This document shows, in pieces, positions 1 through 64,000 of a stretch of DNA of 64,000 nt. The position numbers were made by a program, and so were the translations under genes. The DNA is from Gammaproteobacteria bacterium (GTDB lineage: Bacteria; Pseudomonadota; Gammaproteobacteria; Pseudomonadales; Azotimanducaceae). Each line of letters starts with the position of its first letter. Position 1 is the stretch's first letter. Where the stretch lies: contig VXLL01000004.1 in assembly GCA_009841615.1 (NCBI GenBank), positions 63,305-127,304 of the forward strand, read 5' to 3'. The notes under the pieces were generated by a model. It did not search any database. It saw only the letters and a list, made by a program, of their open reading frames with translations, and was not told the origin of the DNA.

Positions 1-416
1 ATGCAGGGGCCGCACGCAGTTGCCCAGAAGTCTATGAGCACGTAGTCGTTTTCAGCGAGAACTTCATACAAAGTCACGTCTTCGCCGTCGATGCGAGGGA
101 GTGAGAAGTCCGGAACTTTGTCCTTTGGTCTCAGTTTGTGGTCGCCGGTAAAGTTTCTTAGGAATTTTGGTAGTCGGGCAGGTTTTTCCAACGTTGTCAC
201 CTTTTTGCAACTCGTGGCTTTTTTTCCATCAACTTCCCTTTGGTCATCTGTATTTTCTTTAGGCGAATCGGCCAGAGAAACTAAGTTCCCTAAGTCGGAA
301 GACTGAATCCCACTCGCGTAGAAATTGGGTACAGACGAACCATGCCCGAACGACATGAACATCAGTAGCAGCAAGGCCGATGTGCTGGCTTTAACAATTC
401 TTAATGTGTTTTTCAC
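1..416 (-). CDS. TlpA-like exported thioredoxin-fold protein (partial, runs off the left edge)
   Basis: Read on the minus strand from a GTG at 416-414, with a GAGGTAAC ribosome site about 8 nt upstream. The N-terminus is basic, then hydrophobic (STSALLLLMFMSF), as in a signal peptide. About residue 95 begins a redoxin-type domain (KVPDFSLPRIDGEDVTL) that leads to the active site FWATACGPC, so both redox cysteines are present. The sequence leaves the window just after the CxxC, so the C-terminal half is unseen. Domain order matches the TlpA-like proteins at 33.4 and 34.2 kb. By family this is an envelope thiol-disulfide oxidoreductase. It lies 219 bp downstream of the ABC permease gene on the same strand, perhaps with its own promoter. 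Confidence 0.85.
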   Translation of the reverse strand, partial: MKNTLRIVKASTSALLLLMFMSFGHGSSVPNFYASGIQSSDLGNLVSLADSPKENTDDQREVDGKKATSCKKVTTLEKPARLPKFLRNFTGDHKLRPKDKVPDFSLPRIDGEDVTLYEVLAENDYVLIDFWATACGPC

Positions 417-635
417 TTTCGTTACCTCACTAAATCAACGTTATTGATTTACGCGTGGACCCGCGCGATCTGCGGCAATCATCAGAACGCTAATAAAGCA
501 ATTTTTGAAAATCCGCAAAAAAAGGAGAGTGATGATGTCCACAAACTAAATTATGTTATCTGATTTTGCGACACGCTTTTTTCCTTGAGTGGGCATCTTG
601 TGTCCATGCGACGAAAGCTGTGAAGAATTGTGCTA

Positions 636-3600
636 CTAGTTCTCTTCTTTCGCCATAGTCCATCTGATAGCGTCGCCGATGGTATTGCCTTCCGATAGAG
701 GTGTCAATACTACATCGACAGTTCCTGCCTCCAAATCGAACAATCCAAGATCATTCCACCCCGATTTTGCTTCTTGAGGTTTAAACTCGATCGTATTTGA
801 GAGTCCCAAGTTTTTGATTTCCAATTGAACGTTTGCTAGCCTAAAGCTGCTTTGCATCCAAAAAATTGAACCTAAACCAGGGCTGTGTGTAGACGTATAC
901 CTCTTCCTTTTGATCGCTGGCATATGAATTTCAAGCTTCCACTTTCCCGGTGTTGGAATGTACTGCGAATAAGTCAACTCTGTCTGTTCAGCACGCTGGA
1001 AATTAATTACGTAAGTGTGCCTATACCTCCCAAAACTTGACGCCTCCGAGTCCCGATACCATAGAACTGATTCGAACACGTTCTTATCTAAACTGTCGGC
1101 CGCGCTATTTAGTTCTAGCAAACCATGGTCGGTCTCGAGTTCCGCGTCGTAGCCGCCAAACAAATACTTGACCCATTTCGGAAACAGTGAATTATTGATG
1201 GCATCTGCACCACCAATGACTGAGAATCCAGCGTCCAAGTCATCGACTATGATGGAGTCTTCATTGTGAAGAATCCAATCGACTTCCGTGATATGTGGCA
1301 AACTCACTGAAGTTAAGGGAATCTCATCATCATGTTCAACAATGTTCACACGCAGCAGTCCTCGATTGTGAGAGAAATAGGGATGTACCAACACTTGTCT
1401 AGGATGATCAATCGTCTGGATTGCGATCTGCAGTGTCGTTTTACTTGGTACTCGGAAGGGTGTTGATTTTTGAAAACCTAACTCACCTTCCTCGCCAGAG
1501 GAGACGGTTACGAAACCATCGACTGTTTCATCATTGCGTATGAAAAAGCTTGACTGATAAACTACTTCATCTGAGTCGGGATTCTCGAGTCTTTCCAAGT
1601 TAGGCTCTGCAACCACAAAACCAGGTATTTCAGCACTGTGTAGCCAGTTGCCTAACAAATCTCTAAAGTCAACACCTGCGTTCAATGCAGTGTTGTGAAG
1701 GTCTTCCTCCGTGTAATTCCCACCGCGATACTGCGCGATTAAATCTCTTAAAAAGGAACCTACGTCATTCTCGTCTGCGACATCTAATACCAAGTTTTTG
1801 AGTGCATCAACTTTGAGAATTAGAGCATGGTATGAGTTCATAGTATCTTGTTCAAGATCAAAACTAGTCAGAGGTGTACCAATGGCTTTTTCCCATATAG
1901 ACGGGCGATTGCTGAATCGCTTTCGAAACTCTAGCTTTTCAAGACGTGCTTTGGCACCAAAGTCTCCTCCAGCCCACATCACGGAGGTCCGCAAATCAGA
2001 TACTCTATTCCCTTCTAGCGCAGTATGGATCGAAAAGTATCCATCTGTACCCATGACGAGTTCGTTTGCGATTTCACCTACCAAATATTCGATTGCAACC
2101 GCTCCTGAACCACTTGGCTTTGTTTGGTGACTTACCAAATTGCGACCAAGATTGAGTAAAGGACTCCCACCCTCAAAATCGTTTTCAAAAAATGCCAGCA
2201 AGAGCTGTAGTACAAACGCACTAAGCTTCTCTTCGTCTTCAGTCAGTTCTGCGTCTTGAGAATTGATTGCATAGTCAAATCGTGCGATGGGTAGACCAGA
2301 CTCTCTGATCATTTGAATACCTGGCGGTGAATATACGCTGTCCATTTTCCAACCGCCGCCGTAAGTTCTCAATGGAAGAGGGACCTCGACGAACGACAAC
2401 GTGTCGTATGGGTAGCTGATACCCAATTTCCTAGCTTGCGTCATACGTTCCTCAATCCATTCTTTTAGAGCAGGAACAACTGGTTCCAATAGTTTCAAAT
2501 TTTTGGCGTGTTTCTTGCTAATTAGAAGTTCAAACTTGGTGTCTTCGATCGTAAAGGAACGCCGCTCAAAATTAGATGCAACTAAAGCGACTTCCGAGAC
2601 AGGATTCTTCGGTTTGAATCGATATTGCGTTCTCTTTTTTTCGTCAGTTAGCGTACGCGATCCTGGACCCGCGACAATCCAGTTTTTTGGGACGGTCACG
2701 TGAAGATCAACATGGTAAAAGTCTTGAGGACGACTCTCCAAATTGGATTGACCATACGCGGATCCAGATGATGGAAACCAACTAACGCCAGGTACTAGAA
2801 CAACAAACCCTGGATGAAAAATGTACGATTTCGTACCAAATTGTCGTGCTGCCAATGCTTGTACATAGTTCATGTCCTTCCACGATAGCGAACTGTCCAG
2901 ATAGGCGAACATTGGGTCGGGGACCCCTTTCGCGACTATCCTGATTTCCGCGCCTGTTGTACCCATATTGTGATTAGGTACTGACAGTAAGCCATCTTCA
3001 AAGTCATAGTCTTTCGTCTCTTCTCCATTGAGTTCTAGAGTGTCGATTTTGTATCTGTGATTGAGTGAAAACAACCATATGTCCACAGGATCACTAGTAA
3101 CAGACGAAACGCTCAGTACGAGATCAAGACGTATCGATCGACCTGGAAAAATCTCGACTTCTCCACTGATTGATTCAATGTTGGTATCAGAATGTGTTTG
3201 GAACTGCTTGTGCAATAAAGCCCATTCCTCTACCTGTTCGAGTTCAAGCAATTTGGAATTTACCAACGCATAGATTCCGAATATCGCGATGACAATCGCT
3301 GAGCTACCTGTGATAGCAAAAAACTGTCGCTCTTGCAACTTAGCCTGTCTTGGATACAGTACCGAAGTGAGTCCGAGCATTCCTATCGTCAACAGAATGA
3401 CATATAGGCGGTTGAATACGATGTCGGTATTGAAAAATTGCGGTGCGATCGCAGAGGGTAGGGAATCTAGACCGGTATAAGTTGCCAAAGCCGAAGCAAG
3501 AAAGAAGGGAATCTGGCTACTGAGGTAGTAATAACCGAATACCAATACCAACATTATTAGTACGACCAACATACGAAATCGAACTATTACAGCGACTAAC

Positions 3601-4124
3601 ATAGTCAGCGAGCCCCAAAAGAGTAGGTTCGGAAGTAAATCCCAAAACAGAAATGCCACGACACTAACGGGTTCTATTACTGAACCAAATCCAAAGTTAA
3701 AGACTTCAGCTATCAGTCCAAAGCCGCACATGAGAACAATCAGGGTCATCGCTGGCACTGCGAATAAAAATACGATTCCGAACAATCGACCTGTAATCAA
3801 CTCAAGATTCGTCATCGGTCTAACGTCGATGGTTGCACCTATGCGATCTCTGACGTCTCGTTGTCGAATATCGAAAGCAAGAAAGACGATTCCAAATGTA
3901 AAAGTGAGTAAGGTCATTCTGCCGATTTGAGAGATCGCGAAATGCGGACCTAGAGTCCCAGCTGAAGCGGAAACGTACGATCCGAACATGTGCGTAAACG
4001 ACTGCACTAGCCACACAAAAGAACCACAAATAACGGCGACTGCGGCCATTACCCATGTCCGTGCTAACCGTCTACACGATCGTATTTCTGCGCAGGCAAT
4101 TGACCAAAGTTTGGATACTCTCAT
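636..4124 (-). CDS. Large ABC-2 permease fused to an M1-peptidase-like extracytoplasmic domain
   Basis: 1162 residues; ATG start preceded by AAGGAAG. Residues 1 to about 290 hold about seven membrane segments and a cytoplasmic stretch (FDIRQRDVRDRIGATIDVRP) typical of ABC-2 permeases. From about 300 onwards it is a soluble region with a beta-rich part, then a part like the M1 aminopeptidase domain of permease/M1 fusion proteins (FVEVPLPLRTYGGGW, MDSVYSPPGIQMI). I see no HExxH zinc motif, so peptidase activity is doubtful; the domain may bind a substrate or partner. No ABC ATPase gene lies beside it, so the ATPase must be encoded elsewhere, possibly the one at 54.5 kb. The 237 bp upstream separate it from a divergent thioredoxin-like gene. 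Family call is good; role unknown. Confidence 0.8.
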   Translation of the reverse strand: MRVSKLWSIACAEIRSCRRLARTWVMAAVAVICGSFVWLVQSFTHMFGSYVSASAGTLGPHFAISQIGRMTLLTFTFGIVFLAFDIRQRDVRDRIGATIDVRPMTNLELITGRLFGIVFLFAVPAMTLIVLMCGFGLIAEVFNFGFGSVIEPVSVVAFLFWDLLPNLLFWGSLTMLVAVIVRFRMLVVLIMLVLVFGYYYLSSQIPFFLASALATYTGLDSLPSAIAPQFFNTDIVFNRLYVILLTIGMLGLTSVLYPRQAKLQERQFFAITGSSAIVIAIFGIYALVNSKLLELEQVEEWALLHKQFQTHSDTNIESISGEVEIFPGRSIRLDLVLSVSSVTSDPVDIWLFSLNHRYKIDTLELNGEETKDYDFEDGLLSVPNHNMGTTGAEIRIVAKGVPDPMFAYLDSSLSWKDMNYVQALAARQFGTKSYIFHPGFVVLVPGVSWFPSSGSAYGQSNLESRPQDFYHVDLHVTVPKNWIVAGPGSRTLTDEKKRTQYRFKPKNPVSEVALVASNFERRSFTIEDTKFELLISKKHAKNLKLLEPVVPALKEWIEERMTQARKLGISYPYDTLSFVEVPLPLRTYGGGWKMDSVYSPPGIQMIRESGLPIARFDYAINSQDAELTEDEEKLSAFVLQLLLAFFENDFEGGSPLLNLGRNLVSHQTKPSGSGAVAIEYLVGEIANELVMGTDGYFSIHTALEGNRVSDLRTSVMWAGGDFGAKARLEKLEFRKRFSNRPSIWEKAIGTPLTSFDLEQDTMNSYHALILKVDALKNLVLDVADENDVGSFLRDLIAQYRGGNYTEEDLHNTALNAGVDFRDLLGNWLHSAEIPGFVVAEPNLERLENPDSDEVVYQSSFFIRNDETVDGFVTVSSGEEGELGFQKSTPFRVPSKTTLQIAIQTIDHPRQVLVHPYFSHNRGLLRVNIVEHDDEIPLTSVSLPHITEVDWILHNEDSIIVDDLDAGFSVIGGADAINNSLFPKWVKYLFGGYDAELETDHGLLELNSAADSLDKNVFESVLWYRDSEASSFGRYRHTYVINFQRAEQTELTYSQYIPTPGKWKLEIHMPAIKRKRYTSTHSPGLGSIFWMQSSFRLANVQLEIKNLGLSNTIEFKPQEAKSGWNDLGLFDLEAGTVDVVLTPLSEGNTIGDAIRWTMAKEEN

Positions 4125-4361
4125 GTATTTACTTCCTTATACCACGGTTTGATACGGGGACACATCGCTCTTTATCCCAGCGAAGTTCCGGAATGAGTGC
4201 CCGAATTTCTTTCGTTGTCTTGTTTCGGTGACTGAAAATTTGTGATTGTGAATTGAGATCTCGAAACTAAGCTTGAAATTGTGACTACCTGAGGCAAGAA
4301 TCGTGCCAACTGGAGTTTTGCAGAATACAATGAATAGGGAGAAACAGCTAGGAGTGGGAGA

Positions 4362-5348
4362 ATGAAAAAATTCTTGTCATGCGTTGTCTGCGGGATTTCG
4401 CTACTAGCACTATCATCATCAGCCTCAGAACCAGGACACGCACCGTTTTTCGGGGAATCGTTTGAAGTGTCTCTTGAGAGCGCGAAAAAAGTGGATCAGT
4501 CGCTCTTTGTGTACTTTTGCAAACCGGAAAGTACAGCATGTCAGTATATGGACTACGAGTTTTCGCGGTGGTCGGTTGGAAATTTTTTGAATACTCGTTT
4601 CATTAATGTTAAGATCAATGTCGACGACGAAGAGTCCAACGGCCCGGATCTCGCGACAAGATATAAGATAAGCTCCCATCCGACCTACCTGATTCTCGAC
4701 CACAATGGTAAGGTATTACATGAAGCTACGAGAGCCATGGAGGGAAGTGTGTTTATTGATACTATTAGCTGGTTGACAGGCGAAACCGAATTTCCAATGG
4801 CAGAGCATGACGCTAAATACGAGGCTGGCGAACGCAATCCGGTCTTTGTTCAGCAATATTTACTAGATGCAAGGACTGTATTACCAAAAAATTTAGACGT
4901 AAGGGACTTATACATGGAAGCTTGGGGGGAAACTCAAGATAAATACACCGCTATCGCACAAGAATATCTGGCTAGCCGTGAACCTCAAGACCTAATAAAT
5001 TTACAGGACTTTGCGATAGTCAAAGCATATAGCAATACTCTGAACGACCCTGGTATTGAATTACTACTGGAAAATTTTGATGCGTTTGTCGAAACCACCT
5101 CAATGGAACAGGTAAGTGAAACTGTACTCAAGGTCGCGCTAGACACCGCTCTTCTCAAGGTTCTCGCAGGAGATGAGACGTACCTCGATGTTATTGAGTC
5201 GTTAGAAGAAGAGCCACTGAAAAAAGCTACGGACTGGCAACGAAATATTAATCCAGAAAGTTGGCATCTACCAGAGAATATGCGCGAACCGTTGAAAAAG
5301 AGTTTTAACCACGTGACAGAGTCTTCAAGTCGAGACTCAGAAGAGTAG
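4362..5348 (+). CDS. Exported thioredoxin-7-like protein lacking the first active-site cysteine
   Basis: 328 residues; ATG with a GGAG ribosome site (aggagtgggagaATG). An N-terminal signal peptide (ISLLALSSSASE) is followed by a thioredoxin-like fold: FVYFCKPESTACQYM at the active site, a cis-proline region HPTYLILDHNGKV, then a helical C-terminal region with YEAGERNPVFVQQYLL and QEYLASREPQDLIN. Compared with its neighbour at 5472, which reads PDCAAC, this copy reads PESTAC, so the usual nucleophilic cysteine is serine; another cysteine lies four residues earlier. It may act as a chaperone-like or single-cysteine protein rather than a reductase. It is the intact member of a tandem duplication and is distantly related to the lipoprotein at 7597. 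Substrate unknown. Confidence 0.82.
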   Translation: MKKFLSCVVCGISLLALSSSASEPGHAPFFGESFEVSLESAKKVDQSLFVYFCKPESTACQYMDYEFSRWSVGNFLNTRFINVKINVDDEESNGPDLATRYKISSHPTYLILDHNGKVLHEATRAMEGSVFIDTISWLTGETEFPMAEHDAKYEAGERNPVFVQQYLLDARTVLPKNLDVRDLYMEAWGETQDKYTAIAQEYLASREPQDLINLQDFAIVKAYSNTLNDPGIELLLENFDAFVETTSMEQVSETVLKVALDTALLKVLAGDETYLDVIESLEEEPLKKATDWQRNINPESWHLPENMREPLKKSFNHVTESSSRDSEE

Positions 5349-5471
5349 ATTTGCTATTTTCTGACATGAACAATCCCGGCTACTTCATGCTACGTTATGG
5401 ACAGTGTTATCGCGCTAGCAAAGCACATCCCACATTATTCTTTGCTGCTTGAAACAAATTAGAATTAGAGA

Positions 5472-6476
5472 ATGAATCGCTTATTGCAGTGTGTTCTGGT
5501 CGCACTAACATTCGTGTCTGTTTCAGCACCAGGTTCGGAGCCTATTGAAATTCCGTCGGCAGTTGATTATTTCGAGGGAACCGTGGAAGACGCTCTTGAG
5601 CACTCGAAAGAAGCAGATCAGTCGCTTTTTGTGTATTTCTACATTCCGGATTGCGCAGCCTGCGAGTTCATGTACAGAGAGTTTCAAGGGGCATTTGTTG
5701 GTGGTTTTCTGAACGACCGGTTCATTAACTATAGGGTCGATGCCTCCGACGAAGAAAACAACGGCCCTGAGCTCGCTACAAGATTTAGTGTAGATTCTTA
5801 TCCGACCTATTTGATCATCGACCACGATGGTAAGGTTAAGCATCGCGCCACTGGTGCCATGGAAAGAGAGATCTTCAAGCTAGCAATTAGCTGATTGACA
5901 GGCGAAACCGAATATCCTTTGAAAGAAAAAGACGCTAAATACGAGGCTGGCGAACGCGATCCCGCTTTTATCCAGCAATATTTGCTGGATGCGCAGAGTG
6001 TATGACCAAAGAATCTATCTGTTCAAGTCTTACACGTGAAAGCTTGGGGGGATGCTCATGAAAAATACACAGTGATCGCCAAAGAATATCTGGCTAGCCG
6101 CGAGCCTAAAGACTTAATAAATTCACGGGATTTTTCGATTATCAAAACATACTGCAAGTTTTTTGATAACCCCGGCTTCAAACTAGTTCTGGATCACTTT
6201 GATGCATTTGTAGAAGCCACCTCAATGAAACAGGTAAGTGAAACTGTACTCACAGTCGCGGCAAACACTGCTGAGATCAAAGCTCTTAAAGGAGATGAGA
6301 CGTATCTTGATGTAATCGAATCGTTAGAAGAAGAGCCACTGACAAAAGCTGCAGAATGGCTACGCAGTACCTTCCCAAAGGCTTGGCGGCTACCAGAAAA
6401 TATGCGTAAACATCTGAAAGAGCTCTTTGACAAGGTGACAAAGTCATCAAATAACGACTCAGAAAAAGAGCTTTAA
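5472..6476 (+). pseudogene. Tandem duplicate of the thioredoxin-7-like gene, broken by two in-frame TGA codons
   Basis: The whole 1005-nt span stays in one frame and aligns with the preceding gene from signal peptide to C-terminus, but TGA codons interrupt it at 5892-5894 (Trp TGG in the intact copy) and 6003-6005 (Leu TTA in the intact copy). There are no frameshifts. Upstream of the first TGA the thioredoxin site is canonical (PDCAAC), so the ancestor was probably redox active. The C-terminal half is very like the intact copy (EYLASREPKDLIN). A 140-residue truncated protein with the complete CAAC region could still be made from the ATG at 5472. TGA is a normal stop for other genes here (55469-57058 and 14730-15443), which argues against recoding. 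Confidence 0.85.
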
Positions 6477-6541
6477 ATTTCTGTGCCTAGGGCTGTTGCC
6501 ACTAGCTCCGATCTCCTTGCTATAGTCATCGTTGATGATGT

Positions 6542-6574
6542 CTCTCGCAATCGAGACTCGAAAAACTGCGAGAG
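6542..6574. other. Perfect 8-bp inverted repeat downstream of the pseudogene
   Basis: CTCTCGCA at 6542-6549 pairs with TGCGAGAG at 6567-6574. The 17-nt loop contains a smaller inverted repeat (TCGA-gac-TCGA). No T-run follows, so it is not a standard terminator. The sequence gggagaATG directly after it starts only a ten-codon reading frame (6580-6612). It could be a processing or termination hairpin for the thioredoxin-like pair, or chance. Confidence 0.35.
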
Positions 6575-6705
6575 GGAGAATGAATAAAACGCTTGGTACG
6601 TATACCGATTAACAACTAGTCGAAGATGGTATCCAAGCTACATGCTAGGGTGATTTCTTACCGTTAGTGATATAAATTCCAGCAACTGTCGCCTACATAA
6701 CACTT

Positions 6706-7044
6706 TTACGGACAGTACGTTCTTTCAACTTCGATATCACCTGTAGGCGTTAGAACACCGTCGGCAAGAAGTCTTCCCTCGCAAACAATTAGCTGATGCC
6801 GGTAAGTACTTACATCATCATCCGGAACGGTCGACGTGTAAGTTTTCCCCTCTACCTCTGCCGACACTGTACATGACCATTCACTCTCCTCACTTTCGCT
6901 ACAAGTTATTTCCGCACCTATGACTGGAACATTTTCAGTTAAAGAACCTTCTTCGCTCCCGGCGCCAAATAGACTTGCGCATCCATACAGAAACGGTAAA
7001 ACACCGACTAATAGAATCATTGTGCGAATTTTTAAAACTGACAT
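6706..7044 (-). CDS. Small lipoprotein of unknown function
   Basis: 112 residues from the ATG at 7044. This start is preferred over the ATG two codons upstream because AGGAG then sits 6 nt away instead of touching the start. A short basic N-terminus and hydrophobic core end in a lipobox (PFLYGC), so the protein should be lipid-anchored. The mature part has about 90 residues with four cysteines (ITCSESEESEWSC, LIVCEG, YCP), suggesting disulfides. I do not recognise the family. It is convergent with the thioredoxin-like pair upstream and divergent from the lipoprotein gene at 7597, so a link to thiol chemistry is possible but only by position. Confidence 0.72.
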   Translation of the reverse strand: MSVLKIRTMILLVGVLPFLYGCASLFGAGSEEGSLTENVPVIGAEITCSESEESEWSCTVSAEVEGKTYTSTVPDDDVSTYRHQLIVCEGRLLADGVLTPTGDIEVERTYCP

Positions 7045-7596
7045 TTCCATCTCCTAAGTTATTCTTGATTTATAGATGTTTCTTCGTTTAACGCGTCGTT
7101 TGCGTTTCTTCGTGAACTTCTACCTGAGTCCTGACTTCGGTATTCTAAAGCTTTGTTGTGCAAATGACCGTGTGAAAGTGTGCTTGTGTCCCCTGGAAGG
7201 TCTGTATTAGTCCGACTAATCAATAGTCAGATCTCTTTTAGCACCAGCAAACGGCCTCTGAACTCTAATTTTTGTATACGGAACCTGTCTGTCAGCGAAA
7301 ACATATAAACGATGTTGGAAGGATGTTGGAATCATCCATTCAGACAACAAGACTTTCGATGTCGTAGGGTAGGGAACGCACAGGGATCTAGGGAATTTGA
7401 GGCGACTTAATCAGTAAAGATTGTAGCATTAGCGGATTCGAAGAATATTGGCACTGAACGTTATAAGCATGACTCATGACAGAGTTCATGTCGCAATAGC
7501 GAGACGTCGTTTGATAAATACAATTTCATTAGGGCTTCTTGTAAGCCGCAGGTAGAGTTAAACTCCATATATGTTCAATCGGGGAGGTATTTTGTT
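7045..7596. other. Intergenic region between divergent lipoprotein genes
   Basis: About 550 bp with no convincing reading frame. It must hold the promoters of both flanking lipoprotein genes, but I could not assign -35/-10 boxes with confidence. The only clear site is the strong GGGGAGGT ribosome site at 7581-7588 for the next gene. Confidence 0.5.
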
Positions 7597-9033
7597 GTGG
7601 TAGAGAAAAGTACTCGATTCAAGTTACTGTTAGTGTTGATGTGTGTAATAACTGCGACTGCGTGTTCGAATCTACACGGGGAACAAGATGCAAACGAATC
7701 CAACAATACGCCACTAGGTAGGACCGAAGCCACGAGCCAAGGAGTAGAGTTCTTTGAAGGTTCGTTGAACGACGCTCTTTCACAAGCCGAAAAAGAAGAC
7801 AAAAATGTCTTTGTGTTCTTGACGTATGACTTCGGAATGTGGGGTCAATCGTGCATAGTCATGCGAGAGGTCGTATTTTCAGATCCAGAAGTCGGCGAGT
7901 ATTTCAATAAGAGGTTTGTAAATATTGAAGTGGATATCGAAAATGCATTTCATTTTTGGAACGATGTTAGTGTTCACGACGAGTTCAACTTGGTTGTTTT
8001 GCCAACGTATCTCATATCGGACGGCAAAGGAAACGGCTTAGGACACGCGCACGGTCGTGCATCTCCGAAACAGCTAGTTTCAATTGTCAGTCGTTTGCTA
8101 GGTGAGACTGACTCCATGTTTGATGAATTACAAACTAGGTATGAATCGGGTGAGCGATCATCACAATTTATTCAACAATATTTGATGGCAGCCACTGAGG
8201 AACTCGCATTTAGACAACTCGATCGTGACGATGAAGCAAGCGTGAATACATATGAAACTGAACGCGAGAAGTACAAGCAGATCGCAGACGCATACTTCAT
8301 GAGTAAACCCACTATTGACTTAATCAACGAAACCGATGCGCATTTGATTATGTATTTTTCTGAGCCTCCTTTACGTGGTGATGAGCTCGTTGAATTCGTA
8401 CTACAACACTACGACGAATTTCTTGCAGTCTCGTCAGAGACTGCGATGGCGCAATTCATGCTCCACGCTACAACAAATGCTGCTGAGGCCGCCGCTCTAG
8501 CTGGAGACGAAAAATTTATTGAATACGTCGCAGCACTTGAAAGTTACCCACTGAATCAAGCATTGGATCACGAACGAACTCGCGTTTCAAAGAGTGAACA
8601 CTTTCCAGAGTCCATTAAGTACGGGTTGGAGTTCGAATATTACAAGGCACGAGGAGATTGGATAGGAGCCTACGCAGTCCTTCAAACACGTCTCGAAGAA
8701 GAGAGAGACTGGCCGAAATATTGGAGCTACTCAACAGTAGCGGCAGAGTTAGTGCAGTCTGATATTCCGGCACATCATGAAACGGCTTTGGAATACGGAA
8801 GAGAACTTCACATATCGAACCCTGAAGATCCCTCTTATGCTGCAGTCTACGTTGCTGCGTTGATGGTTACAGGCAAGCAAACCTCCGCAGATCGAGTTTC
8901 CGAGCAGTACCGTAAAAGAGTGTCTCGTCTCTTCGGCGACAGCACACAGTTGAATAGATATGAAGATGAACTGTCATCGTTGCTGGACCGAATTAACGAA
9001 ACCACAACGCTCGAAGAACAGAAAATAAATTAG
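7597..9033 (+). CDS. Thioredoxin-7-like lipoprotein with a degenerate active site
   Basis: 478 residues from a GTG, with GGGGAGGT 8 nt upstream. The N-terminus has a lipobox (CVITATAC), so it should be membrane-anchored. A thioredoxin-like domain spans about residues 50-170 (EFFEGSLNDALSQAEKEDK to VLPTYLISDGKG); the active-site segment is MWGQSCIVMREVVF, with glycine for the first cysteine. The rest is helical, with RYESGERSSQFIQQYLM matching the same region of the proteins at 4362 and 5472, and a C-terminal TPR-like part (EYYKARGDWIGAYAVLQTR). Two expressed members of this family thus lack the nucleophilic cysteine. Function is unknown; an adaptor or chaperone role in the envelope is a guess. 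Confidence 0.8.
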   Translation: MVEKSTRFKLLLVLMCVITATACSNLHGEQDANESNNTPLGRTEATSQGVEFFEGSLNDALSQAEKEDKNVFVFLTYDFGMWGQSCIVMREVVFSDPEVGEYFNKRFVNIEVDIENAFHFWNDVSVHDEFNLVVLPTYLISDGKGNGLGHAHGRASPKQLVSIVSRLLGETDSMFDELQTRYESGERSSQFIQQYLMAATEELAFRQLDRDDEASVNTYETEREKYKQIADAYFMSKPTIDLINETDAHLIMYFSEPPLRGDELVEFVLQHYDEFLAVSSETAMAQFMLHATTNAAEAAALAGDEKFIEYVAALESYPLNQALDHERTRVSKSEHFPESIKYGLEFEYYKARGDWIGAYAVLQTRLEEERDWPKYWSYSTVAAELVQSDIPAHHETALEYGRELHISNPEDPSYAAVYVAALMVTGKQTSADRVSEQYRKRVSRLFGDSTQLNRYEDELSSLLDRINETTTLEEQKIN

Positions 9034-9060
9034 CAACAATCAGTCGCCTCATCCAATAGG

Positions 9061-9100
9061 AGAAAGTTCGCAGTTCTGCTTTGCGAGAACTTTTCTCGAT
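9061..9100 (+). terminator. Probable terminator after the thioredoxin-7-like lipoprotein gene
   Basis: An imperfect hairpin (AAGTTC-GCA pairing with TGCGAGAACTT, with a small bulge) is followed by TTTTCTC. It sits 27 bp past the stop of the gene ending at 9033 and before the convergent gene ending at 9251. Confidence 0.45.
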
Positions 9101-9250
9101 CAACGCGTACTGATAGTGCCAAAACGTCTCAGTATCCTATTTGTTCAGAAGTGTGGGCGCTAACGGATCCCCTCGAGTACTTCGAATGGACAATCTCTGA
9201 GGCTTATTGGGAAGTTCTATGATTTATGGAATTTGATGAATATGAGATTC

Positions 9251-11086
9251 TTACTGCTTGCCGGTTTCAAACTGAGATGCAAGATACTCTTTGAGCTCAT
9301 AGGCGGTAACGTCTTTCATCAGTATGCACCCGTTCGAGTCAACTAAGTATCGATCTGGTAGGAAGCTCACACCGTAAGTTTTCGCAATCGGTCCGTTCCA
9401 ACCTTCAATTTCGCCGAGATTAGTCCACGTTATGTTATGCTCTTCGGAACTTGCTTTCCAATCCTCTGGCGTACTATCAATGGAAATTCCCACAATCTCA
9501 AACCCATTGTCCTTGTAAAGAGTGTGTAGATGTTTTAAGCTAGGGAACCGAGATGTACAGGGGTCACACCAAGAAGCCCAAAATTCGACCAGTACATACA
9601 CATTTTTGTTCAACACTTCACTAAGCGTGATTTCAGTTCCTTGCAATGTTGGTAGTTTAAATGACGGCACGGTCTGACCAAATACCAATTTTTTTCTATT
9701 TACCTTTTTGTCGATAGCATGTTGTAAAGTTTGGCGTAGGGGAGCAACTCTCTGCGCAGCAAGATTCGCATTGAGTAATGAGTTTAGTTTGTCGAAAATA
9801 GGAAATGCTTCATGACGATTCTGCGAATTGGAACTAAATGCACCTAATTCCATTGCCAGCAACGCGTTTATCGGGTCTTCCGTATTTATGGCTAGGTCTC
9901 GCAATGCGGCTTTTCGGATCTGGTTCAGTTCTCGTTCCAAAGCTCGATGTTCTGGTTCAACATCTGTGTCAGTCTCCTTGTAGTCATTTAGTTGAACTAA
10001 GTCCAATACTAAGTGATCGCAATCGGCAGCTGGTTGCAAGCTAGACTCAGATGCTTCGAGCTGCTCAGGTCGAGCTATCTCTCTAGGGGTTTCGTTGTCG
10101 ATTGTTTCAGGACGATTTATGAAATCTCTTTCGTACCGATCTTCGAATGATTGATAAACTTTACCTTCGTCGACTGGGAACGAAAGCTCTTCAGATCCCC
10201 CTGTACTTCTAAGTTCTGGTTGAAACTCGGCGACAGCTTTCTCATATGCGAGACTCTTCTTAAGGTACTCCTCACTTTGACTCCAGCTATTAATGAGCTC
10301 GAAGTGTCGTCCGTGGTTTGCCGTCGCAACCAGGTGATCGCCGAACTCACTTGCGGTTATCCAGATCTCGGCTCTTGGTTCAAGCACTATGTCGACAAAA
10401 GAGCCGAAATGACTATTTGATAAAGAAAAGACAATGACGTTTGCGACAGTAGGTTCATCTATGTCCGCTTCCAACAAAAATTTGTAGTCGTTGATCTTAA
10501 CGGAGTGGCGTACCTGTACCTGTGTCTTGAATTCGTCATCAGGATATATTTTCCATTGGACGAATACTCTACCTAAGTGTAGATCTTCGTCTAAGTCTCG
10601 AAAATCACCACTAATCGTAAATTTTTTGGCAGGATTCTTACTTGTCCTTGCAACCCCGAGCAAATCTACAGTGAGAGAATCACTTCCTAGACCGACGAAA
10701 CGTTCGTAAGCAAAATCAACTTCCTCACCGGGAACAATCAACGCGCTAGTGCTGGAGACTTCCTCTTCTCCATCATGAACAGAAATTTGGACACTCGTGG
10801 GTTTGTCGATTTCACCTTCGAGTCGAACTCGGTTGTCGACAAAATTCGCCGAAGCTAATTCAACATGTTCAATTTCACCTTCATCATTTACTTTCGTATA
10901 AGAGACGACCACAGAAGCACTAGATGTTCGCTGCTCATCCAGCACGCGAGTCAAGCTATCAAACGTAGTGAGGAAGTACTCGCCTGTGATGGTGTAAGTG
11001 TTGTCAGACTCTTCAGAACAACCAACAAGAGGTGCAAATAGGAAGATTAATCCAATGAGTTCGCGGGTTTTGTTGACTTCTGTCAT
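9251..11086 (-). CDS. Large TlpA-family lipoprotein with beta-domain repeats at the N-terminus
   Basis: 611 residues. An N-terminal signal with lipobox (FAPLVGC) is followed by two beta-rich stretches of similar layout (VRLEGEIDKPTSVQISV with a later VPGEEVDF; FLLEADIDEPTVANVIV with a later LEPRAEIWI), resembling the DUF4369-type domain often fused to TlpA. A helical linker runs to about residue 465. The C-terminal redoxin domain has VEFWASWCDPCTSRFP with both cysteines, a cis-Pro region (VSFLPDRYLVDSNGCIL) and the extra NGCIL cysteine shared with the TlpA proteins at 33.4 and 34.2 kb. By family it is an outward-facing, membrane-anchored thiol-disulfide oxidoreductase. The start has no strong ribosome site, so it could shift slightly. 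Confidence 0.85.
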   Translation of the reverse strand: MTEVNKTRELIGLIFLFAPLVGCSEESDNTYTITGEYFLTTFDSLTRVLDEQRTSSASVVVSYTKVNDEGEIEHVELASANFVDNRVRLEGEIDKPTSVQISVHDGEEEVSSTSALIVPGEEVDFAYERFVGLGSDSLTVDLLGVARTSKNPAKKFTISGDFRDLDEDLHLGRVFVQWKIYPDDEFKTQVQVRHSVKINDYKFLLEADIDEPTVANVIVFSLSNSHFGSFVDIVLEPRAEIWITASEFGDHLVATANHGRHFELINSWSQSEEYLKKSLAYEKAVAEFQPELRSTGGSEELSFPVDEGKVYQSFEDRYERDFINRPETIDNETPREIARPEQLEASESSLQPAADCDHLVLDLVQLNDYKETDTDVEPEHRALERELNQIRKAALRDLAINTEDPINALLAMELGAFSSNSQNRHEAFPIFDKLNSLLNANLAAQRVAPLRQTLQHAIDKKVNRKKLVFGQTVPSFKLPTLQGTEITLSEVLNKNVYVLVEFWASWCDPCTSRFPSLKHLHTLYKDNGFEIVGISIDSTPEDWKASSEEHNITWTNLGEIEGWNGPIAKTYGVSFLPDRYLVDSNGCILMKDVTAYELKEYLASQFETGKQ

Positions 11087-11216
11087 CCGAGTTGATTCAA
11101 AGTTTGGTGCGTAAAGAGCTTGCTAAATCGAAGTAGGCCAGAGTGTGGCAGGGGTGCTTGTCGTTTCATCGTGCGATTCAACTGACTCTTCTACTTACGA
11201 ATGAAACTACCACATC

Positions 11217-12647
11217 TTAGGTCGGTTCAAGAGTATTCGACCCAATACGGATTACTAGATCCAGTGTCCGTTGCACGTCTTCCCAAGTTGTCGTATGATT
11301 CAGGATACACAACCGAAGCGAAAATTTCCCTTTCAAATTTGTCGACGAGACAAATGCTAATTCGTCCCAGAACACGTGAGCTAGCACTTTACGATTGATT
11401 TCTTCCAAACTTTGCTCATCTTGACTCCCGTCGTTGACCCTAAAACACACAACTCCAAGCGACACCGGTGTGATCAGTTCTAATACCGGTGTTGACTCAA
11501 TATACTTCGCTGCGTCCTTCGCTAAGTCCAGCCCGCGCTGGATCGCTGAACGGAATGGAGCTATGCCGAAAATTTGCACGGACATCCAGATTTTTAACGC
11601 ACGAGGTGAACGACTCAGTTGTAAGCCGCGGTCTGAGAAATTTGGGTGGTTTGCACCCCAAATGGTGTCCTGTAGCGCATCATGGCGGATAGCGAAAGCA
11701 TTTTCAAGGGTTTGACCATTTTTCGCGATGAGCGCACCCGCTTCAAAAGGTTGAAAGAACCACTTGTGTGCGTCAATGCCGATGGAGTCTGCACGATTGA
11801 TCCCTGCAAGTTTTTCCTTACCGTCAGCTGTAAGCAAAGCGAATCCGCCATAAGCTGCGTCTACGTGCAACCAGACGTCTTCATTTTCGCAGTAATCAGC
11901 CAACACATCTAGAGGATCGATAGCGCCTGTACTGGTTGTACCCGCGTTTGCGCAGACTGCTACCACTTGTAGACCATTGGTTTTGTCCTCCGAAACTTGC
12001 TGACGTAAAGCATTTATGTCCATTTGAAATCTGTCGTCGGTGTCTATCAGGCGGATGTGTTCCCGTCTCACTCCAGCAATCAATGCGGCCCTTATTAACG
12101 CGCTATGGCTCTGATTGCTCATATATACAACAGGTTGTGCCGGGTGTCCAGCAGCTTCTCTTGCTGCCACTATCGCTTCCACGCTCGCGGCTGAACCACC
12201 AGACGTCAGCAAGCCACCAGCAGAGTCAGGATATCCAATCCAATTCCGGATCCAATCTATTACTACGAGTTCCAGGTGACTGGTACCACTAGAAACTAAC
12301 CAAGAGCACGTGTTAATGTTGAAACCCGATGCGAGGAAATCCGCTATGATTCCTGGCCAAGTGGGTGAAGAGGGTACGAATCCAAAAAATCGGGGATGAT
12401 CTAGTTGTGCTCCGTACGGTAATACGTCCCGCGCGATCTGCTCCAAAACTTCTTCCGCCGCTCGACCATTTTCAGGTGGCGGACCGTCGAATTCTCTTGC
12501 AAGGATTTCTCGAAACTCACCGTCCCAAGCCTTGGCGCTATCCATCGAACCAATTCGATCAATCAGAATATCCGCAGCTTTCGATGCGAGTTGTCGCATC
12601 TGCTGCGGAGTCATTTCTAGTCCAGAATGCTTATCAGAATCTTGCAT
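11217..12647 (-). CDS. Group II PLP-dependent amino-acid decarboxylase
   Basis: 476 residues from the ATG at 12647, chosen because AAAGGAG lies 6 nt upstream; a TTG five codons earlier would put that site inside the gene. It matches the aromatic-L-amino-acid/tyrosine decarboxylase superfamily: RFFGFVPSSPTWPGIIADF near the N-terminus, LTSGGSAASVEAIVAARE for phosphate binding, WLHVDAAYGG with the PLP-ring aspartate, and IDAHKWFFQP with the Schiff-base lysine. Length is normal. The likely reaction is CO2 release from an aromatic (or related) amino acid to give an amine; the substrate cannot be read from the sequence. It is a single gene, followed downstream by the convergent-free gap before the TlpA lipoprotein on the same strand. 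Confidence 0.88.
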   Translation of the reverse strand: MQDSDKHSGLEMTPQQMRQLASKAADILIDRIGSMDSAKAWDGEFREILAREFDGPPPENGRAAEEVLEQIARDVLPYGAQLDHPRFFGFVPSSPTWPGIIADFLASGFNINTCSWLVSSGTSHLELVVIDWIRNWIGYPDSAGGLLTSGGSAASVEAIVAAREAAGHPAQPVVYMSNQSHSALIRAALIAGVRREHIRLIDTDDRFQMDINALRQQVSEDKTNGLQVVAVCANAGTTSTGAIDPLDVLADYCENEDVWLHVDAAYGGFALLTADGKEKLAGINRADSIGIDAHKWFFQPFEAGALIAKNGQTLENAFAIRHDALQDTIWGANHPNFSDRGLQLSRSPRALKIWMSVQIFGIAPFRSAIQRGLDLAKDAAKYIESTPVLELITPVSLGVVCFRVNDGSQDEQSLEEINRKVLAHVFWDELAFVSSTNLKGKFSLRLCILNHTTTWEDVQRTLDLVIRIGSNTLEPT

Positions 12648-13020
12648 GAACGCTCCTTTCAACGAAATCTGCGGAAAGCCCCATGTCTAAGAGTGATTCG
12701 AACTGAGTTGACATGTCTCTTACTTTCAAGGCTTCTATTGGAGTGATGGTTTGCTCAGCCATGAGTCATTTCGCGACCGATTTCATGTTCAAAATGATAA
12801 TCCAAACATCTTGAACTACAAAGAACCTGTTTCGAACTTTGAATCTGTTCCGGTAGAGTCAACGACGTACTGGGAAAAGGAAACAAATTGAGCGTAGATT
12901 GTTACAAATTATTCGCCTTTAACTACCGTGAGTCGTTGAATGAATGACTAAACCTCTGAGCTGGGTTGTATGTCCTCGAATGAGGTTTAGTGTAGATGGA
13001 ATTTAATACACAAATTTCTG
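12648..13020. other. Intergenic region upstream of the decarboxylase and the DUF4143 ATPase
   Basis: About 370 bp between divergent genes. I see no reading frame with a plausible start and ribosome site. It should hold the decarboxylase promoter. The ATPase promoter is described separately at its right end. Confidence 0.5.
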
Positions 13021-13050
13021 TTGACATCGGTGACTAAATGCAAATGTAAT
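13021..13050 (+). promoter_or_regulatory. Sigma70-type promoter of the DUF4143 ATPase gene
   Basis: TTGACA at 13021-13026, an 18-nt spacer, then TGTAAT at 13045-13050. The predicted transcription start falls inside the 28-bp palindrome immediately downstream, and the ATG follows at 13084, so a protein bound to the palindrome would block initiation. Confidence 0.55.
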
Positions 13051-13076
13051 TTACATTTAGACGTCCAAACGTAATA
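13049..13076. repeat. 28-bp imperfect palindrome, copy 1 (upstream of the ATPase)
   Basis: The half-site ATTTACATTTAGAC is followed by GTCcAAAcGTAAta, close to a perfect palindrome with core TTTAGACGTCTAAA. An additional arm AAATGTAA lies just to the left (13042-13049), giving an extra inverted repeat with TTACATTT. It overlaps the predicted start of transcription. The core contains AGACGTC, close to the MetJ box AGACGTCT. Confidence 0.75.
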
Positions 13077-13083
13077 TATACTT

Positions 13084-14226
13084 ATGATCGAAAGAGAATA
13101 TTGGCTCAGCAAGATTGAGCAAGCTTGGACAAAATGCTCGATTGTTTGGTTAGCTGGTGTCCGACGCGTGGGTAAAACAACTCTTGCGCAAATGTTGTCA
13201 TCTCCGAGTTTTCGATACTTGAATTGTGACCTTCCCTCAGTACAGAGAGAACTCGACGATCCCGAAATATTTTTAGATTCTCTAGCTAGAGGAACAATCG
13301 TCATCTTTGACGAAGTTCACCGCTTGTCAGATCCTTCCACACTGCTGAAGTTAGCGGCTGATACTCGACCAGACTTACGAGTGTTAGCGACGGGTTCATC
13401 TACGTTAGTTGCAACAAAGAAGTTCCGCGACTCTTTATCGGGACGCAAAAAAGTCATTCATCTAACGCCTATTTTGTGGTCAGAGTGTATTTTGAATTTT
13501 GAAGTTCAGGATCTCGACCATCGGCTTTTGCACGGTGGACTACCACAACCTCTACTCGCCAAAGATAAGGATGCAGACTATTTCTCTGAGTGGATAGACA
13601 GCTTGTATGCACGTGATATTCAAGAACTCTTTAGCATCAGAAATCGCGTAGGTTTTCTGTCGCTCCTTCGATTATTGTTACGACAAAGCGGAGGACAGCT
13701 TGACTACACTAAGCTAGCGAGACTCACGGAACTCAGCCGACCGACCGTCAAGAGTTATATTGAGGCATTGCAGATCGCCTGTGTTGTTCACTTAGTTCCA
13801 CCTCTCGGTGGCTCGTCAAGCTCAAGAGAAATTGTGAGTCGACCAAAGAGTTACTGTTTCGACAGCGGATTTGTGTCTCACGAGAAAGGTTGGGATAGGA
13901 TTCGTGTTGAAGATCGCGGTATCCTGTGGGAACATCTAGTCCTTGACTCGCTCGTATCACAGTTCCCTCGGGAACAAGTGTACTATTGGAGAGACAAGTC
14001 CAACAAAAAGATTGATTTTGTTATTCGCGCTCGTTCGAATGAGTACCATGCTATCGAATGTAAGGTAGATCCGGACTCCTTTTCCTCAAAATCGTTGGCT
14101 AAGTTCAGAACCTGGTATCCCGAGGGCAAAAATTTTGTCGTTAGTCCGCATACTTCTCGAAAGTACCTTCGTAGTTTCGATAGTATGAAGGTGATTTTTT
14201 TGCGCGATATCAAACACACTTTCTAA
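13084..14226 (+). CDS. AAA_14/DUF4143 family ATPase
   Basis: 380 residues with the standard COG1373 layout. Near the N-terminus is Walker A (LAGVRRVGKTTLAQ), then Walker B (TIVIFDEVHRLSDP) and a sensor-like VLATGSSTLV; the DUF4143 part includes LHGGLPQPLL. The C-terminus has a PD-(D/E)xK-like stretch (YYWRDKSNKKIDFVI then HAIECKVD). Length is usual. Members are widespread, patchily distributed and of unclear role, some discussed with mobile DNA or toxin-antitoxin-like functions. It is a single gene with its own promoter, flanked on both sides by the same 28-bp palindrome, which suggests autoregulation or that gene and repeats moved together. Confidence 0.88.
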   Translation: MIEREYWLSKIEQAWTKCSIVWLAGVRRVGKTTLAQMLSSPSFRYLNCDLPSVQRELDDPEIFLDSLARGTIVIFDEVHRLSDPSTLLKLAADTRPDLRVLATGSSTLVATKKFRDSLSGRKKVIHLTPILWSECILNFEVQDLDHRLLHGGLPQPLLAKDKDADYFSEWIDSLYARDIQELFSIRNRVGFLSLLRLLLRQSGGQLDYTKLARLTELSRPTVKSYIEALQIACVVHLVPPLGGSSSSREIVSRPKSYCFDSGFVSHEKGWDRIRVEDRGILWEHLVLDSLVSQFPREQVYYWRDKSNKKIDFVIRARSNEYHAIECKVDPDSFSSKSLAKFRTWYPEGKNFVVSPHTSRKYLRSFDSMKVIFLRDIKHTF

Positions 14227-14729
14227 GAAACACATGAATATGCTTTTGGTCACGAGGTTGCCAAAGGGACGCAGGCTTAATCATGAAAACGTACTCACAA
14301 ACGAACGGAGACTAATGAGATTTTCTTGGTGTGTGAAGAATTCTTATAGTCTTTTTAGAGCACACTGGGCGTTGGATGTTCGGTCTTCTGTACATATCAC
14401 CGGAACGATGCATTTGAGTGTCGTTTGACCAAAAATCCAAAAACAAACTGACCACCAAACTAAGGCAACGGAGAGTACTCAGTTCAAACTAAATTTACAT
14501 TTAGGCGTCTAAAAGTAAAATTTATTCTCGAACGAACGAAGGTATTGGATCAAAGAGATTGGCCACTTCTTTTGCACGCAGAATCACTTGGTTAATCTCT
14601 GCTTGTTGCATTGTTCTCGCAACAGTCTAGGAGCGGTGAAGAATATTGCCTTCGTTGTTCTAACGGTGATAGTGCAAGTCGTCCGATCAAAGGACCTGTA
14701 CTTTTAACGACCTTTCAAGGAGAAATTGA
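14227..14729. other. Intergenic region with the second palindrome
   Basis: About 500 bp. A 64-codon frame at 14234-14428 has no ribosome site and no recognisable content, so I leave it out. The notable element is the second palindrome at 14493-14520. A small inverted repeat (TGTTGC, 9-nt loop, GCAACA) near 14605-14625 has no T-run. Confidence 0.5.
14493..14520. repeat. 28-bp imperfect palindrome, copy 2 (downstream of the ATPase)
   Basis: ATTTACATTTAGgC followed by GTCTAAAaGTAAAa: the same palindrome as at 13049-13076, in the same register, 267 bp past the ATPase stop and 210 bp before the next gene. The two copies share the first 13 bases exactly and most of the rest. Confidence 0.75.
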
Positions 14730-15443
14730 ATGAATAAATGGATTGCGACCGCAGTACTCGTACTGTTTGCTACATTGGGTGTGTGTCAAGACGAATATGT
14801 CGAAAAAGAGGGTTTGTCGATTTCTGCGGGCGTCGAAACCCTTGAAATCGATACTGGAAGAACCACTTATAACGCTCTTACTGATGAGACAACTAAAGTA
14901 CTCGAAAAAAATGTCACTGTTGGCATAAGAGCCATGTTTTTCTCAAACAAATTGTTCCGACAGTATCCTTTGTATCTCGGCCTTGCCGGCAATGTCACTA
15001 ACGTTAACGGAAGAAATGACTCAGCCTACACCGTAATTGGCGAGTTAGGCTTTCAGACCAATATTCTGACGCCATTTGTAGCACTAGCTTATACCAATGA
15101 TCTCAGTGAAGATGGCGATGATTTCAATGAACTAGACACTGACCACTTTTACATTGAAGACACAAACCTAGGACTGGGGCTGATGGTCAATAATCCACTT
15201 GAAGACACGTTTAGTGCAAAAGTGGTGTTCAACGTGTTTGGGGAAGCTGGAGATGCGAGCGCTACAAGCATCGATTTGTATTTTCGTTTGCGAAGATCTG
15301 AAGCAGATGATTCTGCACCAGTTCTCTCAGTTGGATTTAAGCAAAAAAGCGAGACGACCGTTGAGCTACGGGACGGTACCGAGCGCATTCGTCCTGACGG
15401 TAGCGGTGCAACTCTTTCAGTTGGTATGTCGATTGCGTTTTGA
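14730..15443 (+). CDS. Predicted outer-membrane beta-barrel protein
   Basis: 237 residues; AGGAG lies 8 nt before the ATG. An N-terminal signal peptide (WIATAVLVLFATLGVCQ) is followed by alternating hydrophobic and polar segments with a terminal aromatic (ATLSVGMSIAF), as in small beta-barrels. Segments such as LYLGLAGNVTNVNG and LGLGLMVNNPLED fit strands and loops. It recalls YfaZ-like barrels, but I cannot assign a named family. It is a single gene, likely transcribed to the strong terminator at 15653-15690. Function unknown. Confidence 0.72.
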   Translation: MNKWIATAVLVLFATLGVCQDEYVEKEGLSISAGVETLEIDTGRTTYNALTDETTKVLEKNVTVGIRAMFFSNKLFRQYPLYLGLAGNVTNVNGRNDSAYTVIGELGFQTNILTPFVALAYTNDLSEDGDDFNELDTDHFYIEDTNLGLGLMVNNPLEDTFSAKVVFNVFGEAGDASATSIDLYFRLRRSEADDSAPVLSVGFKQKSETTVELRDGTERIRPDGSGATLSVGMSIAF

Positions 15444-15652
15444 CGAGACACTATGTTGTCCTATTGCGACATGAGAAGAGTCCAAAATAATACTGGAGCA
15501 ACAATCGTCGTTTTGGAATGAGTGCAGTGCTCATTAGATCCTATCACACTGTTTAAATGAGACGAGGGAGTTCCTCCCAATTTACCCGCACCAGCTACCG
15601 GTTCGTTCACTACAGCTATAGCTGAAATCAAAGTAGTTTGTAATTCGTGTAC

Positions 15653-15690
15653 AGGAGGAAAGCAAGTTATTCTGCTTTCCTCCTTTTTTC
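15653..15690 (+). terminator. Strong intrinsic terminator
   Basis: A perfect 12-bp stem, AGGAGGAAAGCA (15653-15664) with TGCTTTCCTCCT (15673-15684), has an 8-nt loop and is followed by a run of T. It ends transcription from the barrel gene, 210 bp past its stop, and insulates the conjugation genes downstream. The other about 350 bp of the 15444-15842 gap hold nothing I can support. Confidence 0.9.
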
Positions 15691-15842
15691 TGAGCTATTT
15701 TTTGAGAGTTGACTACAACAATTCGTCTTACCCAATCATCACAATTTTCACCACGTCCAATGTCTTAATACATGGTTGTACGTTCATTTAATCGCGCCAA
15801 AATTCATCCCAAAGATTCACTATCGATGCTTCGAGGGATGTC

Positions 15843-16868
15843 ATGTATCCAGTACATATCAAATCGTTTTTCCGACGATTTCTACTACCATTATTTTTTA
15901 CCGGATATTTCGCTTCCGTAGTATCAGCTGAACTCAATTCGGTTCAGATAACTGATCAAACCCTGAGAGCAGTTGATTCCTGCTTAAAGTGGAAGGTCAT
16001 TGGCTCATGCACATGGCTTCACTGTGATCTGTTCAGTTGTCGGGTTCGAGTATCACTGAAGATTGGCCATTATCGTCCTGATCTAGTTGTTTCGGTCTAT
16101 CCGACAATTGAGTCACATCCATGGAAGGAGGTTAAAACAGTTGTTAAGACCGCATTCGATCAAATAAAAAATACATTACCAGAGGATCTTCGGGATGTCG
16201 TAGAAGAGAACGCCTTGGAACCTGGACACAGTTCGAAACATGTGTCGAGAAGTCTGCGATTCTTTGAAAGCGATGTCATTGGACACCCACTTGCAGATTT
16301 ACCAGCAAGTTACGGGAATTACTTTTGTACTTCCCAAACTGTTCCTCTTTTCCCATATTACAGCTCTCTACTAGACATCATTGCATGGCGGAATCCAGAA
16401 TTCGAAAGCCTCAACTTAATTAATTCAATTCCTGGTAGACGCGAAATTGGCCGATGGCCACTGTTCACTTGGGGTTCAGTCTATCCTAGGTGTGGCTGGA
16501 CCAATCAGCCAAGTCCTCCGAAAGCTGCCGCCGTCATCGCTCAACGCGCCGCCGATATCGCGATAAACGGAGGACTATTACGTGTTCGAACACCGATAGG
16601 AAAGTCTGCTGGTCGTCAGAAACGCTGGGGACCACCAGCTCTTCGAGAAGCAAATGGTAATACAGGAAAATGGCAGATGATTCATCCCCGGAAGCAGAGT
16701 TCGTGTCAATCCTTTGGGTCCAACGATCTATTTTCGATGTCCGATTGGGGTGGTGGTAAAGTGGACAAGAAAAATGCGTATCTTTGGGTTCTGTGGCGTC
16801 CATATAAGTGCTGTGCTAGACGGGGACAAGTATTCCTTGGCTCTGATGACGTTCACGGATACCCATGA
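15843..16868 (+). CDS. Conjugative element protein, TraU-like (PFL_4710/TIGR03756 type)
   Basis: 341 residues. A signal-peptide-like N-terminus (RFLLPLFFTGYFASVVSAE) is followed by a cysteine-rich exported domain: CLKWKVIGSCTWLHC, YGNYFCTSQTVPLFPYYSS, the TraU-like LFTWGSVYPRCGWTNQPSPPKA, and a C-terminal YLWVLWRPYKCC. In F-like and ICE-type T4SS, TraU homologues act in the periplasm in pilus assembly and DNA transfer and need disulfides. The end overlaps the next start by 4 nt (ATGA), showing translational coupling. It looks intact although most of the conjugation machinery is missing. The start is an ATG with a weak ribosome site. Confidence 0.85.
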   Translation: MYPVHIKSFFRRFLLPLFFTGYFASVVSAELNSVQITDQTLRAVDSCLKWKVIGSCTWLHCDLFSCRVRVSLKIGHYRPDLVVSVYPTIESHPWKEVKTVVKTAFDQIKNTLPEDLRDVVEENALEPGHSSKHVSRSLRFFESDVIGHPLADLPASYGNYFCTSQTVPLFPYYSSLLDIIAWRNPEFESLNLINSIPGRREIGRWPLFTWGSVYPRCGWTNQPSPPKAAAVIAQRAADIAINGGLLRVRTPIGKSAGRQKRWGPPALREANGNTGKWQMIHPRKQSSCQSFGSNDLFSMSDWGGGKVDKKNAYLWVLWRPYKCCARRGQVFLGSDDVHGYP

Positions 16869-18205
16869 AACAGTATCGCATTTCGATGTATGTGGTAGGT
16901 GTACTACTCTTAACAAGCCACGTAACTGCCCCTCCAGCTCCGCCTGAAAACAGCCTCTGGTACTACGAGATCGGTGGTGCTAAACCGGTATCCGCTCCAG
17001 CTAATCCAAGAGTCCATAGTACGACGATTGGGGGAAGCGCGAAATTGGGTCTCGGATATAGTTGTTTGAAATTCGACCCAGTTACTGCTGTAAGCGAAAC
17101 GCTGAATCAAGTTAAAGATGGGACCGAAAACATGCTCAACGCTATGACCCAGGCAGCTACTGGAGCGATCGCATCGTTGCCTGCGATGATTCTACAACGT
17201 GCCAATCCAGGTTTATACGACCTGTTTCAAAATGCACTCGTGCGGACCGAGCTCACCGTCGACCTCGCTACCAAGTCCTGTGAACAAATGGAAAGCGCGA
17301 TCGCAAATAACAAGAACCCTTACGAAGATCTGGTGGTGCTTTCAAAAGGAAATGATTGGAAAGTACAAATGGGAGTAGGGGGCGGAAGCGTAATTGCTGC
17401 TAAAGAAGCAGTGGCCCAAGCAAATGGAGCGAACGGTCTCCCTTGGATTGGCGGTAGTGCTGGTGGAGATGGTCAAGATCCCTTGGCGTTAACTGAAGAT
17501 GTCACTAGAGCTGGCTTCAACTTACAGATGAATCGCGCCCCAAGTGCGCAAGGTGCTGTCACTGCTGATCCGGACCAACGACTAACGCTCGTTTGGAACG
17601 ATCCAAGAGCAGCTGCCGAATGGCTAGTTGACGTGGTTGGGGAACACAGAGTTACCACCTGCGAGGGATGCGAGAAGTCAACTAGCCCAGGGAATGGGTT
17701 AGGACCCGTTTTGGAACGTGAAGAAAGTAACCTAACTACAGTCTTAGAGTCATTGGTCTCGGGAAGTCAAGCCCCGACACTTACCAACTTAGCGAGAGTC
17801 TCAGCACCAGGGATTGCTATCACTCGTGATGTTATTAACAGCATCAACACCTTACCGGTTACCGAGCAACAGATTGTCATCGATCGTTTGGTTGCTGAGA
17901 TCGCGGTCGCACGCACGGTGGAGAAAGCTTTTCTCGCTCGTCGCTTAATGAAATCGGGCAGTTCGATACCTGAAGTACAAGCAAATCCAGTTGCTCGAGA
18001 ACATGTTAACCAAGTGGTCCGCGAACTTGATTCAGAAATTAGTCGACTTGCATTTGAGGCACGGATACGAAAAGATCTAGTGTCGAATACCATAACCAAT
18101 TTGCTCAAACGACGTGAATCAAGGGAGCAGTCTTCTTTGACCGTTCCTGAACGTAGTCGGCGGGATCCACATCCCCTAATTGACGGGCATGTCGAAAATC
18201 CTTAA
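16865..18205 (+). CDS. Conjugative element protein, PFL_4711/TIGR03755 type
   Basis: 446 residues. A signal peptide (MYVVGVLLLTSHVTAPP) is followed by WYYEIGGAKPVSAPANP and a region KLGLGYSCLKFDPVTAVSETLNQVKDG typical of this ICE family, then a long helical part. By family it is a periplasmic T4SS component related in position to TraH-like proteins. It starts inside the stop of the TraU-like gene and its end overlaps the next gene by 17 bp, so the four genes form one operon. No frameshift or stop is seen. Cysteines (ATKSCEQME, TTCEGCEK) suggest disulfides. Confidence 0.83.
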   Translation: MKQYRISMYVVGVLLLTSHVTAPPAPPENSLWYYEIGGAKPVSAPANPRVHSTTIGGSAKLGLGYSCLKFDPVTAVSETLNQVKDGTENMLNAMTQAATGAIASLPAMILQRANPGLYDLFQNALVRTELTVDLATKSCEQMESAIANNKNPYEDLVVLSKGNDWKVQMGVGGGSVIAAKEAVAQANGANGLPWIGGSAGGDGQDPLALTEDVTRAGFNLQMNRAPSAQGAVTADPDQRLTLVWNDPRAAAEWLVDVVGEHRVTTCEGCEKSTSPGNGLGPVLEREESNLTTVLESLVSGSQAPTLTNLARVSAPGIAITRDVINSINTLPVTEQQIVIDRLVAEIAVARTVEKAFLARRLMKSGSSIPEVQANPVAREHVNQVVRELDSEISRLAFEARIRKDLVSNTITNLLKRRESREQSSLTVPERSRRDPHPLIDGHVENP

Positions 18206-18554
18206 CCGACGTGCATTTACTAAATTAGGTTTATTGGTTGCGCTGGTAGCAGGCGTAGCTGTTTCCATCCTGTTGGTAACCGTAAACGGTACCGCTGTCG
18301 TGTCTTGGCCGGATTGGTTTGCAGCAAACCACTGGTTAACGACGGTTGCTAGGGTAGGGCTCTTCGGTGTGGCAATCGCTACCTTTTATTCGGTCCTCAG
18401 ACACACCATTCAAAAATCCGAAAACGATGGAACTAACGCTCAACAAGCACAGCTACATGTTCGTATTCGACAACTGATTCTCTGGTTTCTCAGCATCGAA
18501 CTACTGTTTGGACAAGCTCTACTGCCTAGCATTTTGGAGTTATTCGTTTCGTGA
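18189..18554 (+). CDS. Small membrane protein of the conjugative element
   Basis: 121 residues from the ATG at 18189; a TTG three codons earlier is also in frame. It has about three predicted membrane segments: LGLLVALVAGVAVSILLVTV, ARVGLFGVAIATFYSVL and LILWFLSIELLFGQALLP. It overlaps the preceding gene by 17 bp and the TraG-like gene by 4 bp (GTGA). Its position between the PFL_4711-type and TraG-like genes is where this ICE family has a short membrane protein. Specific role unknown. Confidence 0.78.
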   Translation: MSKILNRRAFTKLGLLVALVAGVAVSILLVTVNGTAVVSWPDWFAANHWLTTVARVGLFGVAIATFYSVLRHTIQKSENDGTNAQQAQLHVRIRQLILWFLSIELLFGQALLPSILELFVS

Positions 18555-20092
18555 GTGTCGACAGCTATCTTGAACTGTATTCGACCATGTTTGGTTGGAT
18601 GTTCTATGGTGTTGTTTGGGATGTACTCGTTGCCACTGGCATTGTATATCTACCTTTTCTTGGCATCGTGATTGATTACTGGCGAAAACCGGCGTCAGAA
18701 GCACCTCACAATGTGTCCAGTGGAATATCCTTGCGGAAGATGGAACATGAGCTATTGCTAGCTCTCGTCGTTGTCATTTTTGCGGGGCAGCCTGTTGGTC
18801 TCACACCTTTCATCGCTAATACGTTAAGTTACACACCACCACCAACCGTTAACAATCCCAATCCGCCAACGGTAGATTTTTTCAATTCGCAAAGTACGTT
18901 TGGAACTACTGGATTTGAGGACGCGACCGACACTGTAGATGTTCCAATGTGGTGGTACGCAGTCATTGCATTTTCATCAGGGTTCAACCATGCCGTTGTG
19001 GAAGGGTTACCAAGAGCAAGTGAAATTCGTCATTTATCGCAATTGTCCCGGCTCGCAACGATCGAAGACCCAAGACTAAGGCAAGAAGTATCAGAGTTTT
19101 ACTCTGCGTGTTATGTGCCAGCGCGGTCAAAATTTTTAGACGAACAGCCTTCCTCTAGAGCAGTCAACAATTTACTAAGGCGGTTTGGGCACTCTGATAC
19201 TGACTGGATTGGCTCTCACGTTTATCGAGACATACCAGGATACTATGATTCTTTGCGAGCACGCACGCCTGTGAGTGGGTGGGCATTCGTCCCCAGTAGA
19301 GATATTGAATACGACGTAGCCAATCCGCCTCCAAACGGTCGTCCATATTGCACTCAATGGTGGGGGCACGCCCGACATGGTCTGCGAGCTAAACTCGTCG
19401 ATGCTGCAGACTCTAGTGCTCCGGGTTTCGCTACGCTGTTCTATAACCTTGCGCCGGCACTAGCGACCGAACGCCAGCTCGATTTGATAGCGCGCACGGT
19501 CCTTCTTCACACCCCAAGAAATTGGACCAGCAACGATTTATCTGCCGGAAATCAATCCACTACTGGGTTGCTCGGTCAGATTGAAAGTTTTGCAAAAGGC
19601 TTGTTATATCTTGTGGGTGCGTTTTCTACCGCCGCGGTCTTCACTGTGATAGTTACTGGACTGATCGCGATTGCTCCGATGATTCAAGCAATGATCCTAT
19701 TCGGAATCTATTCGCTTCTTCCGTTAATCGTCGTGTTTTCTCGGTATTCCTTCACGATCATGATTACTGGCGCACTGGCTATATTTGGGGTGAAATTTTG
19801 GACCGTGCTCTGGTATCTTGCGCAGTGGATTGACCAGAACATGTTCACTGCAATGTACCCCGACACCAACCTTTTGTTCGAGGTATTAACGAATTCGGGG
19901 GAACACACAACCAAACGCGTGTTGCTCAACGTCATTACTTCATGCCTATACATTGGGTTGCCTCTGTTGTGGAGTTCAATGTTGGGTTGGACTGGGTTTG
20001 CAATCGGGCAATCTTTAGACCGAGTGACTTCGCCGTTTGGACAACACACTCGAGGCGAGCCCCGTCGGATTGGATCTCTTCGCTTAAAGTAG
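18551..20092 (+). CDS. TraG N-terminal-type conjugal transfer membrane protein
   Basis: 513 residues from a GTG overlapping the previous stop. N-terminal membrane segments (YSTMFGWMFYGVVWDVLVAT, IVYLPFLGIVIDYW) carry the motif typical of ICE TraG-like proteins. A periplasmic loop follows (FVPSRDIEYDVANPPPNGRP, PYCTQWWGHARHGLRAKLVD), and four or more hydrophobic segments lie near the C-terminus (FTVIVTGLIAIAPMIQAM, LPLIVVFSRYSFTIMITG). In F-type systems TraG acts in mating-pair stabilisation. It is of typical length for the ICE version, which lacks the long C-terminal domain of F TraG. It is the last conjugation gene before the integrase, 5 bp away. Confidence 0.83.
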   Translation: MSVDSYLELYSTMFGWMFYGVVWDVLVATGIVYLPFLGIVIDYWRKPASEAPHNVSSGISLRKMEHELLLALVVVIFAGQPVGLTPFIANTLSYTPPPTVNNPNPPTVDFFNSQSTFGTTGFEDATDTVDVPMWWYAVIAFSSGFNHAVVEGLPRASEIRHLSQLSRLATIEDPRLRQEVSEFYSACYVPARSKFLDEQPSSRAVNNLLRRFGHSDTDWIGSHVYRDIPGYYDSLRARTPVSGWAFVPSRDIEYDVANPPPNGRPYCTQWWGHARHGLRAKLVDAADSSAPGFATLFYNLAPALATERQLDLIARTVLLHTPRNWTSNDLSAGNQSTTGLLGQIESFAKGLLYLVGAFSTAAVFTVIVTGLIAIAPMIQAMILFGIYSLLPLIVVFSRYSFTIMITGALAIFGVKFWTVLWYLAQWIDQNMFTAMYPDTNLLFEVLTNSGEHTTKRVLLNVITSCLYIGLPLLWSSMLGWTGFAIGQSLDRVTSPFGQHTRGEPRRIGSLRLK

Positions 20093-20097
20093 CCTAC

Positions 20098-20964
20098 TTG
20101 AAGCGTCTGGAGTATCAACTTAAACAACTCGTTTACCACAATCGAGACGGAAGTTTCACGACCCAGGCAAATCGAAAAAAGCATTTAAAACGGTTTGCGC
20201 GCGAACTACGTATGTTGGGGTACAACCAGATGCACGTTCGTTCCTTAAAACTCAAGCACGTTCATGCACTCATCAAGCATTGGCAAGGAGCCGGAAGCTC
20301 AATCGGTACCCAAAAGAACGCATTAGCACACCTACGATGGTGGGCACGTAAGATCGGAAAAGACGAGATGATTCCTAAGTCCAACAATGAACTCTTGATT
20401 GGCAAACGGAAATTGATACCAGCGGTATCCAAGGCTCAGTATCTCACGAGAACTGAACTGAAGTTGGTTTCGAACGAGTATATGCGTTTGAGCATAGAGT
20501 TGCAGCAACAGTTTGGACTTCGTCAGGAGGAAAGTCTGAAGTTCCGGCCCTCCTATGCTGATAAGGGGTCCCACATTGAACTCAAGGGTTCTTGGACGAA
20601 GGGTGGTCGGAAGCGTTCAATTCCAGTGGTTACGTTTGATCAACGCGATCTGATCGACCGAATCCATGCAATCGTGGGTCAAGGATCGTTAATCCCAGTA
20701 CAGTATTCGCTAAAACAGTGGAAGAAAAAATATGAACGAGTATTGGGAATTCTTCGGTTTAAAAATTTACACGGATTAAGACACGGATATGCTCAGCGCC
20801 GCTATCGCGATCTTGCAGGGTTTGAGTCAGTATTTGCTGGAGGTCCGAAGAGGAGAGCACTAGATTCAAATCAACAAGTGATCGATGTACAAGCGCGACT
20901 GCAAGTGAGTCAGGAACTCGGACACAACCGAATAGAAATAACTGATGTGTACTTAGGCCGCTAG
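20098..20964 (+). CDS. Tyrosine recombinase/integrase of the conjugative element
   Basis: Start set at the TTG at 20098 (MKRLEYQLKQL...), 5 bp after the TraG-like stop, because this is the N-terminus I recognise from the family; further upstream the frame lies inside the TraG-like gene. 288 residues. An N-terminal SAM-like core-binding domain (LKLKHVHALIKHWQGAGSS, NALAHLRWWARKIGK) precedes the catalytic domain: arginine in FGLRQEES, HxxR in LHGLRHGYAQ, a later histidine in QELGHNRIEI and the tyrosine nucleophile in DVYLGR at the very end. All key residues are present, so it may be active. This family (Integrase_1) is common in ICEs of pseudomonads and relatives. No attachment site was found. 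Confidence 0.87.
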   Translation: MKRLEYQLKQLVYHNRDGSFTTQANRKKHLKRFARELRMLGYNQMHVRSLKLKHVHALIKHWQGAGSSIGTQKNALAHLRWWARKIGKDEMIPKSNNELLIGKRKLIPAVSKAQYLTRTELKLVSNEYMRLSIELQQQFGLRQEESLKFRPSYADKGSHIELKGSWTKGGRKRSIPVVTFDQRDLIDRIHAIVGQGSLIPVQYSLKQWKKKYERVLGILRFKNLHGLRHGYAQRRYRDLAGFESVFAGGPKRRALDSNQQVIDVQARLQVSQELGHNRIEITDVYLGR

Positions 20965-21147
20965 CTCTCTTTGTTCAATGTAGGGACTAAGATAGTCCTC
21001 GGTTTCTTGGACGTTGTGGCGCGACTCAGAAATCCTAAATTTGGTTCTATAAGGGAAGATGGTCGATATCATTCTGTCAACTCTCAAGCCAATGAACAAT
21101 CATTAGTTCTGAGTTTCGGCTTGTACTACGTTGAAGGAGGATTTATC

Positions 21148-22708
21148 TTAGGATTTCCAGTAGCGCGACGTAGATTTTCCCTCTAATTTAGCGATCAGGT
21201 ATTCTTGCCCTCTGGCCCCTTTGATTCGATTGCAGTTCGAACAAAGTAACTGTAAATTCTCTATATGGTCGGATCCGCCCGATTGACGAGCAACTATGTG
21301 GTCTACTTCAAAGTGTTGTATGGCAAAATGTTCTCCACATCCATTGCAGTATCCTTCTTGTTCCCCGTACAACTTTCTTTTATTCGCGAGTGAACTGTAT
21401 AGAGCGAGTGGACCCAAATCGGTGCGCTTAGGTATGTCAGTTCTTGCTACTATTTCTTCAAATAGTCCTTGATCTTTTTGAATTCGAACCGAAACCAGTT
21501 CCACTGCTATGGACGAGATGTCGATTCCCACCCAATTACGATTAATTCGATCGGCAGCAACCATCGCTGTTGCACAACCGCAAAAAAGATCAAAAACGGT
21601 ATCGCCTTCCGACGAACTTGCACGAATTATGCGATCGAGAAGGGCTAACGGTTTTTGGGTTGGATAGTCAGTTAATTCCTGGGATTTATATACTTAGGTT
21701 GAACATCCAAAATATATTTATTGACAGGTCGTCGAAGTCACCAAAGTGAACGCTTCTCGCTGTCCAGACGCCCCAATCCCAGAGGCCATACTGGTATTAT
21801 ACACATGTATTCAACCCAAATATGTAATTCCCTAATTACTCGCCTTCGGGTGGCTCTATATCAGACCAAAGGTTACCGATTTTTACACCGACGTTTGGGT
21901 CGTAAAACCTACGTCGTTCCATCTTCCCATCTTTCCTGATCACTACTTTCCCAAGTTGATATTCCTCTTTTAACTTCTCCTTCGACACTCTCCAACCCGA
22001 TGGGTGTGGATTGGTAACGCCTCGCCAGGTATAGCACAGGTTCGGGCGATCACCCATGTTCCTACTTCGAAAATGAGCTACGGTTGTTTATCGACGTCCT
22101 TGATTGTCCACTTTGGGAAATCTCGCACGGGCTTCCTGTTCACTCAGTTGTCTGAACGGAGCAACCCTTGTGTTAAGTCCACCGGTGTAAAACAGAATGT
22201 TATCGTTATGCACTCCCCATGTCTTTGGTTGATGCTGACTACCTTTCGCTCGTCCATACCGACGTTGCCACACTATTTCGTTTCGAAAGTTTCTGTGACC
22301 AAATATCGCGTCCATGAGCAGTTTTAAGTAGTGGCTCATAGTAGGGTCGCAGTGAAGATAAAGACTTCCGGTGGGTTTTAGTAATCTCTTCAATTCGAGC
22401 AATCTAACTGTCATATAGATTAGATATGACTTATTGCTCTGAGTGATCGCAGATCTCAGAATATGGTTTATTACTTTGTGTTTTGCTTCGATTAGGTCAA
22501 TCCAGGTAAGGTCTACGTCTTGAAGGGACCAGGTGTCTTTGAAGGCTGCACCAACTGCCTTACTGCCTAGGGGTGCAGCATAATCTGCTTTGGAATTGAA
22601 CGGAGGATCTAGGTAAACGAGGTCTATCGAATGTGAGTTCATGCCTCGCATTACAGGTAGATTATCACCGGTCCAAATGGTCTTGTTTACCCAGTTTGGC
22701 GTAGTCAT
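21148..22708 (-). pseudogene. DNA methyltransferase with C-terminal HNH domain, broken by a stop codon and a MITE
   Basis: Read on the minus strand from ATG 22708. The N-terminal part has IWTGDNLPVMRGM, the catalytic DLVYLDPPFNS, GSLYLHCDPTMSHYLK and NEIVWQRRYGRAKGS. An in-frame TAA at 22088-22090 ends this part; the same frame continues with LCYTWRGVTNPHPSGW to NLWSDIEPPEGE. A 152-bp insertion (21681-21832) then splits the gene. Beyond it the reading resumes with ELTDYPTQKPLALLDRII, the SAM-site VFDLFCGCATA, WVGIDIS, RTDIPKRTDLG and an HNH/zinc module (YCNGCGEHF, FEVDHIVARQSGG, LLCSNCNRIKG). This fusion is known from phages and ICEs. With one stop and one insertion it should make no full-length enzyme. 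Confidence 0.88.
21681..21832. mobile_element. 152-bp MITE inserted in the methyltransferase-HNH gene
   Basis: The terminal inverted repeats start with GGG and are 25 bp long with 20 matches: left GGGATTTATATACTTAGGTT onward from 21681, right (reverse complement) GGGAATTACATATTTGGGTT onward from 21832. The flanks are TAATTCCT (21673-21680) and TAATTACT (21833-21840), an 8-bp target duplication with one mismatch. Removing the element and one flank copy joins the host gene in frame (GGC GAG GAA TTA ACT GAC TAT on the minus strand). The interior has no coding capacity, so it needs a transposase in trans. GGG ends and 8-bp duplications fit IS1595-like elements, but that is unverified. Confidence 0.88.
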
Positions 22709-22961
22709 TGAAGGAAGTCCACAATCATGGACGTTACCTCACTCCATGATTTGTTAATGTTGTTCAATCCTTGGTTGATCAGAAAGTTAGCTTAACAAAA
22801 CTCTTATATCGTAATGATTTAGATGCGAACACGAATAGAAAGTTTGGCCGTGCTTCATAATAAGCGATTTACAACCGGGAGAGAATATTTCAGTTTGCGG
22901 GTGAATTTGAAGAAAAGCCGATCTCTAGAATTTCGATTTTCCCATTCCGACACAAACCCAC

Positions 22962-23987
22962 ATGGATCGAAAATTAAGTAAAGCTCTCGCGGAATCATTT
23001 AAGAGATTTGACGTCCAGCAGAGAGTCGACCGTCTCGCGAGTTGGCAAGCTAGAGCCTCGGATGCATCACAAACTAACTACGATCATGCTATAACGGTAA
23101 ACGACTTTTACGATCTCTCAACGGAATTGGCTAGATGGGGATGGCACGAATCGTTTCATTTCGCTCCTCTGAAAGAAGGAGAGTCTTTGAACGAGGCGAT
23201 CATACGTCATGAGCGATCGATGATGAACAAGCTGCAATTAGACTCCACAAAAACAGTACTGGATGTTGGTTGTGGAATTGGTGGCCCCATGCGGCACGTA
23301 GCGCGTACGACTGGTGCACAAGTACTAGGTATAAATATCAATGAGCATCAGATCAAAGTAGGGCAAGAGTTGAACCAAGCAGCTAAACTTGATCATTTAG
23401 CAGATTTTGTGCAATGTGATTTCATGGATTTGGGCGTGCTCGAACCTGATTCCTTTGATGCAGCCTATGCAATAGAGTCTACCGCTCATGCCCCAGACAA
23501 GCCCGGGGCTTACGAACAGATTTATCGCGTGTTGAAGCCTGGTGCTTACCTTTGGGGTCAAGAGACCATATTAACTGATAAATTTCGTGCAGAGAATGCG
23601 GAACACCAAAGAATCAAACGTCAATTAATGAACACCATGGCACTTTACGAGATTGGTTCGATCTCAGAGGTTAAGGGAGCACTTGAGAGAGTAGGGTTTA
23701 GAGTAGATGAGTGCGAAGATCTTGGACGGCCAAGTCCCGACTCTGTTCCGTGGTATATACCACTCACCGGTAAGGGGCAGTTCTTCCATGCATCTAGGAC
23801 CAGTCCTGTTCGACGCGCCTACACGTTGATGACACTCCGAATGGCAGAGGCTTTCCGTCTCGTTCCTAAAGGCACAGCAGCCGCAACCAAATTGACTGCC
23901 GCAGTCGCTGATGCGAGTATTGAAGGAGGTAGAGCCGGGATCTTTTCAGTACTTGGTTGTTTTCTCGCACAAAAACCAGCAACTTAA
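22962..23987 (+). CDS. Sterol C-24 methyltransferase (Erg6/SMT-like)
   Basis: 341 residues. It matches eukaryotic Erg6 along its length: FYDLSTELARWGWHESFHFA corresponds to the SMT region I (YEYGWGxSFHF), LDVGCGIGGPMRHVAR is the SAM motif, YAIESTAHAPD matches yeast YAIEATCHAP, IYRVLKPGAYLWGQE follows, and VPWYIPLTG with a C-terminal GRAGIFSVLGCFLAQKP corresponds to the Sterol_MT_C domain. The family transfers a methyl group from SAM to C-24 of the sterol side chain. Bacterial homologues are rare and known mainly from uncultured lineages. It is a single gene, divergent from the methyltransferase pseudogene, with no sterol cyclase nearby. The start is ATG without a clear ribosome site. The sterol substrate and position remain inference. 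Confidence 0.85.
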   Translation: MDRKLSKALAESFKRFDVQQRVDRLASWQARASDASQTNYDHAITVNDFYDLSTELARWGWHESFHFAPLKEGESLNEAIIRHERSMMNKLQLDSTKTVLDVGCGIGGPMRHVARTTGAQVLGININEHQIKVGQELNQAAKLDHLADFVQCDFMDLGVLEPDSFDAAYAIESTAHAPDKPGAYEQIYRVLKPGAYLWGQETILTDKFRAENAEHQRIKRQLMNTMALYEIGSISEVKGALERVGFRVDECEDLGRPSPDSVPWYIPLTGKGQFFHASRTSPVRRAYTLMTLRMAEAFRLVPKGTAAATKLTAAVADASIEGGRAGIFSVLGCFLAQKPAT

Positions 23988-24081
23988 AACATACAGTCAA
24001 AAACGATGAGGATAATAGTCGATGAAATCCTAGTCGTTCAGTAGAAACGACGAAAATACGTAACCATTGAGATGACACTAA

Positions 24082-24534
24082 ATGAAGAAATTGAGATCTT
24101 TATTCGCTATAGGAATTGCTGCTTGGTTAGCCGTAATTGCAATATGGATTTTCGTTCCAGAAACAGACTTCGACCAACTAGAGGGCGAATTGCTGGACTC
24201 CGTTAGATATGATGGACTTACGATCAAGTGTATCCCAACCGATGAGACTGTAACACATCAGTACCCAATTGGAAAGTATTCTGCTGAAGACATTGAAATT
24301 GTCTCGACTAGCGAACAAGAATTTATCGTATTTGAATGCACAGCCAAGGAACCATACACCGGGAAAACCTACCCAATAAACATCGAAGTTACCGCTGGCG
24401 CGGATCTCTATTTGTATTGGAACACATGCAATGTTGACGGGCTAATCATGAGCGCTTCGGTGGTATTCTATAACTCAAAGCCCGACATCGTTATCGAGGA
24501 AACACTCGAGTGTCTGGACGAGCTTTCGACCTAG
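24082..24534 (+). CDS. Membrane-anchored protein of unknown function
   Basis: 150 residues. One N-terminal membrane segment (SLFAIGIAAWLAVIAIWIFV) precedes an exported domain with four cysteines (LTIKCIPTDE, VFECTAKEP, YWNTCNVDG, TLECLDE), likely two disulfides. I do not recognise the family. It is 94 bp downstream of the sterol methyltransferase on the same strand and could share its transcript, but nothing else ties it to sterols. Confidence 0.68.
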   Translation: MKKLRSLFAIGIAAWLAVIAIWIFVPETDFDQLEGELLDSVRYDGLTIKCIPTDETVTHQYPIGKYSAEDIEIVSTSEQEFIVFECTAKEPYTGKTYPINIEVTAGADLYLYWNTCNVDGLIMSASVVFYNSKPDIVIEETLECLDELST

Positions 24535-24619
24535 CTCTTACACCACTCATTCGTTGAGTATCAGGTCGACGACAGAGTGTCTAAGTAGATCGACGGACTT
24601 CTCAATCAATAAACATTGA

Positions 24620-26572
24620 CTACTGGGAAGGAGCTCTATAGCGTCGAAATCGACCGTCTAATATCATCATTTGAAAATTCTTTTGCATCTCCTTTCTTTC
24701 GTCTTCGGTCATGTTTTCTATATTGTTCATTAATGCAAATTGTGCCGATTCCGATCCGCGTCTCCCTGTCTCAGAGTTGTAGTCTGAAGGTAGAAATTGC
24801 TTTACGTATGACACTTGTTCCTTTGTCAACACATTCCGTCCAACATTAAACCTAATGAGATCCATGGCTGCGTTGTACTGTGCGTCAGTGGAAGGGAGAT
24901 CTTCCAGCTTAGAGACCAATGATTTTGGATCGGAGTAAGCCCATTCATTGATAACCAGATTGTAGTACAAATTTCGACTCTCTTCTGGCACTTGTTGAGC
25001 CAATGCTAAAGCTCGATCAGTGTCATTGTTACCAACTAGAGCTTTGCCCAAGGCTACAGCACCGAAACTCTTAGTGTAGCCTTCTCGTACCTGCGCAAGC
25101 ATACTCATCGCTAGTTCGATATCGGTTTGTGCTACTTCCGCGATGACGGTGGCCTCCAAACCGAGTCCCATTGAGTCAAAGGGTTGATCAAGAGCCGTTT
25201 GTAACGCAAGCTCTGGATTTTCTGCAGCGAGTTTTCGAAGTACAGTGTTGAGTACTTGGTTTCGCAAAGATTCAGTTGAAAAAGATTCGGCTAACGCCCA
25301 ATTCAACGCTTCTAGAACGTTCTTGTCAGCCCAGTGAATAGCAATTTCCATCTTAAGTTCGTCCTTCAAAAATTCGTCCGAGACTGTCTCCAAATACGAT
25401 ATCGTATCTTCAGGTACGGTCCTCGCGAGCTTACGAAGGGCTTTCTCCTCGGCGTGGGCACGTAGGTTGTCGGGAATGAGATCAAAATTCTCAAACAATT
25501 CTTTGGGATCGTAGTTAGCCCAAGCGGTTACAAAGTGTTCGAGCATCTGACGGCGTGCTCTTTGTGATTCAATTAAGGAAATTGATTCCAATGCTTCTTT
25601 AGGACCTACACTCGCCCAAGCACTAGCGATAGTTTCCATCGCGAGTTCACGTAATTCGCCTTTAAAATTCAAAACTTGCTGCATCGTCGAGTGCGGATCG
25701 GTCAGTATGGCTTGCTGAAGTACAGAACCTAACACTACCTTCTTCAGAATGGAATCTTTCAAAGATTGATCGATTTGTGCAATCGCTTCTAAACCTGCTT
25801 GGTCCACCCAAGTATGTGCAACTCGAATGAGTGCTTCGGTCTGTGCCACATTTGATTGGTCGTCAGTGAATAATTGTTCCCACTCATCCGAAAAAGACGT
25901 GGCGACAATACCTTGTTCAAGCTCGCTCAAGTCAATCTGAAGTTCAAGAGCTATTGCTTCTTTCTCGGTACTTGAGAGTTCGTGTTGAGATGCAAGTATT
26001 CCTTGAATTGCGGCGTACTTTCTAGACTGATCGAGAGTGTTTGCTTGGTCGATTGCTCCATCCAAATCTAATTTAGACCACTCGGTGAATACGCTAGCAA
26101 TCAATGGATTGTGGCGATCACTTGACAAGTTATCAATAGTGGACAATGCTAATTTAGGGTCTATATTCGTGAAGCGTTGCACGATAGCGGTTTGCGTAGT
26201 GTGTTGTAATGACTCCGATCCAATATTCTCAGATTGTTCGAGTAGCTGAGCCAACAAATTCGTGTCGGCAGAGAACAACAAGCTATACAGAGCTTCAGTT
26301 CTCTCAAAAGCACTGGGTGCCTGATTCAAAAACTTGAGAAGACCTAAGTCTGTTTCGCGATTACGTGAACTAGTTGAACGAGAACTCTTGAGTTCAGTCT
26401 GAGAGCCATTCGCATCCGTGATCGATATTTCATTCGAGAAGTCCTCAATGTTGGAGTCACTCTTCATCGAATTGAGTCCAAAAAGGACACCCAGAGTGGC
26501 TGCGATTCCCAAGACACTCCCGGTTGTGACCAATATGATGGTACGATTTCGATTTGTTTTTATTGAACTCAT
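24620..26572 (-). CDS. Membrane-anchored helical-repeat protein, paralogue 1
   Basis: 650 residues. A short cytoplasmic tail and one membrane segment (IILVTTGSVLGIAATLGVLF) are followed by a long exported region of about 30-36-residue helical repeats, many with a tryptophan and a DP or similar pair (VFTEWSKLDLDGAID, AWASVGPKEALESI, AWANYDPKELFENF, IHWADKNVLEALNWAL, EWAYSDPKSLVSKLEDLP). This is a HEAT/TPR-like solenoid, suited to protein binding. The C-terminus is polar. It sits 112 bp downstream of a clear paralogue on the same strand, probably one operon. The ATG has a GAGAGCGAG ribosome site. Function unknown. Confidence 0.78.
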   Translation of the reverse strand: MSSIKTNRNRTIILVTTGSVLGIAATLGVLFGLNSMKSDSNIEDFSNEISITDANGSQTELKSSRSTSSRNRETDLGLLKFLNQAPSAFERTEALYSLLFSADTNLLAQLLEQSENIGSESLQHTTQTAIVQRFTNIDPKLALSTIDNLSSDRHNPLIASVFTEWSKLDLDGAIDQANTLDQSRKYAAIQGILASQHELSSTEKEAIALELQIDLSELEQGIVATSFSDEWEQLFTDDQSNVAQTEALIRVAHTWVDQAGLEAIAQIDQSLKDSILKKVVLGSVLQQAILTDPHSTMQQVLNFKGELRELAMETIASAWASVGPKEALESISLIESQRARRQMLEHFVTAWANYDPKELFENFDLIPDNLRAHAEEKALRKLARTVPEDTISYLETVSDEFLKDELKMEIAIHWADKNVLEALNWALAESFSTESLRNQVLNTVLRKLAAENPELALQTALDQPFDSMGLGLEATVIAEVAQTDIELAMSMLAQVREGYTKSFGAVALGKALVGNNDTDRALALAQQVPEESRNLYYNLVINEWAYSDPKSLVSKLEDLPSTDAQYNAAMDLIRFNVGRNVLTKEQVSYVKQFLPSDYNSETGRRGSESAQFALMNNIENMTEDERKEMQKNFQMMILDGRFRRYRAPSQ

Positions 26573-26684
26573 CTCTCGCTCTCCGATTTCACACTAAGGT
26601 GAACGCTTAGTTGCCCATACTTGGAAGGAAATTTGAGAACCAACTGCAATTCTTGGCTCAGATACTGAAAAAGCTGCGTGAGTC

Positions 26685-28589
26685 TCATTCTTCCTCCCTC
26701 TCTTTTTGTTGTACTGGGTTGAGAAAGATCATTTGTACTTGATCGTCAAACCAACGGTTGGACATTTGTCTCATTTCTCTTGTTCGGCTATAAGGATCGA
26801 CATAGCCTTCAGGTAAAAACTTTCCAACTTGCTCCATCTGCAGCGAACTTAGTGCCTTTGTCTCCGGGTTGTATCGCACAAGTCCTCTCGCGGCTTGATT
26901 CTTCAATTGATCAGAGGGAAGCCCCTCCAATGCTTCGAACAGTGTCTCTGGATTGGACATAGCCCATTGATACATGAGCTCAGTGGTGTAGTTTCTACGG
27001 CGATTCTCTCCTAATCTTTGTCCTAGTGCGAGAGCGCGATCATACTGGCCATCCCGAATCATTGCACGCCCGACCTCACCATATGCATGAGGGATAGTTA
27101 ATCCTTCGCGTCGTATTTCTGATAGCATCGCGAGAGCTTTGTCTATATTTATGTCGACCAAGTTCTGTATCACCGTAACTTCCATGCCTCGGTAATGTAC
27201 GCCGCGCAAAACTATCGGTTGATCTCGTGCAGTTTTGAAGGCAAGTTCAGGATCATTGCTCGCTAGATTGGCCAACACGATCATCAGTGTTTCTGCCTGC
27301 TGGACATCAGTCGTGAACGTCTCATTAAGGACCCAATCCAAAGCGGCATGAGGGTCTTGTTCGGACCAATTTGTAGCAATTTCCTTGGCGAGCTTGATTC
27401 TGAGATCATCGTCTTCTATTTCAGAGAGAAACGACACTGCTTCTTCTGGAGATATACGTGCGATCGCCAGCATCGCTTCTTGCTCAGCCATGGCGCGTAG
27501 GTGTTCCGGCACTACCGCCAGCATCTCAAGTAAATCACTCGGGTCATGCGCGGCCCAAGCTATTAACAGGCTTTCCTGAAGCAGTTTGAGAGTTTTACCA
27601 CTCTCCATGGTTGCAATATCAACTAAAGCAGCTTGTGGATCGATTCGAGCCCAAACTTCGGCGATTGTCCGGATTGCAAGTTCCCGCGAATCGCTAGTAA
27701 GCTGTAAAGCTTCAATTAACGCTGCATGTGGGTCGTCTTGTGCGATTCGGTGCAATGCGGACATTATGACCGCATCGCGAACGACTGTATCCGTGAGCGA
27801 TTCGCTGATCTGATCAATTACCGAAATTCCTTCCTGAATCAGCCACTCCGTTGCGACTCGTATGAGAAATTCTGTTTGTGCAAGGTTTGGCTGACTGTCG
27901 AAAACGATACGATTCCAAGCTAACCTGGGATCTTCAGAGGCTGAAAATGCAACAGCTTCAGCGAGAATGCGCACCGCATAAGCCTCTTGATTCAATTCCT
28001 TGGCTATATCTAACAACAAATCATCAGAATGTTTGTGTCTTGCTAGCAAAATCCCTTGTACTGCCGCCTGTGTTAAAGTTGGATCGAGTGCCAACGCGAG
28101 ATTCTTGGCATCTTCTAGATCAGAAAGTGCGACTTCCTCAAAAATAAAAGTTACTAAATCTTGTTGGTTACCTATTGGTAAAGTCCTTACCTGCTCGAGC
28201 GCGATTTGTGGATTCAACGAAGCCAATTTTTGAATTATCGCACTTTCAATGGATTTACGCAGGGAAGGGGAGTCAAACGTTTTGGATTTGTCCAAATACT
28301 CAATTAGAGTGTCTTCAGCGGCACTCATTAACAGCCCGAATAGAGCTGCTCTTCGTTCAAATTCAGTCTTAAACTGCAAGACATCTTCGAGTGTCTGAAC
28401 GCTAATGCTTGTACCCGTTGTCTCAGACTTGGTGTTCAGAATATTGGAAGGGATTCCTGCTCGCCAATCTTTAGTGTTATCCCCGTCGAAGAAAGGAGAA
28501 AGGAAAACGACAGCAAGAGTCGCGGCACTCCCTACGATAGCACCTCCAATCAATGCTGAGCCGGTTTTAACTTGGTTTGATTTAAGCAT
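26685..28589 (-). CDS. Membrane-anchored helical-repeat protein, paralogue 2
   Basis: 634 residues, first gene of the pair, with GGGAGG before its ATG. Same layout as the next gene: one N-terminal membrane segment (GSALIGGAIVGSAATLAVVF), then a solenoid with W-DP repeats (EVWARIDPQAALVDIATM, IAWAAHDPSDLLEML, TNWSEQDPHAALDWVL, YQWAMSNPETLFEALEGLP). The shared motifs NLAQTEFLIRVATEW and NVAQTEALIRVAHTW show common descent. The thioredoxin-ankyrin gene ending 28659 lies upstream on the same strand, 69 bp away, so all three may be co-transcribed. Function unknown. Confidence 0.78.
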   Translation of the reverse strand: MLKSNQVKTGSALIGGAIVGSAATLAVVFLSPFFDGDNTKDWRAGIPSNILNTKSETTGTSISVQTLEDVLQFKTEFERRAALFGLLMSAAEDTLIEYLDKSKTFDSPSLRKSIESAIIQKLASLNPQIALEQVRTLPIGNQQDLVTFIFEEVALSDLEDAKNLALALDPTLTQAAVQGILLARHKHSDDLLLDIAKELNQEAYAVRILAEAVAFSASEDPRLAWNRIVFDSQPNLAQTEFLIRVATEWLIQEGISVIDQISESLTDTVVRDAVIMSALHRIAQDDPHAALIEALQLTSDSRELAIRTIAEVWARIDPQAALVDIATMESGKTLKLLQESLLIAWAAHDPSDLLEMLAVVPEHLRAMAEQEAMLAIARISPEEAVSFLSEIEDDDLRIKLAKEIATNWSEQDPHAALDWVLNETFTTDVQQAETLMIVLANLASNDPELAFKTARDQPIVLRGVHYRGMEVTVIQNLVDINIDKALAMLSEIRREGLTIPHAYGEVGRAMIRDGQYDRALALGQRLGENRRRNYTTELMYQWAMSNPETLFEALEGLPSDQLKNQAARGLVRYNPETKALSSLQMEQVGKFLPEGYVDPYSRTREMRQMSNRWFDDQVQMIFLNPVQQKEREEE

Positions 28590-28658
28590 TACTACAGCCT
28601 CCCATAGGAATCTCGAGCTAGACTTATGAATCCAAAAATTTGATTGTATGCAGATATA

Positions 28659-29768
28659 TCATTGCGCTCGACTCGCAATGAGTTCTTCGCTTCGCACATT
28701 TCTGACTTTGTACATTTCCATAAAGAGCATTCTGTTTTTTACACCAACTTCGTCGTTATACCATTTTGGACCCCATTTCTTCGGTAAGATGTCAAGTAGT
28801 TCTTCCACCAATTTATTGTCAGGTCGAAAGGGCACTAGTTCGCCAAGAGAATTTCGAATGGTATTTGGAAGGCTGCGCTCAGCTCCTAACTCGAGTACAG
28901 TACCCACACACTCTCCACTCTCTTGTAGACTCGAACCCATTATCGCAGTAAACAGGGGAGTATTTCCATCAGGATCTGGGCGGTTTATAGCATCCGGATT
29001 GTTTTCAACTATTTGCTTAAACTCTTCGCAACGTCCCAACCCGACGAGATCGTTGGTCCTTATCTCCGGTGCTTGAGAAAGAACCAACTCCATCAAATCC
29101 CGACGAGTATTGCTCGGATAGTTGAGAATGAACGAAATCGGAGACTGACCGTTGTCGAAATTCTTTGTGAGTAAGTCTGGATATGTTTCCAGATATTTTT
29201 CTATGGTCTCGACTTCTTCCGTTACCAGAAAGTGACGACGAAACCAGTCCTCATCAAGCAGTCGAACTATAGATTCTTCGACAAAAATATTTTGGTTAAG
29301 TCCCTGAAGACAATTGATGTACGCGTCTCGTGGATAAATAGTTGACATCCTGTAGGATTCTTGTCCTTCGTTGAAATAGACGATCGTGGGTAAGCGAGTG
29401 ACGTTAAACTTCGACGAAATCTCTGGTGACACATCCGTATCCAGCTTGAAAACTCCCGCTTCCCCTGACATCTCCGGCATCAACGTTTCGATGACTGGAT
29501 CAAGAATCTTGCAAGGTCCACACCATGGCGCGGTAAACACGACCAAAACCGGTAGGTCAGACTCTATTACATCTTCTTCGAATTTGTCCGTGGAAGTGTA
29601 GGTCACCCGCTCGGCGGTGCTGGAACTTTCGGAGACTTGCCCTTCGCGTAGGTTGAAGTCTTGCTCTACTTTTGGAACCACGTCTTGGTCGTCAGTTTCA
29701 GCCCAGGCTGAAATAGTGAGATACGTAAGCAACATCTTCAATAATGCCGGTCGTTGATAAAGTTTCAT
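28659..29768 (-). CDS. Exported thioredoxin fused to ankyrin-like repeats (copy 1)
   Basis: 369 residues. A signal peptide (LKMLLTYLTISAWAE) is followed by a canonical thioredoxin domain at about 55-165: LVVFTAPWCGPCKILDPVI with both cysteines, VFKLDTDVSPEISSKF and the cis-proline segment VTRLPTIVYFNEG. The C-terminal half is helical and carries ankyrin-like repeats (NGQSPISFILNYPSNTRRDL, DPDGNTPLFTAIMGSS, CVGTVLELGAE). The same fusion occurs at 46443-47738 with collinear segments (HDLVGLGRC/NDLVGLGRC). A likely role is a periplasmic thiol reductase or isomerase whose ankyrin part binds a partner. It is upstream of the two helical-repeat genes on the same strand. Confidence 0.85.
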   Translation of the reverse strand: MKLYQRPALLKMLLTYLTISAWAETDDQDVVPKVEQDFNLREGQVSESSSTAERVTYTSTDKFEEDVIESDLPVLVVFTAPWCGPCKILDPVIETLMPEMSGEAGVFKLDTDVSPEISSKFNVTRLPTIVYFNEGQESYRMSTIYPRDAYINCLQGLNQNIFVEESIVRLLDEDWFRRHFLVTEEVETIEKYLETYPDLLTKNFDNGQSPISFILNYPSNTRRDLMELVLSQAPEIRTNDLVGLGRCEEFKQIVENNPDAINRPDPDGNTPLFTAIMGSSLQESGECVGTVLELGAERSLPNTIRNSLGELVPFRPDNKLVEELLDILPKKWGPKWYNDEVGVKNRMLFMEMYKVRNVRSEELIASRAQ

Positions 29769-29954
29769 GGCTGTCGATTAAGTCGAATCAATTCGACGTT
29801 GACGTACTGGTAAGGGACGCAACATTAGATGCTTGAACATCTCATTAAGTTTCTCAAAGCATAAGGCTAGATCCGCTAAAATCAAGACTTCCCCCGTTTG
29901 ATCAATTTAGTTTGGCAACTAACAACGTAGCCAAGCAGAATCAGGAGTAGTGAA

Positions 29955-30761
29955 ATGACAAGTTCTTTGTGTAGGTTTTTGTGTGGAGTGAGTTTGGTCG
30001 TTTTCGTAGCATCAGTCTCAATTTTCGCAGAAGTTGAAGGTACATTTGTGTTGGAGGACAGTGAAGAGAGTCGATTTACGTGGAAACAGCCCGAATTAAC
30101 TATCAGAGCTGATGACGAAGGAAGGATTTCAGCTGTGTTGACTGACAGTTCTGGCGACATTTTGCTCGAATCCGAAGAAGTAGAAGTAGATGGACAAGAA
30201 TTCAAAGCCATTTTTACGTTGTCGAGCGATCTGGGCGAATTCACTATCAAGTATGCTGGTCAAGTCGAAAACGGCAACTTAACTGGTGCCATAACTGAAT
30301 CCATGTTCGGAAGCGAGGTCAAACTCGTTGGCAAACTTAAGTCCGGAGACGACTCCCCGAGTCAGGAGGATAGCAAAAACGGGCACGAGAACGAGTCCGA
30401 GAATCTCGACGCTTCTCTATCTCAGTCCATCGACTCTGACATTGTCGGAACGTATATCTTGGATAGTGAGTCTAGTACTCGAAGAAAACCAGAGTTGAGG
30501 ATAAGGTTAGACCGAGATGGGGAGTACTCGGCAACATTGATCGCCCATAAAGTTACAGAAACTGACGACATTGAAGTAGAAAATAACGAATTTAGTGCCA
30601 CGTTTACGATCTCTACTAACCTGGGAGACATGGAAATCACATACGCTGGTCAGGTCGAAAATGGTACATTGTCTGGCACGATAACTGAATCGATGTTTGG
30701 TGCGGAGGGCGAGCTAGCTGGGAGACTAACGAAAACTGACGAAGTCGACGAGGCAGACTAG
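29955..30761 (+). CDS. Exported protein with two copies of a beta-rich domain
   Basis: 268 residues; CAGGAG lies 7 nt before the ATG. A signal peptide (GVSLVVFVASVSIFAEVEG) precedes two similar domains of about 100 residues joined by an acidic Ser/Glu linker. Each runs from GTF/YVLEDSE or GTYILDSES, through KPELxIR, to a near-identical ending (KYAGQVENGNLTGAITESMF and TYAGQVENGTLSGTITESMF). The pattern is one of beta strands, as in small lipid- or ligand-binding barrels. I do not recognise the family. It is a single gene, divergent from the thioredoxin-ankyrin gene. Confidence 0.75.
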   Translation: MTSSLCRFLCGVSLVVFVASVSIFAEVEGTFVLEDSEESRFTWKQPELTIRADDEGRISAVLTDSSGDILLESEEVEVDGQEFKAIFTLSSDLGEFTIKYAGQVENGNLTGAITESMFGSEVKLVGKLKSGDDSPSQEDSKNGHENESENLDASLSQSIDSDIVGTYILDSESSTRRKPELRIRLDRDGEYSATLIAHKVTETDDIEVENNEFSATFTISTNLGDMEITYAGQVENGTLSGTITESMFGAEGELAGRLTKTDEVDEAD

Positions 30762-31012
30762 TCTTAGCAAGGACTACCATCCCAAGTCAGTTAATTCCTG
30801 ATTTGGTCTGCCCGAGCTCTCTCTCTGTCAAAGACTCTATGTGATCGATGTAGAGTACACTGTGGTGAAATATCGGATTCGCTAAATAGTTCAAGAATTT
30901 TTCCAACCATTCACCCCGCTCGTGGTGGCTGACCATTCCTTACAACAGATCCGACCAAAGAAATAGTGTTGATCATAGCAGTCATGATCAGACCACCAAG
31001 AAAGACTTTGTA

Positions 31013-31807
31013 TTGAGACGTTTAAAACGTATCGGAAAGGTCTTTGGCTGTGCGTATTTGGTGATCTGCGCAGTCTTATGGGGAATCCAAGGATTCATTA
31101 TCTTCCATCCCGTAACCAGCGACTATGATGTACGAGGTTCGACTACTGAATATGAGGTTGTGGTTGACGAATCGGGGGACCTTAAATCTCGGGGATACAT
31201 CGTCAATCAAAATGCTTTAGGACCGGTAGTCTTATTTTTTACCGGAAATGCTGGTGAGGCCTTAAGCTATACCTACACGCTTTCGCAACTAAACGTACCT
31301 GTGGTCCTGTCGAACTATCGCGGGTATGGAAAGAGCGATGGTCGCCCTTCTGAAAAAAGAATTCTCGCTGATGCAAAGATCACGTTAGAAATGGTGCGAG
31401 AACGCTATCCTGATCGTCCCGTGGTTCTGATGGGATTCAGTATGGGCAGTGCCGTTGCGATTCGCACCGCGGACTCAGACATTGCCGGTGTCATTCTTAT
31501 CAGTCCGTTTCGCTCAACGGTTCATGTCGCAAATAGGAGCTTGCTTCGAATCTTTCCAGTTCGGTTTTTGATGCGGCACAAGTTTGATACTCGTGCAAGT
31601 CTAGAGACCCTTCCCGAGCCGGTTCTAGTGATATACTCTCGAACAGATACAACAATATCCCCTAAGGAAACAGAACGCGTACTTGACAAAATCCCTGACG
31701 CTGAAGTTATCGTCGATAACGTGCATCACAGTGCAATCTTAAGCCGGTCTCAGAATCTGCGAGCCATCCGAGATTGGTTAACAGAGAACTTTAAACACGA
31801 CGATTGA
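31013..31807 (+). CDS. Alpha/beta hydrolase, membrane-anchored (BEM46/ABHD13-like)
   Basis: 264 residues from a TTG; no other start fits, because the membrane segment begins at once (VFGCAYLVICAVLWGIQGFII). The next part, FHPVTSDYDV, is typical of the BEM46-like family. Oxyanion region VVLFFTGNAGEALSY, the strand NYRGYGKSDGRPSE, the nucleophile elbow VLMGFSMGSAVAI (serine in GFSMGS), aspartate in VIYSRTDTTISP and a final histidine in VDNVHHSAIL complete the triad. The domain should be anchored at the inner membrane. Substrates of the family are poorly known. It is a single gene; no strong ribosome site. Confidence 0.83.
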   Translation: MRRLKRIGKVFGCAYLVICAVLWGIQGFIIFHPVTSDYDVRGSTTEYEVVVDESGDLKSRGYIVNQNALGPVVLFFTGNAGEALSYTYTLSQLNVPVVLSNYRGYGKSDGRPSEKRILADAKITLEMVRERYPDRPVVLMGFSMGSAVAIRTADSDIAGVILISPFRSTVHVANRSLLRIFPVRFLMRHKFDTRASLETLPEPVLVIYSRTDTTISPKETERVLDKIPDAEVIVDNVHHSAILSRSQNLRAIRDWLTENFKHDD

Positions 31808-31949
31808 AACTCTGAACGGATCATAAATATGTGGCCAAGCATAGCAATTTGTGCTGGTCAGTGATCAGAACAATATTGACGATAAAGTTCGTGTTTCACA
31901 CACACAGAGATGTCTTGCTCGAATATCGATCTTTACGATAATCAAGATC

Positions 31950-33101
31950 CTATTTGTTTTTCAGCATTAAGACCCAACCGATCACTGAAATAAGTACTAA
32001 GATCAAAGCGCTCACAGCTAAGAAAACAAAGAAAGGATCAAGTTTTTCTTTATTGATCCAATTCGCCCAAGCTTCAACATCACGTTCGAAGTCTGAATGG
32101 CTAATTGTTGTTAGGAAACTGTGCGCCGATTCTCTAAAACCCTCATGAATTACCGCTACGGCATCTAGTAGCAGTTTCGGTCTTTCTTGCACTATTTCCC
32201 GAGCGAATTCTGAGTCGATCTCGGTCGCGATTAAAGCGTCCAAGGTGCGATTGAAATCCCATGGATTCGTTCCTCCCAATATTGCCAACAGAGTCTCTCG
32301 AGCTTGCCTCCATTGGACTGGGACAGTTTTTTCGGCTCGAACCAACCCTTCAAGAAGTTTGCCTGCTACATCTCTTACTTGTCTAGCGGGATCGATCAAA
32401 GATTCAGCTATTGCGTGCCAAGATACTTCCTCTTCGTGAAAATGAGCAAGGACGATCGTCGCTACGAACCTAGCAGACCAGGACTCTGCTCTCTCGTGCA
32501 CCTGTAGTGCTAATTCGTGATCTGTGTTGTAGTCTAGTTCATCAATGAATTTCGACACTAGATCAAACGATTCGATGCTTGAACCGAACATTTCGGCAAA
32601 TTCGTGCGAGGTCTCCAACACTTCTTCATCTGAGAGTTCGGTAAGCTGAATAGCCGTCGCTGGTTCCGCAAGTAAATAACGAACGTAGGCAGCTATTGCA
32701 ACCAACGGGAAATTATCCTCCACGGCTGTCTGCAACTCCTGCCAGGTCTCGGGTAGCTCAGTGTTTTCGCTTCCTACTGTACGGTAACGAACGTGTGTAC
32801 TTTTCTCCACTCCAATTACTACTGTGTGCATTTCCATGGCCCCGTCTTCGCCCTGTTTAATGTAACCAAAAGCTGCTGCAGCAGGAAATTCGAGTTCGCT
32901 TATCATCACCGCCGCGCAAGCGTGAAATGGTTTGTCAGGCTCGGTCTCTTGAATTGCCTCATACAAATCGGAAGGCGTCCACTCTTCTAATCCAACGAAT
33001 TCGACCGGTCCTCGTGGTCCTTCAAGTACTTCTGCAGTAAAGTGGGTGCCAGTTGTAAGGTAGATTGCCAAAATACCAAACAATATACATCTTTTCAGCA
33101 T
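31950..33101 (-). CDS. Exported helical protein with a C-terminal membrane anchor
   Basis: 383 residues from the ATG at 33101, chosen because GGAGAG lies 8 nt upstream and the signal peptide starts there (MLKRCILFGILAIYLTTGT). The middle is helical with HEAT-like content (ASWSARFVATIVLAHFHEEE-like helices, DPARQVRDVAGKLLEGLV). The C-terminus has one membrane segment (FVFLAVSALILVLISVIGWV) and a KNK tail, so most of it should face the periplasm. I do not recognise the family. Convergent with the hydrolase gene. The 303 bp upstream (33102-33404) hold no other gene I can support. Confidence 0.7.
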   Translation of the reverse strand: MLKRCILFGILAIYLTTGTHFTAEVLEGPRGPVEFVGLEEWTPSDLYEAIQETEPDKPFHACAAVMISELEFPAAAAFGYIKQGEDGAMEMHTVVIGVEKSTHVRYRTVGSENTELPETWQELQTAVEDNFPLVAIAAYVRYLLAEPATAIQLTELSDEEVLETSHEFAEMFGSSIESFDLVSKFIDELDYNTDHELALQVHERAESWSARFVATIVLAHFHEEEVSWHAIAESLIDPARQVRDVAGKLLEGLVRAEKTVPVQWRQARETLLAILGGTNPWDFNRTLDALIATEIDSEFAREIVQERPKLLLDAVAVIHEGFRESAHSFLTTISHSDFERDVEAWANWINKEKLDPFFVFLAVSALILVLISVIGWVLMLKNK

Positions 33102-33404
33102 ATTCAATTTCTCTCCGTTGAAACAGTAGGGCAATGTGAAACGTTGTTCCCGTACAAAATTGCGAAATGTAGGTTATATGCATTGTAAGCCATCAGTTGA
33201 CTTTCCGCCGTGAATACTAAAGGTGTGAAGTGAATTCAGTTCCGTCAAGCAAGCTAGGACCATTAGCCACGCTCAAGCAAAGGTTCGAAAAAGAGAATTT
33301 CCATATTGAGGTTTAGTTACCCGGCAAATGACACTATCTTCGTCCAGAATTGGAACAAATTGTGCTTTAAACCCCTTAAAATTTGTACGTCAGGAGTGAT
33401 ATTA

Positions 33405-34187
33405 ATGCATTTTTTTAACCAACAAGAACGTGTGAAGAAAGCGGGGTTGGCAACCTTCAACAGATCAAATACCACTAAGTTTTCCGAATCTCTACTACGA
33501 AAGACCGTCATAGTAATTTGCAGCCGTATAACAGTAATTTTTAACACTATTGGACTGTTAGCGTGTGCGATCTTTTTGCTTTCCTGTGCGCAACAAAGTA
33601 CTCCACTCGCGCGGGCAACGGGAACGGGATGCGAGCACGTATCGCTGGATGGTGTCCTACCGGGAATTACAACCAAAGAAAAATCCTACCGACGCGAACA
33701 GCAACGAAACGACAAGAAGCTCGTTCCAGGTCAAAAAGTACCAGAATTTTCACTGGTAGGCTTAGACGGGGAAGAGGTTGCTTTATCGGATGTACTTCAA
33801 GAGAAAAACACCGTACTCATCGACTTTTGGGCTTCTTGGTGCGGACCGTGTGTCGCGAGCTTTCCAACATTAAAGGAATTACGCGCGAAATACGCACAAG
33901 ACGGATTTGAAGTCGTCGCGATATCGATCGACACGAGCCACGAAGAGTGGGCCGAAGGGTCGAAAAAGCATGAGATACCCTGGATCAACCTGGGTGAGTT
34001 GGAAAGCTGGGATGGAGACGTTGCGACTATGTATGGGGTTCACTTCATTCCAAAGAGCTACCTTATTGATAGCGAAGGTTGCATTCTCCAAAAAGATTTG
34101 CCCATTGACCTGCTTGAAGAAGTGGTAGTAAGCAGGTTTGACAAAGCCGATAGTGAAGAATCTTCGCTCGAGATTGATGGCGAATAG
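33405..34187 (+). CDS. TlpA-family lipoprotein thiol-disulfide oxidoreductase (tandem copy 1)
   Basis: 260 residues from the ATG at 33405, with AGGAG 8 nt upstream; an in-frame ATG at 33306 is less likely because it has no ribosome site and would add 33 residues ahead of the signal. The N-terminus has a hydrophobic segment ending in a lipobox (ACAIFLLSC). Then come GCEHVSLDGVLPGI, KVPEFSLVGLDGEEVALSDV, the active site DFWASWCGPCVASFP, and the segment FIPKSYLIDSEGCILQKDLP with the cis-proline and an extra cysteine. By family it is a membrane-anchored reductase for periplasmic proteins. It is 15 bp before a close paralogue, so the two form an operon. Confidence 0.87.
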   Translation: MHFFNQQERVKKAGLATFNRSNTTKFSESLLRKTVIVICSRITVIFNTIGLLACAIFLLSCAQQSTPLARATGTGCEHVSLDGVLPGITTKEKSYRREQQRNDKKLVPGQKVPEFSLVGLDGEEVALSDVLQEKNTVLIDFWASWCGPCVASFPTLKELRAKYAQDGFEVVAISIDTSHEEWAEGSKKHEIPWINLGELESWDGDVATMYGVHFIPKSYLIDSEGCILQKDLPIDLLEEVVVSRFDKADSEESSLEIDGE

Positions 34188-34202
34188 CCGAAAGAAGTTC
34201 CT

Positions 34203-34940
34203 GTGAAAAAGTTGCTGAGTCTACTTGTGCTGCCAGTCATCACAGTGTGTCTTAGTTCCTGTTCATCAAACATTGTCGTATCGAACGAACCCGCATTAGG
34301 GTGTGAACATATTCCACTAGACGATGTGTTACCAGGCATTGGGAGCGAACTTCCGCGAATATCTTCTCGAGATGAACAATATCGAAACGACAAACAACTT
34401 GTTCCTGGTCAGAGAGTTGCAGATTTCTCACTGCCGAATTTGGACGGAGAAGAGGTCTCGTTATCCGATCTTCTAAAGCAAAATGACATCGTACTTATCG
34501 ATTTTTGGGCATCTTGGTGCGGACCGTGCATCGCAAGCTTCCCAAAATTTAAAGAGCTACGAGATACCTACGGATCGGAAGGGTTTGAAATAGTTGCGGT
34601 TTCGATTGACAGAGAGCGGGAAGATTGGGAAGACAGTTCAGCGGAGAACGAAATTCCATGGCTTAACCTTGGCGAGCTTGAAAGCTGGCATGGAGAGGTT
34701 GCAATTGAGTACGGTGTTCATTTCGTACCTAAAAGCTATCTAGTTGACAGTAATGGTTGCATACTTCAGAAGGACCTTCCGACACAATCACTCGAAAAGG
34801 TGCTTCTAAGTCAATTTAGCAAAGATTCCGATAATGATTCTTCCGTTGAGATCAACCCTGACGAGAACTCGCCTAAGCAGTTTAATATTTCTTCGAATCT
34901 CCTAGAAAAAACATTTCAGGTCAAACTAGTAGTTCGCTAA
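34203..34940 (+). CDS. TlpA-family lipoprotein thiol-disulfide oxidoreductase (tandem copy 2)
   Basis: 245 residues from a GTG, in an operon with the previous gene. The lipobox is TVCLSSC. The features repeat those of copy 1: GCEHIPLDDVLPGIG, FSLPNLDGEEVSLSDLL, DFWASWCGPCIASFP, LGELESWHGEVAIEYG and FVPKSYLVDSNGCILQKDLP. The C-terminus adds about 35 polar then basic residues absent from copy 1. Both redox cysteines are present, as are the GCEH and NGCIL cysteines, which may form a second disulfide. The two proteins differ enough to suggest distinct partners rather than a fresh copy. Confidence 0.87.
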   Translation: MKKLLSLLVLPVITVCLSSCSSNIVVSNEPALGCEHIPLDDVLPGIGSELPRISSRDEQYRNDKQLVPGQRVADFSLPNLDGEEVSLSDLLKQNDIVLIDFWASWCGPCIASFPKFKELRDTYGSEGFEIVAVSIDREREDWEDSSAENEIPWLNLGELESWHGEVAIEYGVHFVPKSYLVDSNGCILQKDLPTQSLEKVLLSQFSKDSDNDSSVEINPDENSPKQFNISSNLLEKTFQVKLVVR

Positions 34941-34992
34941 ATTATCCGATTTGGATCGGTGGTGTGTGTCATCTCGATAAAATTTTTTGAAT

Positions 34993-35994
34993 ATGAAGAG
35001 TCACACATTTACCAACTTCGTTATCGCGCTATCGACACTCGCATCTGTGACCATCTCTACACAACACGATCACGGGCACGATGAAGTAGAAGCACCATCT
35101 ATAGACCACACCCAGCTTTCAGGAGTGGAACTTTATGACTGGCTAGGAACAGATGGTTATTACACCGAACACTATTCGGATGAAGAGTTGCAAAAATTGG
35201 TGGCGGAGGGACTTGCGAATGACGATCCCGACATTGTTAGCGCAACCATTGGATCATTGTCTTGGTATGCTGTTCACTCATTGACGCAAAGAGATGAATC
35301 AGGTAAACCTCGATTTGATCGTGATTTACAATCGGTACCCGGTCTAAAACAATCACTCATTGATGTTTGGCGGGCCAACAAAAACGAAGATACGTATCCA
35401 TTGACACAAGAAGATTTCGAAAATTCTGTCGAATATCGAAACGAGCAATTAGCACCGGTTCCATCGCTTGAATTTGCCTGGTCATTTATTCCTCCAACGT
35501 TAGCTTCCCTGTTTCCAAAGGATCAGGAAGTTCACGAACTTCTTTGGGACGGCTACGATCCTGACAATCCAATCACCTTGCTTGATTGGCTCAATCGGGG
35601 ACAATTTACGACTGAAAAAGCGACTAAATTACGGCTCGAATTATTGAACGCTGTGGAAGGTCTTTCTCCTATATACGCAGCGATTGGATTAGGATTCACA
35701 GAGTCATCTGATGCTCTCACGGCGTTAGTTGACCGATTAGAAAAGGATCCGGGGAATCGAGTACTATGTGCCCACTTAATAGATTCCATCGTCGGTCATG
35801 GCGCAAGTGCAGTCCCGCACCTCACATTGCTCCTAAAGGCCGCGCAAGAATCTGATCTGCTACCGCCAGAGGGCGAAACGCTTGTGCAGCCCGAAGGATA
35901 TGGTTTAACGGCAGATATAGGCATCGAGTATCGTACCCAGCAAGCAATTCGCAAGTTGGAGAAGATTCTGGAAAACAGCTCGGAGGATGGCTAG
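34993..35994 (+). CDS. Exported protein of unknown function with HEAT-like helices
   Basis: 333 residues from the ATG at 34993; a TTG two codons earlier is also in frame. A signal peptide (FVIALSTLASVTISTQ) leads to a histidine-rich mature start (QHDHGHDEVE) that could bind metal. The body is helical, with WYAVHSLTQR, LSPIYAAIGLGFTE and GNRVLCAHLIDSIVGHGASA in HEAT-like arrangement. I do not recognise a family. It follows the TlpA pair by about 50 bp on the same strand, so it may share their transcript. It ends 7 bp from the convergent helicase gene. Confidence 0.7.
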   Translation: MKSHTFTNFVIALSTLASVTISTQHDHGHDEVEAPSIDHTQLSGVELYDWLGTDGYYTEHYSDEELQKLVAEGLANDDPDIVSATIGSLSWYAVHSLTQRDESGKPRFDRDLQSVPGLKQSLIDVWRANKNEDTYPLTQEDFENSVEYRNEQLAPVPSLEFAWSFIPPTLASLFPKDQEVHELLWDGYDPDNPITLLDWLNRGQFTTEKATKLRLELLNAVEGLSPIYAAIGLGFTESSDALTALVDRLEKDPGNRVLCAHLIDSIVGHGASAVPHLTLLLKAAQESDLLPPEGETLVQPEGYGLTADIGIEYRTQQAIRKLEKILENSSEDG

Positions 35995-36001
35995 TTCGAA
36001 C

Positions 36002-39000
36002 TTAACCTGGTCGGATTCTCAACTTCCCGCGTAGTTCTTCGACTTCACCTCGGTGTATCATCTCGTCAATTGCGTGATTTAAGCGATCTGTTAGTCCAGG
36101 AGTTACTCGGCCAAAGCCTAGTCGATTTCCGAGAACCTTGATGCATTCATCTCGGGAAACACTGATACCTTCTCGTACAATCATCACGACACCGGCACTC
36201 AATTCCCCAAGTGGGAGGTATTCGTGCTTTCGGACTTGTGATAGTTCGACGTTCGTTCGATCTCGTAAATCCTTCGGCTGAATGAAGTCGGCAACAACGT
36301 AAAACTGGTCTCCGTCGCCTGGGGATTCACGTATCGCACCAATGCGGCAAGCGTGTTGAATCGCTCGCAATAGTGCTTCTCTGATGCGAGAACCGGTTCG
36401 GCCGACATTCCAGAGTTTGACAACACGCCCCAAGATGACATCTTGATGTACTGACCCTTCAATGTCGACGATTTTGGTAACGATGTTTGCTAGATCATGT
36501 TGGGCAACTTCATGAATGCTAAGAAGCGCAGCAGAACTCACTATTTCGTCCGATGATTTAGGCTCTCTGTACGCGATCAGTCCTTTGACATTCTTCGATG
36601 TATCGGTGCCATGAGAAAGTGTTCGTTCTATTGGGGACTGGGAACCAGCTTGCAATTCCGTTTCGCTAAACTGATTGTCTCCGGCTACTTCGGTGTGCTG
36701 TGCAACTTCGATCGCCGATAGCAATTTTTTGACTTCTGTGTCTCGGTTGTAAAACCAATCAGTACTCCAGATTCGATGAAACTTCCATCCTTTGCCTTCG
36801 AGCACTTGTTGTCGTAACCGATCTCGTTCGCGTGCCCAGGCAGATGAATGGTAACGTGCACCATCACATTCAATTGCTAAAACGTAGTCGACGGATCGAT
36901 CGGGATGGCGAACTGCGAGATCGATCTTAAACCCAGCTGAACCAACTTGTGCTTCTACGTCATAGCCGTGAGAAAGAAGAACATTCGCGACGTCGCGTTC
37001 AAATGGACTATCCATCTCCTCACCCGTTAACTGTGGAACATCCATGTCCCCAGTCGCGGCGTATTTGAGATATGCCTTTAATACTCGAGGTCCTTGATGC
37101 GCACTAACGTCTGAGCGAATGTCTTCGTGAGAAATCGAAGCAAAGACAGTACAGCGTTTTCGAGCACGAGTGAACAATACGTTTAGTCGCCGCTCTCCGC
37201 CCTGAGAAGACACCGGACCAAAATTTTGTCCAAAGTATCCGTCTTTGTCTTTGCCATACCCAATTGAAATGAAGATGACATCTCGTTCATCTCCTTGTAC
37301 ATTCTCTAGATTCTTTACAAAGAAAGCTTCTTCCTTGGACTCCGCACAGAAGCGGTCGACATCAGGGTGCTCGGCCCGCAAAAATTCCATTTTGTTATCA
37401 ATAGTATCTCGTTGTGCGACCGAAAGTGCGACAACACCGAGTGATTGGGCAGGATAGTTTCTAACATGTGCTAGCACGTGGTCACATATCTCGTCAGCTT
37501 CTATGGGATTATTTCTTTGCCGCCCACGTTGATACACTCCGTTTGTACGTACTAAACTCAGACCTAATCCTGCATGACCGGAGAAGGGTGTAGGAGGGTA
37601 GGTTAGTTTTGCGTCATAGAACTCGTGGTTTGATACTTCGATAAGTGAGGGATGTTCTGATCGATAGTGCCATCGAAGCATTGCTCGATCTATAGCTCGA
37701 GCGTCACATAATGAAAGAATACTCTCCATGTGTACCGCTTGGCTTCCCAAGCTAACATCTTCGTCTTCGTCCAAGTCGTCCCCCGAAACTTGACGATCAA
37801 AGAACGATGTCGGTGGCATTTGTTTTTGATCGCCGACTACGACCATCTGCTTGCATCGCAAAACGGCACCCAGAGCTTCTGATGGTTTTATTTGACTGGC
37901 TTCGTCGATTAGCAAAAGATCAAAAGCAAGCCTTCCAGGTTCGAGAAATTGGGCGACTGAAAGAGGGCTCATCAAGAATACTGGTTTTATCTGTACGATT
38001 GCTTCTCCAGCCTCGGAAAGTAGCTTTCGAATGGGCATGTGTCGTGATTTCTTATTGATTTCTCCGCGAATCAAAGCAAGTTGTCCAGTTTGTCCTCGAG
38101 GAATCTTGAGGTAATGATCACGCGCAAGTTCTTGAGCAGCAAGATGTTGTAATTCTGAATCGAGCTCGACGAATTTCTTTACTTTATTTGTTCGTTCAGC
38201 ACCATCCAATTCACTAATACTTGGTTCTGCTTCAGCAAGTCGGTAAAAGACTGATTCCGCTCGTAATAATCGGAATATGTCAGCAACCTTATTTAGGCGT
38301 AAGTCGTCTTTCGCAAGACATTCGCGAACGGAAGCTAAACCTCGTTCTTCTAGCTCATTACCAAGCGATCGGAGTACGTGGTAGCCATCAAGGCTGTCCA
38401 TGTTTTGAATCCAAAGATTTATCTTTGACGTGATAGTTGGTAATGGTACTAAGGAAATTTCTACATCAGCGAAGACATTCGACCAATTAATCTCCGCAAA
38501 CTCTTGCAACTCCGTTAACTTGTGTTTCAAATCAACAACTTGTTGCTTAAGATCGTCTGCTCTTGAGCGGTATTCACCAACAGAAGGATTACCTTCTACC
38601 ACAACTTGCAACACTTCATATCGCTTTGTAATATGAATGACGTCTTTAATCCAATCTAACGCTTCTAGAGTGCCTTGGACGTTAGTTGATTCCACCTGCC
38701 AGTTCAGATTGAAGAATGCTTGTCCAATGTTTGCTTGTTTCGAAATTTGTGCCACAAGCTGTTCGTACTTAAAGAGGTCTTCAACAAGACCAATGAGATG
38801 AGGGAGCTTTTTGTTATGCTTTTTAGATACGCTCAATACCTGCTGACGAGCGCGCCTAAATGCACCGTTAATAGATCGAAATATGGAACCACTGTGTTTC
38901 TTGAGATCGTTAAGTGTAATCTCCCAGGATTGAGAGAACGCATCTGACACTACTAGAACCTCTAAGGAAGTTCTGGATTCTTCTGCTGTTTTGATGTCTT

Positions 39001-40741
39001 GACATAGATTCAACAATGTTTCAAAATGATCTTTTACTATTTCAGATTGCATTACCAACGTTAGACCAGCAGGTTGGTTTCCGAGAGCGGTTAGCAAGTC
39101 AACGATCTCTTCGCAATCTGCAAGACTCGGAGCGTCATAGAGCGAACAGTCTTTTATCGATGTGGAAGCAAACTTGTGGATTTCATTCGCAAAATGGGAT
39201 AAAGATGCAAGTATTTCTGACAGTCTTATCCTGTTTGCGGTATTCATCCGACGGTGCACACCACGCCAAAGGTGAGTGTTTTCCCGTCCGACCAACTGAA
39301 CCTGTGCTATATAAGCTTCAACTGCTTTGAGGTGATCTTCAAACGTACCTTTACTCCACGCGTCAATTCCGTCAATGGAAAAGTTTGGTGGTGGAGTACC
39401 TCGACCTATCAGCTCTGAAATTCGGCCCATGAGTAAATGGGGCGTGTTCCCGGTTTGCTCATCCACTCTGTGTAACAACGCCGTGGTTTGATTCAGTTCA
39501 TCTCGTATCCGCTGAATTTCCTCGTACTTGTTTTGCGCTACCTCAACAGGTTCATGTAGTTCCATGGTCTTTCGCAATTCTTGATAGAACTGGTTGCGAT
39601 TACTCTTCTGGGAATGTAGTTCCAAACAAAGCGGGCCTAGACCGCTTCTCTCAAGTCTCTTGAAAACCACATCGAGCGCAGCTCGTTTTTCTGCGATGAA
39701 GAGTATCCTTTTACCTGCTTTCGCCATTACTGCAATCATGTTGGCAATGGTTTGACTCTTTCCCGTTCCTGGTGGACCTTGAACTACTAAATTTCGTCCG
39801 TCCTTAACCGCTGTTATTACTTGAGTTTGTGAAGTATCAGCATCTAGAATATGTCCTAAGTCTTTGACTTGACTGTACTTTTTGTCTAGATTCTCCATTT
39901 TTGCATGAATGGAAATTTGAGATCCTCCAGATGATTCATCTCCTCTCCCGAGCAATAACCGTTCCAATAATTGATTTGTAGTATCTGATTCCGATTCTTG
40001 TAGTTCAAGATCTCGTAGCATGCGAAATTTACCAAAGGAGAAGAAACCCAACACCATGCGATTCAATTGAACGACCCAACGATCTTTCGTCCCGATCGTC
40101 TCTTCGACGCGGCGACTATAAGACATAGGGGTTTCCTTGCCTTCCTCGCCCAAAATAGGGAGCAAAATTCCAAAGTCACTCTTTAGCAGACTAGTAAGCG
40201 ATTGATTCGGTTCAATATCGTCATCCCGCCCGACAAGGCTAAATTGAGACCGAACGCTACTGCGCTCTAAATCAACTGGTACCAGAATCAACGGACCATA
40301 AAAGGCTCGTTCAGATGTCTCTGAATCAAAATATCTCAGAAAACCTAACGCAAGATAAAGGACATTAATTCCTTGTTCTTCTTCGATACGGCGAGTTTCC
40401 CTATAAAGAGATAGAAGTTTCTTATGAAGTCCATCGTGACTGAGTGTAGTCTGAAGTTTTGAGTCGGTGTGTTTCTCCAACACTGCACCTTCTACCTCAT
40501 CTGGAATATACACTGCTTGATCGTTGTGTTCTGTAAACGCTGATTCAAGAGATAGGGGAAGAAAAGTGAACTTTTTTCGTTCTGCGACTAAGCGATTGAA
40601 CACTTGATTTGATAGTTCATCAACGATCTCTAAGTGGCGCGCTCGCGCAGAGTCTAAAGGAGTATTGGTTAATGGATTACGCTTTCCAATGTCAACTAGC
40701 TGTTGCCGTTGGAGTGCTAGTGCTTCGTGTAGTTGGCTGAT
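36002..40741 (-). CDS. DUF4011-helicase-nuclease-DUF3320 protein (candidate Hhe-type antiphage gene)
   Basis: About 1579 residues if started at the AUC at 40741, which has TAAGGA 6 nt upstream. No ATG, GTG or TTG exists between the upstream stop (about 40751) and a GTG at 40603, yet those 46 codons encode conserved DUF4011 sequence (LVDIGKRNPLTNTPLDSARA). Helicase SF1 motifs follow: VVQGPPGTGKSQT (about 325), LLLIDEASQIKPSEALG (about 945), VVGDQKQMPPTSF, WHYRSEHPSLIEVSN and LFTRARKRC (about 1189). A DUF559/Vsr-like nuclease has IECDGARYHSS (about 1293); a DUF3320 domain lies near 1415-1455. This order is that of the single-gene Hhe defence system. It is divergent from glutathione reductase. 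Confidence 0.85.
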   Translation of the reverse strand: MSQLHEALALQRQQLVDIGKRNPLTNTPLDSARARHLEIVDELSNQVFNRLVAERKKFTFLPLSLESAFTEHNDQAVYIPDEVEGAVLEKHTDSKLQTTLSHDGLHKKLLSLYRETRRIEEEQGINVLYLALGFLRYFDSETSERAFYGPLILVPVDLERSSVRSQFSLVGRDDDIEPNQSLTSLLKSDFGILLPILGEEGKETPMSYSRRVEETIGTKDRWVVQLNRMVLGFFSFGKFRMLRDLELQESESDTTNQLLERLLLGRGDESSGGSQISIHAKMENLDKKYSQVKDLGHILDADTSQTQVITAVKDGRNLVVQGPPGTGKSQTIANMIAVMAKAGKRILFIAEKRAALDVVFKRLERSGLGPLCLELHSQKSNRNQFYQELRKTMELHEPVEVAQNKYEEIQRIRDELNQTTALLHRVDEQTGNTPHLLMGRISELIGRGTPPPNFSIDGIDAWSKGTFEDHLKAVEAYIAQVQLVGRENTHLWRGVHRRMNTANRIRLSEILASLSHFANEIHKFASTSIKDCSLYDAPSLADCEEIVDLLTALGNQPAGLTLVMQSEIVKDHFETLLNLCQDIKTAEESRTSLEVLVVSDAFSQSWEITLNDLKKHSGSIFRSINGAFRRARQQVLSVSKKHNKKLPHLIGLVEDLFKYEQLVAQISKQANIGQAFFNLNWQVESTNVQGTLEALDWIKDVIHITKRYEVLQVVVEGNPSVGEYRSRADDLKQQVVDLKHKLTELQEFAEINWSNVFADVEISLVPLPTITSKINLWIQNMDSLDGYHVLRSLGNELEERGLASVRECLAKDDLRLNKVADIFRLLRAESVFYRLAEAEPSISELDGAERTNKVKKFVELDSELQHLAAQELARDHYLKIPRGQTGQLALIRGEINKKSRHMPIRKLLSEAGEAIVQIKPVFLMSPLSVAQFLEPGRLAFDLLLIDEASQIKPSEALGAVLRCKQMVVVGDQKQMPPTSFFDRQVSGDDLDEDEDVSLGSQAVHMESILSLCDARAIDRAMLRWHYRSEHPSLIEVSNHEFYDAKLTYPPTPFSGHAGLGLSLVRTNGVYQRGRQRNNPIEADEICDHVLAHVRNYPAQSLGVVALSVAQRDTIDNKMEFLRAEHPDVDRFCAESKEEAFFVKNLENVQGDERDVIFISIGYGKDKDGYFGQNFGPVSSQGGERRLNVLFTRARKRCTVFASISHEDIRSDVSAHQGPRVLKAYLKYAATGDMDVPQLTGEEMDSPFERDVANVLLSHGYDVEAQVGSAGFKIDLAVRHPDRSVDYVLAIECDGARYHSSAWARERDRLRQQVLEGKGWKFHRIWSTDWFYNRDTEVKKLLSAIEVAQHTEVAGDNQFSETELQAGSQSPIERTLSHGTDTSKNVKGLIAYREPKSSDEIVSSAALLSIHEVAQHDLANIVTKIVDIEGSVHQDVILGRVVKLWNVGRTGSRIREALLRAIQHACRIGAIRESPGDGDQFYVVADFIQPKDLRDRTNVELSQVRKHEYLPLGELSAGVVMIVREGISVSRDECIKVLGNRLGFGRVTPGLTDRLNHAIDEMIHRGEVEELRGKLRIRPG

Positions 40742-41219
40742 GTTCTTTCCTTAAAGACTGTGGGATCCAAAACCATCAAATTATTGGTTTGGAGGAAATC
40801 TAGTACCCGTCAGAATCGGACTATTTTAAGAGGATATACCAATTCCTTTTGCGTTGAAAGATCAAATGATTCTGACGAATTCCTGCAATATTCCGTTCAA
40901 ACTTCTTACAGTCTCTCGGACGAAATACAGATCTCAACGTCGGTCAAAAAACCGAATGCACTACTTTCATCAGCGACCGGATCGTGTTCCTACTCAATTT
41001 CATCGATTGTCCGACAAATATCTTAGCACTTGAATAAAAGGCAGATTTTGAGTATTCTTAACTCTGAGGCGGGTGTCGATTCCACCGCCCTATAAACGGG
41101 TAACGCGTTTCGTCTTCCCCATCTTTTTCCGTTACCCGGTCGGCACCTAGCTTCAACCTATTGATTCTCACAATCTCTTCCGCTTTTATAAACGCAGCTA
41201 CAGATTTAAGAAAATAGAC
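40742..41219. other. Intergenic region between the divergent helicase and glutathione reductase genes
   Basis: 478 bp. A 97-codon frame at 40733-41026 on the plus strand has no ribosome site or recognisable product and overlaps the helicase start, so I leave it out. Promoters for both genes must lie here, but I cannot assign boxes. Nothing else is evident. Confidence 0.5.
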
Positions 41220-42578
41220 ATTACTAAGAATTACGACTTCGATCTCTTTGTAATCGGAGCTGGGTCGGGTGGCGTCAGAGCTGCTCGAATGGCCGCAGAA
41301 TTTGGTGCGAAGGTCGGGATCGCCGAAGAAATACACCTCGGCGGTACGTGCGTAAACGTTGGGTGCGTCCCAAAAAAACTTTTTGTCTACGGTTCGCACT
41401 TTGCGGAGGAATTCGCGGATGCAGCAGCCTATGGATGGGGTGTCGAAAAAACACACTTTGACTGGACGTTGTTGCGAGACAACAAGAATAAAGAAATTAC
41501 TAGGCTCAATGGCATTTACGAGCGATTACTTCAAGACTCCAACGTTGAAATATTTTCAGCTCACGCGACATTCCTCGATCATCACTCTCTGACGCTAAAC
41601 AGTACTCGTGTTAGTGCAGAAAAAATTCTGATTGCGACTGGGTCGACTCCGTTCGTCCCTCCGATACCTGGCTCCGAGCACGTAGTCACGTCAAACGATA
41701 TGTTCTATTTGGATCGGTTACCAGAGCGACTGACAGTAGTGGGCGGAGGGTACATTGCAGTGGAATTTGCTGGCATTATGAACGGTCTCGGTGTACAGAC
41801 TACTTTAGTGTATCGCGGGAGCACATTTCTTAGAGGATTTGATCAAGACATTCGCCACATCATTGCCCGCGAACTGAAGGAGAAAGGCATTCGATTGCAA
41901 TTTAACACCACAATTACCAAAATCGAAAAGTGCCGCACAGGGTTAGCGCTACTCTCAGAAACGGGTGCGACGATAGAGACTGACCTCGTACTCTACGCTA
42001 CTGGTAGGAAGCCTCACGTTCAAAATCTTGGTCTAGAAAACACAGAAATTCAGATGAGTGCAATTGGAGCAGTTGAGGTAGATGACTCCTATCAGACTAC
42101 CGTTCCCAATGTGTTCGCTCTTGGCGATGTAATTGATCGTGCGCAACTCACACCTGTCGCTATTGCTGAAGGTATGGCATTCGCGCAGCGACAATTTAAC
42201 CATCAACAGGGGGTGGTGGATTACTCAGCCATCCCTACATGTGTGTTTTGCCAACCAAATATCGGCACCGTAGGTCCTACGGAAGAGGAAGCGCGAGATA
42301 CATACTCACAGATCGAAATCTTCGAATCTTCGTTTAAACCCATGAAACATACGATGACGCGTCGCAACGAAACGACTTACATGAAACTGATCGTAGACAC
42401 AACCACTGACAAGCTAATCAGTGCTCATATGGTGGGACCTGAAGCAGGGGAAATCATCCAAGGATTTGCAGTTGCAATCACGGCTGGTGCAACGAAAGCC
42501 GATATTGATCGTACTATTGCAATTCATCCGACAACCGCAGAGGAGTTCGTGACGATGCGCGACCCAAAAAGCAATTGA
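41220..42578 (+). CDS. gor: Glutathione-disulfide reductase
   Basis: About 452 residues from an ATT at 41220 (ITKNYDFDLFVIGAGSGGVR...). In this frame no ATG, GTG or TTG exists between the stop TAG at 41148-41150 and ATG 41289, which would remove the FAD-binding GAGSGG motif. So an AUU start is the best reading, unless the sequence has an error. Redox site GGTCVNVGCVPKKLF, NADPH domain VVGGGYIAVEFAGIMNGLG with arginines in VYRGSTFLRGFD, FAD site VFALGDVIDRAQLTPVA and the C-terminal IHPTTAEEFVTMRDP with the catalytic histidine are all present. It reduces GSSG with NADPH in the cytoplasm. The symporter gene follows by 76 bp on the same strand. Confidence 0.9.
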   Translation: MTKNYDFDLFVIGAGSGGVRAARMAAEFGAKVGIAEEIHLGGTCVNVGCVPKKLFVYGSHFAEEFADAAAYGWGVEKTHFDWTLLRDNKNKEITRLNGIYERLLQDSNVEIFSAHATFLDHHSLTLNSTRVSAEKILIATGSTPFVPPIPGSEHVVTSNDMFYLDRLPERLTVVGGGYIAVEFAGIMNGLGVQTTLVYRGSTFLRGFDQDIRHIIARELKEKGIRLQFNTTITKIEKCRTGLALLSETGATIETDLVLYATGRKPHVQNLGLENTEIQMSAIGAVEVDDSYQTTVPNVFALGDVIDRAQLTPVAIAEGMAFAQRQFNHQQGVVDYSAIPTCVFCQPNIGTVGPTEEEARDTYSQIEIFESSFKPMKHTMTRRNETTYMKLIVDTTTDKLISAHMVGPEAGEIIQGFAVAITAGATKADIDRTIAIHPTTAEEFVTMRDPKSN

Positions 42579-42654
42579 GTTTGCATATTTTTATTATTCC
42601 TTATAAATCTGTATTAGGTACGAAACGAGAATCACATTCGTCACGAGGCAATCT

Positions 42655-44358
42655 ATGAAGGAAACAAACGATCCTACTATACAGGACGCAATCAATAAGT
42701 TTTTGTCAATCTTCGGAGACTTTTTAGACCTACTAGACGGTTTCTTGGGTGGTCATCCTTGGTTTGCATTTGCGCTATTAGGTGTTGGAGTATGGTTTAC
42801 TCTTTATTTGGGATTACCACAACTTCGTCATTTTCCAAGGGCTTGGCGCATTCTAGCGGGGAAGGAGACACCTGCAGATTCACCGGGTGACACGACACAC
42901 TTTCAAGCACTGTCAACAGCACTATCTGGTACCGTTGGTACTGGGAATATCGCGGGCGTTGCATTAGCAATATTTTGGGGCGGACCCGCTGCAATATTTT
43001 GGATGTGGGCAACGGCGTTTGTAGGTATGACTACCAAATTTGTGGAAGTAACGCTCTCTCATAAATATCGAATTAAAGACGACAAAGGAGAGATGGCAGG
43101 TGGTCCTATGTTCTACATGGAAAGACGTCTAAACTTGAAATGGCTTGCTGTTATCTTTGCTGTGGCAACTATTTTTTGTACATTAGGAAGTGGAAATCTG
43201 CCACAAATCAACAGTATCGCTAAAGGTTTAGGTACATCGTTTTCAATTCCATATTGGACCACTGGTCTAGTGCTAGCGATTATTTTGGGATTGATCATCA
43301 TCGGCGGAATCAAACGCATTGCGACCTTTGCATCGTCTGTTGTACCTTTTATGGGAACTGTGTATGTGATAGGTGCGATTACAGTAATCGTGACTCACTA
43401 CGATCAAATACTTCCATCATTAGGGTCGATATTCTCCTATGTATTCTCCGGGACGGCAGCAGTCGGAGGCTTCCTGGGGGCGAGTTTTGCTTTGGCTTTC
43501 ACGAAAGGAGTAGGTAGAGGGTTGTTCTCCAATGAAGCAGGGCAAGGTTCCGCACCTATTGCGCATGCGAGCGCGAAAGGAGAAAGCCCCGTTTCAGAAG
43601 GGCTCGTTTCATTACTTGAACCGTTCATAGACACCCTCGTAATTTGTACTATAACTGCGTTGGTTATCCTTGCATCTGGAGTGTGGACGCAGAAGTACGA
43701 GAATGACTTTGAACTCTCTTCTTTGGAGATTGTTCAAGGATCTATTGATGTAAACGACGATGCGGACAAGTCTGAGCTAGTTCTTTATCTAAACTCTAAC
43801 AAAGGTGATATTGAATCTTTTGACGGTGTTTTGACTGTCGCCGACGGAGTCATTCAAGAAGATGACGTAACCGTTATTCACAATCGTTCAGTCGCCGAAG
43901 ATGTCAAGATTTATTCGACCGAGGACGGGACAGCATTCTCAGGTGAGATTACCGTTGTAGAAGGGCTTCCCAATCTACACAAGGTGGAAATGAAAGGGAA
44001 GTCGTTGATCCACTCAGTCCCGCTTACTGCAGAAGCTTTTAGAACAAGTATTTTCGGTGATTTCGGACCACACATTGTTTCGTTAACACTAGTATTCTTT
44101 GCTTTTACCACGGCTGTAGCATGGTCGTATTACGGTGATCGAGCGATCGTCTACCTTTTTGGCGTGAAGTATCTGTTGGCGTACCGCATGGCCTACACAG
44201 TGATGTTCTTCATTGGTGCTCTTTTGGACACGACACTGGTTTGGAAGATATCAGCGGTAACGCTCATCTTCATGGCCCTACCTAATTTGGTAGGTATCAC
44301 GCTCTTGAGTAAGGAGATGAAATCTACGACAAGGGAGTTCTTTACGAAGAGCCCCTAG
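42655..44358 (+). CDS. Sodium:amino-acid symporter, AGCS family (AlsT-like) with an added periplasmic loop
   Basis: 567 residues; the ATG follows GAGGCAA. Family signatures: FQALSTALSGTVGTGNIAGV, AIFWMWATAFVGMTTKFVEV, GGPMFYMERRLN, FTKGVGRGLFSNEAGQGSAP and FTTAVAWSYYGDRAIVYLFG, with about eleven membrane segments. The family imports alanine or glycine with sodium. Between two late helices, where the family usually has about 20-30 residues, there is a polar segment of about 120 residues (from VWTQKYENDFELSS to SLIHSVPLTAEAF) that should lie outside the inner membrane. The rest is normal. It is followed at once by a likely terminator. The substrate is unknown. Confidence 0.88.
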   Translation: MKETNDPTIQDAINKFLSIFGDFLDLLDGFLGGHPWFAFALLGVGVWFTLYLGLPQLRHFPRAWRILAGKETPADSPGDTTHFQALSTALSGTVGTGNIAGVALAIFWGGPAAIFWMWATAFVGMTTKFVEVTLSHKYRIKDDKGEMAGGPMFYMERRLNLKWLAVIFAVATIFCTLGSGNLPQINSIAKGLGTSFSIPYWTTGLVLAIILGLIIIGGIKRIATFASSVVPFMGTVYVIGAITVIVTHYDQILPSLGSIFSYVFSGTAAVGGFLGASFALAFTKGVGRGLFSNEAGQGSAPIAHASAKGESPVSEGLVSLLEPFIDTLVICTITALVILASGVWTQKYENDFELSSLEIVQGSIDVNDDADKSELVLYLNSNKGDIESFDGVLTVADGVIQEDDVTVIHNRSVAEDVKIYSTEDGTAFSGEITVVEGLPNLHKVEMKGKSLIHSVPLTAEAFRTSIFGDFGPHIVSLTLVFFAFTTAVAWSYYGDRAIVYLFGVKYLLAYRMAYTVMFFIGALLDTTLVWKISAVTLIFMALPNLVGITLLSKEMKSTTREFFTKSP

Positions 44359-44383
44359 CAGACTGGTCCCGGAGGGGCGTTTT
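44351..44383 (+). terminator. Probable terminator overlapping the symporter stop
   Basis: GCCCCT (44351-44356) pairs with AGGGGC (44373-44378), followed by GTTTTA. The left arm overlaps the stop codon. It lies between convergent genes and may serve both. The stem is short and the loop long, so it is not certain. Confidence 0.5.
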
Positions 44384-44417
44384 ATCCTTCGCTGATAACT
44401 TGACTCAGCACCGAATG

Positions 44418-45002
44418 TTAGGGAGTTTCTTCATCTGTTTCTTCTACTTCGTAGAGCTCTAGTCCCGCGTCTTCAAATGGACAGACTACACTCGCGTTTT
44501 CAGCATCAGCGCGAAGTGCAAGTAGTGTCTGCAATTCGCCAAAAATAGCTTTGAACTCGGGTTTGTTGTTCTCGAATTTCCTACGCATCACTATCGCAAA
44601 TCTATTGGTTAGTCTTTCACATTGACCTGCAATGAAATCGTTCATATGCGAAACTAACGAACTTCCGCGTTCCTCGGAGTCAAGCATTTGAAAGTCGTAG
44701 TATGAGGTAATTTGAGCGTTGTTCACTGCGTGCGAATACACTCCAAGCCAGTAACCAAGTTCCACGAAGTCCCACAATTCACTCTTGGAGATTGTTATTT
44801 CTTCTGAGCCTACTTCGCTTTGAAATTTCTCAAATGCTTCATCCAATGCAACTTTCAACGGTCGCTCGTCTCGATCCATATCGAGAGTCTTTGCGCGCTC
44901 AGCTGTAATTGCTCCAATTAGCAGCGTGCATATAACGCCTAAGGCGAATGCACTAACCAGTAAGGGGAAGTTTAAATTTTTCCGATTGACATTTGACTTC
45001 AT
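44418..45002 (-). CDS. Membrane-anchored protein of unknown function
   Basis: 194 residues; GGAGGAG lies 6 nt before the ATG. One N-terminal membrane segment (FPLLVSAFALGVICTLLIGAI) is followed by a helical exported domain (WDFVELGYWLGVYSHAVNNA, HMNDFIAGQCERLTNRFAIV) and an acidic C-terminal tail. Two cysteines lie in the mature part. I do not recognise a family. It follows the YbdK-like gene by 190 bp on the same strand and is convergent with the symporter. Confidence 0.72.
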   Translation of the reverse strand: MKSNVNRKNLNFPLLVSAFALGVICTLLIGAITAERAKTLDMDRDERPLKVALDEAFEKFQSEVGSEEITISKSELWDFVELGYWLGVYSHAVNNAQITSYYDFQMLDSEERGSSLVSHMNDFIAGQCERLTNRFAIVMRRKFENNKPEFKAIFGELQTLLALRADAENASVVCPFEDAGLELYEVEETDEETP

Positions 45003-45192
45003 GGATTACTCCTCCGCGGGATCGGAATGAATCGAACTAGTGATGTGATGCTCGATTTAAGAGAGAACACAGCAAAAAACGAAACCTGAGCTCCTGTTAT
45101 TTTCTGCTTCGTTCATTGTATCAGTACTCTCGTACTACTAATCTAAGACGTTAAACACTCCTAAGAATCGAGAAAGAGTGATCAAACTAGGT

Positions 45193-46338
45193 CTATGTAC
45201 CCTCTATCGTCTCTTCCACTACCGTATCGACAACTTCACACAAAGCTTCGTGGGGGGATTTGCCATTCAATTTCGCTAATCGGAATTGATCAAGTTGACG
45301 ATCGGCTCCTGTACCATTTTTCACGATGTCTCTTGCATGCTCAATGTCGCTGACACAGTCTAGTGCTTCCGCGTCTTCGTACAGCTCTTTCAACAATCGA
45401 TTTAAGACATCGTCGATGTCCGTACGAGAAACGTCGTTGGGATCAGCAAAGAAGGCAAACGTCCCATATCGTTGTGCTTGAAATCGATTCTCAAAAATGA
45501 TTTCAGTCATTATTTCTTCTGATACGAGTGCTCCAGCGGACTGCGTACGCATATATTTTCTAATCAGACAAGCGTAGAGTGCTACGATGGTCATCGCATC
45601 ATCTATACGAGTACAAACGTCGCACACGCGCAATTCGATGGTTGGGTAGCTGTGTGAAGGACGAATGTCCCACCAAACCTCGCCAGAATTTGTTATGAAT
45701 CCCCATCTTTGATATTCTCGTTCAAGTGCCTTAAACTCATCATAACTCGAAAATGCCTTCGGTATCCCAGTACGAGGTAAACCACACAATATGTTCATAC
45801 GAGAACTCTTAAATCCAGTCTCGACTCCTTCTCGGAAAGGTGAGGAAGTAGACAGCCCAAGAAAGAGTGGTAGATAATGTCGCACTACGTTCATTACTCG
45901 AATTCTCATGTCTGCATCCCCAAAACCGGCGTGGATATGCATACCCCCGATTAGAAATCGGCGGATGATCTCTTGATAGAGCATAGCAAACGATTCGTAG
46001 CGCTCCTTCGGTGACGGTATCTGATCTTGCCACACTGCGAACGGATGCGTTGACATCGCCACGATTTCCGCACCATACTTTTTCGCTGTTGCGGAAATCA
46101 AACCTCGCGTTTCCCGAAGCGCTTCCCGGACTTCTGCAACGGAATGACAGACTTTCGAGTTAGTTTCAATCTGAGTTCGTAGCATTTCGCGCACAACCTT
46201 GTGCGGTACAGACTTTTTTTCACACTCGTCAAAGATCTGTGGGGCTGGGTCAGATATTAGATCTCTAGTCTGAGGGTCGATAAGAAATGCTTCTTCTTCA
46301 ACACCAAGTGTGATTTTCAAATCACTGTTTTTTGCCAT
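45193..46338 (-). CDS. YbdK-type carboxylate-amine ligase (GCS2 family)
   Basis: 381 residues. Family signatures: ITLGVEEEAFLIDPQTRDL at the N-terminus (the nucleotide/Mg-binding region), LRTQIETNSKVC, EIVAMSTHPFAVWQDQ, GGMHIHAGFGDADMRIRVMN and the C-terminal SGEVWWDIRPSHSYPTIELR. E. coli YbdK has weak glutamate-cysteine ligase activity; the true reaction of most members is unknown. With glutathione reductase 3 kb away, a part in thiol synthesis is possible but not shown. Length is usual. The upstream thioredoxin-ankyrin gene is on the same strand, 104 bp away. Confidence 0.87.
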   Translation of the reverse strand: MAKNSDLKITLGVEEEAFLIDPQTRDLISDPAPQIFDECEKKSVPHKVVREMLRTQIETNSKVCHSVAEVREALRETRGLISATAKKYGAEIVAMSTHPFAVWQDQIPSPKERYESFAMLYQEIIRRFLIGGMHIHAGFGDADMRIRVMNVVRHYLPLFLGLSTSSPFREGVETGFKSSRMNILCGLPRTGIPKAFSSYDEFKALEREYQRWGFITNSGEVWWDIRPSHSYPTIELRVCDVCTRIDDAMTIVALYACLIRKYMRTQSAGALVSEEIMTEIIFENRFQAQRYGTFAFFADPNDVSRTDIDDVLNRLLKELYEDAEALDCVSDIEHARDIVKNGTGADRQLDQFRLAKLNGKSPHEALCEVVDTVVEETIEGT

Positions 46339-46442
46339 GCAGTCAATTCACCATATTAACTCTATTGAAATAACGATGTTTATCGCTATCAGGGATTGCG
46401 AATAGGGTACGAATTTTGTCGAAATGGTCTTACTGAGTCCAG

Positions 46443-47738
46443 TCACAACTCAGAGTCCGACTCCGCACCAATTGCGCCTCTGCCTAATTGCTCTTTGAGT
46501 AATACCAGAACTTGCTCATGCAGTATGATAGATGCCTTGACTGTCTCGATCTGTTCGGTAAAGTCCGTTTCCTCGTTGCTTTCCATCGCGTCTAATGACT
46601 CCTTGGAACGAGCGTACGACCGGTTGACAAAGTCTTCGAGCGTTCTTCCATCTGGATATTCAAGCGTGGCATCAGCTCCATGTTCCAAGAGATACAAGAC
46701 GTTTTCCATGTACCCGTAGTAAGCAGCCCACTGAAGTGTTGAGTGTCCTGCGTCGTCTTGAAGATCCACGTCCCAACCAAGTTCAATGAATTTTTCTACT
46801 ATACCAATGTCCTGTTGGAGCACCACCGCTCTACCGAGGGAAAAGTTTGAAGAATTCTGTTTGCTCAGATCCACTCCTGCTGACAAAACTATCTCTGTAC
46901 AGTCGTTTTCTCCAAGTCTGTTGGAACGCATCATAGCTGTGACTAAGACTGAATTCCCATCTGGATCAAGTCTGTTCACGACATCAGGATCGTCTTCAAT
47001 CGCCTGTAAAAACTCGTTGCACCTACCGAGACCAACCAAATCATGCGTACTGATTTCTGGGTCGAACGTGAGTGTCAGAGTGATCAAATCGTTTTGTCTC
47101 ACGCTGGGACGATTTAGAATCAGAGATAAGGGAGTTTGCCCGTTTTCAAATTTCTGCGTCAGCAGATTCGGGACGCTTTCAATCGCAGTCTTCACAACGT
47201 CTAAGTCCCGCTCCAGTATGAAATACCGTCGAAACGAATCGCCCTCAAGCATCTCTATAGTGATGTCAAATGCTGATTTTCCTTCGATCATACCGTCTAG
47301 ATAATCAACATAAATTGACTTTGCCTGTACGCTGCCGACCCGATCTTCTTCCACACCGTTTCGAAAGAACAGAATATGTGGAATCCCATTGATCTGATAC
47401 TCTCGGTAGATCTCCGGAGAATCGTCGATATCTAGCTTGAATATTTTGACCCTCCCTTTCATTTCTACCGCAAGCTCATCGATTATAGGATCTACCTCGC
47501 GACAAGGTACGCACCACGTAGCTGTGAAGTCGACAAGTACTGGCGAGTCAGCTTGAAGCACTTCTTCGTCAAAATTTTCGGTAGTCACATACGGCGTAGC
47601 ACTAACTTCTTCACCGTCCTTATGAAGTTGAAAAATGAGTATGACTGTACCTACGATTGCTCCTGCGAACAACGCAACACCGATTAACAGTGCTCCCGCG
47701 AGTGTCGAAAATTTAGACGAGTTTTGTTTGACGTTCAT
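46443..47738 (-). CDS. Membrane-anchored thioredoxin fused to ankyrin repeats (copy 2)
   Basis: 431 residues; GAGAG lies upstream of the ATG. One N-terminal membrane segment (LAGALLIGVALFAGAIVGTV) acts as the anchor. The thioredoxin domain has VDFTATWCVPCREVDPII with both cysteines and cis-proline in INGIPHILFFRNG. The ankyrin region is clearer than in copy 1: DPDGNSVLVTAMMRS, DDAGHSTLQWAAYYGYMENV, LYLLEHGADATLEYPDGRT. A coiled-coil-like C-terminal end follows. Collinear matches to the protein at 28659 (FENGQTPLSLILNRP against FDNGQSPISFILNYP) show one family. It should be a periplasm-facing thiol oxidoreductase with a binding module. It is upstream of the YbdK gene. Confidence 0.86.
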   Translation of the reverse strand: MNVKQNSSKFSTLAGALLIGVALFAGAIVGTVILIFQLHKDGEEVSATPYVTTENFDEEVLQADSPVLVDFTATWCVPCREVDPIIDELAVEMKGRVKIFKLDIDDSPEIYREYQINGIPHILFFRNGVEEDRVGSVQAKSIYVDYLDGMIEGKSAFDITIEMLEGDSFRRYFILERDLDVVKTAIESVPNLLTQKFENGQTPLSLILNRPSVRQNDLITLTLTFDPEISTHDLVGLGRCNEFLQAIEDDPDVVNRLDPDGNSVLVTAMMRSNRLGENDCTEIVLSAGVDLSKQNSSNFSLGRAVVLQQDIGIVEKFIELGWDVDLQDDAGHSTLQWAAYYGYMENVLYLLEHGADATLEYPDGRTLEDFVNRSYARSKESLDAMESNEETDFTEQIETVKASIILHEQVLVLLKEQLGRGAIGAESDSEL

Positions 47739-47973
47739 GTTTGGGCTCTCAGATAGCCTGTCGTGCAGTATCCGCTATGATAATGAATGCTGGCGCAAAG
47801 CATACCCAAAAGAGTGAGACACTCCGATTTCGAAGACCACTCGGAGAGATTGCAATGAACCACTCATCAGCTTAGAGGCTACAAAGCAGGTCAGATCGAT
47901 TTAAGATTACAAGCGCGATTTCGGGTTGAAGTTTTAAGATTGAGGTACGTGCTCACAAGAAGCAGAATGAAGT

Positions 47974-48288
47974 CTAGACGTTCTTAGCAACTTCATCGTT
48001 AACCAGCTGTTCTTGAGGTAGGAAGTCCACCCTCACACGTGTTCCCGTGGCTTCTGCAAATCGACGGAGAGTCGCGAAGGAAGGTGATACCCACCCACCT
48101 TCTAAACGCGCAATGGCAGATTGTGTAGTACCCATACGTTCTGCAACTTCGGTTTGAGTTAAGTTTGCCGATAATCGCGCTCCAATGATAGATTCAACGA
48201 GCGAAAACTGCGCGTCTACGTCCTCGTACTCCTTTCGGAATTGAGGATCTTTCATTAAGCGAGCTTTTAACTCCTGTAGTGTAATCAT
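47974..48288 (-). CDS. higA: HigA-like antitoxin (XRE-type HTH)
   Basis: 104 residues. A helix-turn-helix is clear: LTQTEVAERMGTTQSAIARL, then EGGWVSPSFATLRRFAEATG. It overlaps the toxin gene by 4 nt (ATGA), in the toxin-first order usual for HigBA. By family it neutralises the toxin and represses the shared promoter. The candidate operator upstream of the toxin is described separately. Confidence 0.87.
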   Translation of the reverse strand: MITLQELKARLMKDPQFRKEYEDVDAQFSLVESIIGARLSANLTQTEVAERMGTTQSAIARLEGGWVSPSFATLRRFAEATGTRVRVDFLPQEQLVNDEVAKNV

Positions 48289-48608
48289 GTGACTTCCTGT
48301 TTCATTCGGGTTTGTGCAATCTGAAGTGCTCGACGAGGAGTTTTGCGAGACTTTTTATGGAAAACGTGCAAAACAACCATTTTTCTGCCTGTTACGGTCA
48401 CGTAAATACCTCTAGCGATTCCATCTGTACTTTTCACTCTCAGTTCCCAGAGTTTGCCTTCTAAATGTCGTACCATTGGAGCACGAAGATTTGTGAGACC
48501 GAAAGTTCTTACGATTTCGAGCGCACGAACAATTTTCGCACGTAGCCTTGCAGGTAACTCGTCGATTTCGTTGTTGGCCAATGGAACTATCTCTACCGTC
48601 CAAACCAT
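48285..48608 (-). CDS. higB: HigB-like toxin (RelE/Gp49 family)
   Basis: 107 residues. Gp49-type core: VEIVPLANNEIDELPARLRA, LRAPMVRHLEGKLWELRV and MVVLHVFHKKSRKTPRRALQ, with the basic and aromatic residues used by RelE-fold mRNA interferases. These cleave mRNA at the ribosome. It is first gene of a two-gene operon. The ATG has no clear ribosome site, so the transcript may be leaderless or nearly so. Toxin activity is by family. Confidence 0.87.
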   Translation of the reverse strand: MVWTVEIVPLANNEIDELPARLRAKIVRALEIVRTFGLTNLRAPMVRHLEGKLWELRVKSTDGIARGIYVTVTGRKMVVLHVFHKKSRKTPRRALQIAQTRMKQEVT

Positions 48609-48616
48609 GAAGGGAA

Positions 48617-48659
48617 ATTATATCATATCTGCTATATTATTCTCCTAAAATAGGGAATA
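48617..48659 (-). promoter_or_regulatory. Promoter and candidate HigA operator
   Basis: On the minus strand an extended -10 (TGATATAAT; TATAAT is 48622-48617) lies about 10 nt before the toxin ATG. At 48638-48659 an imperfect palindrome, TATTCTCCT then AAAAT then AGGGAATA-like, lies over the -35 position. A repressor here would compete with RNA polymerase, as HigA is known to do. Confidence 0.55.
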
Positions 48660-48757
48660 GCAGGACGAACCACCAATCAATCTGCACGGCGATGTCGAAA
48701 CGCAGATTGTCGCTTCTTATCGCCACAAGACTTACACCAAGGTACTCTGACAAAGTA

Positions 48758-49774
48758 CTATTCGGATGTCGCGTAAAACTGTTCGCAATATCTCCTAAAT
48801 TGTATGATTGCGTTTTCCGCGGTAGACAATCTGGGGTATGTTAAATAGTTTTTGTTTTCCCAGATTTCAAAATCTTGCGAAATATCGGTCAGATAAACTT
48901 TGAAAAACAATCGAAGTAGCATGGCGTTTAGAATGCGCTTCGGCATCAATCCAAGACCCGGAAAGAGTGCATTCGGTCTTTCGATGTCTTTCATCTGTAT
49001 CGCCATAACGAAGTTCACCGTCTCATCGTCAATCGGAGTACAAAGGGCAAGCTGGCGGATATAGAGCCCAGCACTGTCCATGACCGGTTCGATCATCGAA
49101 AATCCGAGTCCCCACATCGACACAGTCGCACGGACATCCAATCTAATGCTCAGATTCCTAGACGGACCGATTTGGCGTGTCAATTTAAACTTGTTTTGTA
49201 AAAGTCGACCATCAACGTGCACTGGTGCTAGACTCTCAACCTCCGAGTAACCATGAACATAAGGGAGATGGGTTATGTCCACTCCATTTTCCGATGTCTC
49301 TTGAGGATGTGTTCGAATCTCCTGCGCCGTATACACGAACTTAGACCAATCACGAGAATCTAGTTCCGGCAGGCACCAATCTGGTTCAGTCTGCGCAGGG
49401 TGCCAATAGGCAAAAACTACACCACCTGTTTCGAAAGTAGGATATGTCTCGAGTTCCACGGTTGTGCTCAAGGGGCCTGTAGGTGTGTTAATACACAGAC
49501 CTTGTGAGTTGTATGTGAATCCATGAAACGGGCAAACTAGACACCCATCTCGCAATTTTCCTCCGCGTTCCGGAGTTAGATTTGCTCCAAGATGCGGACA
49601 GATCGCTTTAGCTAAGCAAACCTCACCGGTCGGGCCGCGCCAATACACAGTCTGTTGTCCCATCCACTGCTTGCTATACAACTTTCCTTTTTTAACGTTT
49701 TCACTAAATTCGATCCAATACCATCCAATAGGGAAGGGTGTAAAGGGAAAGCGTTTTTTAACTGTTTTAGCCAT
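48758..49774 (-). CDS. Rieske oxygenase of the KshA/DAF-36/Neverland type
   Basis: 338 residues from the ATG at 49774 (MAKTVKKRF...); a start ten codons earlier is in frame, and neither has a good ribosome site. The Rieske cluster is CPHLGANL and CPFHGFTY (C-x-H, 17+ residues, C-x2-H). The mononuclear iron site is SENGVDITHLPYVHG. The C-terminus reads DFEIWENKNYLTYPRLST, the signature of the steroid-type branch that includes cholesterol 7-desaturase (Neverland/DAF-36) and 3-ketosteroid 9-alpha-hydroxylase. FPIGWYWIEFS at the N-terminus also fits. It needs a separate reductase, absent here. A sterol or steroid substrate is inference, supported by the SMT gene 25 kb away. Confidence 0.84.
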   Translation of the reverse strand: MAKTVKKRFPFTPFPIGWYWIEFSENVKKGKLYSKQWMGQQTVYWRGPTGEVCLAKAICPHLGANLTPERGGKLRDGCLVCPFHGFTYNSQGLCINTPTGPLSTTVELETYPTFETGGVVFAYWHPAQTEPDWCLPELDSRDWSKFVYTAQEIRTHPQETSENGVDITHLPYVHGYSEVESLAPVHVDGRLLQNKFKLTRQIGPSRNLSIRLDVRATVSMWGLGFSMIEPVMDSAGLYIRQLALCTPIDDETVNFVMAIQMKDIERPNALFPGLGLMPKRILNAMLLRLFFKVYLTDISQDFEIWENKNYLTYPRLSTAENAIIQFRRYCEQFYATSE

Positions 49775-50005
49775 GTAGATTGGTTGATGTCGAGTCGTGA
49801 TCAATTAACACCGTTACGCTGTTGGAAATCTCCTGTGAACACGTCGATCCGCGAGTTAGATTTTCAATACTCTTCTTCGATATTACACGTTCCAACGAAT
49901 TCTTCTCGTCAAAAGCCGTTACTCAATACATTTTGTACATCTAACACGACAGCGTACAGTACTAGGGGCACGCAGTCTTAATAGAGAGTACCACAATAAT
50001 ATGAA

Positions 50006-51925
50006 CTAGTCAGTATTTTTAAAATCCGGACAGAACTCACAAAGAGCATAGACTGTTCTCGGCTGTATCGCAAGATGATCTTTGATTTCGAGCCAAGCGT
50101 TGCGGGCGTGCTTGACAAATCTCTGAGATTCCGGGGAAATTCGCGGAGCCCAGTTCGATGCTCGCGCTAACAAATTCATGAATGGAGGCCGACGCACGAA
50201 TCCGTATCTTTCTACTACATAAGATTTCAATCCAGCTAAGTTGGCTGCAACCTTTAGAGCGTCGTCATAGTTTCCTAAGGAATCGACCAGACCATGTTCT
50301 AATGCTTGTAGCCCAGTCCAGATTCGACCACGCGCAACCAAGTCTACGTCATCTCTTGCCATGCTTCGCCCATTACTGACGACCTCCAAGAATTTATCAT
50401 AGGCGTCGTCTACGCTAGCTTGTAACATTTTCGCTTCAGTTTCGGTTAAGCCTGATGTCTGGTCAACACGAAAGTGCCCATCACTTGAATATACGCCATC
50501 TGTATTTACTCCATATCTTTGAAGTAATTCTTCAAAAGTAGGAATCATAGAAAATACTCCAATTGATCCCGTGATCGTAGAGTCAGATGCGAGTATTCGA
50601 TCAGCATTAGCGGAAATCCAATATCCCCCAGAGGCGGCCGTGTTAGACATGGAAACTACAACTGGAATGTCTTGCTTCCTAACAGCCTCAATTTGCAATC
50701 GAATCGCTTCGGATGCCAATACAGATCCTCCTGGAGAATTTACTCGAAGAACTACAGCGTCTACCTTTTCTTTGATTGCATGCTGTAAATGTTCTACAGC
50801 ACCGGTAGAGTCCACGAGCTGTGAACTGTCATCTCCAGACCAACCGAAGATGACTCCTTCCACTGTGATAACAGCGATAGTACCGCGTTGCTTGGTCAAT
50901 GAAGCACCGTCGCTCGAAGTCTCAGAAGCGATTCTGAAATCTCTGCGGTCCTTAATTGTGTGAAAATAGTCTTCGGTCGAAATACGAGCGAGCGATTTAT
51001 TACGCCTATCGAGTTCAAACTCTTCACCCACCTTTGCCGACAGTGTGTTGGAAGTTATCAATTCGTCAACGAAACCGTGTTCTTTTGCAAGATCGCCCAG
51101 CTTCTTCCGACTTGGACCAAGTAGATCGGAAAAGCTTTCAGTAAATTGAGCGACCGTTGATGAACTCAATTCGCGATTTCTCTCGATTAATTCTTTAGTC
51201 GCTCCCCATAATTGATCGACGATTGGACGGTAGGACTCGCGTACGATGTCAGACATTGCATCCAATACAAACGGTTCCACGGCACTCTTGTAATCTCCAC
51301 TCCTAAAAGTATTTACAGTAATGTCCAACTTATCGAGTATGGTTTTGTAATACATCGATTCAAAAGCCAATCCAGAAAAACTTAAAGTCCCAAGTTCGTT
51401 CATGTAAACCGCGTCGGCAAATGAAGACAAAAGGTATGCACTTTGAGAATATTCGTCCGAATATGCGTAAATCGGCTTACCGGATTCAGAAAAAATCTTG
51501 AGTGCTTCACCGATCAAGTCGAGGTGCACTAAAGATGCCCCAGCTAAGCTATCGGGTCGAATTTCAAGCGCTAGAATGCGGGGATTCTTCGCCGCATGAC
51601 GCAGTGTTGCAACCACTTCGTGAACGTCAGTGACGTCAGCCACAGTACTTCCTAGTAGTAGTTCAAACCAAGGGTTGATATTCGGACGCTTTTCAACTAG
51701 TGATTGATTTGGTGCAAAAACTAAAACAGAATTGCGTTCTACTTTGATTGCAGGACCCGAAAACAAAAACACGAATATGACAACAATCACAGCAACGAGC
51801 AAAATGTTCGCTACACTAACCCTGAGAAACCGAAACACAGTAGCTATTCCGCGCCAAATTCGCAGGACAAGGTTCATTTTCTTTGGTGTCTCTTGAGGAG
51901 GAGTTGATTCAATTTGGTCGTTCAT
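50006..51925 (-). CDS. sppA: Signal peptide peptidase SppA, 67K type
   Basis: 639 residues from the ATG at 51925 (MNDQIES...), chosen as closest to family length; a start 39 codons earlier is in frame. One N-terminal membrane anchor (ILLVAVIVVIFVFLFSGPA). Tandem SppA domains: the first has the lysine in FRSGDYKSAVEPF, the second (about 420) the serine in SNTAASGGYWISA with GSIGVFSMIP. These form the Ser-Lys dyad of E. coli-type SppA, which degrades cleaved signal peptides at the inner membrane. It is a single gene, divergent from the agmatinase gene. All catalytic residues are present. Confidence 0.9.
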   Translation of the reverse strand: MNDQIESTPPQETPKKMNLVLRIWRGIATVFRFLRVSVANILLVAVIVVIFVFLFSGPAIKVERNSVLVFAPNQSLVEKRPNINPWFELLLGSTVADVTDVHEVVATLRHAAKNPRILALEIRPDSLAGASLVHLDLIGEALKIFSESGKPIYAYSDEYSQSAYLLSSFADAVYMNELGTLSFSGLAFESMYYKTILDKLDITVNTFRSGDYKSAVEPFVLDAMSDIVRESYRPIVDQLWGATKELIERNRELSSSTVAQFTESFSDLLGPSRKKLGDLAKEHGFVDELITSNTLSAKVGEEFELDRRNKSLARISTEDYFHTIKDRRDFRIASETSSDGASLTKQRGTIAVITVEGVIFGWSGDDSSQLVDSTGAVEHLQHAIKEKVDAVVLRVNSPGGSVLASEAIRLQIEAVRKQDIPVVVSMSNTAASGGYWISANADRILASDSTITGSIGVFSMIPTFEELLQRYGVNTDGVYSSDGHFRVDQTSGLTETEAKMLQASVDDAYDKFLEVVSNGRSMARDDVDLVARGRIWTGLQALEHGLVDSLGNYDDALKVAANLAGLKSYVVERYGFVRRPPFMNLLARASNWAPRISPESQRFVKHARNAWLEIKDHLAIQPRTVYALCEFCPDFKNTD

Positions 51926-52154
51926 AGAAGAGTAGGGCACTAGTCTTAGAAAAGTGGAAATTCTAGACAAATTCTGTGGTTTCGCAGGTCGATTATCGAG
52001 AATACATCCGAGTATCGTCGTGTATGCGTGACGTTTACCCAAGTTTCGAAACTTATCTGTTAAAGCGGTTTTCTACGGTACGGAACTTAAAATTCTTTCC
52101 GTAAGTAACGATCTCTCGTTTATTTTTATCTTATGTCCCATCAAGCATTTAATT

Positions 52155-53135
52155 TTGGATCGGGTTCATCATTTGACTTCAAATTTCGAATTTAATCAAC
52201 CGCTCTCTGGAAACGAAATGCCACGTTTTGGTGGCCCAGTAACCTTCATGCGAGTTGCTGAAGGACAGATCGGTGAAAAAATCGATGCGGGAATCGTAGG
52301 TATTCCACTTGACATTGCGACTTCAAACCGTCCAGGTGCTCGCTTAGCGCCACGCGAAATCAGGGACGAATCGCGCCTACTACGTCCTTACAACATGGCT
52401 ACGGGTTCAAAACCGTTCGACTCCATGCAAGTAGCGGATCTTGGTGATTTGCCTATTAATACCTACAACATCGAAAAGAGCTATGCTACGATTTCGTCGC
52501 ATTACCAGAACATTCTTGCAAGTGGATGCGTTCCATTTGCACTCGGAGGGGACCACTCTATTGTCTTACCAATTCTGCGAGTAATGAAAAAGGTTCATGG
52601 GCCGGTGGCAGTAATCCACGTGGATGCACATGCCGATGCGAACGAGCATATGTTTGGAGAACGCTACACTCACGGCACTCCGTTTAGACGCGCAGTGGAA
52701 GAAGATCTACTTCAGTGTAACAAAGTTACTCAGATAGGACTACGAGGTACTGGATATCACCCCGACGATTTCAATTGGTGTCGAAATCAAGGGTTTAGAG
52801 TAGTTGAGGCACATGAGTGTTGGCATAAGTCCTTGACTCCTCTCATGAACGAACTCCGAACCGAGATTGGAAGCCATCCTACCTATATCAGTTTTGACAT
52901 CGATGGATTGGATCCTTCGGTTGCACCTGGAACGGGTACTCCAGAACCAGGAGGGCTGTCTGTCGTTCAAGCATTAGAAATTATTAGAGGATGTCGCGAT
53001 TTAAATATAGTCGGGTGTGATATGGTCGAAGTGTGTCCTCCGTTTGACTTGTCGAAGAGCACCTCGTTGTTAGCTGCAAATTTGGTATATGAGATGCTAT
53101 GCATTCATCCCAAGGCTGAATATCACTCTAAGTGA
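52155..53135 (+). CDS. speB: Agmatinase (ureohydrolase family)
   Basis: 326 residues from a TTG; another TTG six codons later is possible, but a start at the first ATG (MPRFGG) would cut the conserved NQPLSGNEMPRFGG. Manganese ligands are in GGDHSIVLP, VIHVDAHADAN and SFDIDGLDPSVAPGTGTPEP. The enzyme splits agmatine into putrescine and urea; some relatives use guanidinobutyrate or similar compounds. It overlaps the murF start by 4 nt, so both are translated from one transcript. Decarboxylase for arginine was not seen here. Confidence 0.86.
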   Translation: MDRVHHLTSNFEFNQPLSGNEMPRFGGPVTFMRVAEGQIGEKIDAGIVGIPLDIATSNRPGARLAPREIRDESRLLRPYNMATGSKPFDSMQVADLGDLPINTYNIEKSYATISSHYQNILASGCVPFALGGDHSIVLPILRVMKKVHGPVAVIHVDAHADANEHMFGERYTHGTPFRRAVEEDLLQCNKVTQIGLRGTGYHPDDFNWCRNQGFRVVEAHECWHKSLTPLMNELRTEIGSHPTYISFDIDGLDPSVAPGTGTPEPGGLSVVQALEIIRGCRDLNIVGCDMVEVCPPFDLSKSTSLLAANLVYEMLCIHPKAEYHSK

Positions 53136-54493
53136 GCGTGCGCCAACCTCTATGGACTTGGAAGGAACTATGTCACAGTTTGGGTTTACCTGCTGAGAAC
53201 GGTCCAGACATTAACGGTATTCATTTTGACTCTCGGTTGATTCAACCTGGGGATCTGTTTCTACCTTTACCAGGTGATCCCGGACCACGGTTTCAAGTAG
53301 CAGTTCGATCTGAGCGCGATGGTCATGACTATATTTCAAGCGCAGTCGAGAACGGCGCAGTTGGCTTGATCACAAGTAGGCAAGTCGAAACCTCCGTACC
53401 CACACTTCGGGTTAATGATTCGATTGATGCGCTGTGGGCAATAGGAAAGTACCGACGTCATCAAATCGATTGCTCAGTTGTAGCGATCACGGGAAGTAGC
53501 GGTAAAACGACTCTCAAGACTTTTCTGCAATCTACGACAGGTGGTTTTAGTGCTCAGGGTAGTTTCAACAACCACATCGGTCTTCCGTTGAGCTTAGCAG
53601 CTACGCCCAAGGATTCCAAGGTAGCGATCTATGAAATCGGGATGAACCATCCAGGAGAAATCGCGCCATTAAGTGAGTTGACACAACCGAATGTCGTGGC
53701 AGTATTAAATGTCCTTCCTGTGCATATCGGTCATTTCAAAGATCTTGATGCATTGGAACAGGAAAAGCTCTCAATTGTTGCAGGGCTCTCTCAATCAGGT
53801 CGCGTGGTGCTCCCTTACTCATTGAGAGATACGAAATACATCAATGAACAATGGAAAACGACTACTTTTGGATTTGACGACAAAGCCGATGTCTCGATCA
53901 CCTATGTACGAGACTATTGGTACGAAGTTTCGACTGGTAATGATAGTGTGAGAGTAGAAGTACCCGGTGGTGGTCATCATCGAGCTGAAAGCGTCGCGGC
54001 GTGTGGAGCGGTTTTGATATCTTTTGGGGCTAGTTTAGATCGTTTACGACGACTAGAGCCCACTTTGCCGGAAGGACGTGGTAACAGTATTGAAATCAAC
54101 AACATTACGATTATCGACGACAGTTACAATGCAAATCCGACGAGCATGATTGCCGCGTTGCGGGAATTGCGCAAACGAACGACTAAAGGACGCAAATTCG
54201 CGCTGTTAGGACAAATGAACGAATTAGGGATTCATGCTCAAAAATTACACGAGAGCATTGCTCCTGAGATTGGCGATATTGATGTTCTTTATTGCGTCGG
54301 GGGACTGATGCGACACCTCTACGAGAAGGTAGACTCTTCGAAGGAAAAGTATTACTATGAAGATGTCAGCGCGGATCTCGTCGACCAACTAGCGAGAACC
54401 TTAAATGAACACGATGCAGTTTTAGTGAAGGGTTCTAACAGCTTCTTTTGGCAAGCTGATTTTGTAGAAAACTTACGAAAAGCCCTAATATAG
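53132..54493 (+). CDS. murF: UDP-N-acetylmuramoyl-tripeptide--D-alanyl-D-alanine ligase
   Basis: 453 residues from a GTG overlapping the agmatinase stop. N-terminal substrate domain (FDSRLIQPGDLFLPLPGD), ATP loop VAITGSSGKTTLKTF, NNHIGLPLSLA, GMNHPGEIAPLSELTQPNV and the C-terminal domain start IIDDSYNANPTSMIAALREL. It adds D-Ala-D-Ala to the UDP-MurNAc-tripeptide in the cytoplasm. murF is usually in the division/cell-wall cluster; here it stands alone behind speB with the ABC genes following. It may be the only copy or a second one; that cannot be told from this window. Confidence 0.9.
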   Translation: MSVRQPLWTWKELCHSLGLPAENGPDINGIHFDSRLIQPGDLFLPLPGDPGPRFQVAVRSERDGHDYISSAVENGAVGLITSRQVETSVPTLRVNDSIDALWAIGKYRRHQIDCSVVAITGSSGKTTLKTFLQSTTGGFSAQGSFNNHIGLPLSLAATPKDSKVAIYEIGMNHPGEIAPLSELTQPNVVAVLNVLPVHIGHFKDLDALEQEKLSIVAGLSQSGRVVLPYSLRDTKYINEQWKTTTFGFDDKADVSITYVRDYWYEVSTGNDSVRVEVPGGGHHRAESVAACGAVLISFGASLDRLRRLEPTLPEGRGNSIEINNITIIDDSYNANPTSMIAALRELRKRTTKGRKFALLGQMNELGIHAQKLHESIAPEIGDIDVLYCVGGLMRHLYEKVDSSKEKYYYEDVSADLVDQLARTLNEHDAVLVKGSNSFFWQADFVENLRKALI

Positions 54494-54540
54494 TTCAACC
54501 TTGGAGCAAGAACTTTCAGCAATCAACCGAGATTCTTAAA

Positions 54541-55476
54541 TTGACCAATAGTAATTCAGCCTACAGCGTAAAGTTTGAGCAAACCCGCAAGAAGTTCGGT
54601 TCACTTGTTGCACTCGACCGTCTCAGCTTGCAAATACCACGTGGTAGCGTGTATGGGTTCATTGGTCCCAATGGCGCTGGCAAGACCACTGCGATGCGCA
54701 TCCTAGTTGGGATTAGTAAGCCCACGTCTGGCACCATAAAGGTGTTAGATGCCGATGACGTAAAAGACGTACGACACCTCATCGGTTACCTTCCTGAAGA
54801 AAAAGGCTTATACAAGCGCATGCGTGTCATCGACTACATCGTTTACTTTGGCCGTCTCAATGGCATGCGTAAGAGAGACGCGATAGCAAAAGCAAAAGCA
54901 CTACTAGCTGACTTTCAACTTTCGACTTGGGAAAAAGAAAAGTGTCAAGCTCTTTCGAAGGGTATGGGGCAGAAAGTTCAGCTCATGGCGACGTTAATAC
55001 ATGATCCCATACTCATGGTGTTAGACGAGCCATTCAGCGGATTAGATCCTGTGAATGTAGAAGTGGTTCGTTCTATTATCTTGAATAAAGTTAAAGAAAA
55101 CGCAACAGTTATTCTCTCCACACACATCATGGAACAAGCAGAGTCTCTTTGCGATGCGGTGGTCTTGATAAACAAGGGGCAAGCAGTGCTCGAAGGTCCT
55201 ATAGAAGAAATTCGTAAAGGCGATGTGGTGTCTGTCGATCACGATGGTGACGTCTCCGTGTTTGATGGTTTGCGAGGCGTTGTTTCAGTTAAACAGATCG
55301 GTCGAGCAGCTACGCTTGAAGTCGATCCAGATTGTGATCTTCAAACATTACTGAAAGCAATTTGTGAACGCACTAAGGTGACGCAATTCAATGCTAACTC
55401 TGCGTCATTACACGAGATCTTCATACGAGAAGTAGGAGGCTCAGGAGCCACGCCCGAGACAGCTACTCATGCTTAA
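54541..55476 (+). CDS. ABC transporter ATPase, NatA/CcmA type
   Basis: 311 residues from a TTG. Walker A FIGPNGAGKTTAMRI, Q-loop GYLPEEKGLYKRM, a signature region LSKGMGQKVQLMATLI (a variant of LSGGxxQ with LSKGMGQK), Walker B LMVLDEPFSGLDP and H-loop ILSTHIMEQAESL. The C-terminal extension of about 90 residues is typical of the NatA branch. It is the only ATPase for five downstream permeases; its stop overlaps the first permease start by 8 bp. By family it drives export or extraction across the inner membrane. It starts 47 bp after murF. Confidence 0.9.
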   Translation: MTNSNSAYSVKFEQTRKKFGSLVALDRLSLQIPRGSVYGFIGPNGAGKTTAMRILVGISKPTSGTIKVLDADDVKDVRHLIGYLPEEKGLYKRMRVIDYIVYFGRLNGMRKRDAIAKAKALLADFQLSTWEKEKCQALSKGMGQKVQLMATLIHDPILMVLDEPFSGLDPVNVEVVRSIILNKVKENATVILSTHIMEQAESLCDAVVLINKGQAVLEGPIEEIRKGDVVSVDHDGDVSVFDGLRGVVSVKQIGRAATLEVDPDCDLQTLLKAICERTKVTQFNANSASLHEIFIREVGGSGATPETATHA

Positions 55477-57058
55477 CCGTTTGTACTCGGTTTGGCTCAT
55501 CGCACAGCGCGACTGGGTAGAAGCAACTTCGACCAAAATGTTTTGGTTAGGGGCGTTGCTCATGCCCGTGGTGACCTTGATCTTGGCGATTTTCGCGATG
55601 TTTGCGGTGACTGTTGCGAGTACTTCGGTGACGGTGGGTTCCTATTACGTAATTGATCGTAGTGAAGGTATCGGACTAGACATTCGGAATGAAATCCTTC
55701 GAACAGACTTATCAACTTTCGTCAGAGCGGTATCGGAACGGAAACCGAATTCCGACGATGAAGCAATCCTCACTGAGATTCATGAAGCAACCCAAACAAC
55801 GGCGATGCCTGATCTAATTGAGTCCTTTTTGGAATTTCTTGAACATCCGCAACCAGACCTAACGATCGCGTCAAGAGATACACTGGCTGAAAGATTTAGC
55901 ATTTGGTGGCAGAACAACAAAAATACAATCATCAAACTTGCACCCAGCGTCTCGTTTGCTAGATACGAGGAAATTCTCACTCCAAATCTGTCAGAGCAAG
56001 AGTTAATTTCTCGGCTCAAAGCAGGAAAAATCCTTGGCTATTTCATCATTCCCGAGGGTTTCGTAAACTCCAATGAGAATGCGAAATTCATCACCGAAAC
56101 CATTCTGAAACAAGATCTCGCAAATTGGTACGAGAATTTCGCTACCCGTGTGATTCAAAACAAAAAATTTGCCGAATCTAATATTAGTCGTGAAACCGCA
56201 CTGTGGCTCTTGCAACGAGCGTCATTTCAAACGAGCAAAGCGGTTGAACCGGCTCGAGATTCTGGTACTACTACTAGTTCAACATCGGGTGACACAGAAG
56301 ACGCGACAAAAGAAGTCACTGTTTGGGAAACAGTAGGAGAATTTGCGCCAGCTGTGTATCAATACATTCTGTGGTTCTTAGTGTTTATTGGTGCTACCAT
56401 TTTGATGACCAACACAGTAGAAGAAAAGTCTACGAAATTAGTTGAAGTATTGTTATCCGATCTCGATTCAGTTCAACTCATGGATGGAAAACTGTTAGGT
56501 TCTGCGCTTACCTTACTCACGGTTGTCGGTCTTTGGATTTTTTTAATCTCGCTTCCGATCTTGCTGGGATCCAAAATCGTTGTGGCGTTCTTCCCCCAGA
56601 TTGGTGAATTTTTGCAAAGCGGTGCTCTGAGTTCCATTTTTAACCCGCTCTTTGTTATCAATTTCGTGATTTTCTTCGTGCTTGGGTTCGCGTTTTACGG
56701 TTATTCGTTGTCCGCACTCGGTTCGGTTTGTTCGAACATTAGAGAAGCACAAATGATGGCAACGCCGATCAACCTAGTAGCAATCGTTCCTTTAATTCTC
56801 ATGGTTCCCATCGCGTTAGACAAAACGGGAACAATACCGACAATAATGTCGTATATACCGCCGTTCACGCCGTTCGTGATGATGAACATCGTAGCTGAAG
56901 TAGCCTGGATTAATTATTTATTGATTCTCGCGTGGATGACGGCATGTACATTGGGTGTTCGATGGTTGGCAAAAAAGATCTATACTAAAGGAATTTTGCT
57001 GGAAAACAAACCTGCGGGAATCAAGGGTTTAGTACGACTGGTTGGTCGCGCGAACTGA
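55469..57058 (+). CDS. ABC-2 permease 1 of the array (B-like)
   Basis: 529 residues. One N-terminal membrane segment (MFWLGALLMPVVTLILAIFA), then an extracytoplasmic domain of about 270 residues, with WWQNNKNTIIKLAPSVSF and GYFIIPEGF, then six membrane segments. The NatB-type motif VEEKSTKLVEVLLS...LMDGKLLGS marks the start of the second membrane block. Overlaps the ATPase gene by 8 bp, which makes it the primary partner. The extracytoplasmic part resembles that of permeases 3 and 5 more than 2 and 4. A 185-bp gap without a gene follows. Transported substrate unknown. Confidence 0.85.
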   Translation: MLNRLYSVWLIAQRDWVEATSTKMFWLGALLMPVVTLILAIFAMFAVTVASTSVTVGSYYVIDRSEGIGLDIRNEILRTDLSTFVRAVSERKPNSDDEAILTEIHEATQTTAMPDLIESFLEFLEHPQPDLTIASRDTLAERFSIWWQNNKNTIIKLAPSVSFARYEEILTPNLSEQELISRLKAGKILGYFIIPEGFVNSNENAKFITETILKQDLANWYENFATRVIQNKKFAESNISRETALWLLQRASFQTSKAVEPARDSGTTTSSTSGDTEDATKEVTVWETVGEFAPAVYQYILWFLVFIGATILMTNTVEEKSTKLVEVLLSDLDSVQLMDGKLLGSALTLLTVVGLWIFLISLPILLGSKIVVAFFPQIGEFLQSGALSSIFNPLFVINFVIFFVLGFAFYGYSLSALGSVCSNIREAQMMATPINLVAIVPLILMVPIALDKTGTIPTIMSYIPPFTPFVMMNIVAEVAWINYLLILAWMTACTLGVRWLAKKIYTKGILLENKPAGIKGLVRLVGRAN

Positions 57059-57243
57059 CGGGCGACACGCTACGATGGATGAACGTTAGGTGCGTGAGTT
57101 TTTCGAGTCGTTAAAGATCCATCTCTTGCGCTGGCTTTTTCCCTTGTTGTAGAACTACTGTAGGGTTGGAGACATCGAGTATGAATCGTTGCTCATCAGC
57201 TACCAAATCACAGCACTTAGCATCTTAACCAACTGAAATCGTA

Positions 57244-58746
57244 GTGAAATTGAGATTTCAAACGGTATGGACCGTTGCTCATCGCGAGATGCTTGCCACC
57301 ATTCAAACCAAAGCATTTTGGTTTTTCACGTTGCTCTATCCAATCATCTTTGCACTACCAATCTTAGGATTGGTAGCTGCTTTTGCTATCTTTGAAGACG
57401 AGGACACGGATCTCAATGAAGTGTTTGCAGATGGGTTTCAGGGAGTTGTAGAAAATTGGCGTTATAACCTACGTGGACAGGTTCTCTATTATTGCATAGT
57501 CGATGAAACTACTATTCTGTCAGATCGTATTCGCTATCAGATTGACAAACACGATCGAGACACTTGGGTAAGCCAATATGTTCGAGATCCGGAAGCACGT
57601 ACGGTTGAGGATTATCGTAAAGCACGCGACTCATTCGACCTATACTACGACCTGCATCCTGAATTGTCACCAAATCGCTTTCGTGAATATGAAGAAGCGT
57701 TTGATTCTATCGAGACATTGAACAGATGGCTTCAGCAGGAAAAGATCGCAGGATATTTCGTATTGCCGAAGAACCTCGTTGACACCAATCATGGAGCTCG
57801 TTTTGTTGTAAAGAAAAACCTTACTGCGCAGAAACAGGTAAGACTCGATGAATTGAAGAGGTGGTTTGAGAAAATGACCACCCACGCCTTGCGAGAAGTT
57901 CGTTTTCAGGATCATGTTGTCGATACCGATCAGTTCGACGATCTCACGGTTAGGGTAGACGTTGACCACGTCTCGGTGAATCCCTCAGATAGAAAAGAGA
58001 CGTCTGCGCTATCAAAACAGAAGCAACCGATAAAGACATCGACACTCACTGTTTTGGACAAAATCACTGCCATACCTTACATCGCACTGTTATTGTTAGT
58101 TTGGGGCGGAGGTAGTTATCTTGTTTTAACGAGTTCCATAGAGGAAAAGACAAGCAAAGTAGGGGAGATACTGTTCTCCAGCATAGACCCGCTCTCACTT
58201 ATGGACGGTAAGGTGCTAGGAAATGTGATAGTGGTGGGCATTGGACTAGGTGCTTGGTTGTTCATCATTGGACTACCGACATTGCTCTTACTTTCAAACT
58301 CTGTATTGTTGAGTGAAGTGTTGCATCCTGTAAAAATTTTGAACTTCATATTGTTTGGTGCGATCGCGTTTTCATCTTTTGGTTACTTAAACGCAGCACT
58401 TGGTTCTGCTTGCTCAGACATCAAGGACACGCTGTACGTTAATCAACCGTTTGCTTTGATCGGCTTTTTTGTCGTGCTCCCAATGTTGGTCTACGTTTTG
58501 ATACAACCCGAGAGTAGTTTCGCTTCAACAATGAGCTTCATTCCCCCGTTCTCGCCTTTGTTCATGATAGCAAGAACAGCTGCTCTGCCCGCTCTACCTA
58601 CCTACTTGTTGATTTTGCTAATCACGAGTGCTAGTCTAGTTGTGATTCGTCAAATGTCGGTCAGAATCTACAAACCCGGATTGCTATTAGAGCGAAAAAT
58701 TGTCAGTCTCCGTTCACTGTTTAGACTGGCGCGCCAAACAGGGTAA
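57244..58746 (+). CDS. ABC-2 permease 2 of the array (A type)
   Basis: 500 residues from a GTG. The N-terminus reads TVWTVAHREMLATIQTKAFW, then a membrane segment (FFTLLYPIIFALPILGLVA). The extracytoplasmic domain includes LYYCIVDETTI, KIAGYFVLPKNL and a Trp-rich LDELKRWFEKMTTHALREV. The motif IEEKTSKVGEILFS...LMDGKVLGN precedes six membrane segments. The closest relative in the window is permease 4 (TVAQREIAAMLQTKGFW, VDRSAENF, GYFIIPEEIM). With permease 3 it forms the first A-B pair. Substrate unknown. Confidence 0.83.
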   Translation: MKLRFQTVWTVAHREMLATIQTKAFWFFTLLYPIIFALPILGLVAAFAIFEDEDTDLNEVFADGFQGVVENWRYNLRGQVLYYCIVDETTILSDRIRYQIDKHDRDTWVSQYVRDPEARTVEDYRKARDSFDLYYDLHPELSPNRFREYEEAFDSIETLNRWLQQEKIAGYFVLPKNLVDTNHGARFVVKKNLTAQKQVRLDELKRWFEKMTTHALREVRFQDHVVDTDQFDDLTVRVDVDHVSVNPSDRKETSALSKQKQPIKTSTLTVLDKITAIPYIALLLLVWGGGSYLVLTSSIEEKTSKVGEILFSSIDPLSLMDGKVLGNVIVVGIGLGAWLFIIGLPTLLLLSNSVLLSEVLHPVKILNFILFGAIAFSSFGYLNAALGSACSDIKDTLYVNQPFALIGFFVVLPMLVYVLIQPESSFASTMSFIPPFSPLFMIARTAALPALPTYLLILLITSASLVVIRQMSVRIYKPGLLLERKIVSLRSLFRLARQTG

Positions 58747-58774
58747 TGCGTGTTCGTTAAATAGTGCACAGTGT

Positions 58775-60388
58775 ATGACACATTGGAAAACAGTTTGGCT
58801 TCTAATACGCCACGAGTGGAAGTCCGCGATGACAAGTTGGATGTTTTGGCTGGGTGCCGGGGCTGCACCATTCATACTTTTTCTGATTGGTGTCGGTTTA
58901 AAGTTCTTTCTTCATGAACCAGTTCACACCCAATGGATGGACAATCAGAGTTTAGAAGATCCAGAGTATTTTCTTGACTGGTTGGTCGCACGTAACAAAA
59001 ATTCGCGCCCAGACGCTCTTAAATTTGGAGTGCTTGACCTCAGCGAAGACATTAGTCAAAGTATTCGTGATGAAATAGAGAGAAATGACCGCTATAAGTT
59101 CTTGGCAACGATGCTGGATATGAACAAGAAGGAGTTTGAAAATTGGCAGGCGAAAATGCGAGGCGAACTTGCGACCGGTAGGGGATCAATGCTCGAAAAA
59201 TTAAAAAAGCTCCGCTCTTTGTCTATCAGGGGACCGAGAGTACTAGCTCTTGACCCATTGATTGACTTGGGAATAAACAACGATCTCGGTCCGAGTAACG
59301 AATTTGGGAATTTTCCCGATGAATTTTCGACTTGGTGGTCTAATCATCGCGATGTCGTAGCTCCTAGCATTCCAGCAATGTCCACCAATTTCTTCAAAGA
59401 ATTTAATCCAGAAGTAACAACCGAGGTAGAGTTTCAAGCACTCCTCAAATCGGAAGAGATCGAAGGATACTTTGTGATTCCCGAACATGTGGGGGGCAAC
59501 ATCTTAGAGCTACAGTTCATTTCCCGGAATGCTCAGCCAAATGAACTAGTTGCCGCTTTGATAAACTGGTATCGAAGTGTAACGACCGGTGCACTTCAAA
59601 AACGTAGATTATTGACCTCTGGGGTGTCTCAAGAAACGCTCGGATTTGGAATGACTCGAACCACAATTACGACCGAAAAACTGTTACCTGACCAGGTTTT
59701 CAAGAGCGAACGAAACTATTCAATATATTTTCGCTTCTGGTTGATTTACGCGATGGTGATTCTGTATGGTCTAGGAATGCAAGGGCTTAGCTTGTCGATT
59801 GTCGAAGAAAAGTCTAGTAAACTCATTGACCAACTGATGTCCAACCTTAAGCCTAGCGAATTGTTAGATGGGAAAGTGTGGGGACACTGTTGTGTCTATT
59901 TAACTTTGTTGGGAATATGGATTGGGCTCTTTTTTCTTTTTTTAAAAGTCCCATGGTCTCAAGACCTCGGACGCTTCGCAGACATGTATGAATTTTTCTT
60001 TCGACCTAGTGTCGTATTTCATTTCCTGCTCTTTTGTATGCTCCTATTTGGTTTTTATGGATATGCTCTCACAGCGATTTTGTCCTCGTACGACGACGTG
60101 AAGAACACGCGTCGAACGATGGGATTAATCATCGTGTTTTTGGTATTTCCTTTCGCCTTGCCCGCTATTTTTGTTCCAATTACATCGCCGGAACTCGTTC
60201 TTAACGGTATAAGTATGTTCCCACTTTGTTCTCCCTATCTAATGGTTGCGCGGTCCACGGTTGCTCTTCCTGATTGGCCGATGTACATAGCGATTGTCGC
60301 GATGATGGTATTTAGCATTGGTGTGATTCGACAACTCTCGATCACACCGTTTGCCGTCGGTATCAGCGGCGACAAAAACAGAATCTAG
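58775..60388 (+). CDS. ABC-2 permease 3 of the array (B type)
   Basis: 537 residues from the ATG at 58775 (MTHWKTVWLL...), 28 bp after the stop of permease 2. An ATG at 58700 would overlap permease 2 and add residues ahead of the conserved start. N-terminal segment TSWMFWLGAGAAPFILFLIG; extracytoplasmic features IERNDRYKFLATMLDMNKKE, TWWSNHRDVVAPSIPAMS, GYFVIPEHVGG and INWYRSVTTGALQKRRL, all close to permease 5. The motif VEEKSSKLIDQLMS...LLDGKVWGH has tryptophan where A-type has leucine. Six membrane segments follow. Confidence 0.83.
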   Translation: MTHWKTVWLLIRHEWKSAMTSWMFWLGAGAAPFILFLIGVGLKFFLHEPVHTQWMDNQSLEDPEYFLDWLVARNKNSRPDALKFGVLDLSEDISQSIRDEIERNDRYKFLATMLDMNKKEFENWQAKMRGELATGRGSMLEKLKKLRSLSIRGPRVLALDPLIDLGINNDLGPSNEFGNFPDEFSTWWSNHRDVVAPSIPAMSTNFFKEFNPEVTTEVEFQALLKSEEIEGYFVIPEHVGGNILELQFISRNAQPNELVAALINWYRSVTTGALQKRRLLTSGVSQETLGFGMTRTTITTEKLLPDQVFKSERNYSIYFRFWLIYAMVILYGLGMQGLSLSIVEEKSSKLIDQLMSNLKPSELLDGKVWGHCCVYLTLLGIWIGLFFLFLKVPWSQDLGRFADMYEFFFRPSVVFHFLLFCMLLFGFYGYALTAILSSYDDVKNTRRTMGLIIVFLVFPFALPAIFVPITSPELVLNGISMFPLCSPYLMVARSTVALPDWPMYIAIVAMMVFSIGVIRQLSITPFAVGISGDKNRI

Positions 60389-60656
60389 ACGAGGGTGTCG
60401 GACAAACTAAAACACATGGTTGCACCTTTTAAGAACCCGGTTGTCTTGGACGACTGGGATCAGCCGTGTCAGTGTGATGACAGGGTACATGTACATATTT
60501 CGAGAAGGCAAGTGGTACCGTCGCAGTGCACTTGTTCGGAGACTCAGAGACACGATGATGTCTCGTACTAAAGAGCTCAATAAATGTGGATCGGAGCACT
60601 TCGGGGACAAATAAACAGACTAACGTTGTTCTCGACGACAAATCAGATTACATCAA

Positions 60657-62210
60657 TTGAGTACCGTGTTTAGAAACTCACAGGATGGTGTTCAACACCT
60701 TCGAGGTATTTGGACGGTTGCTCAACGAGAGATCGCTGCAATGCTTCAAACAAAGGGATTCTGGATTTTTTGTCTTTTCTATCCGGTGTTCTTGTCACTC
60801 TTGTTGTTCGTTTTCTGGGGTGTTTCGATGACTTTCAAACACACCTACGACGATCTCGACATATCTCCTCTGTCTACTTTGGACTTTAGCTCTCAGTTCG
60901 ATGAAATTCGCGATTTTTTTTGGGGAGACCCTTTACACTATTACGTCGTTGACCGGAGTGCCGAAAATTTCGCCGCCGCGGTACGAAAGGCTAAAGAGCA
61001 GCGTGATTATGAAGTTTGGTCTGACATGTGGTTTGGCGCTTCACCACCTAGTATTGAGGAGTTTCAAAAACGCATATCCACCAATCCTAATTTTGGACTA
61101 AATCAAATACTGTACTACCGAAAATTTCGGGAGATTCAGGAGCCTGATGTGAACATCGAGACACTAGACTCCTGGATTGAAAACGGTGATATTGTCGGGT
61201 ACTTCATCATTCCAGAGGAGATCATGGCTACCGACCCGAGCGTGTTGTTCGTTCGACCGAATAAAGGAAACCTAGCGCTCACTAAAAAGATAAATGAACT
61301 AGAGGTATGGTTTGAGGACTTGGTCACTCGTGTTCGGCAAGACACTTTACTCGCACAAAATAATTTCGAACTCGAACAACGGCAACAACTACAGGAACCG
61401 GTGCGAGTCAAGATTGAACGAGCAACCACGGTTCAAAGCGTCGATTTACCAACAGCTGTACTCCCACAAGGTAATACAGTACCACAACCTCCGATTCCCA
61501 ACTGGGTGAAATTTTCGACTATTCCGTTCGTTTATCTATTCTTCGTAACCTTGGGATCAACAGCAAACGCTATGGTTACGAGCACGATTGAAGAAAAGTC
61601 GAGTCGCGTAGCCGAGATGCTCGCTGCACGCATGAAACCAAGCCAAATCTTGGATGGCAAACTTCTCGGGAACTGTGTAGTGGCGTTCATCGGAATAGGT
61701 AGTGTATGCGTACTCGTAGGACCTCCAATCTTCCTATTGATCAGTACCTTCTCTGGACCTGAATCAAACGTTCTCACCACCTTGTTTCATGTGAGTAAGT
61801 TGTTTACTTGGCTGTTATTTCTACTTTTTGGGATCGCTTTTTTTGGGTATATCCAAACCGCACTAGGATCATTATGCGATGACGCCAAGGAACTGTTTAC
61901 AACAATGTATCCAATAGCACTTATTCAAATGTTTTGTGTTATTCCTGCGATTGTGTATGCGTTGTTCAACCCCTCTGGTCGAGTAACGCAGGTTTTGAGC
62001 TTCATACCATTCTTAACGCCTAGTGTCATGGTAGGTCGCTTAGCCTCTCTACCGATCTGGCCGGTGTACCTAGCTATCTTGCTAATGATGGTTCTCAGTG
62101 TTCTTACGATTCGAAAATTTTCCACGGCATTGTTCGCACACGGATTGGTGTCTGAGCGAGCACCGCGGGGCATGAGGAGAATTTTTGGCCTCGCGCGTAA
62201 ACCCGTTTAA
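60657..62210 (+). CDS. ABC-2 permease 4 of the array (A type)
   Basis: 517 residues from a TTG. The N-terminus GIWTVAQREIAAMLQTKGFW matches permease 2, followed by CLFYPVFLSLLLFVFWG. The extracytoplasmic domain has LHYYVVDRSAENF, GDIVGYFIIPEEIM and NELEVWFEDLVTRVRQDTLL. The motif IEEKSSRVAEMLAA...ILDGKLLGN precedes six membrane segments. It lies 268 bp after permease 3; that gap has no gene I can support. With permease 5 it repeats the A-B pair of 2 and 3. Confidence 0.83.
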   Translation: MSTVFRNSQDGVQHLRGIWTVAQREIAAMLQTKGFWIFCLFYPVFLSLLLFVFWGVSMTFKHTYDDLDISPLSTLDFSSQFDEIRDFFWGDPLHYYVVDRSAENFAAAVRKAKEQRDYEVWSDMWFGASPPSIEEFQKRISTNPNFGLNQILYYRKFREIQEPDVNIETLDSWIENGDIVGYFIIPEEIMATDPSVLFVRPNKGNLALTKKINELEVWFEDLVTRVRQDTLLAQNNFELEQRQQLQEPVRVKIERATTVQSVDLPTAVLPQGNTVPQPPIPNWVKFSTIPFVYLFFVTLGSTANAMVTSTIEEKSSRVAEMLAARMKPSQILDGKLLGNCVVAFIGIGSVCVLVGPPIFLLISTFSGPESNVLTTLFHVSKLFTWLLFLLFGIAFFGYIQTALGSLCDDAKELFTTMYPIALIQMFCVIPAIVYALFNPSGRVTQVLSFIPFLTPSVMVGRLASLPIWPVYLAILLMMVLSVLTIRKFSTALFAHGLVSERAPRGMRRIFGLARKPV

Positions 62211-62276
62211 CCACTGATTTAGAAGTTTAGTACTTCCCATAGCTATCAAAGACGCACGACCAAACAATTTACACCA

Positions 62277-63950
62277 ATGATAAAACGAAATAATCTAAAG
62301 ACTGTTTGGATCGTGATGTTGAATGAATGGTCATCGACCACTCTAAATCCTAGTTTCTGGATTGTTTCTTGTGCTACACCAACAATTCTCTTCACACTAT
62401 ATTTTTTATTCCAGTGGATTCTTGGGGAAGACCCTAGAGAGGCAATATTTAATGAAGATACTGTCAAGAACTGGGAGTTTTTCTTGGGAGATCAGAGGGA
62501 AGACCAAAGTTTCGGACCACCACGAGTTCTGAAATATGCTGTACTCGATCGAAGTAGGTCATTCTCCACGGACGTTCGAAACGAAATATTAGATAACGAT
62601 TGCTACTCATTTCTCACTACCATTCTGCATTTGAATGGAGATGATTTTGAGACGTTTCGCGAAGTATATAGCGATACCCACTCAGAGTTATTACACGACC
62701 TAACGTTGCTTCGGCAACGATTTGTATCAACACCGACTCGCACTCTCGTCGCTGAATTGCTGGGAAATATTCCGCGCAGCGAGGACTTGTCAGACGTTGT
62801 CGAAATCGCAACTCTTCTAGAAAACCTAAAACAGTGGTTGAACGAGCATCAAGAAGCAACCATCAAGTCTATACCGACGCTATCTTCTAATTATTTTCGA
62901 GACTTGACTCCTTTAGACATGTCTGTTTCTTCAGAGAGCCTCGAATCACTGCTCTCACGCAATGAAATAGTCGGTTACTTCGTCTTCCCCGAAAATATCG
63001 AAACTGACTTGGAAGAGCTAGAGTTTGTCACGAGAAAGGAGACTCCACGAAGTGAGTTTCTTGATCTTTTGAATTGGTATCGCAGCGTCACCACGGACGT
63101 TCTAAGAAAGCGTCGCTATGAAGCTGAAAATATAGACTCTCTCGTACAGTCGTTGTTGACGCAACGAGTAAACGTTGTTCCCACGGATATCGATATCGTG
63201 CCATCAAAGTCGAGTGTTACGACATTGCGATTCGAAGGAATTCTGTATATAGCACTAGCTTTTCTGATGTATGTTGTATTCTTGGTGTCGTCTGCACGGC
63301 TAGTCTCGAATGTAATAGACGAAAAATCTAACAAGTTAGCAGACAACCTGTTGGCAAATCTGAGTCCTTCGCATCTTTTGGATGGAAAACTTTGGGGAAC
63401 AGCAATGATTTCTCTGACAGTAGTGGGACTTTGGTTAGTTTTGGTCCCAATTCTTGCGTTTGTTACGGGCCGTTGGAACTTCAACGTTGAAATCGATGTT
63501 TTCGCAGTCTTTTTACAACCGTTTGTGATATTCAATTTCGTTTTATTTCTACTGCTAGCGTACGCTTTTTACGGGTATCTTTTCGTAGGATTCACGTCCC
63601 TTTTTAGTAAGGTGAGTATTGCGGTAAATTCATGGGCGGGGATAGTGGTAGGTATAGGGTTTATTTTTGTAACGCCATCCCTCCTGTTGATATCGTTCTT
63701 GCCATTTACATGGCTTCAAAATTTGCTGAGTTTTATTCCTGTCTTCACTCCGTTTGTCATGATTGCGCGATCTGGCACACTTCCCGATTGGGGTATGTAT
63801 TGCACTATCGTATGTTTCATGGTTGCGTGCGTACTCGCCTCTCGAGCAGTCTCTAGTCTCATGTTTAAAAGAGGAATATCGGACGAAGTAAGAGTCAAGC
63901 CATTGAAGAGAGGAGCTTCTAAAAGTGAATCCGTTCCTTCGAGTCCGTGA
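62277..63950 (+). CDS. ABC-2 permease 5 of the array (B type)
   Basis: 557 residues. N-terminal segment NPSFWIVSCATPTILFTLYF. Extracytoplasmic features ILDNDCYSFLTTILHLNGDD, LNEHQEATIKSIPTLSSNYF, IVGYFVFPENI and LNWYRSVTTDVLRKRRYEAE run collinear with permease 3. The motif IDEKSNKLADNLLAN...LLDGKLWGT again has the B-type tryptophan. Six membrane segments follow. The gene ends 50 bp before the window edge, so the array may continue. Substrate unknown. Confidence 0.83.
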   Translation: MIKRNNLKTVWIVMLNEWSSTTLNPSFWIVSCATPTILFTLYFLFQWILGEDPREAIFNEDTVKNWEFFLGDQREDQSFGPPRVLKYAVLDRSRSFSTDVRNEILDNDCYSFLTTILHLNGDDFETFREVYSDTHSELLHDLTLLRQRFVSTPTRTLVAELLGNIPRSEDLSDVVEIATLLENLKQWLNEHQEATIKSIPTLSSNYFRDLTPLDMSVSSESLESLLSRNEIVGYFVFPENIETDLEELEFVTRKETPRSEFLDLLNWYRSVTTDVLRKRRYEAENIDSLVQSLLTQRVNVVPTDIDIVPSKSSVTTLRFEGILYIALAFLMYVVFLVSSARLVSNVIDEKSNKLADNLLANLSPSHLLDGKLWGTAMISLTVVGLWLVLVPILAFVTGRWNFNVEIDVFAVFLQPFVIFNFVLFLLLAYAFYGYLFVGFTSLFSKVSIAVNSWAGIVVGIGFIFVTPSLLLISFLPFTWLQNLLSFIPVFTPFVMIARSGTLPDWGMYCTIVCFMVACVLASRAVSSLMFKRGISDEVRVKPLKRGASKSESVPSSP

Positions 63951-64000
63951 GGTACCGACGGTCAGGGGACGGTCTGATTGACACGAGCGTGCACTTCACA

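Follow-up and report, generated by a model that had tools for sequence, protein, structure and literature searches.

A putative sterol side-chain methyltransferase in a gammaproteobacterium that probably lacks the sterol operon of its relatives

The gene that we call SMT-A lies in a 64,000-nucleotide stretch of a gammaproteobacterial contig (the window) and most likely encodes a working side-chain sterol methyltransferase, an activity that we deduce from its sequence. Our whole explanation, to which we give a probability of about 0.7, is that SMT-A would be a sterol side-chain methyltransferase, that a candidate tailoring module lies at a second such gene (SMT-B), and that the sterol would be acquired in this organism. 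The source genome (G000) is an assembly of 2,657,221 bases in 38 contigs, 92.34% complete and 0.32% contaminated, and the genomes closely related to it are bins obtained from sponges and corals. As judged from the family, the Rossmann domain of SMT-A would bind SAM, its N-terminal aromatic region and C-terminal domain would hold a delta-24 sterol, and a methyl group would be placed on C-24 by electrophilic addition and deprotonation of the Erg6 type.

Bacterial SMTs of sponge metagenomes and the sterol operon of the relatives have already been published, and SMT-A adds to this known kind. The sequence-only reading had described bacterial SMTs as rare and mostly from uncultured lineages, a picture that needs updating: 20 of the 24 metagenomic SMTs assayed methylated sterols (8/10 and 12/14), and the other 4 methylated neither substrate (Brown et al., 2023, PMC10070321). 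Like SMT-A, the enzymes described there are bacterial, several of them sponge-metagenomic, and consist of a methyltransferase and a C-terminal domain; some sit in sterol gene clusters (Brown et al., 2023).

Domains, motifs and tree placement of SMT-A

The gene and its parts are as follows.

22962–23987 (+): SMT-A, bacterial sterol methyltransferase homologue by domains, tree and dN/dS, 341 aa from ATG to stop; the ORF is intact and spans exactly these positions
23127–23162 (+): region I, residues 56–67, LARWGWHESFHF; GW and SFHF kept, the Tyr/Glu of Erg6 (sequence entered by hand) replaced
23259–23552 (+): Methyltransf_11 (Pfam), residues 100–197, including the SAM motif LDVGCGIGGP
23466–23498 (+): region III motif, residues 169–179, YAIESTAHAPD
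23790–23978 (+): Sterol_MT_C (Pfam), residues 277–339, 40.4 bits against a cut-off of 21.7

SMT-A combines a methyltransferase domain (Methyltransf_11, 68.9 bits against a cut-off of 21.2) with Sterol_MT_C, both over the curated cut-offs, and all 34 aligned relatives match Sterol_MT_C at E 0.001 or better. This arrangement, together with the tree below, bears out its identification as an Erg6-like SMT with a C-terminal Sterol_MT domain. One translated reverse frame of the region contains many stops, and G+C at the gene (0.476 for 23001–24000) is inside the window range of 0.412–0.502. All NCBIfam matches are far under cut-off, the top one being a sarcosine/dimethylglycine methyltransferase, and the sequence relatives in the PDB (MitM, RebM and similar) are only distant. 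The AlphaFold model (mean pLDDT 88.9) best matches SAM methyltransferases of the AtmM/RebM/MitM type, with no solved structure of a true SMT among the fold matches listed.

Yeast Erg6 and plant SMT1/SMT2 have the same domain layout and the SAM and YAIE motifs in common with SMT-A, which is 33–40% identical to their sequences as entered by hand. In the alignment SMT-A keeps the SAM motif, the region III YAIE and the PWY motif, and two motifs quoted earlier, VPWYIPLTG and YAIESTAHAPD, are both literal in the protein. A third, YEYGWGxSFHF, stands in part: GW and SFHF are present, but the protein reads ARWGWHESFHF, with Ala and Arg in the first two positions. These presumably correspond to Tyr81 and Glu82 of Erg6, and the position that we take to be Glu209 is Gln in SMT-A. 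In these region I replacements, and in belonging to a separate bacterial group, SMT-A differs from the yeast and plant enzymes; most of that group (the A/B group) deviates from YEYGWGxSFHF as well.

The phylogeny that had been proposed, of SMTs against tocopherol-type methyltransferases, was obtained by maximum likelihood from 58 rows, the root being set with VTE4, fragments of RebM and MitM, and a distant homologue (L026). Identical or near-identical copies were collapsed, and removal of a UbiG outgroup (end branch 10, which spoiled the root) and of five near-duplicates reduced 64 rows to 58. The eukaryotic rows (Erg6, SMT1 and SMT2) and VTE4, the single tocopherol-type row, were entered by hand and not taken from a database; the SMTs assayed by Brown et al. 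(2023) are not among the rows, nor are the SMTs of three of the 43 named loci discussed below (L062, L077 and L080), which the ORF picker missed. One clade (99/99) holds all SMT rows, SMT-A included, against gamma-tocopherol methyltransferase (gamma-TMT), RebM, MitM and L026. A position outside the SMT clade, which had been named beforehand as an outcome that would refute the identification, was thus not observed with these rows. The first part of the clade contains the hand-entered Erg6, SMT1 and SMT2, the operon-linked SMT-C and two more sequences of the genus (92/91), and the second, the A/B group, consists of 44 rows that are all bacterial (86/92), among which SMT-A forms a branch of its own from five genomes (100/99) with a copy from G010 as sister (99/98). 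The program flagged long branches, among them Erg6, SMT2 and VTE4, and the clade stem is long. Rows from Gemmatimonadota and Latescibacterota bins are nested in a group with two sequences of the same genus (100/92), which suggests, if the binning is right, SMT transfer between phyla.

A tocopherol-type identity for SMT-A was rejected: gamma-TMT, one hand-entered row, has the SAM methyltransferase fold in common with it and falls outside the SMT clade. The VTE4 sequence of that row is 23% identical to SMT-A.

It is also conceivable that SMT-A, within the SMT clade, has shifted to a non-sterol substrate such as a quinone, a carotenoid, a hopanoid or another triterpenoid. The region I changes and the Gln at the presumed Glu209 position could be read in this way, as could the long clade stem, the solitary position of SMT-A outside the module and the hypothetical nature of a sterol source for G000. 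Against this, SMT-A is placed among the SMTs and keeps Sterol_MT_C, a sterol-type Rieske oxygenase and a CYP46A1/CYP51-like P450 recur beside its paralogues, and sterol operons occur in the same genus, so that we consider such a shift unlikely and favour a sterol substrate.

Selection and the neighbouring conjugative element

The sequence-only reading had placed SMT-A beside mobile-element remnants. Such genes indeed adjoin it, with the integrating-conjugative-element (ICE) proteins TIGR03756 and TIGR03755 matching over cut-off.

15843–20092 (+): conjugative-element genes, namely TraU/TIGR03756, TIGR03755, a 124-aa ORF and TraG_N, shared with relatives
20098–20964 (+): tyrosine integrase/recombinase, directly upstream of SMT-A in G011, G008 and G013
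21148–22708 (−): HNH gene (21148–21564) and DNA-methylase fragment (22088–22708), between integrase and SMT-A

SMT-A lies near the same ICE genes in five relatives (G011, G005, G008, G002 and, with a broken frame, G013), although in G002 about 5.8 kb of other genes separate the two. The HNH gene and the DNA-methylase fragment do not appear in the ORF lists of the corresponding place in G011, G008, G005 and G013. Between G000 and these relatives, dS of SMT-A is 1.09 (G011), 0.84 (G008), 0.85 (G005), 0.99 (G013) and 2.60 (G002), values that fall within the range of the neighbouring genes or reach its upper end. Given this synteny in five relatives and a dS like that of the neighbours, the arrangement of SMT-A and ICE genes predates the split of these species; a recent arrival of SMT-A with the element is therefore rejected, and the suggestion that its neighbourhood made transfer possible finds no support as far as recent transfer is concerned. 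The same evidence bears on a recent eukaryotic origin by way of the element, an idea invited by the ICE genes and integrase directly adjoining SMT-A; given in addition that SMT-A groups with bacterial SMTs rather than with the hand-entered eukaryotic rows, we regard this origin as barely credible.

The same-genus orthologues of SMT-A are 84, 83, 82 and 79% identical to it, and a fifth, at 72%, has a broken frame. Among the five intact genes, dN/dS is 0.05–0.12 in nine of ten pairs; the closest pair gives 0.31. SMT-A is thus under purifying selection, and the orthologues and dN/dS together argue that it is more than a chance frame. They also make it highly improbable that SMT-A is a non-functional paralogue in decay, even though the frame is broken in G013 and the best matches of other members of the genus do not reach the identity level of SMT-A. 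In G013, a coral-derived bin, the gene (L013; L045 10001–11026) carries six in-frame stops between two frameshifts, which reflects either real decay or an assembly error.

Elsewhere in the window, two related repeat proteins (24620–26572 and 26685–28589, both −) evolve faster than their neighbours; neither has a clear Pfam family, and the first has one weak TPR match. A 1533-aa protein (36002–40603, −) matches anti-phage ProA at 1256.9 bits, under the cut-off of 1500. At 54541–63950 (+), an ABC-transporter-like ATPase ORF is followed by five similar large membrane-protein-like ORFs of 500–562 aa, as judged by eye from the translations.

Sterol synthesis genes in the genus and in the source genome

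In a search of 58 genomes, SMT matches with E of at most 1e-20 came from 17 of the 18 of the same genus (G000 included; the exception is 77% complete) and from 2 of the other 40: the match in G023 is good, and that in G052 is weak and lies outside the SMT clade. The second SMT of G000, SMT-B, is on another contig (C32) and is 46% identical to SMT-A. The search for an oxidosqualene cyclase that had been suggested found none in G000 (92.34% complete), with matches in 2 of 14 named genomes serving as positive control; 11 of the 18 genus genomes carry a cyclase. A search of G000 for ERG4/ERG24 gave no match, but its positive control was silent too, and a squalene-epoxidase match lies under cut-off inside a UbiH-like FAD gene.

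In G011 a sterol operon sits between the hydrolase of SMT-B and an RND pump. It encodes SdmB-like (297.5 bits, cut-off 600), SdmA-like (412.4 bits, cut-off 600) and ERG4_ERG24 (230.2 bits, over cut-off) proteins and a squalene epoxidase/cyclase fusion (TIGR01787 513.2 bits, over cut-off; TIGR03463 723.8 bits, cut-off 851), as well as a P450 with the motif GQHTS, presumably that of CYP51, and then SMT-C. The same run occupies the syntenic place in G005 and G008; in G008 the cyclase match runs to the contig end, and in G005 it is split over two frames (L033 15877–19343). The gene order (oxidoreductase, Rieske, sterol reductase, CYP51, epoxidase-cyclase fusion and an SMT on the other strand) is common to G011, G005, the msb locus described for a Melophlus gammaproteobacterium (PMC7074536) and the CSG clusters described for Ircinia symbionts (PMC9531527). 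In genomes with this type of operon, sterol could be home-made. SMT-A, which adjoins ICE genes, is not linked to such an operon, and both it and the loci of SMT-B, GPP34-P450 and KshA-like Rieske are other genes than those of msb and CSG.

Between G011 and G005, dS is 0.15–0.36 for the operon genes and the RND/MFP pair and 0.83–1.10 for SMT-A, SMT-B, the P450 and the hydrolase. From this difference the operon seems to have been exchanged recently between species, in agreement with the CSG transfer reported in PMC9531527, while SMT-A seems to follow its own neighbourhood. Such a mosaic is seen across several loci (L031–L034 and L076), where divergence between species is far smaller in operon and RND genes than in SMT-A, SMT-B and the hydrolase. 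A low dS (0.41) is likewise seen for the Rieske gene between G000 and G011.

SMT-A might instead be one step of a complete sterol pathway of the organism's own, the cyclase operon having been lost in assembly or binning. The cyclases of the genus and the syntenic operons of G011, G005 and G008 speak for this, as does the fact that in G000, itself incomplete, contigs C32 and C34 break exactly where these relatives carry the operon. However, the final 141 bases of C32 and the initial 141 of C34 are 94% identical, with the last 54 exact, and exact 54-base overlaps of this kind join seven contig-end pairs among all 76 contig ends of G000 (C32–C34 and six others). Such overlaps are most likely of the kind that an assembler leaves at a branch, with C32 running straight into C34; alternatively, a repeat that flanks an operon left out of the bin could produce the one at C32–C34. 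Given the overlap, an operon hidden in a C32–C34 gap is the less likely reading, and since the six other pairs overlap in the same way, the operon is probably absent from G000. Furthermore, in G002 and G013 (94 and 96% complete) the contiguous flanks hold neither operon nor SMT-C, and genome searches found no cyclase in either. The 395-aa gene located immediately beyond SMT-C in G011 is still present in G013, which points to operon loss in the latter. We therefore rate a complete pathway in G000 as quite unlikely. With no cyclase found and an operon site that looks empty, an acquired sterol is our best guess for G000, and it would come from the host or from neighbouring bacteria.

Sterol-acquiring bacteria have been discussed before (PMC10942540), and an SMT from drinking-water Chlamydiae likewise comes from a bin without other sterol synthesis genes, for which host sterols were suggested (Brown et al., 2023). 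Unlike that bin, G000 has two SMTs, a P450 and a Rieske oxygenase.

A recurring neighbourhood and its meaning for sponge and coral sterols

Two further genes of the window have counterparts around SMT-B or its homologues.

31013–31807 (+): alpha/beta hydrolase, paralogue of one beside SMT-B on C32; linked to sterols by position only
48758–49804 (−): KshA-type Rieske oxygenase, 348 aa, homologue of a Rieske gene beside SMT-B homologues elsewhere

The Rieske protein has the Rieske and KshA_C domains (KshA_C 85.6 bits), both metal motifs, and a fold that superposes on that of KshA (3-ketosteroid 9-alpha-hydroxylase; TM 0.78, about 21% identity in the fold match), with which it shares both domains. 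No steroid-breakdown genes were recognised beside it within the window.

We fetched 43 named loci with two peptide patterns characteristic of A/B-group SMTs, and the sample is restricted accordingly. A GPP34-P450 fusion is present in 29 of them, an RND gene in 26, a Rieske of the window type in 13 and the operon in 3. In the 21 loci of 20 kb or more that are not SMT-A loci, the corresponding counts are 19, 17, 8 and 3; these loci are not all independent, as five (L067, L068, L073, L076 and L081) are from near relatives of G000, and the RND part of the association is weak, such pumps being common. None of the four lies within reach of SMT-A in the five SMT-A loci. The bins are labelled Gammaproteobacteria, Alphaproteobacteria, Gemmatimonadetes, Latescibacterota, Dadabacteria and Chloroflexota; the prefix Plut presumably denotes coral, and prefixes such as RHO, COS, IRC and APA fit the sponge species of PMC8163846.

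At the genome level, full-length GPP34-P450 occurs in all 18 genus genomes and in 2 of 40 others. An SMT and GPP34-P450 lie within 15 kb on one contig in 14/18 genus genomes, and with the Rieske gene too in 7/18. Rieske homologues (at least 35% identity over most of the length) are found in 16/18, the genome search finding none in G005 and G006, and looser relatives are widespread in the order. The best PDB match of GPP34-P450 is CYP46A1, the cholesterol 24-hydroxylase (E 5e-20), followed by CYP51. None of the 29 aligned fusions has the acid-threonine pair that is the usual rule in the P450 I-helix (some have Y-T there), and the chemistry is possibly unusual. Our literature searches for a GPP34-P450 module returned nothing.

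The fusion on C32 of G000 (L004 15814–17799) has 661 aa, and upstream of it, in relatives too, is an array of TlpA-like lipoprotein ORFs (L004 2446–15627). G000 has a second P450, of 447 aa, on C27 (L028 1414–2757), not near an SMT.

From position and family, SMT-B homologues, GPP34-P450, the RND pump and often a KshA-type Rieske would form a sterol-tailoring module. A broader reading, which we hold tentatively and at somewhat less than even odds, is that sponge and coral symbionts of several phyla may share by horizontal transfer a module of an A/B-group SMT, the CYP46A1/CYP51-like GPP34-P450 fusion, a KshA-like Rieske and an RND pump, acting on sterols obtained from the host or from bacteria nearby, and that some lineages, G000 included, would have kept the tailoring genes while being without the operon. 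The overlap of C32 and C34 raised its probability. Less expected is that likely sterol-modifying genes recur beside SMT relatives even where de novo genes were not found. If the broader reading is true, some of the sterols with alkylated side chains that are attributed to sponges could come from bacteria unable to make sterols.

In the fossil record, steranes alkylated at C-24 are taken to indicate eukaryotes, and 24-isopropylcholestane is taken to indicate sponges. A warning that bacteria carry working SMTs has been given (Brown et al., 2023). Should bacteria that make no sterols alkylate those that they acquire, they would go unnoticed as sources in searches for cyclases, and a sponge and its bacteria would jointly account for the sponge's sterol profile; the loci named here make this idea of acquired sterols testable gene by gene.
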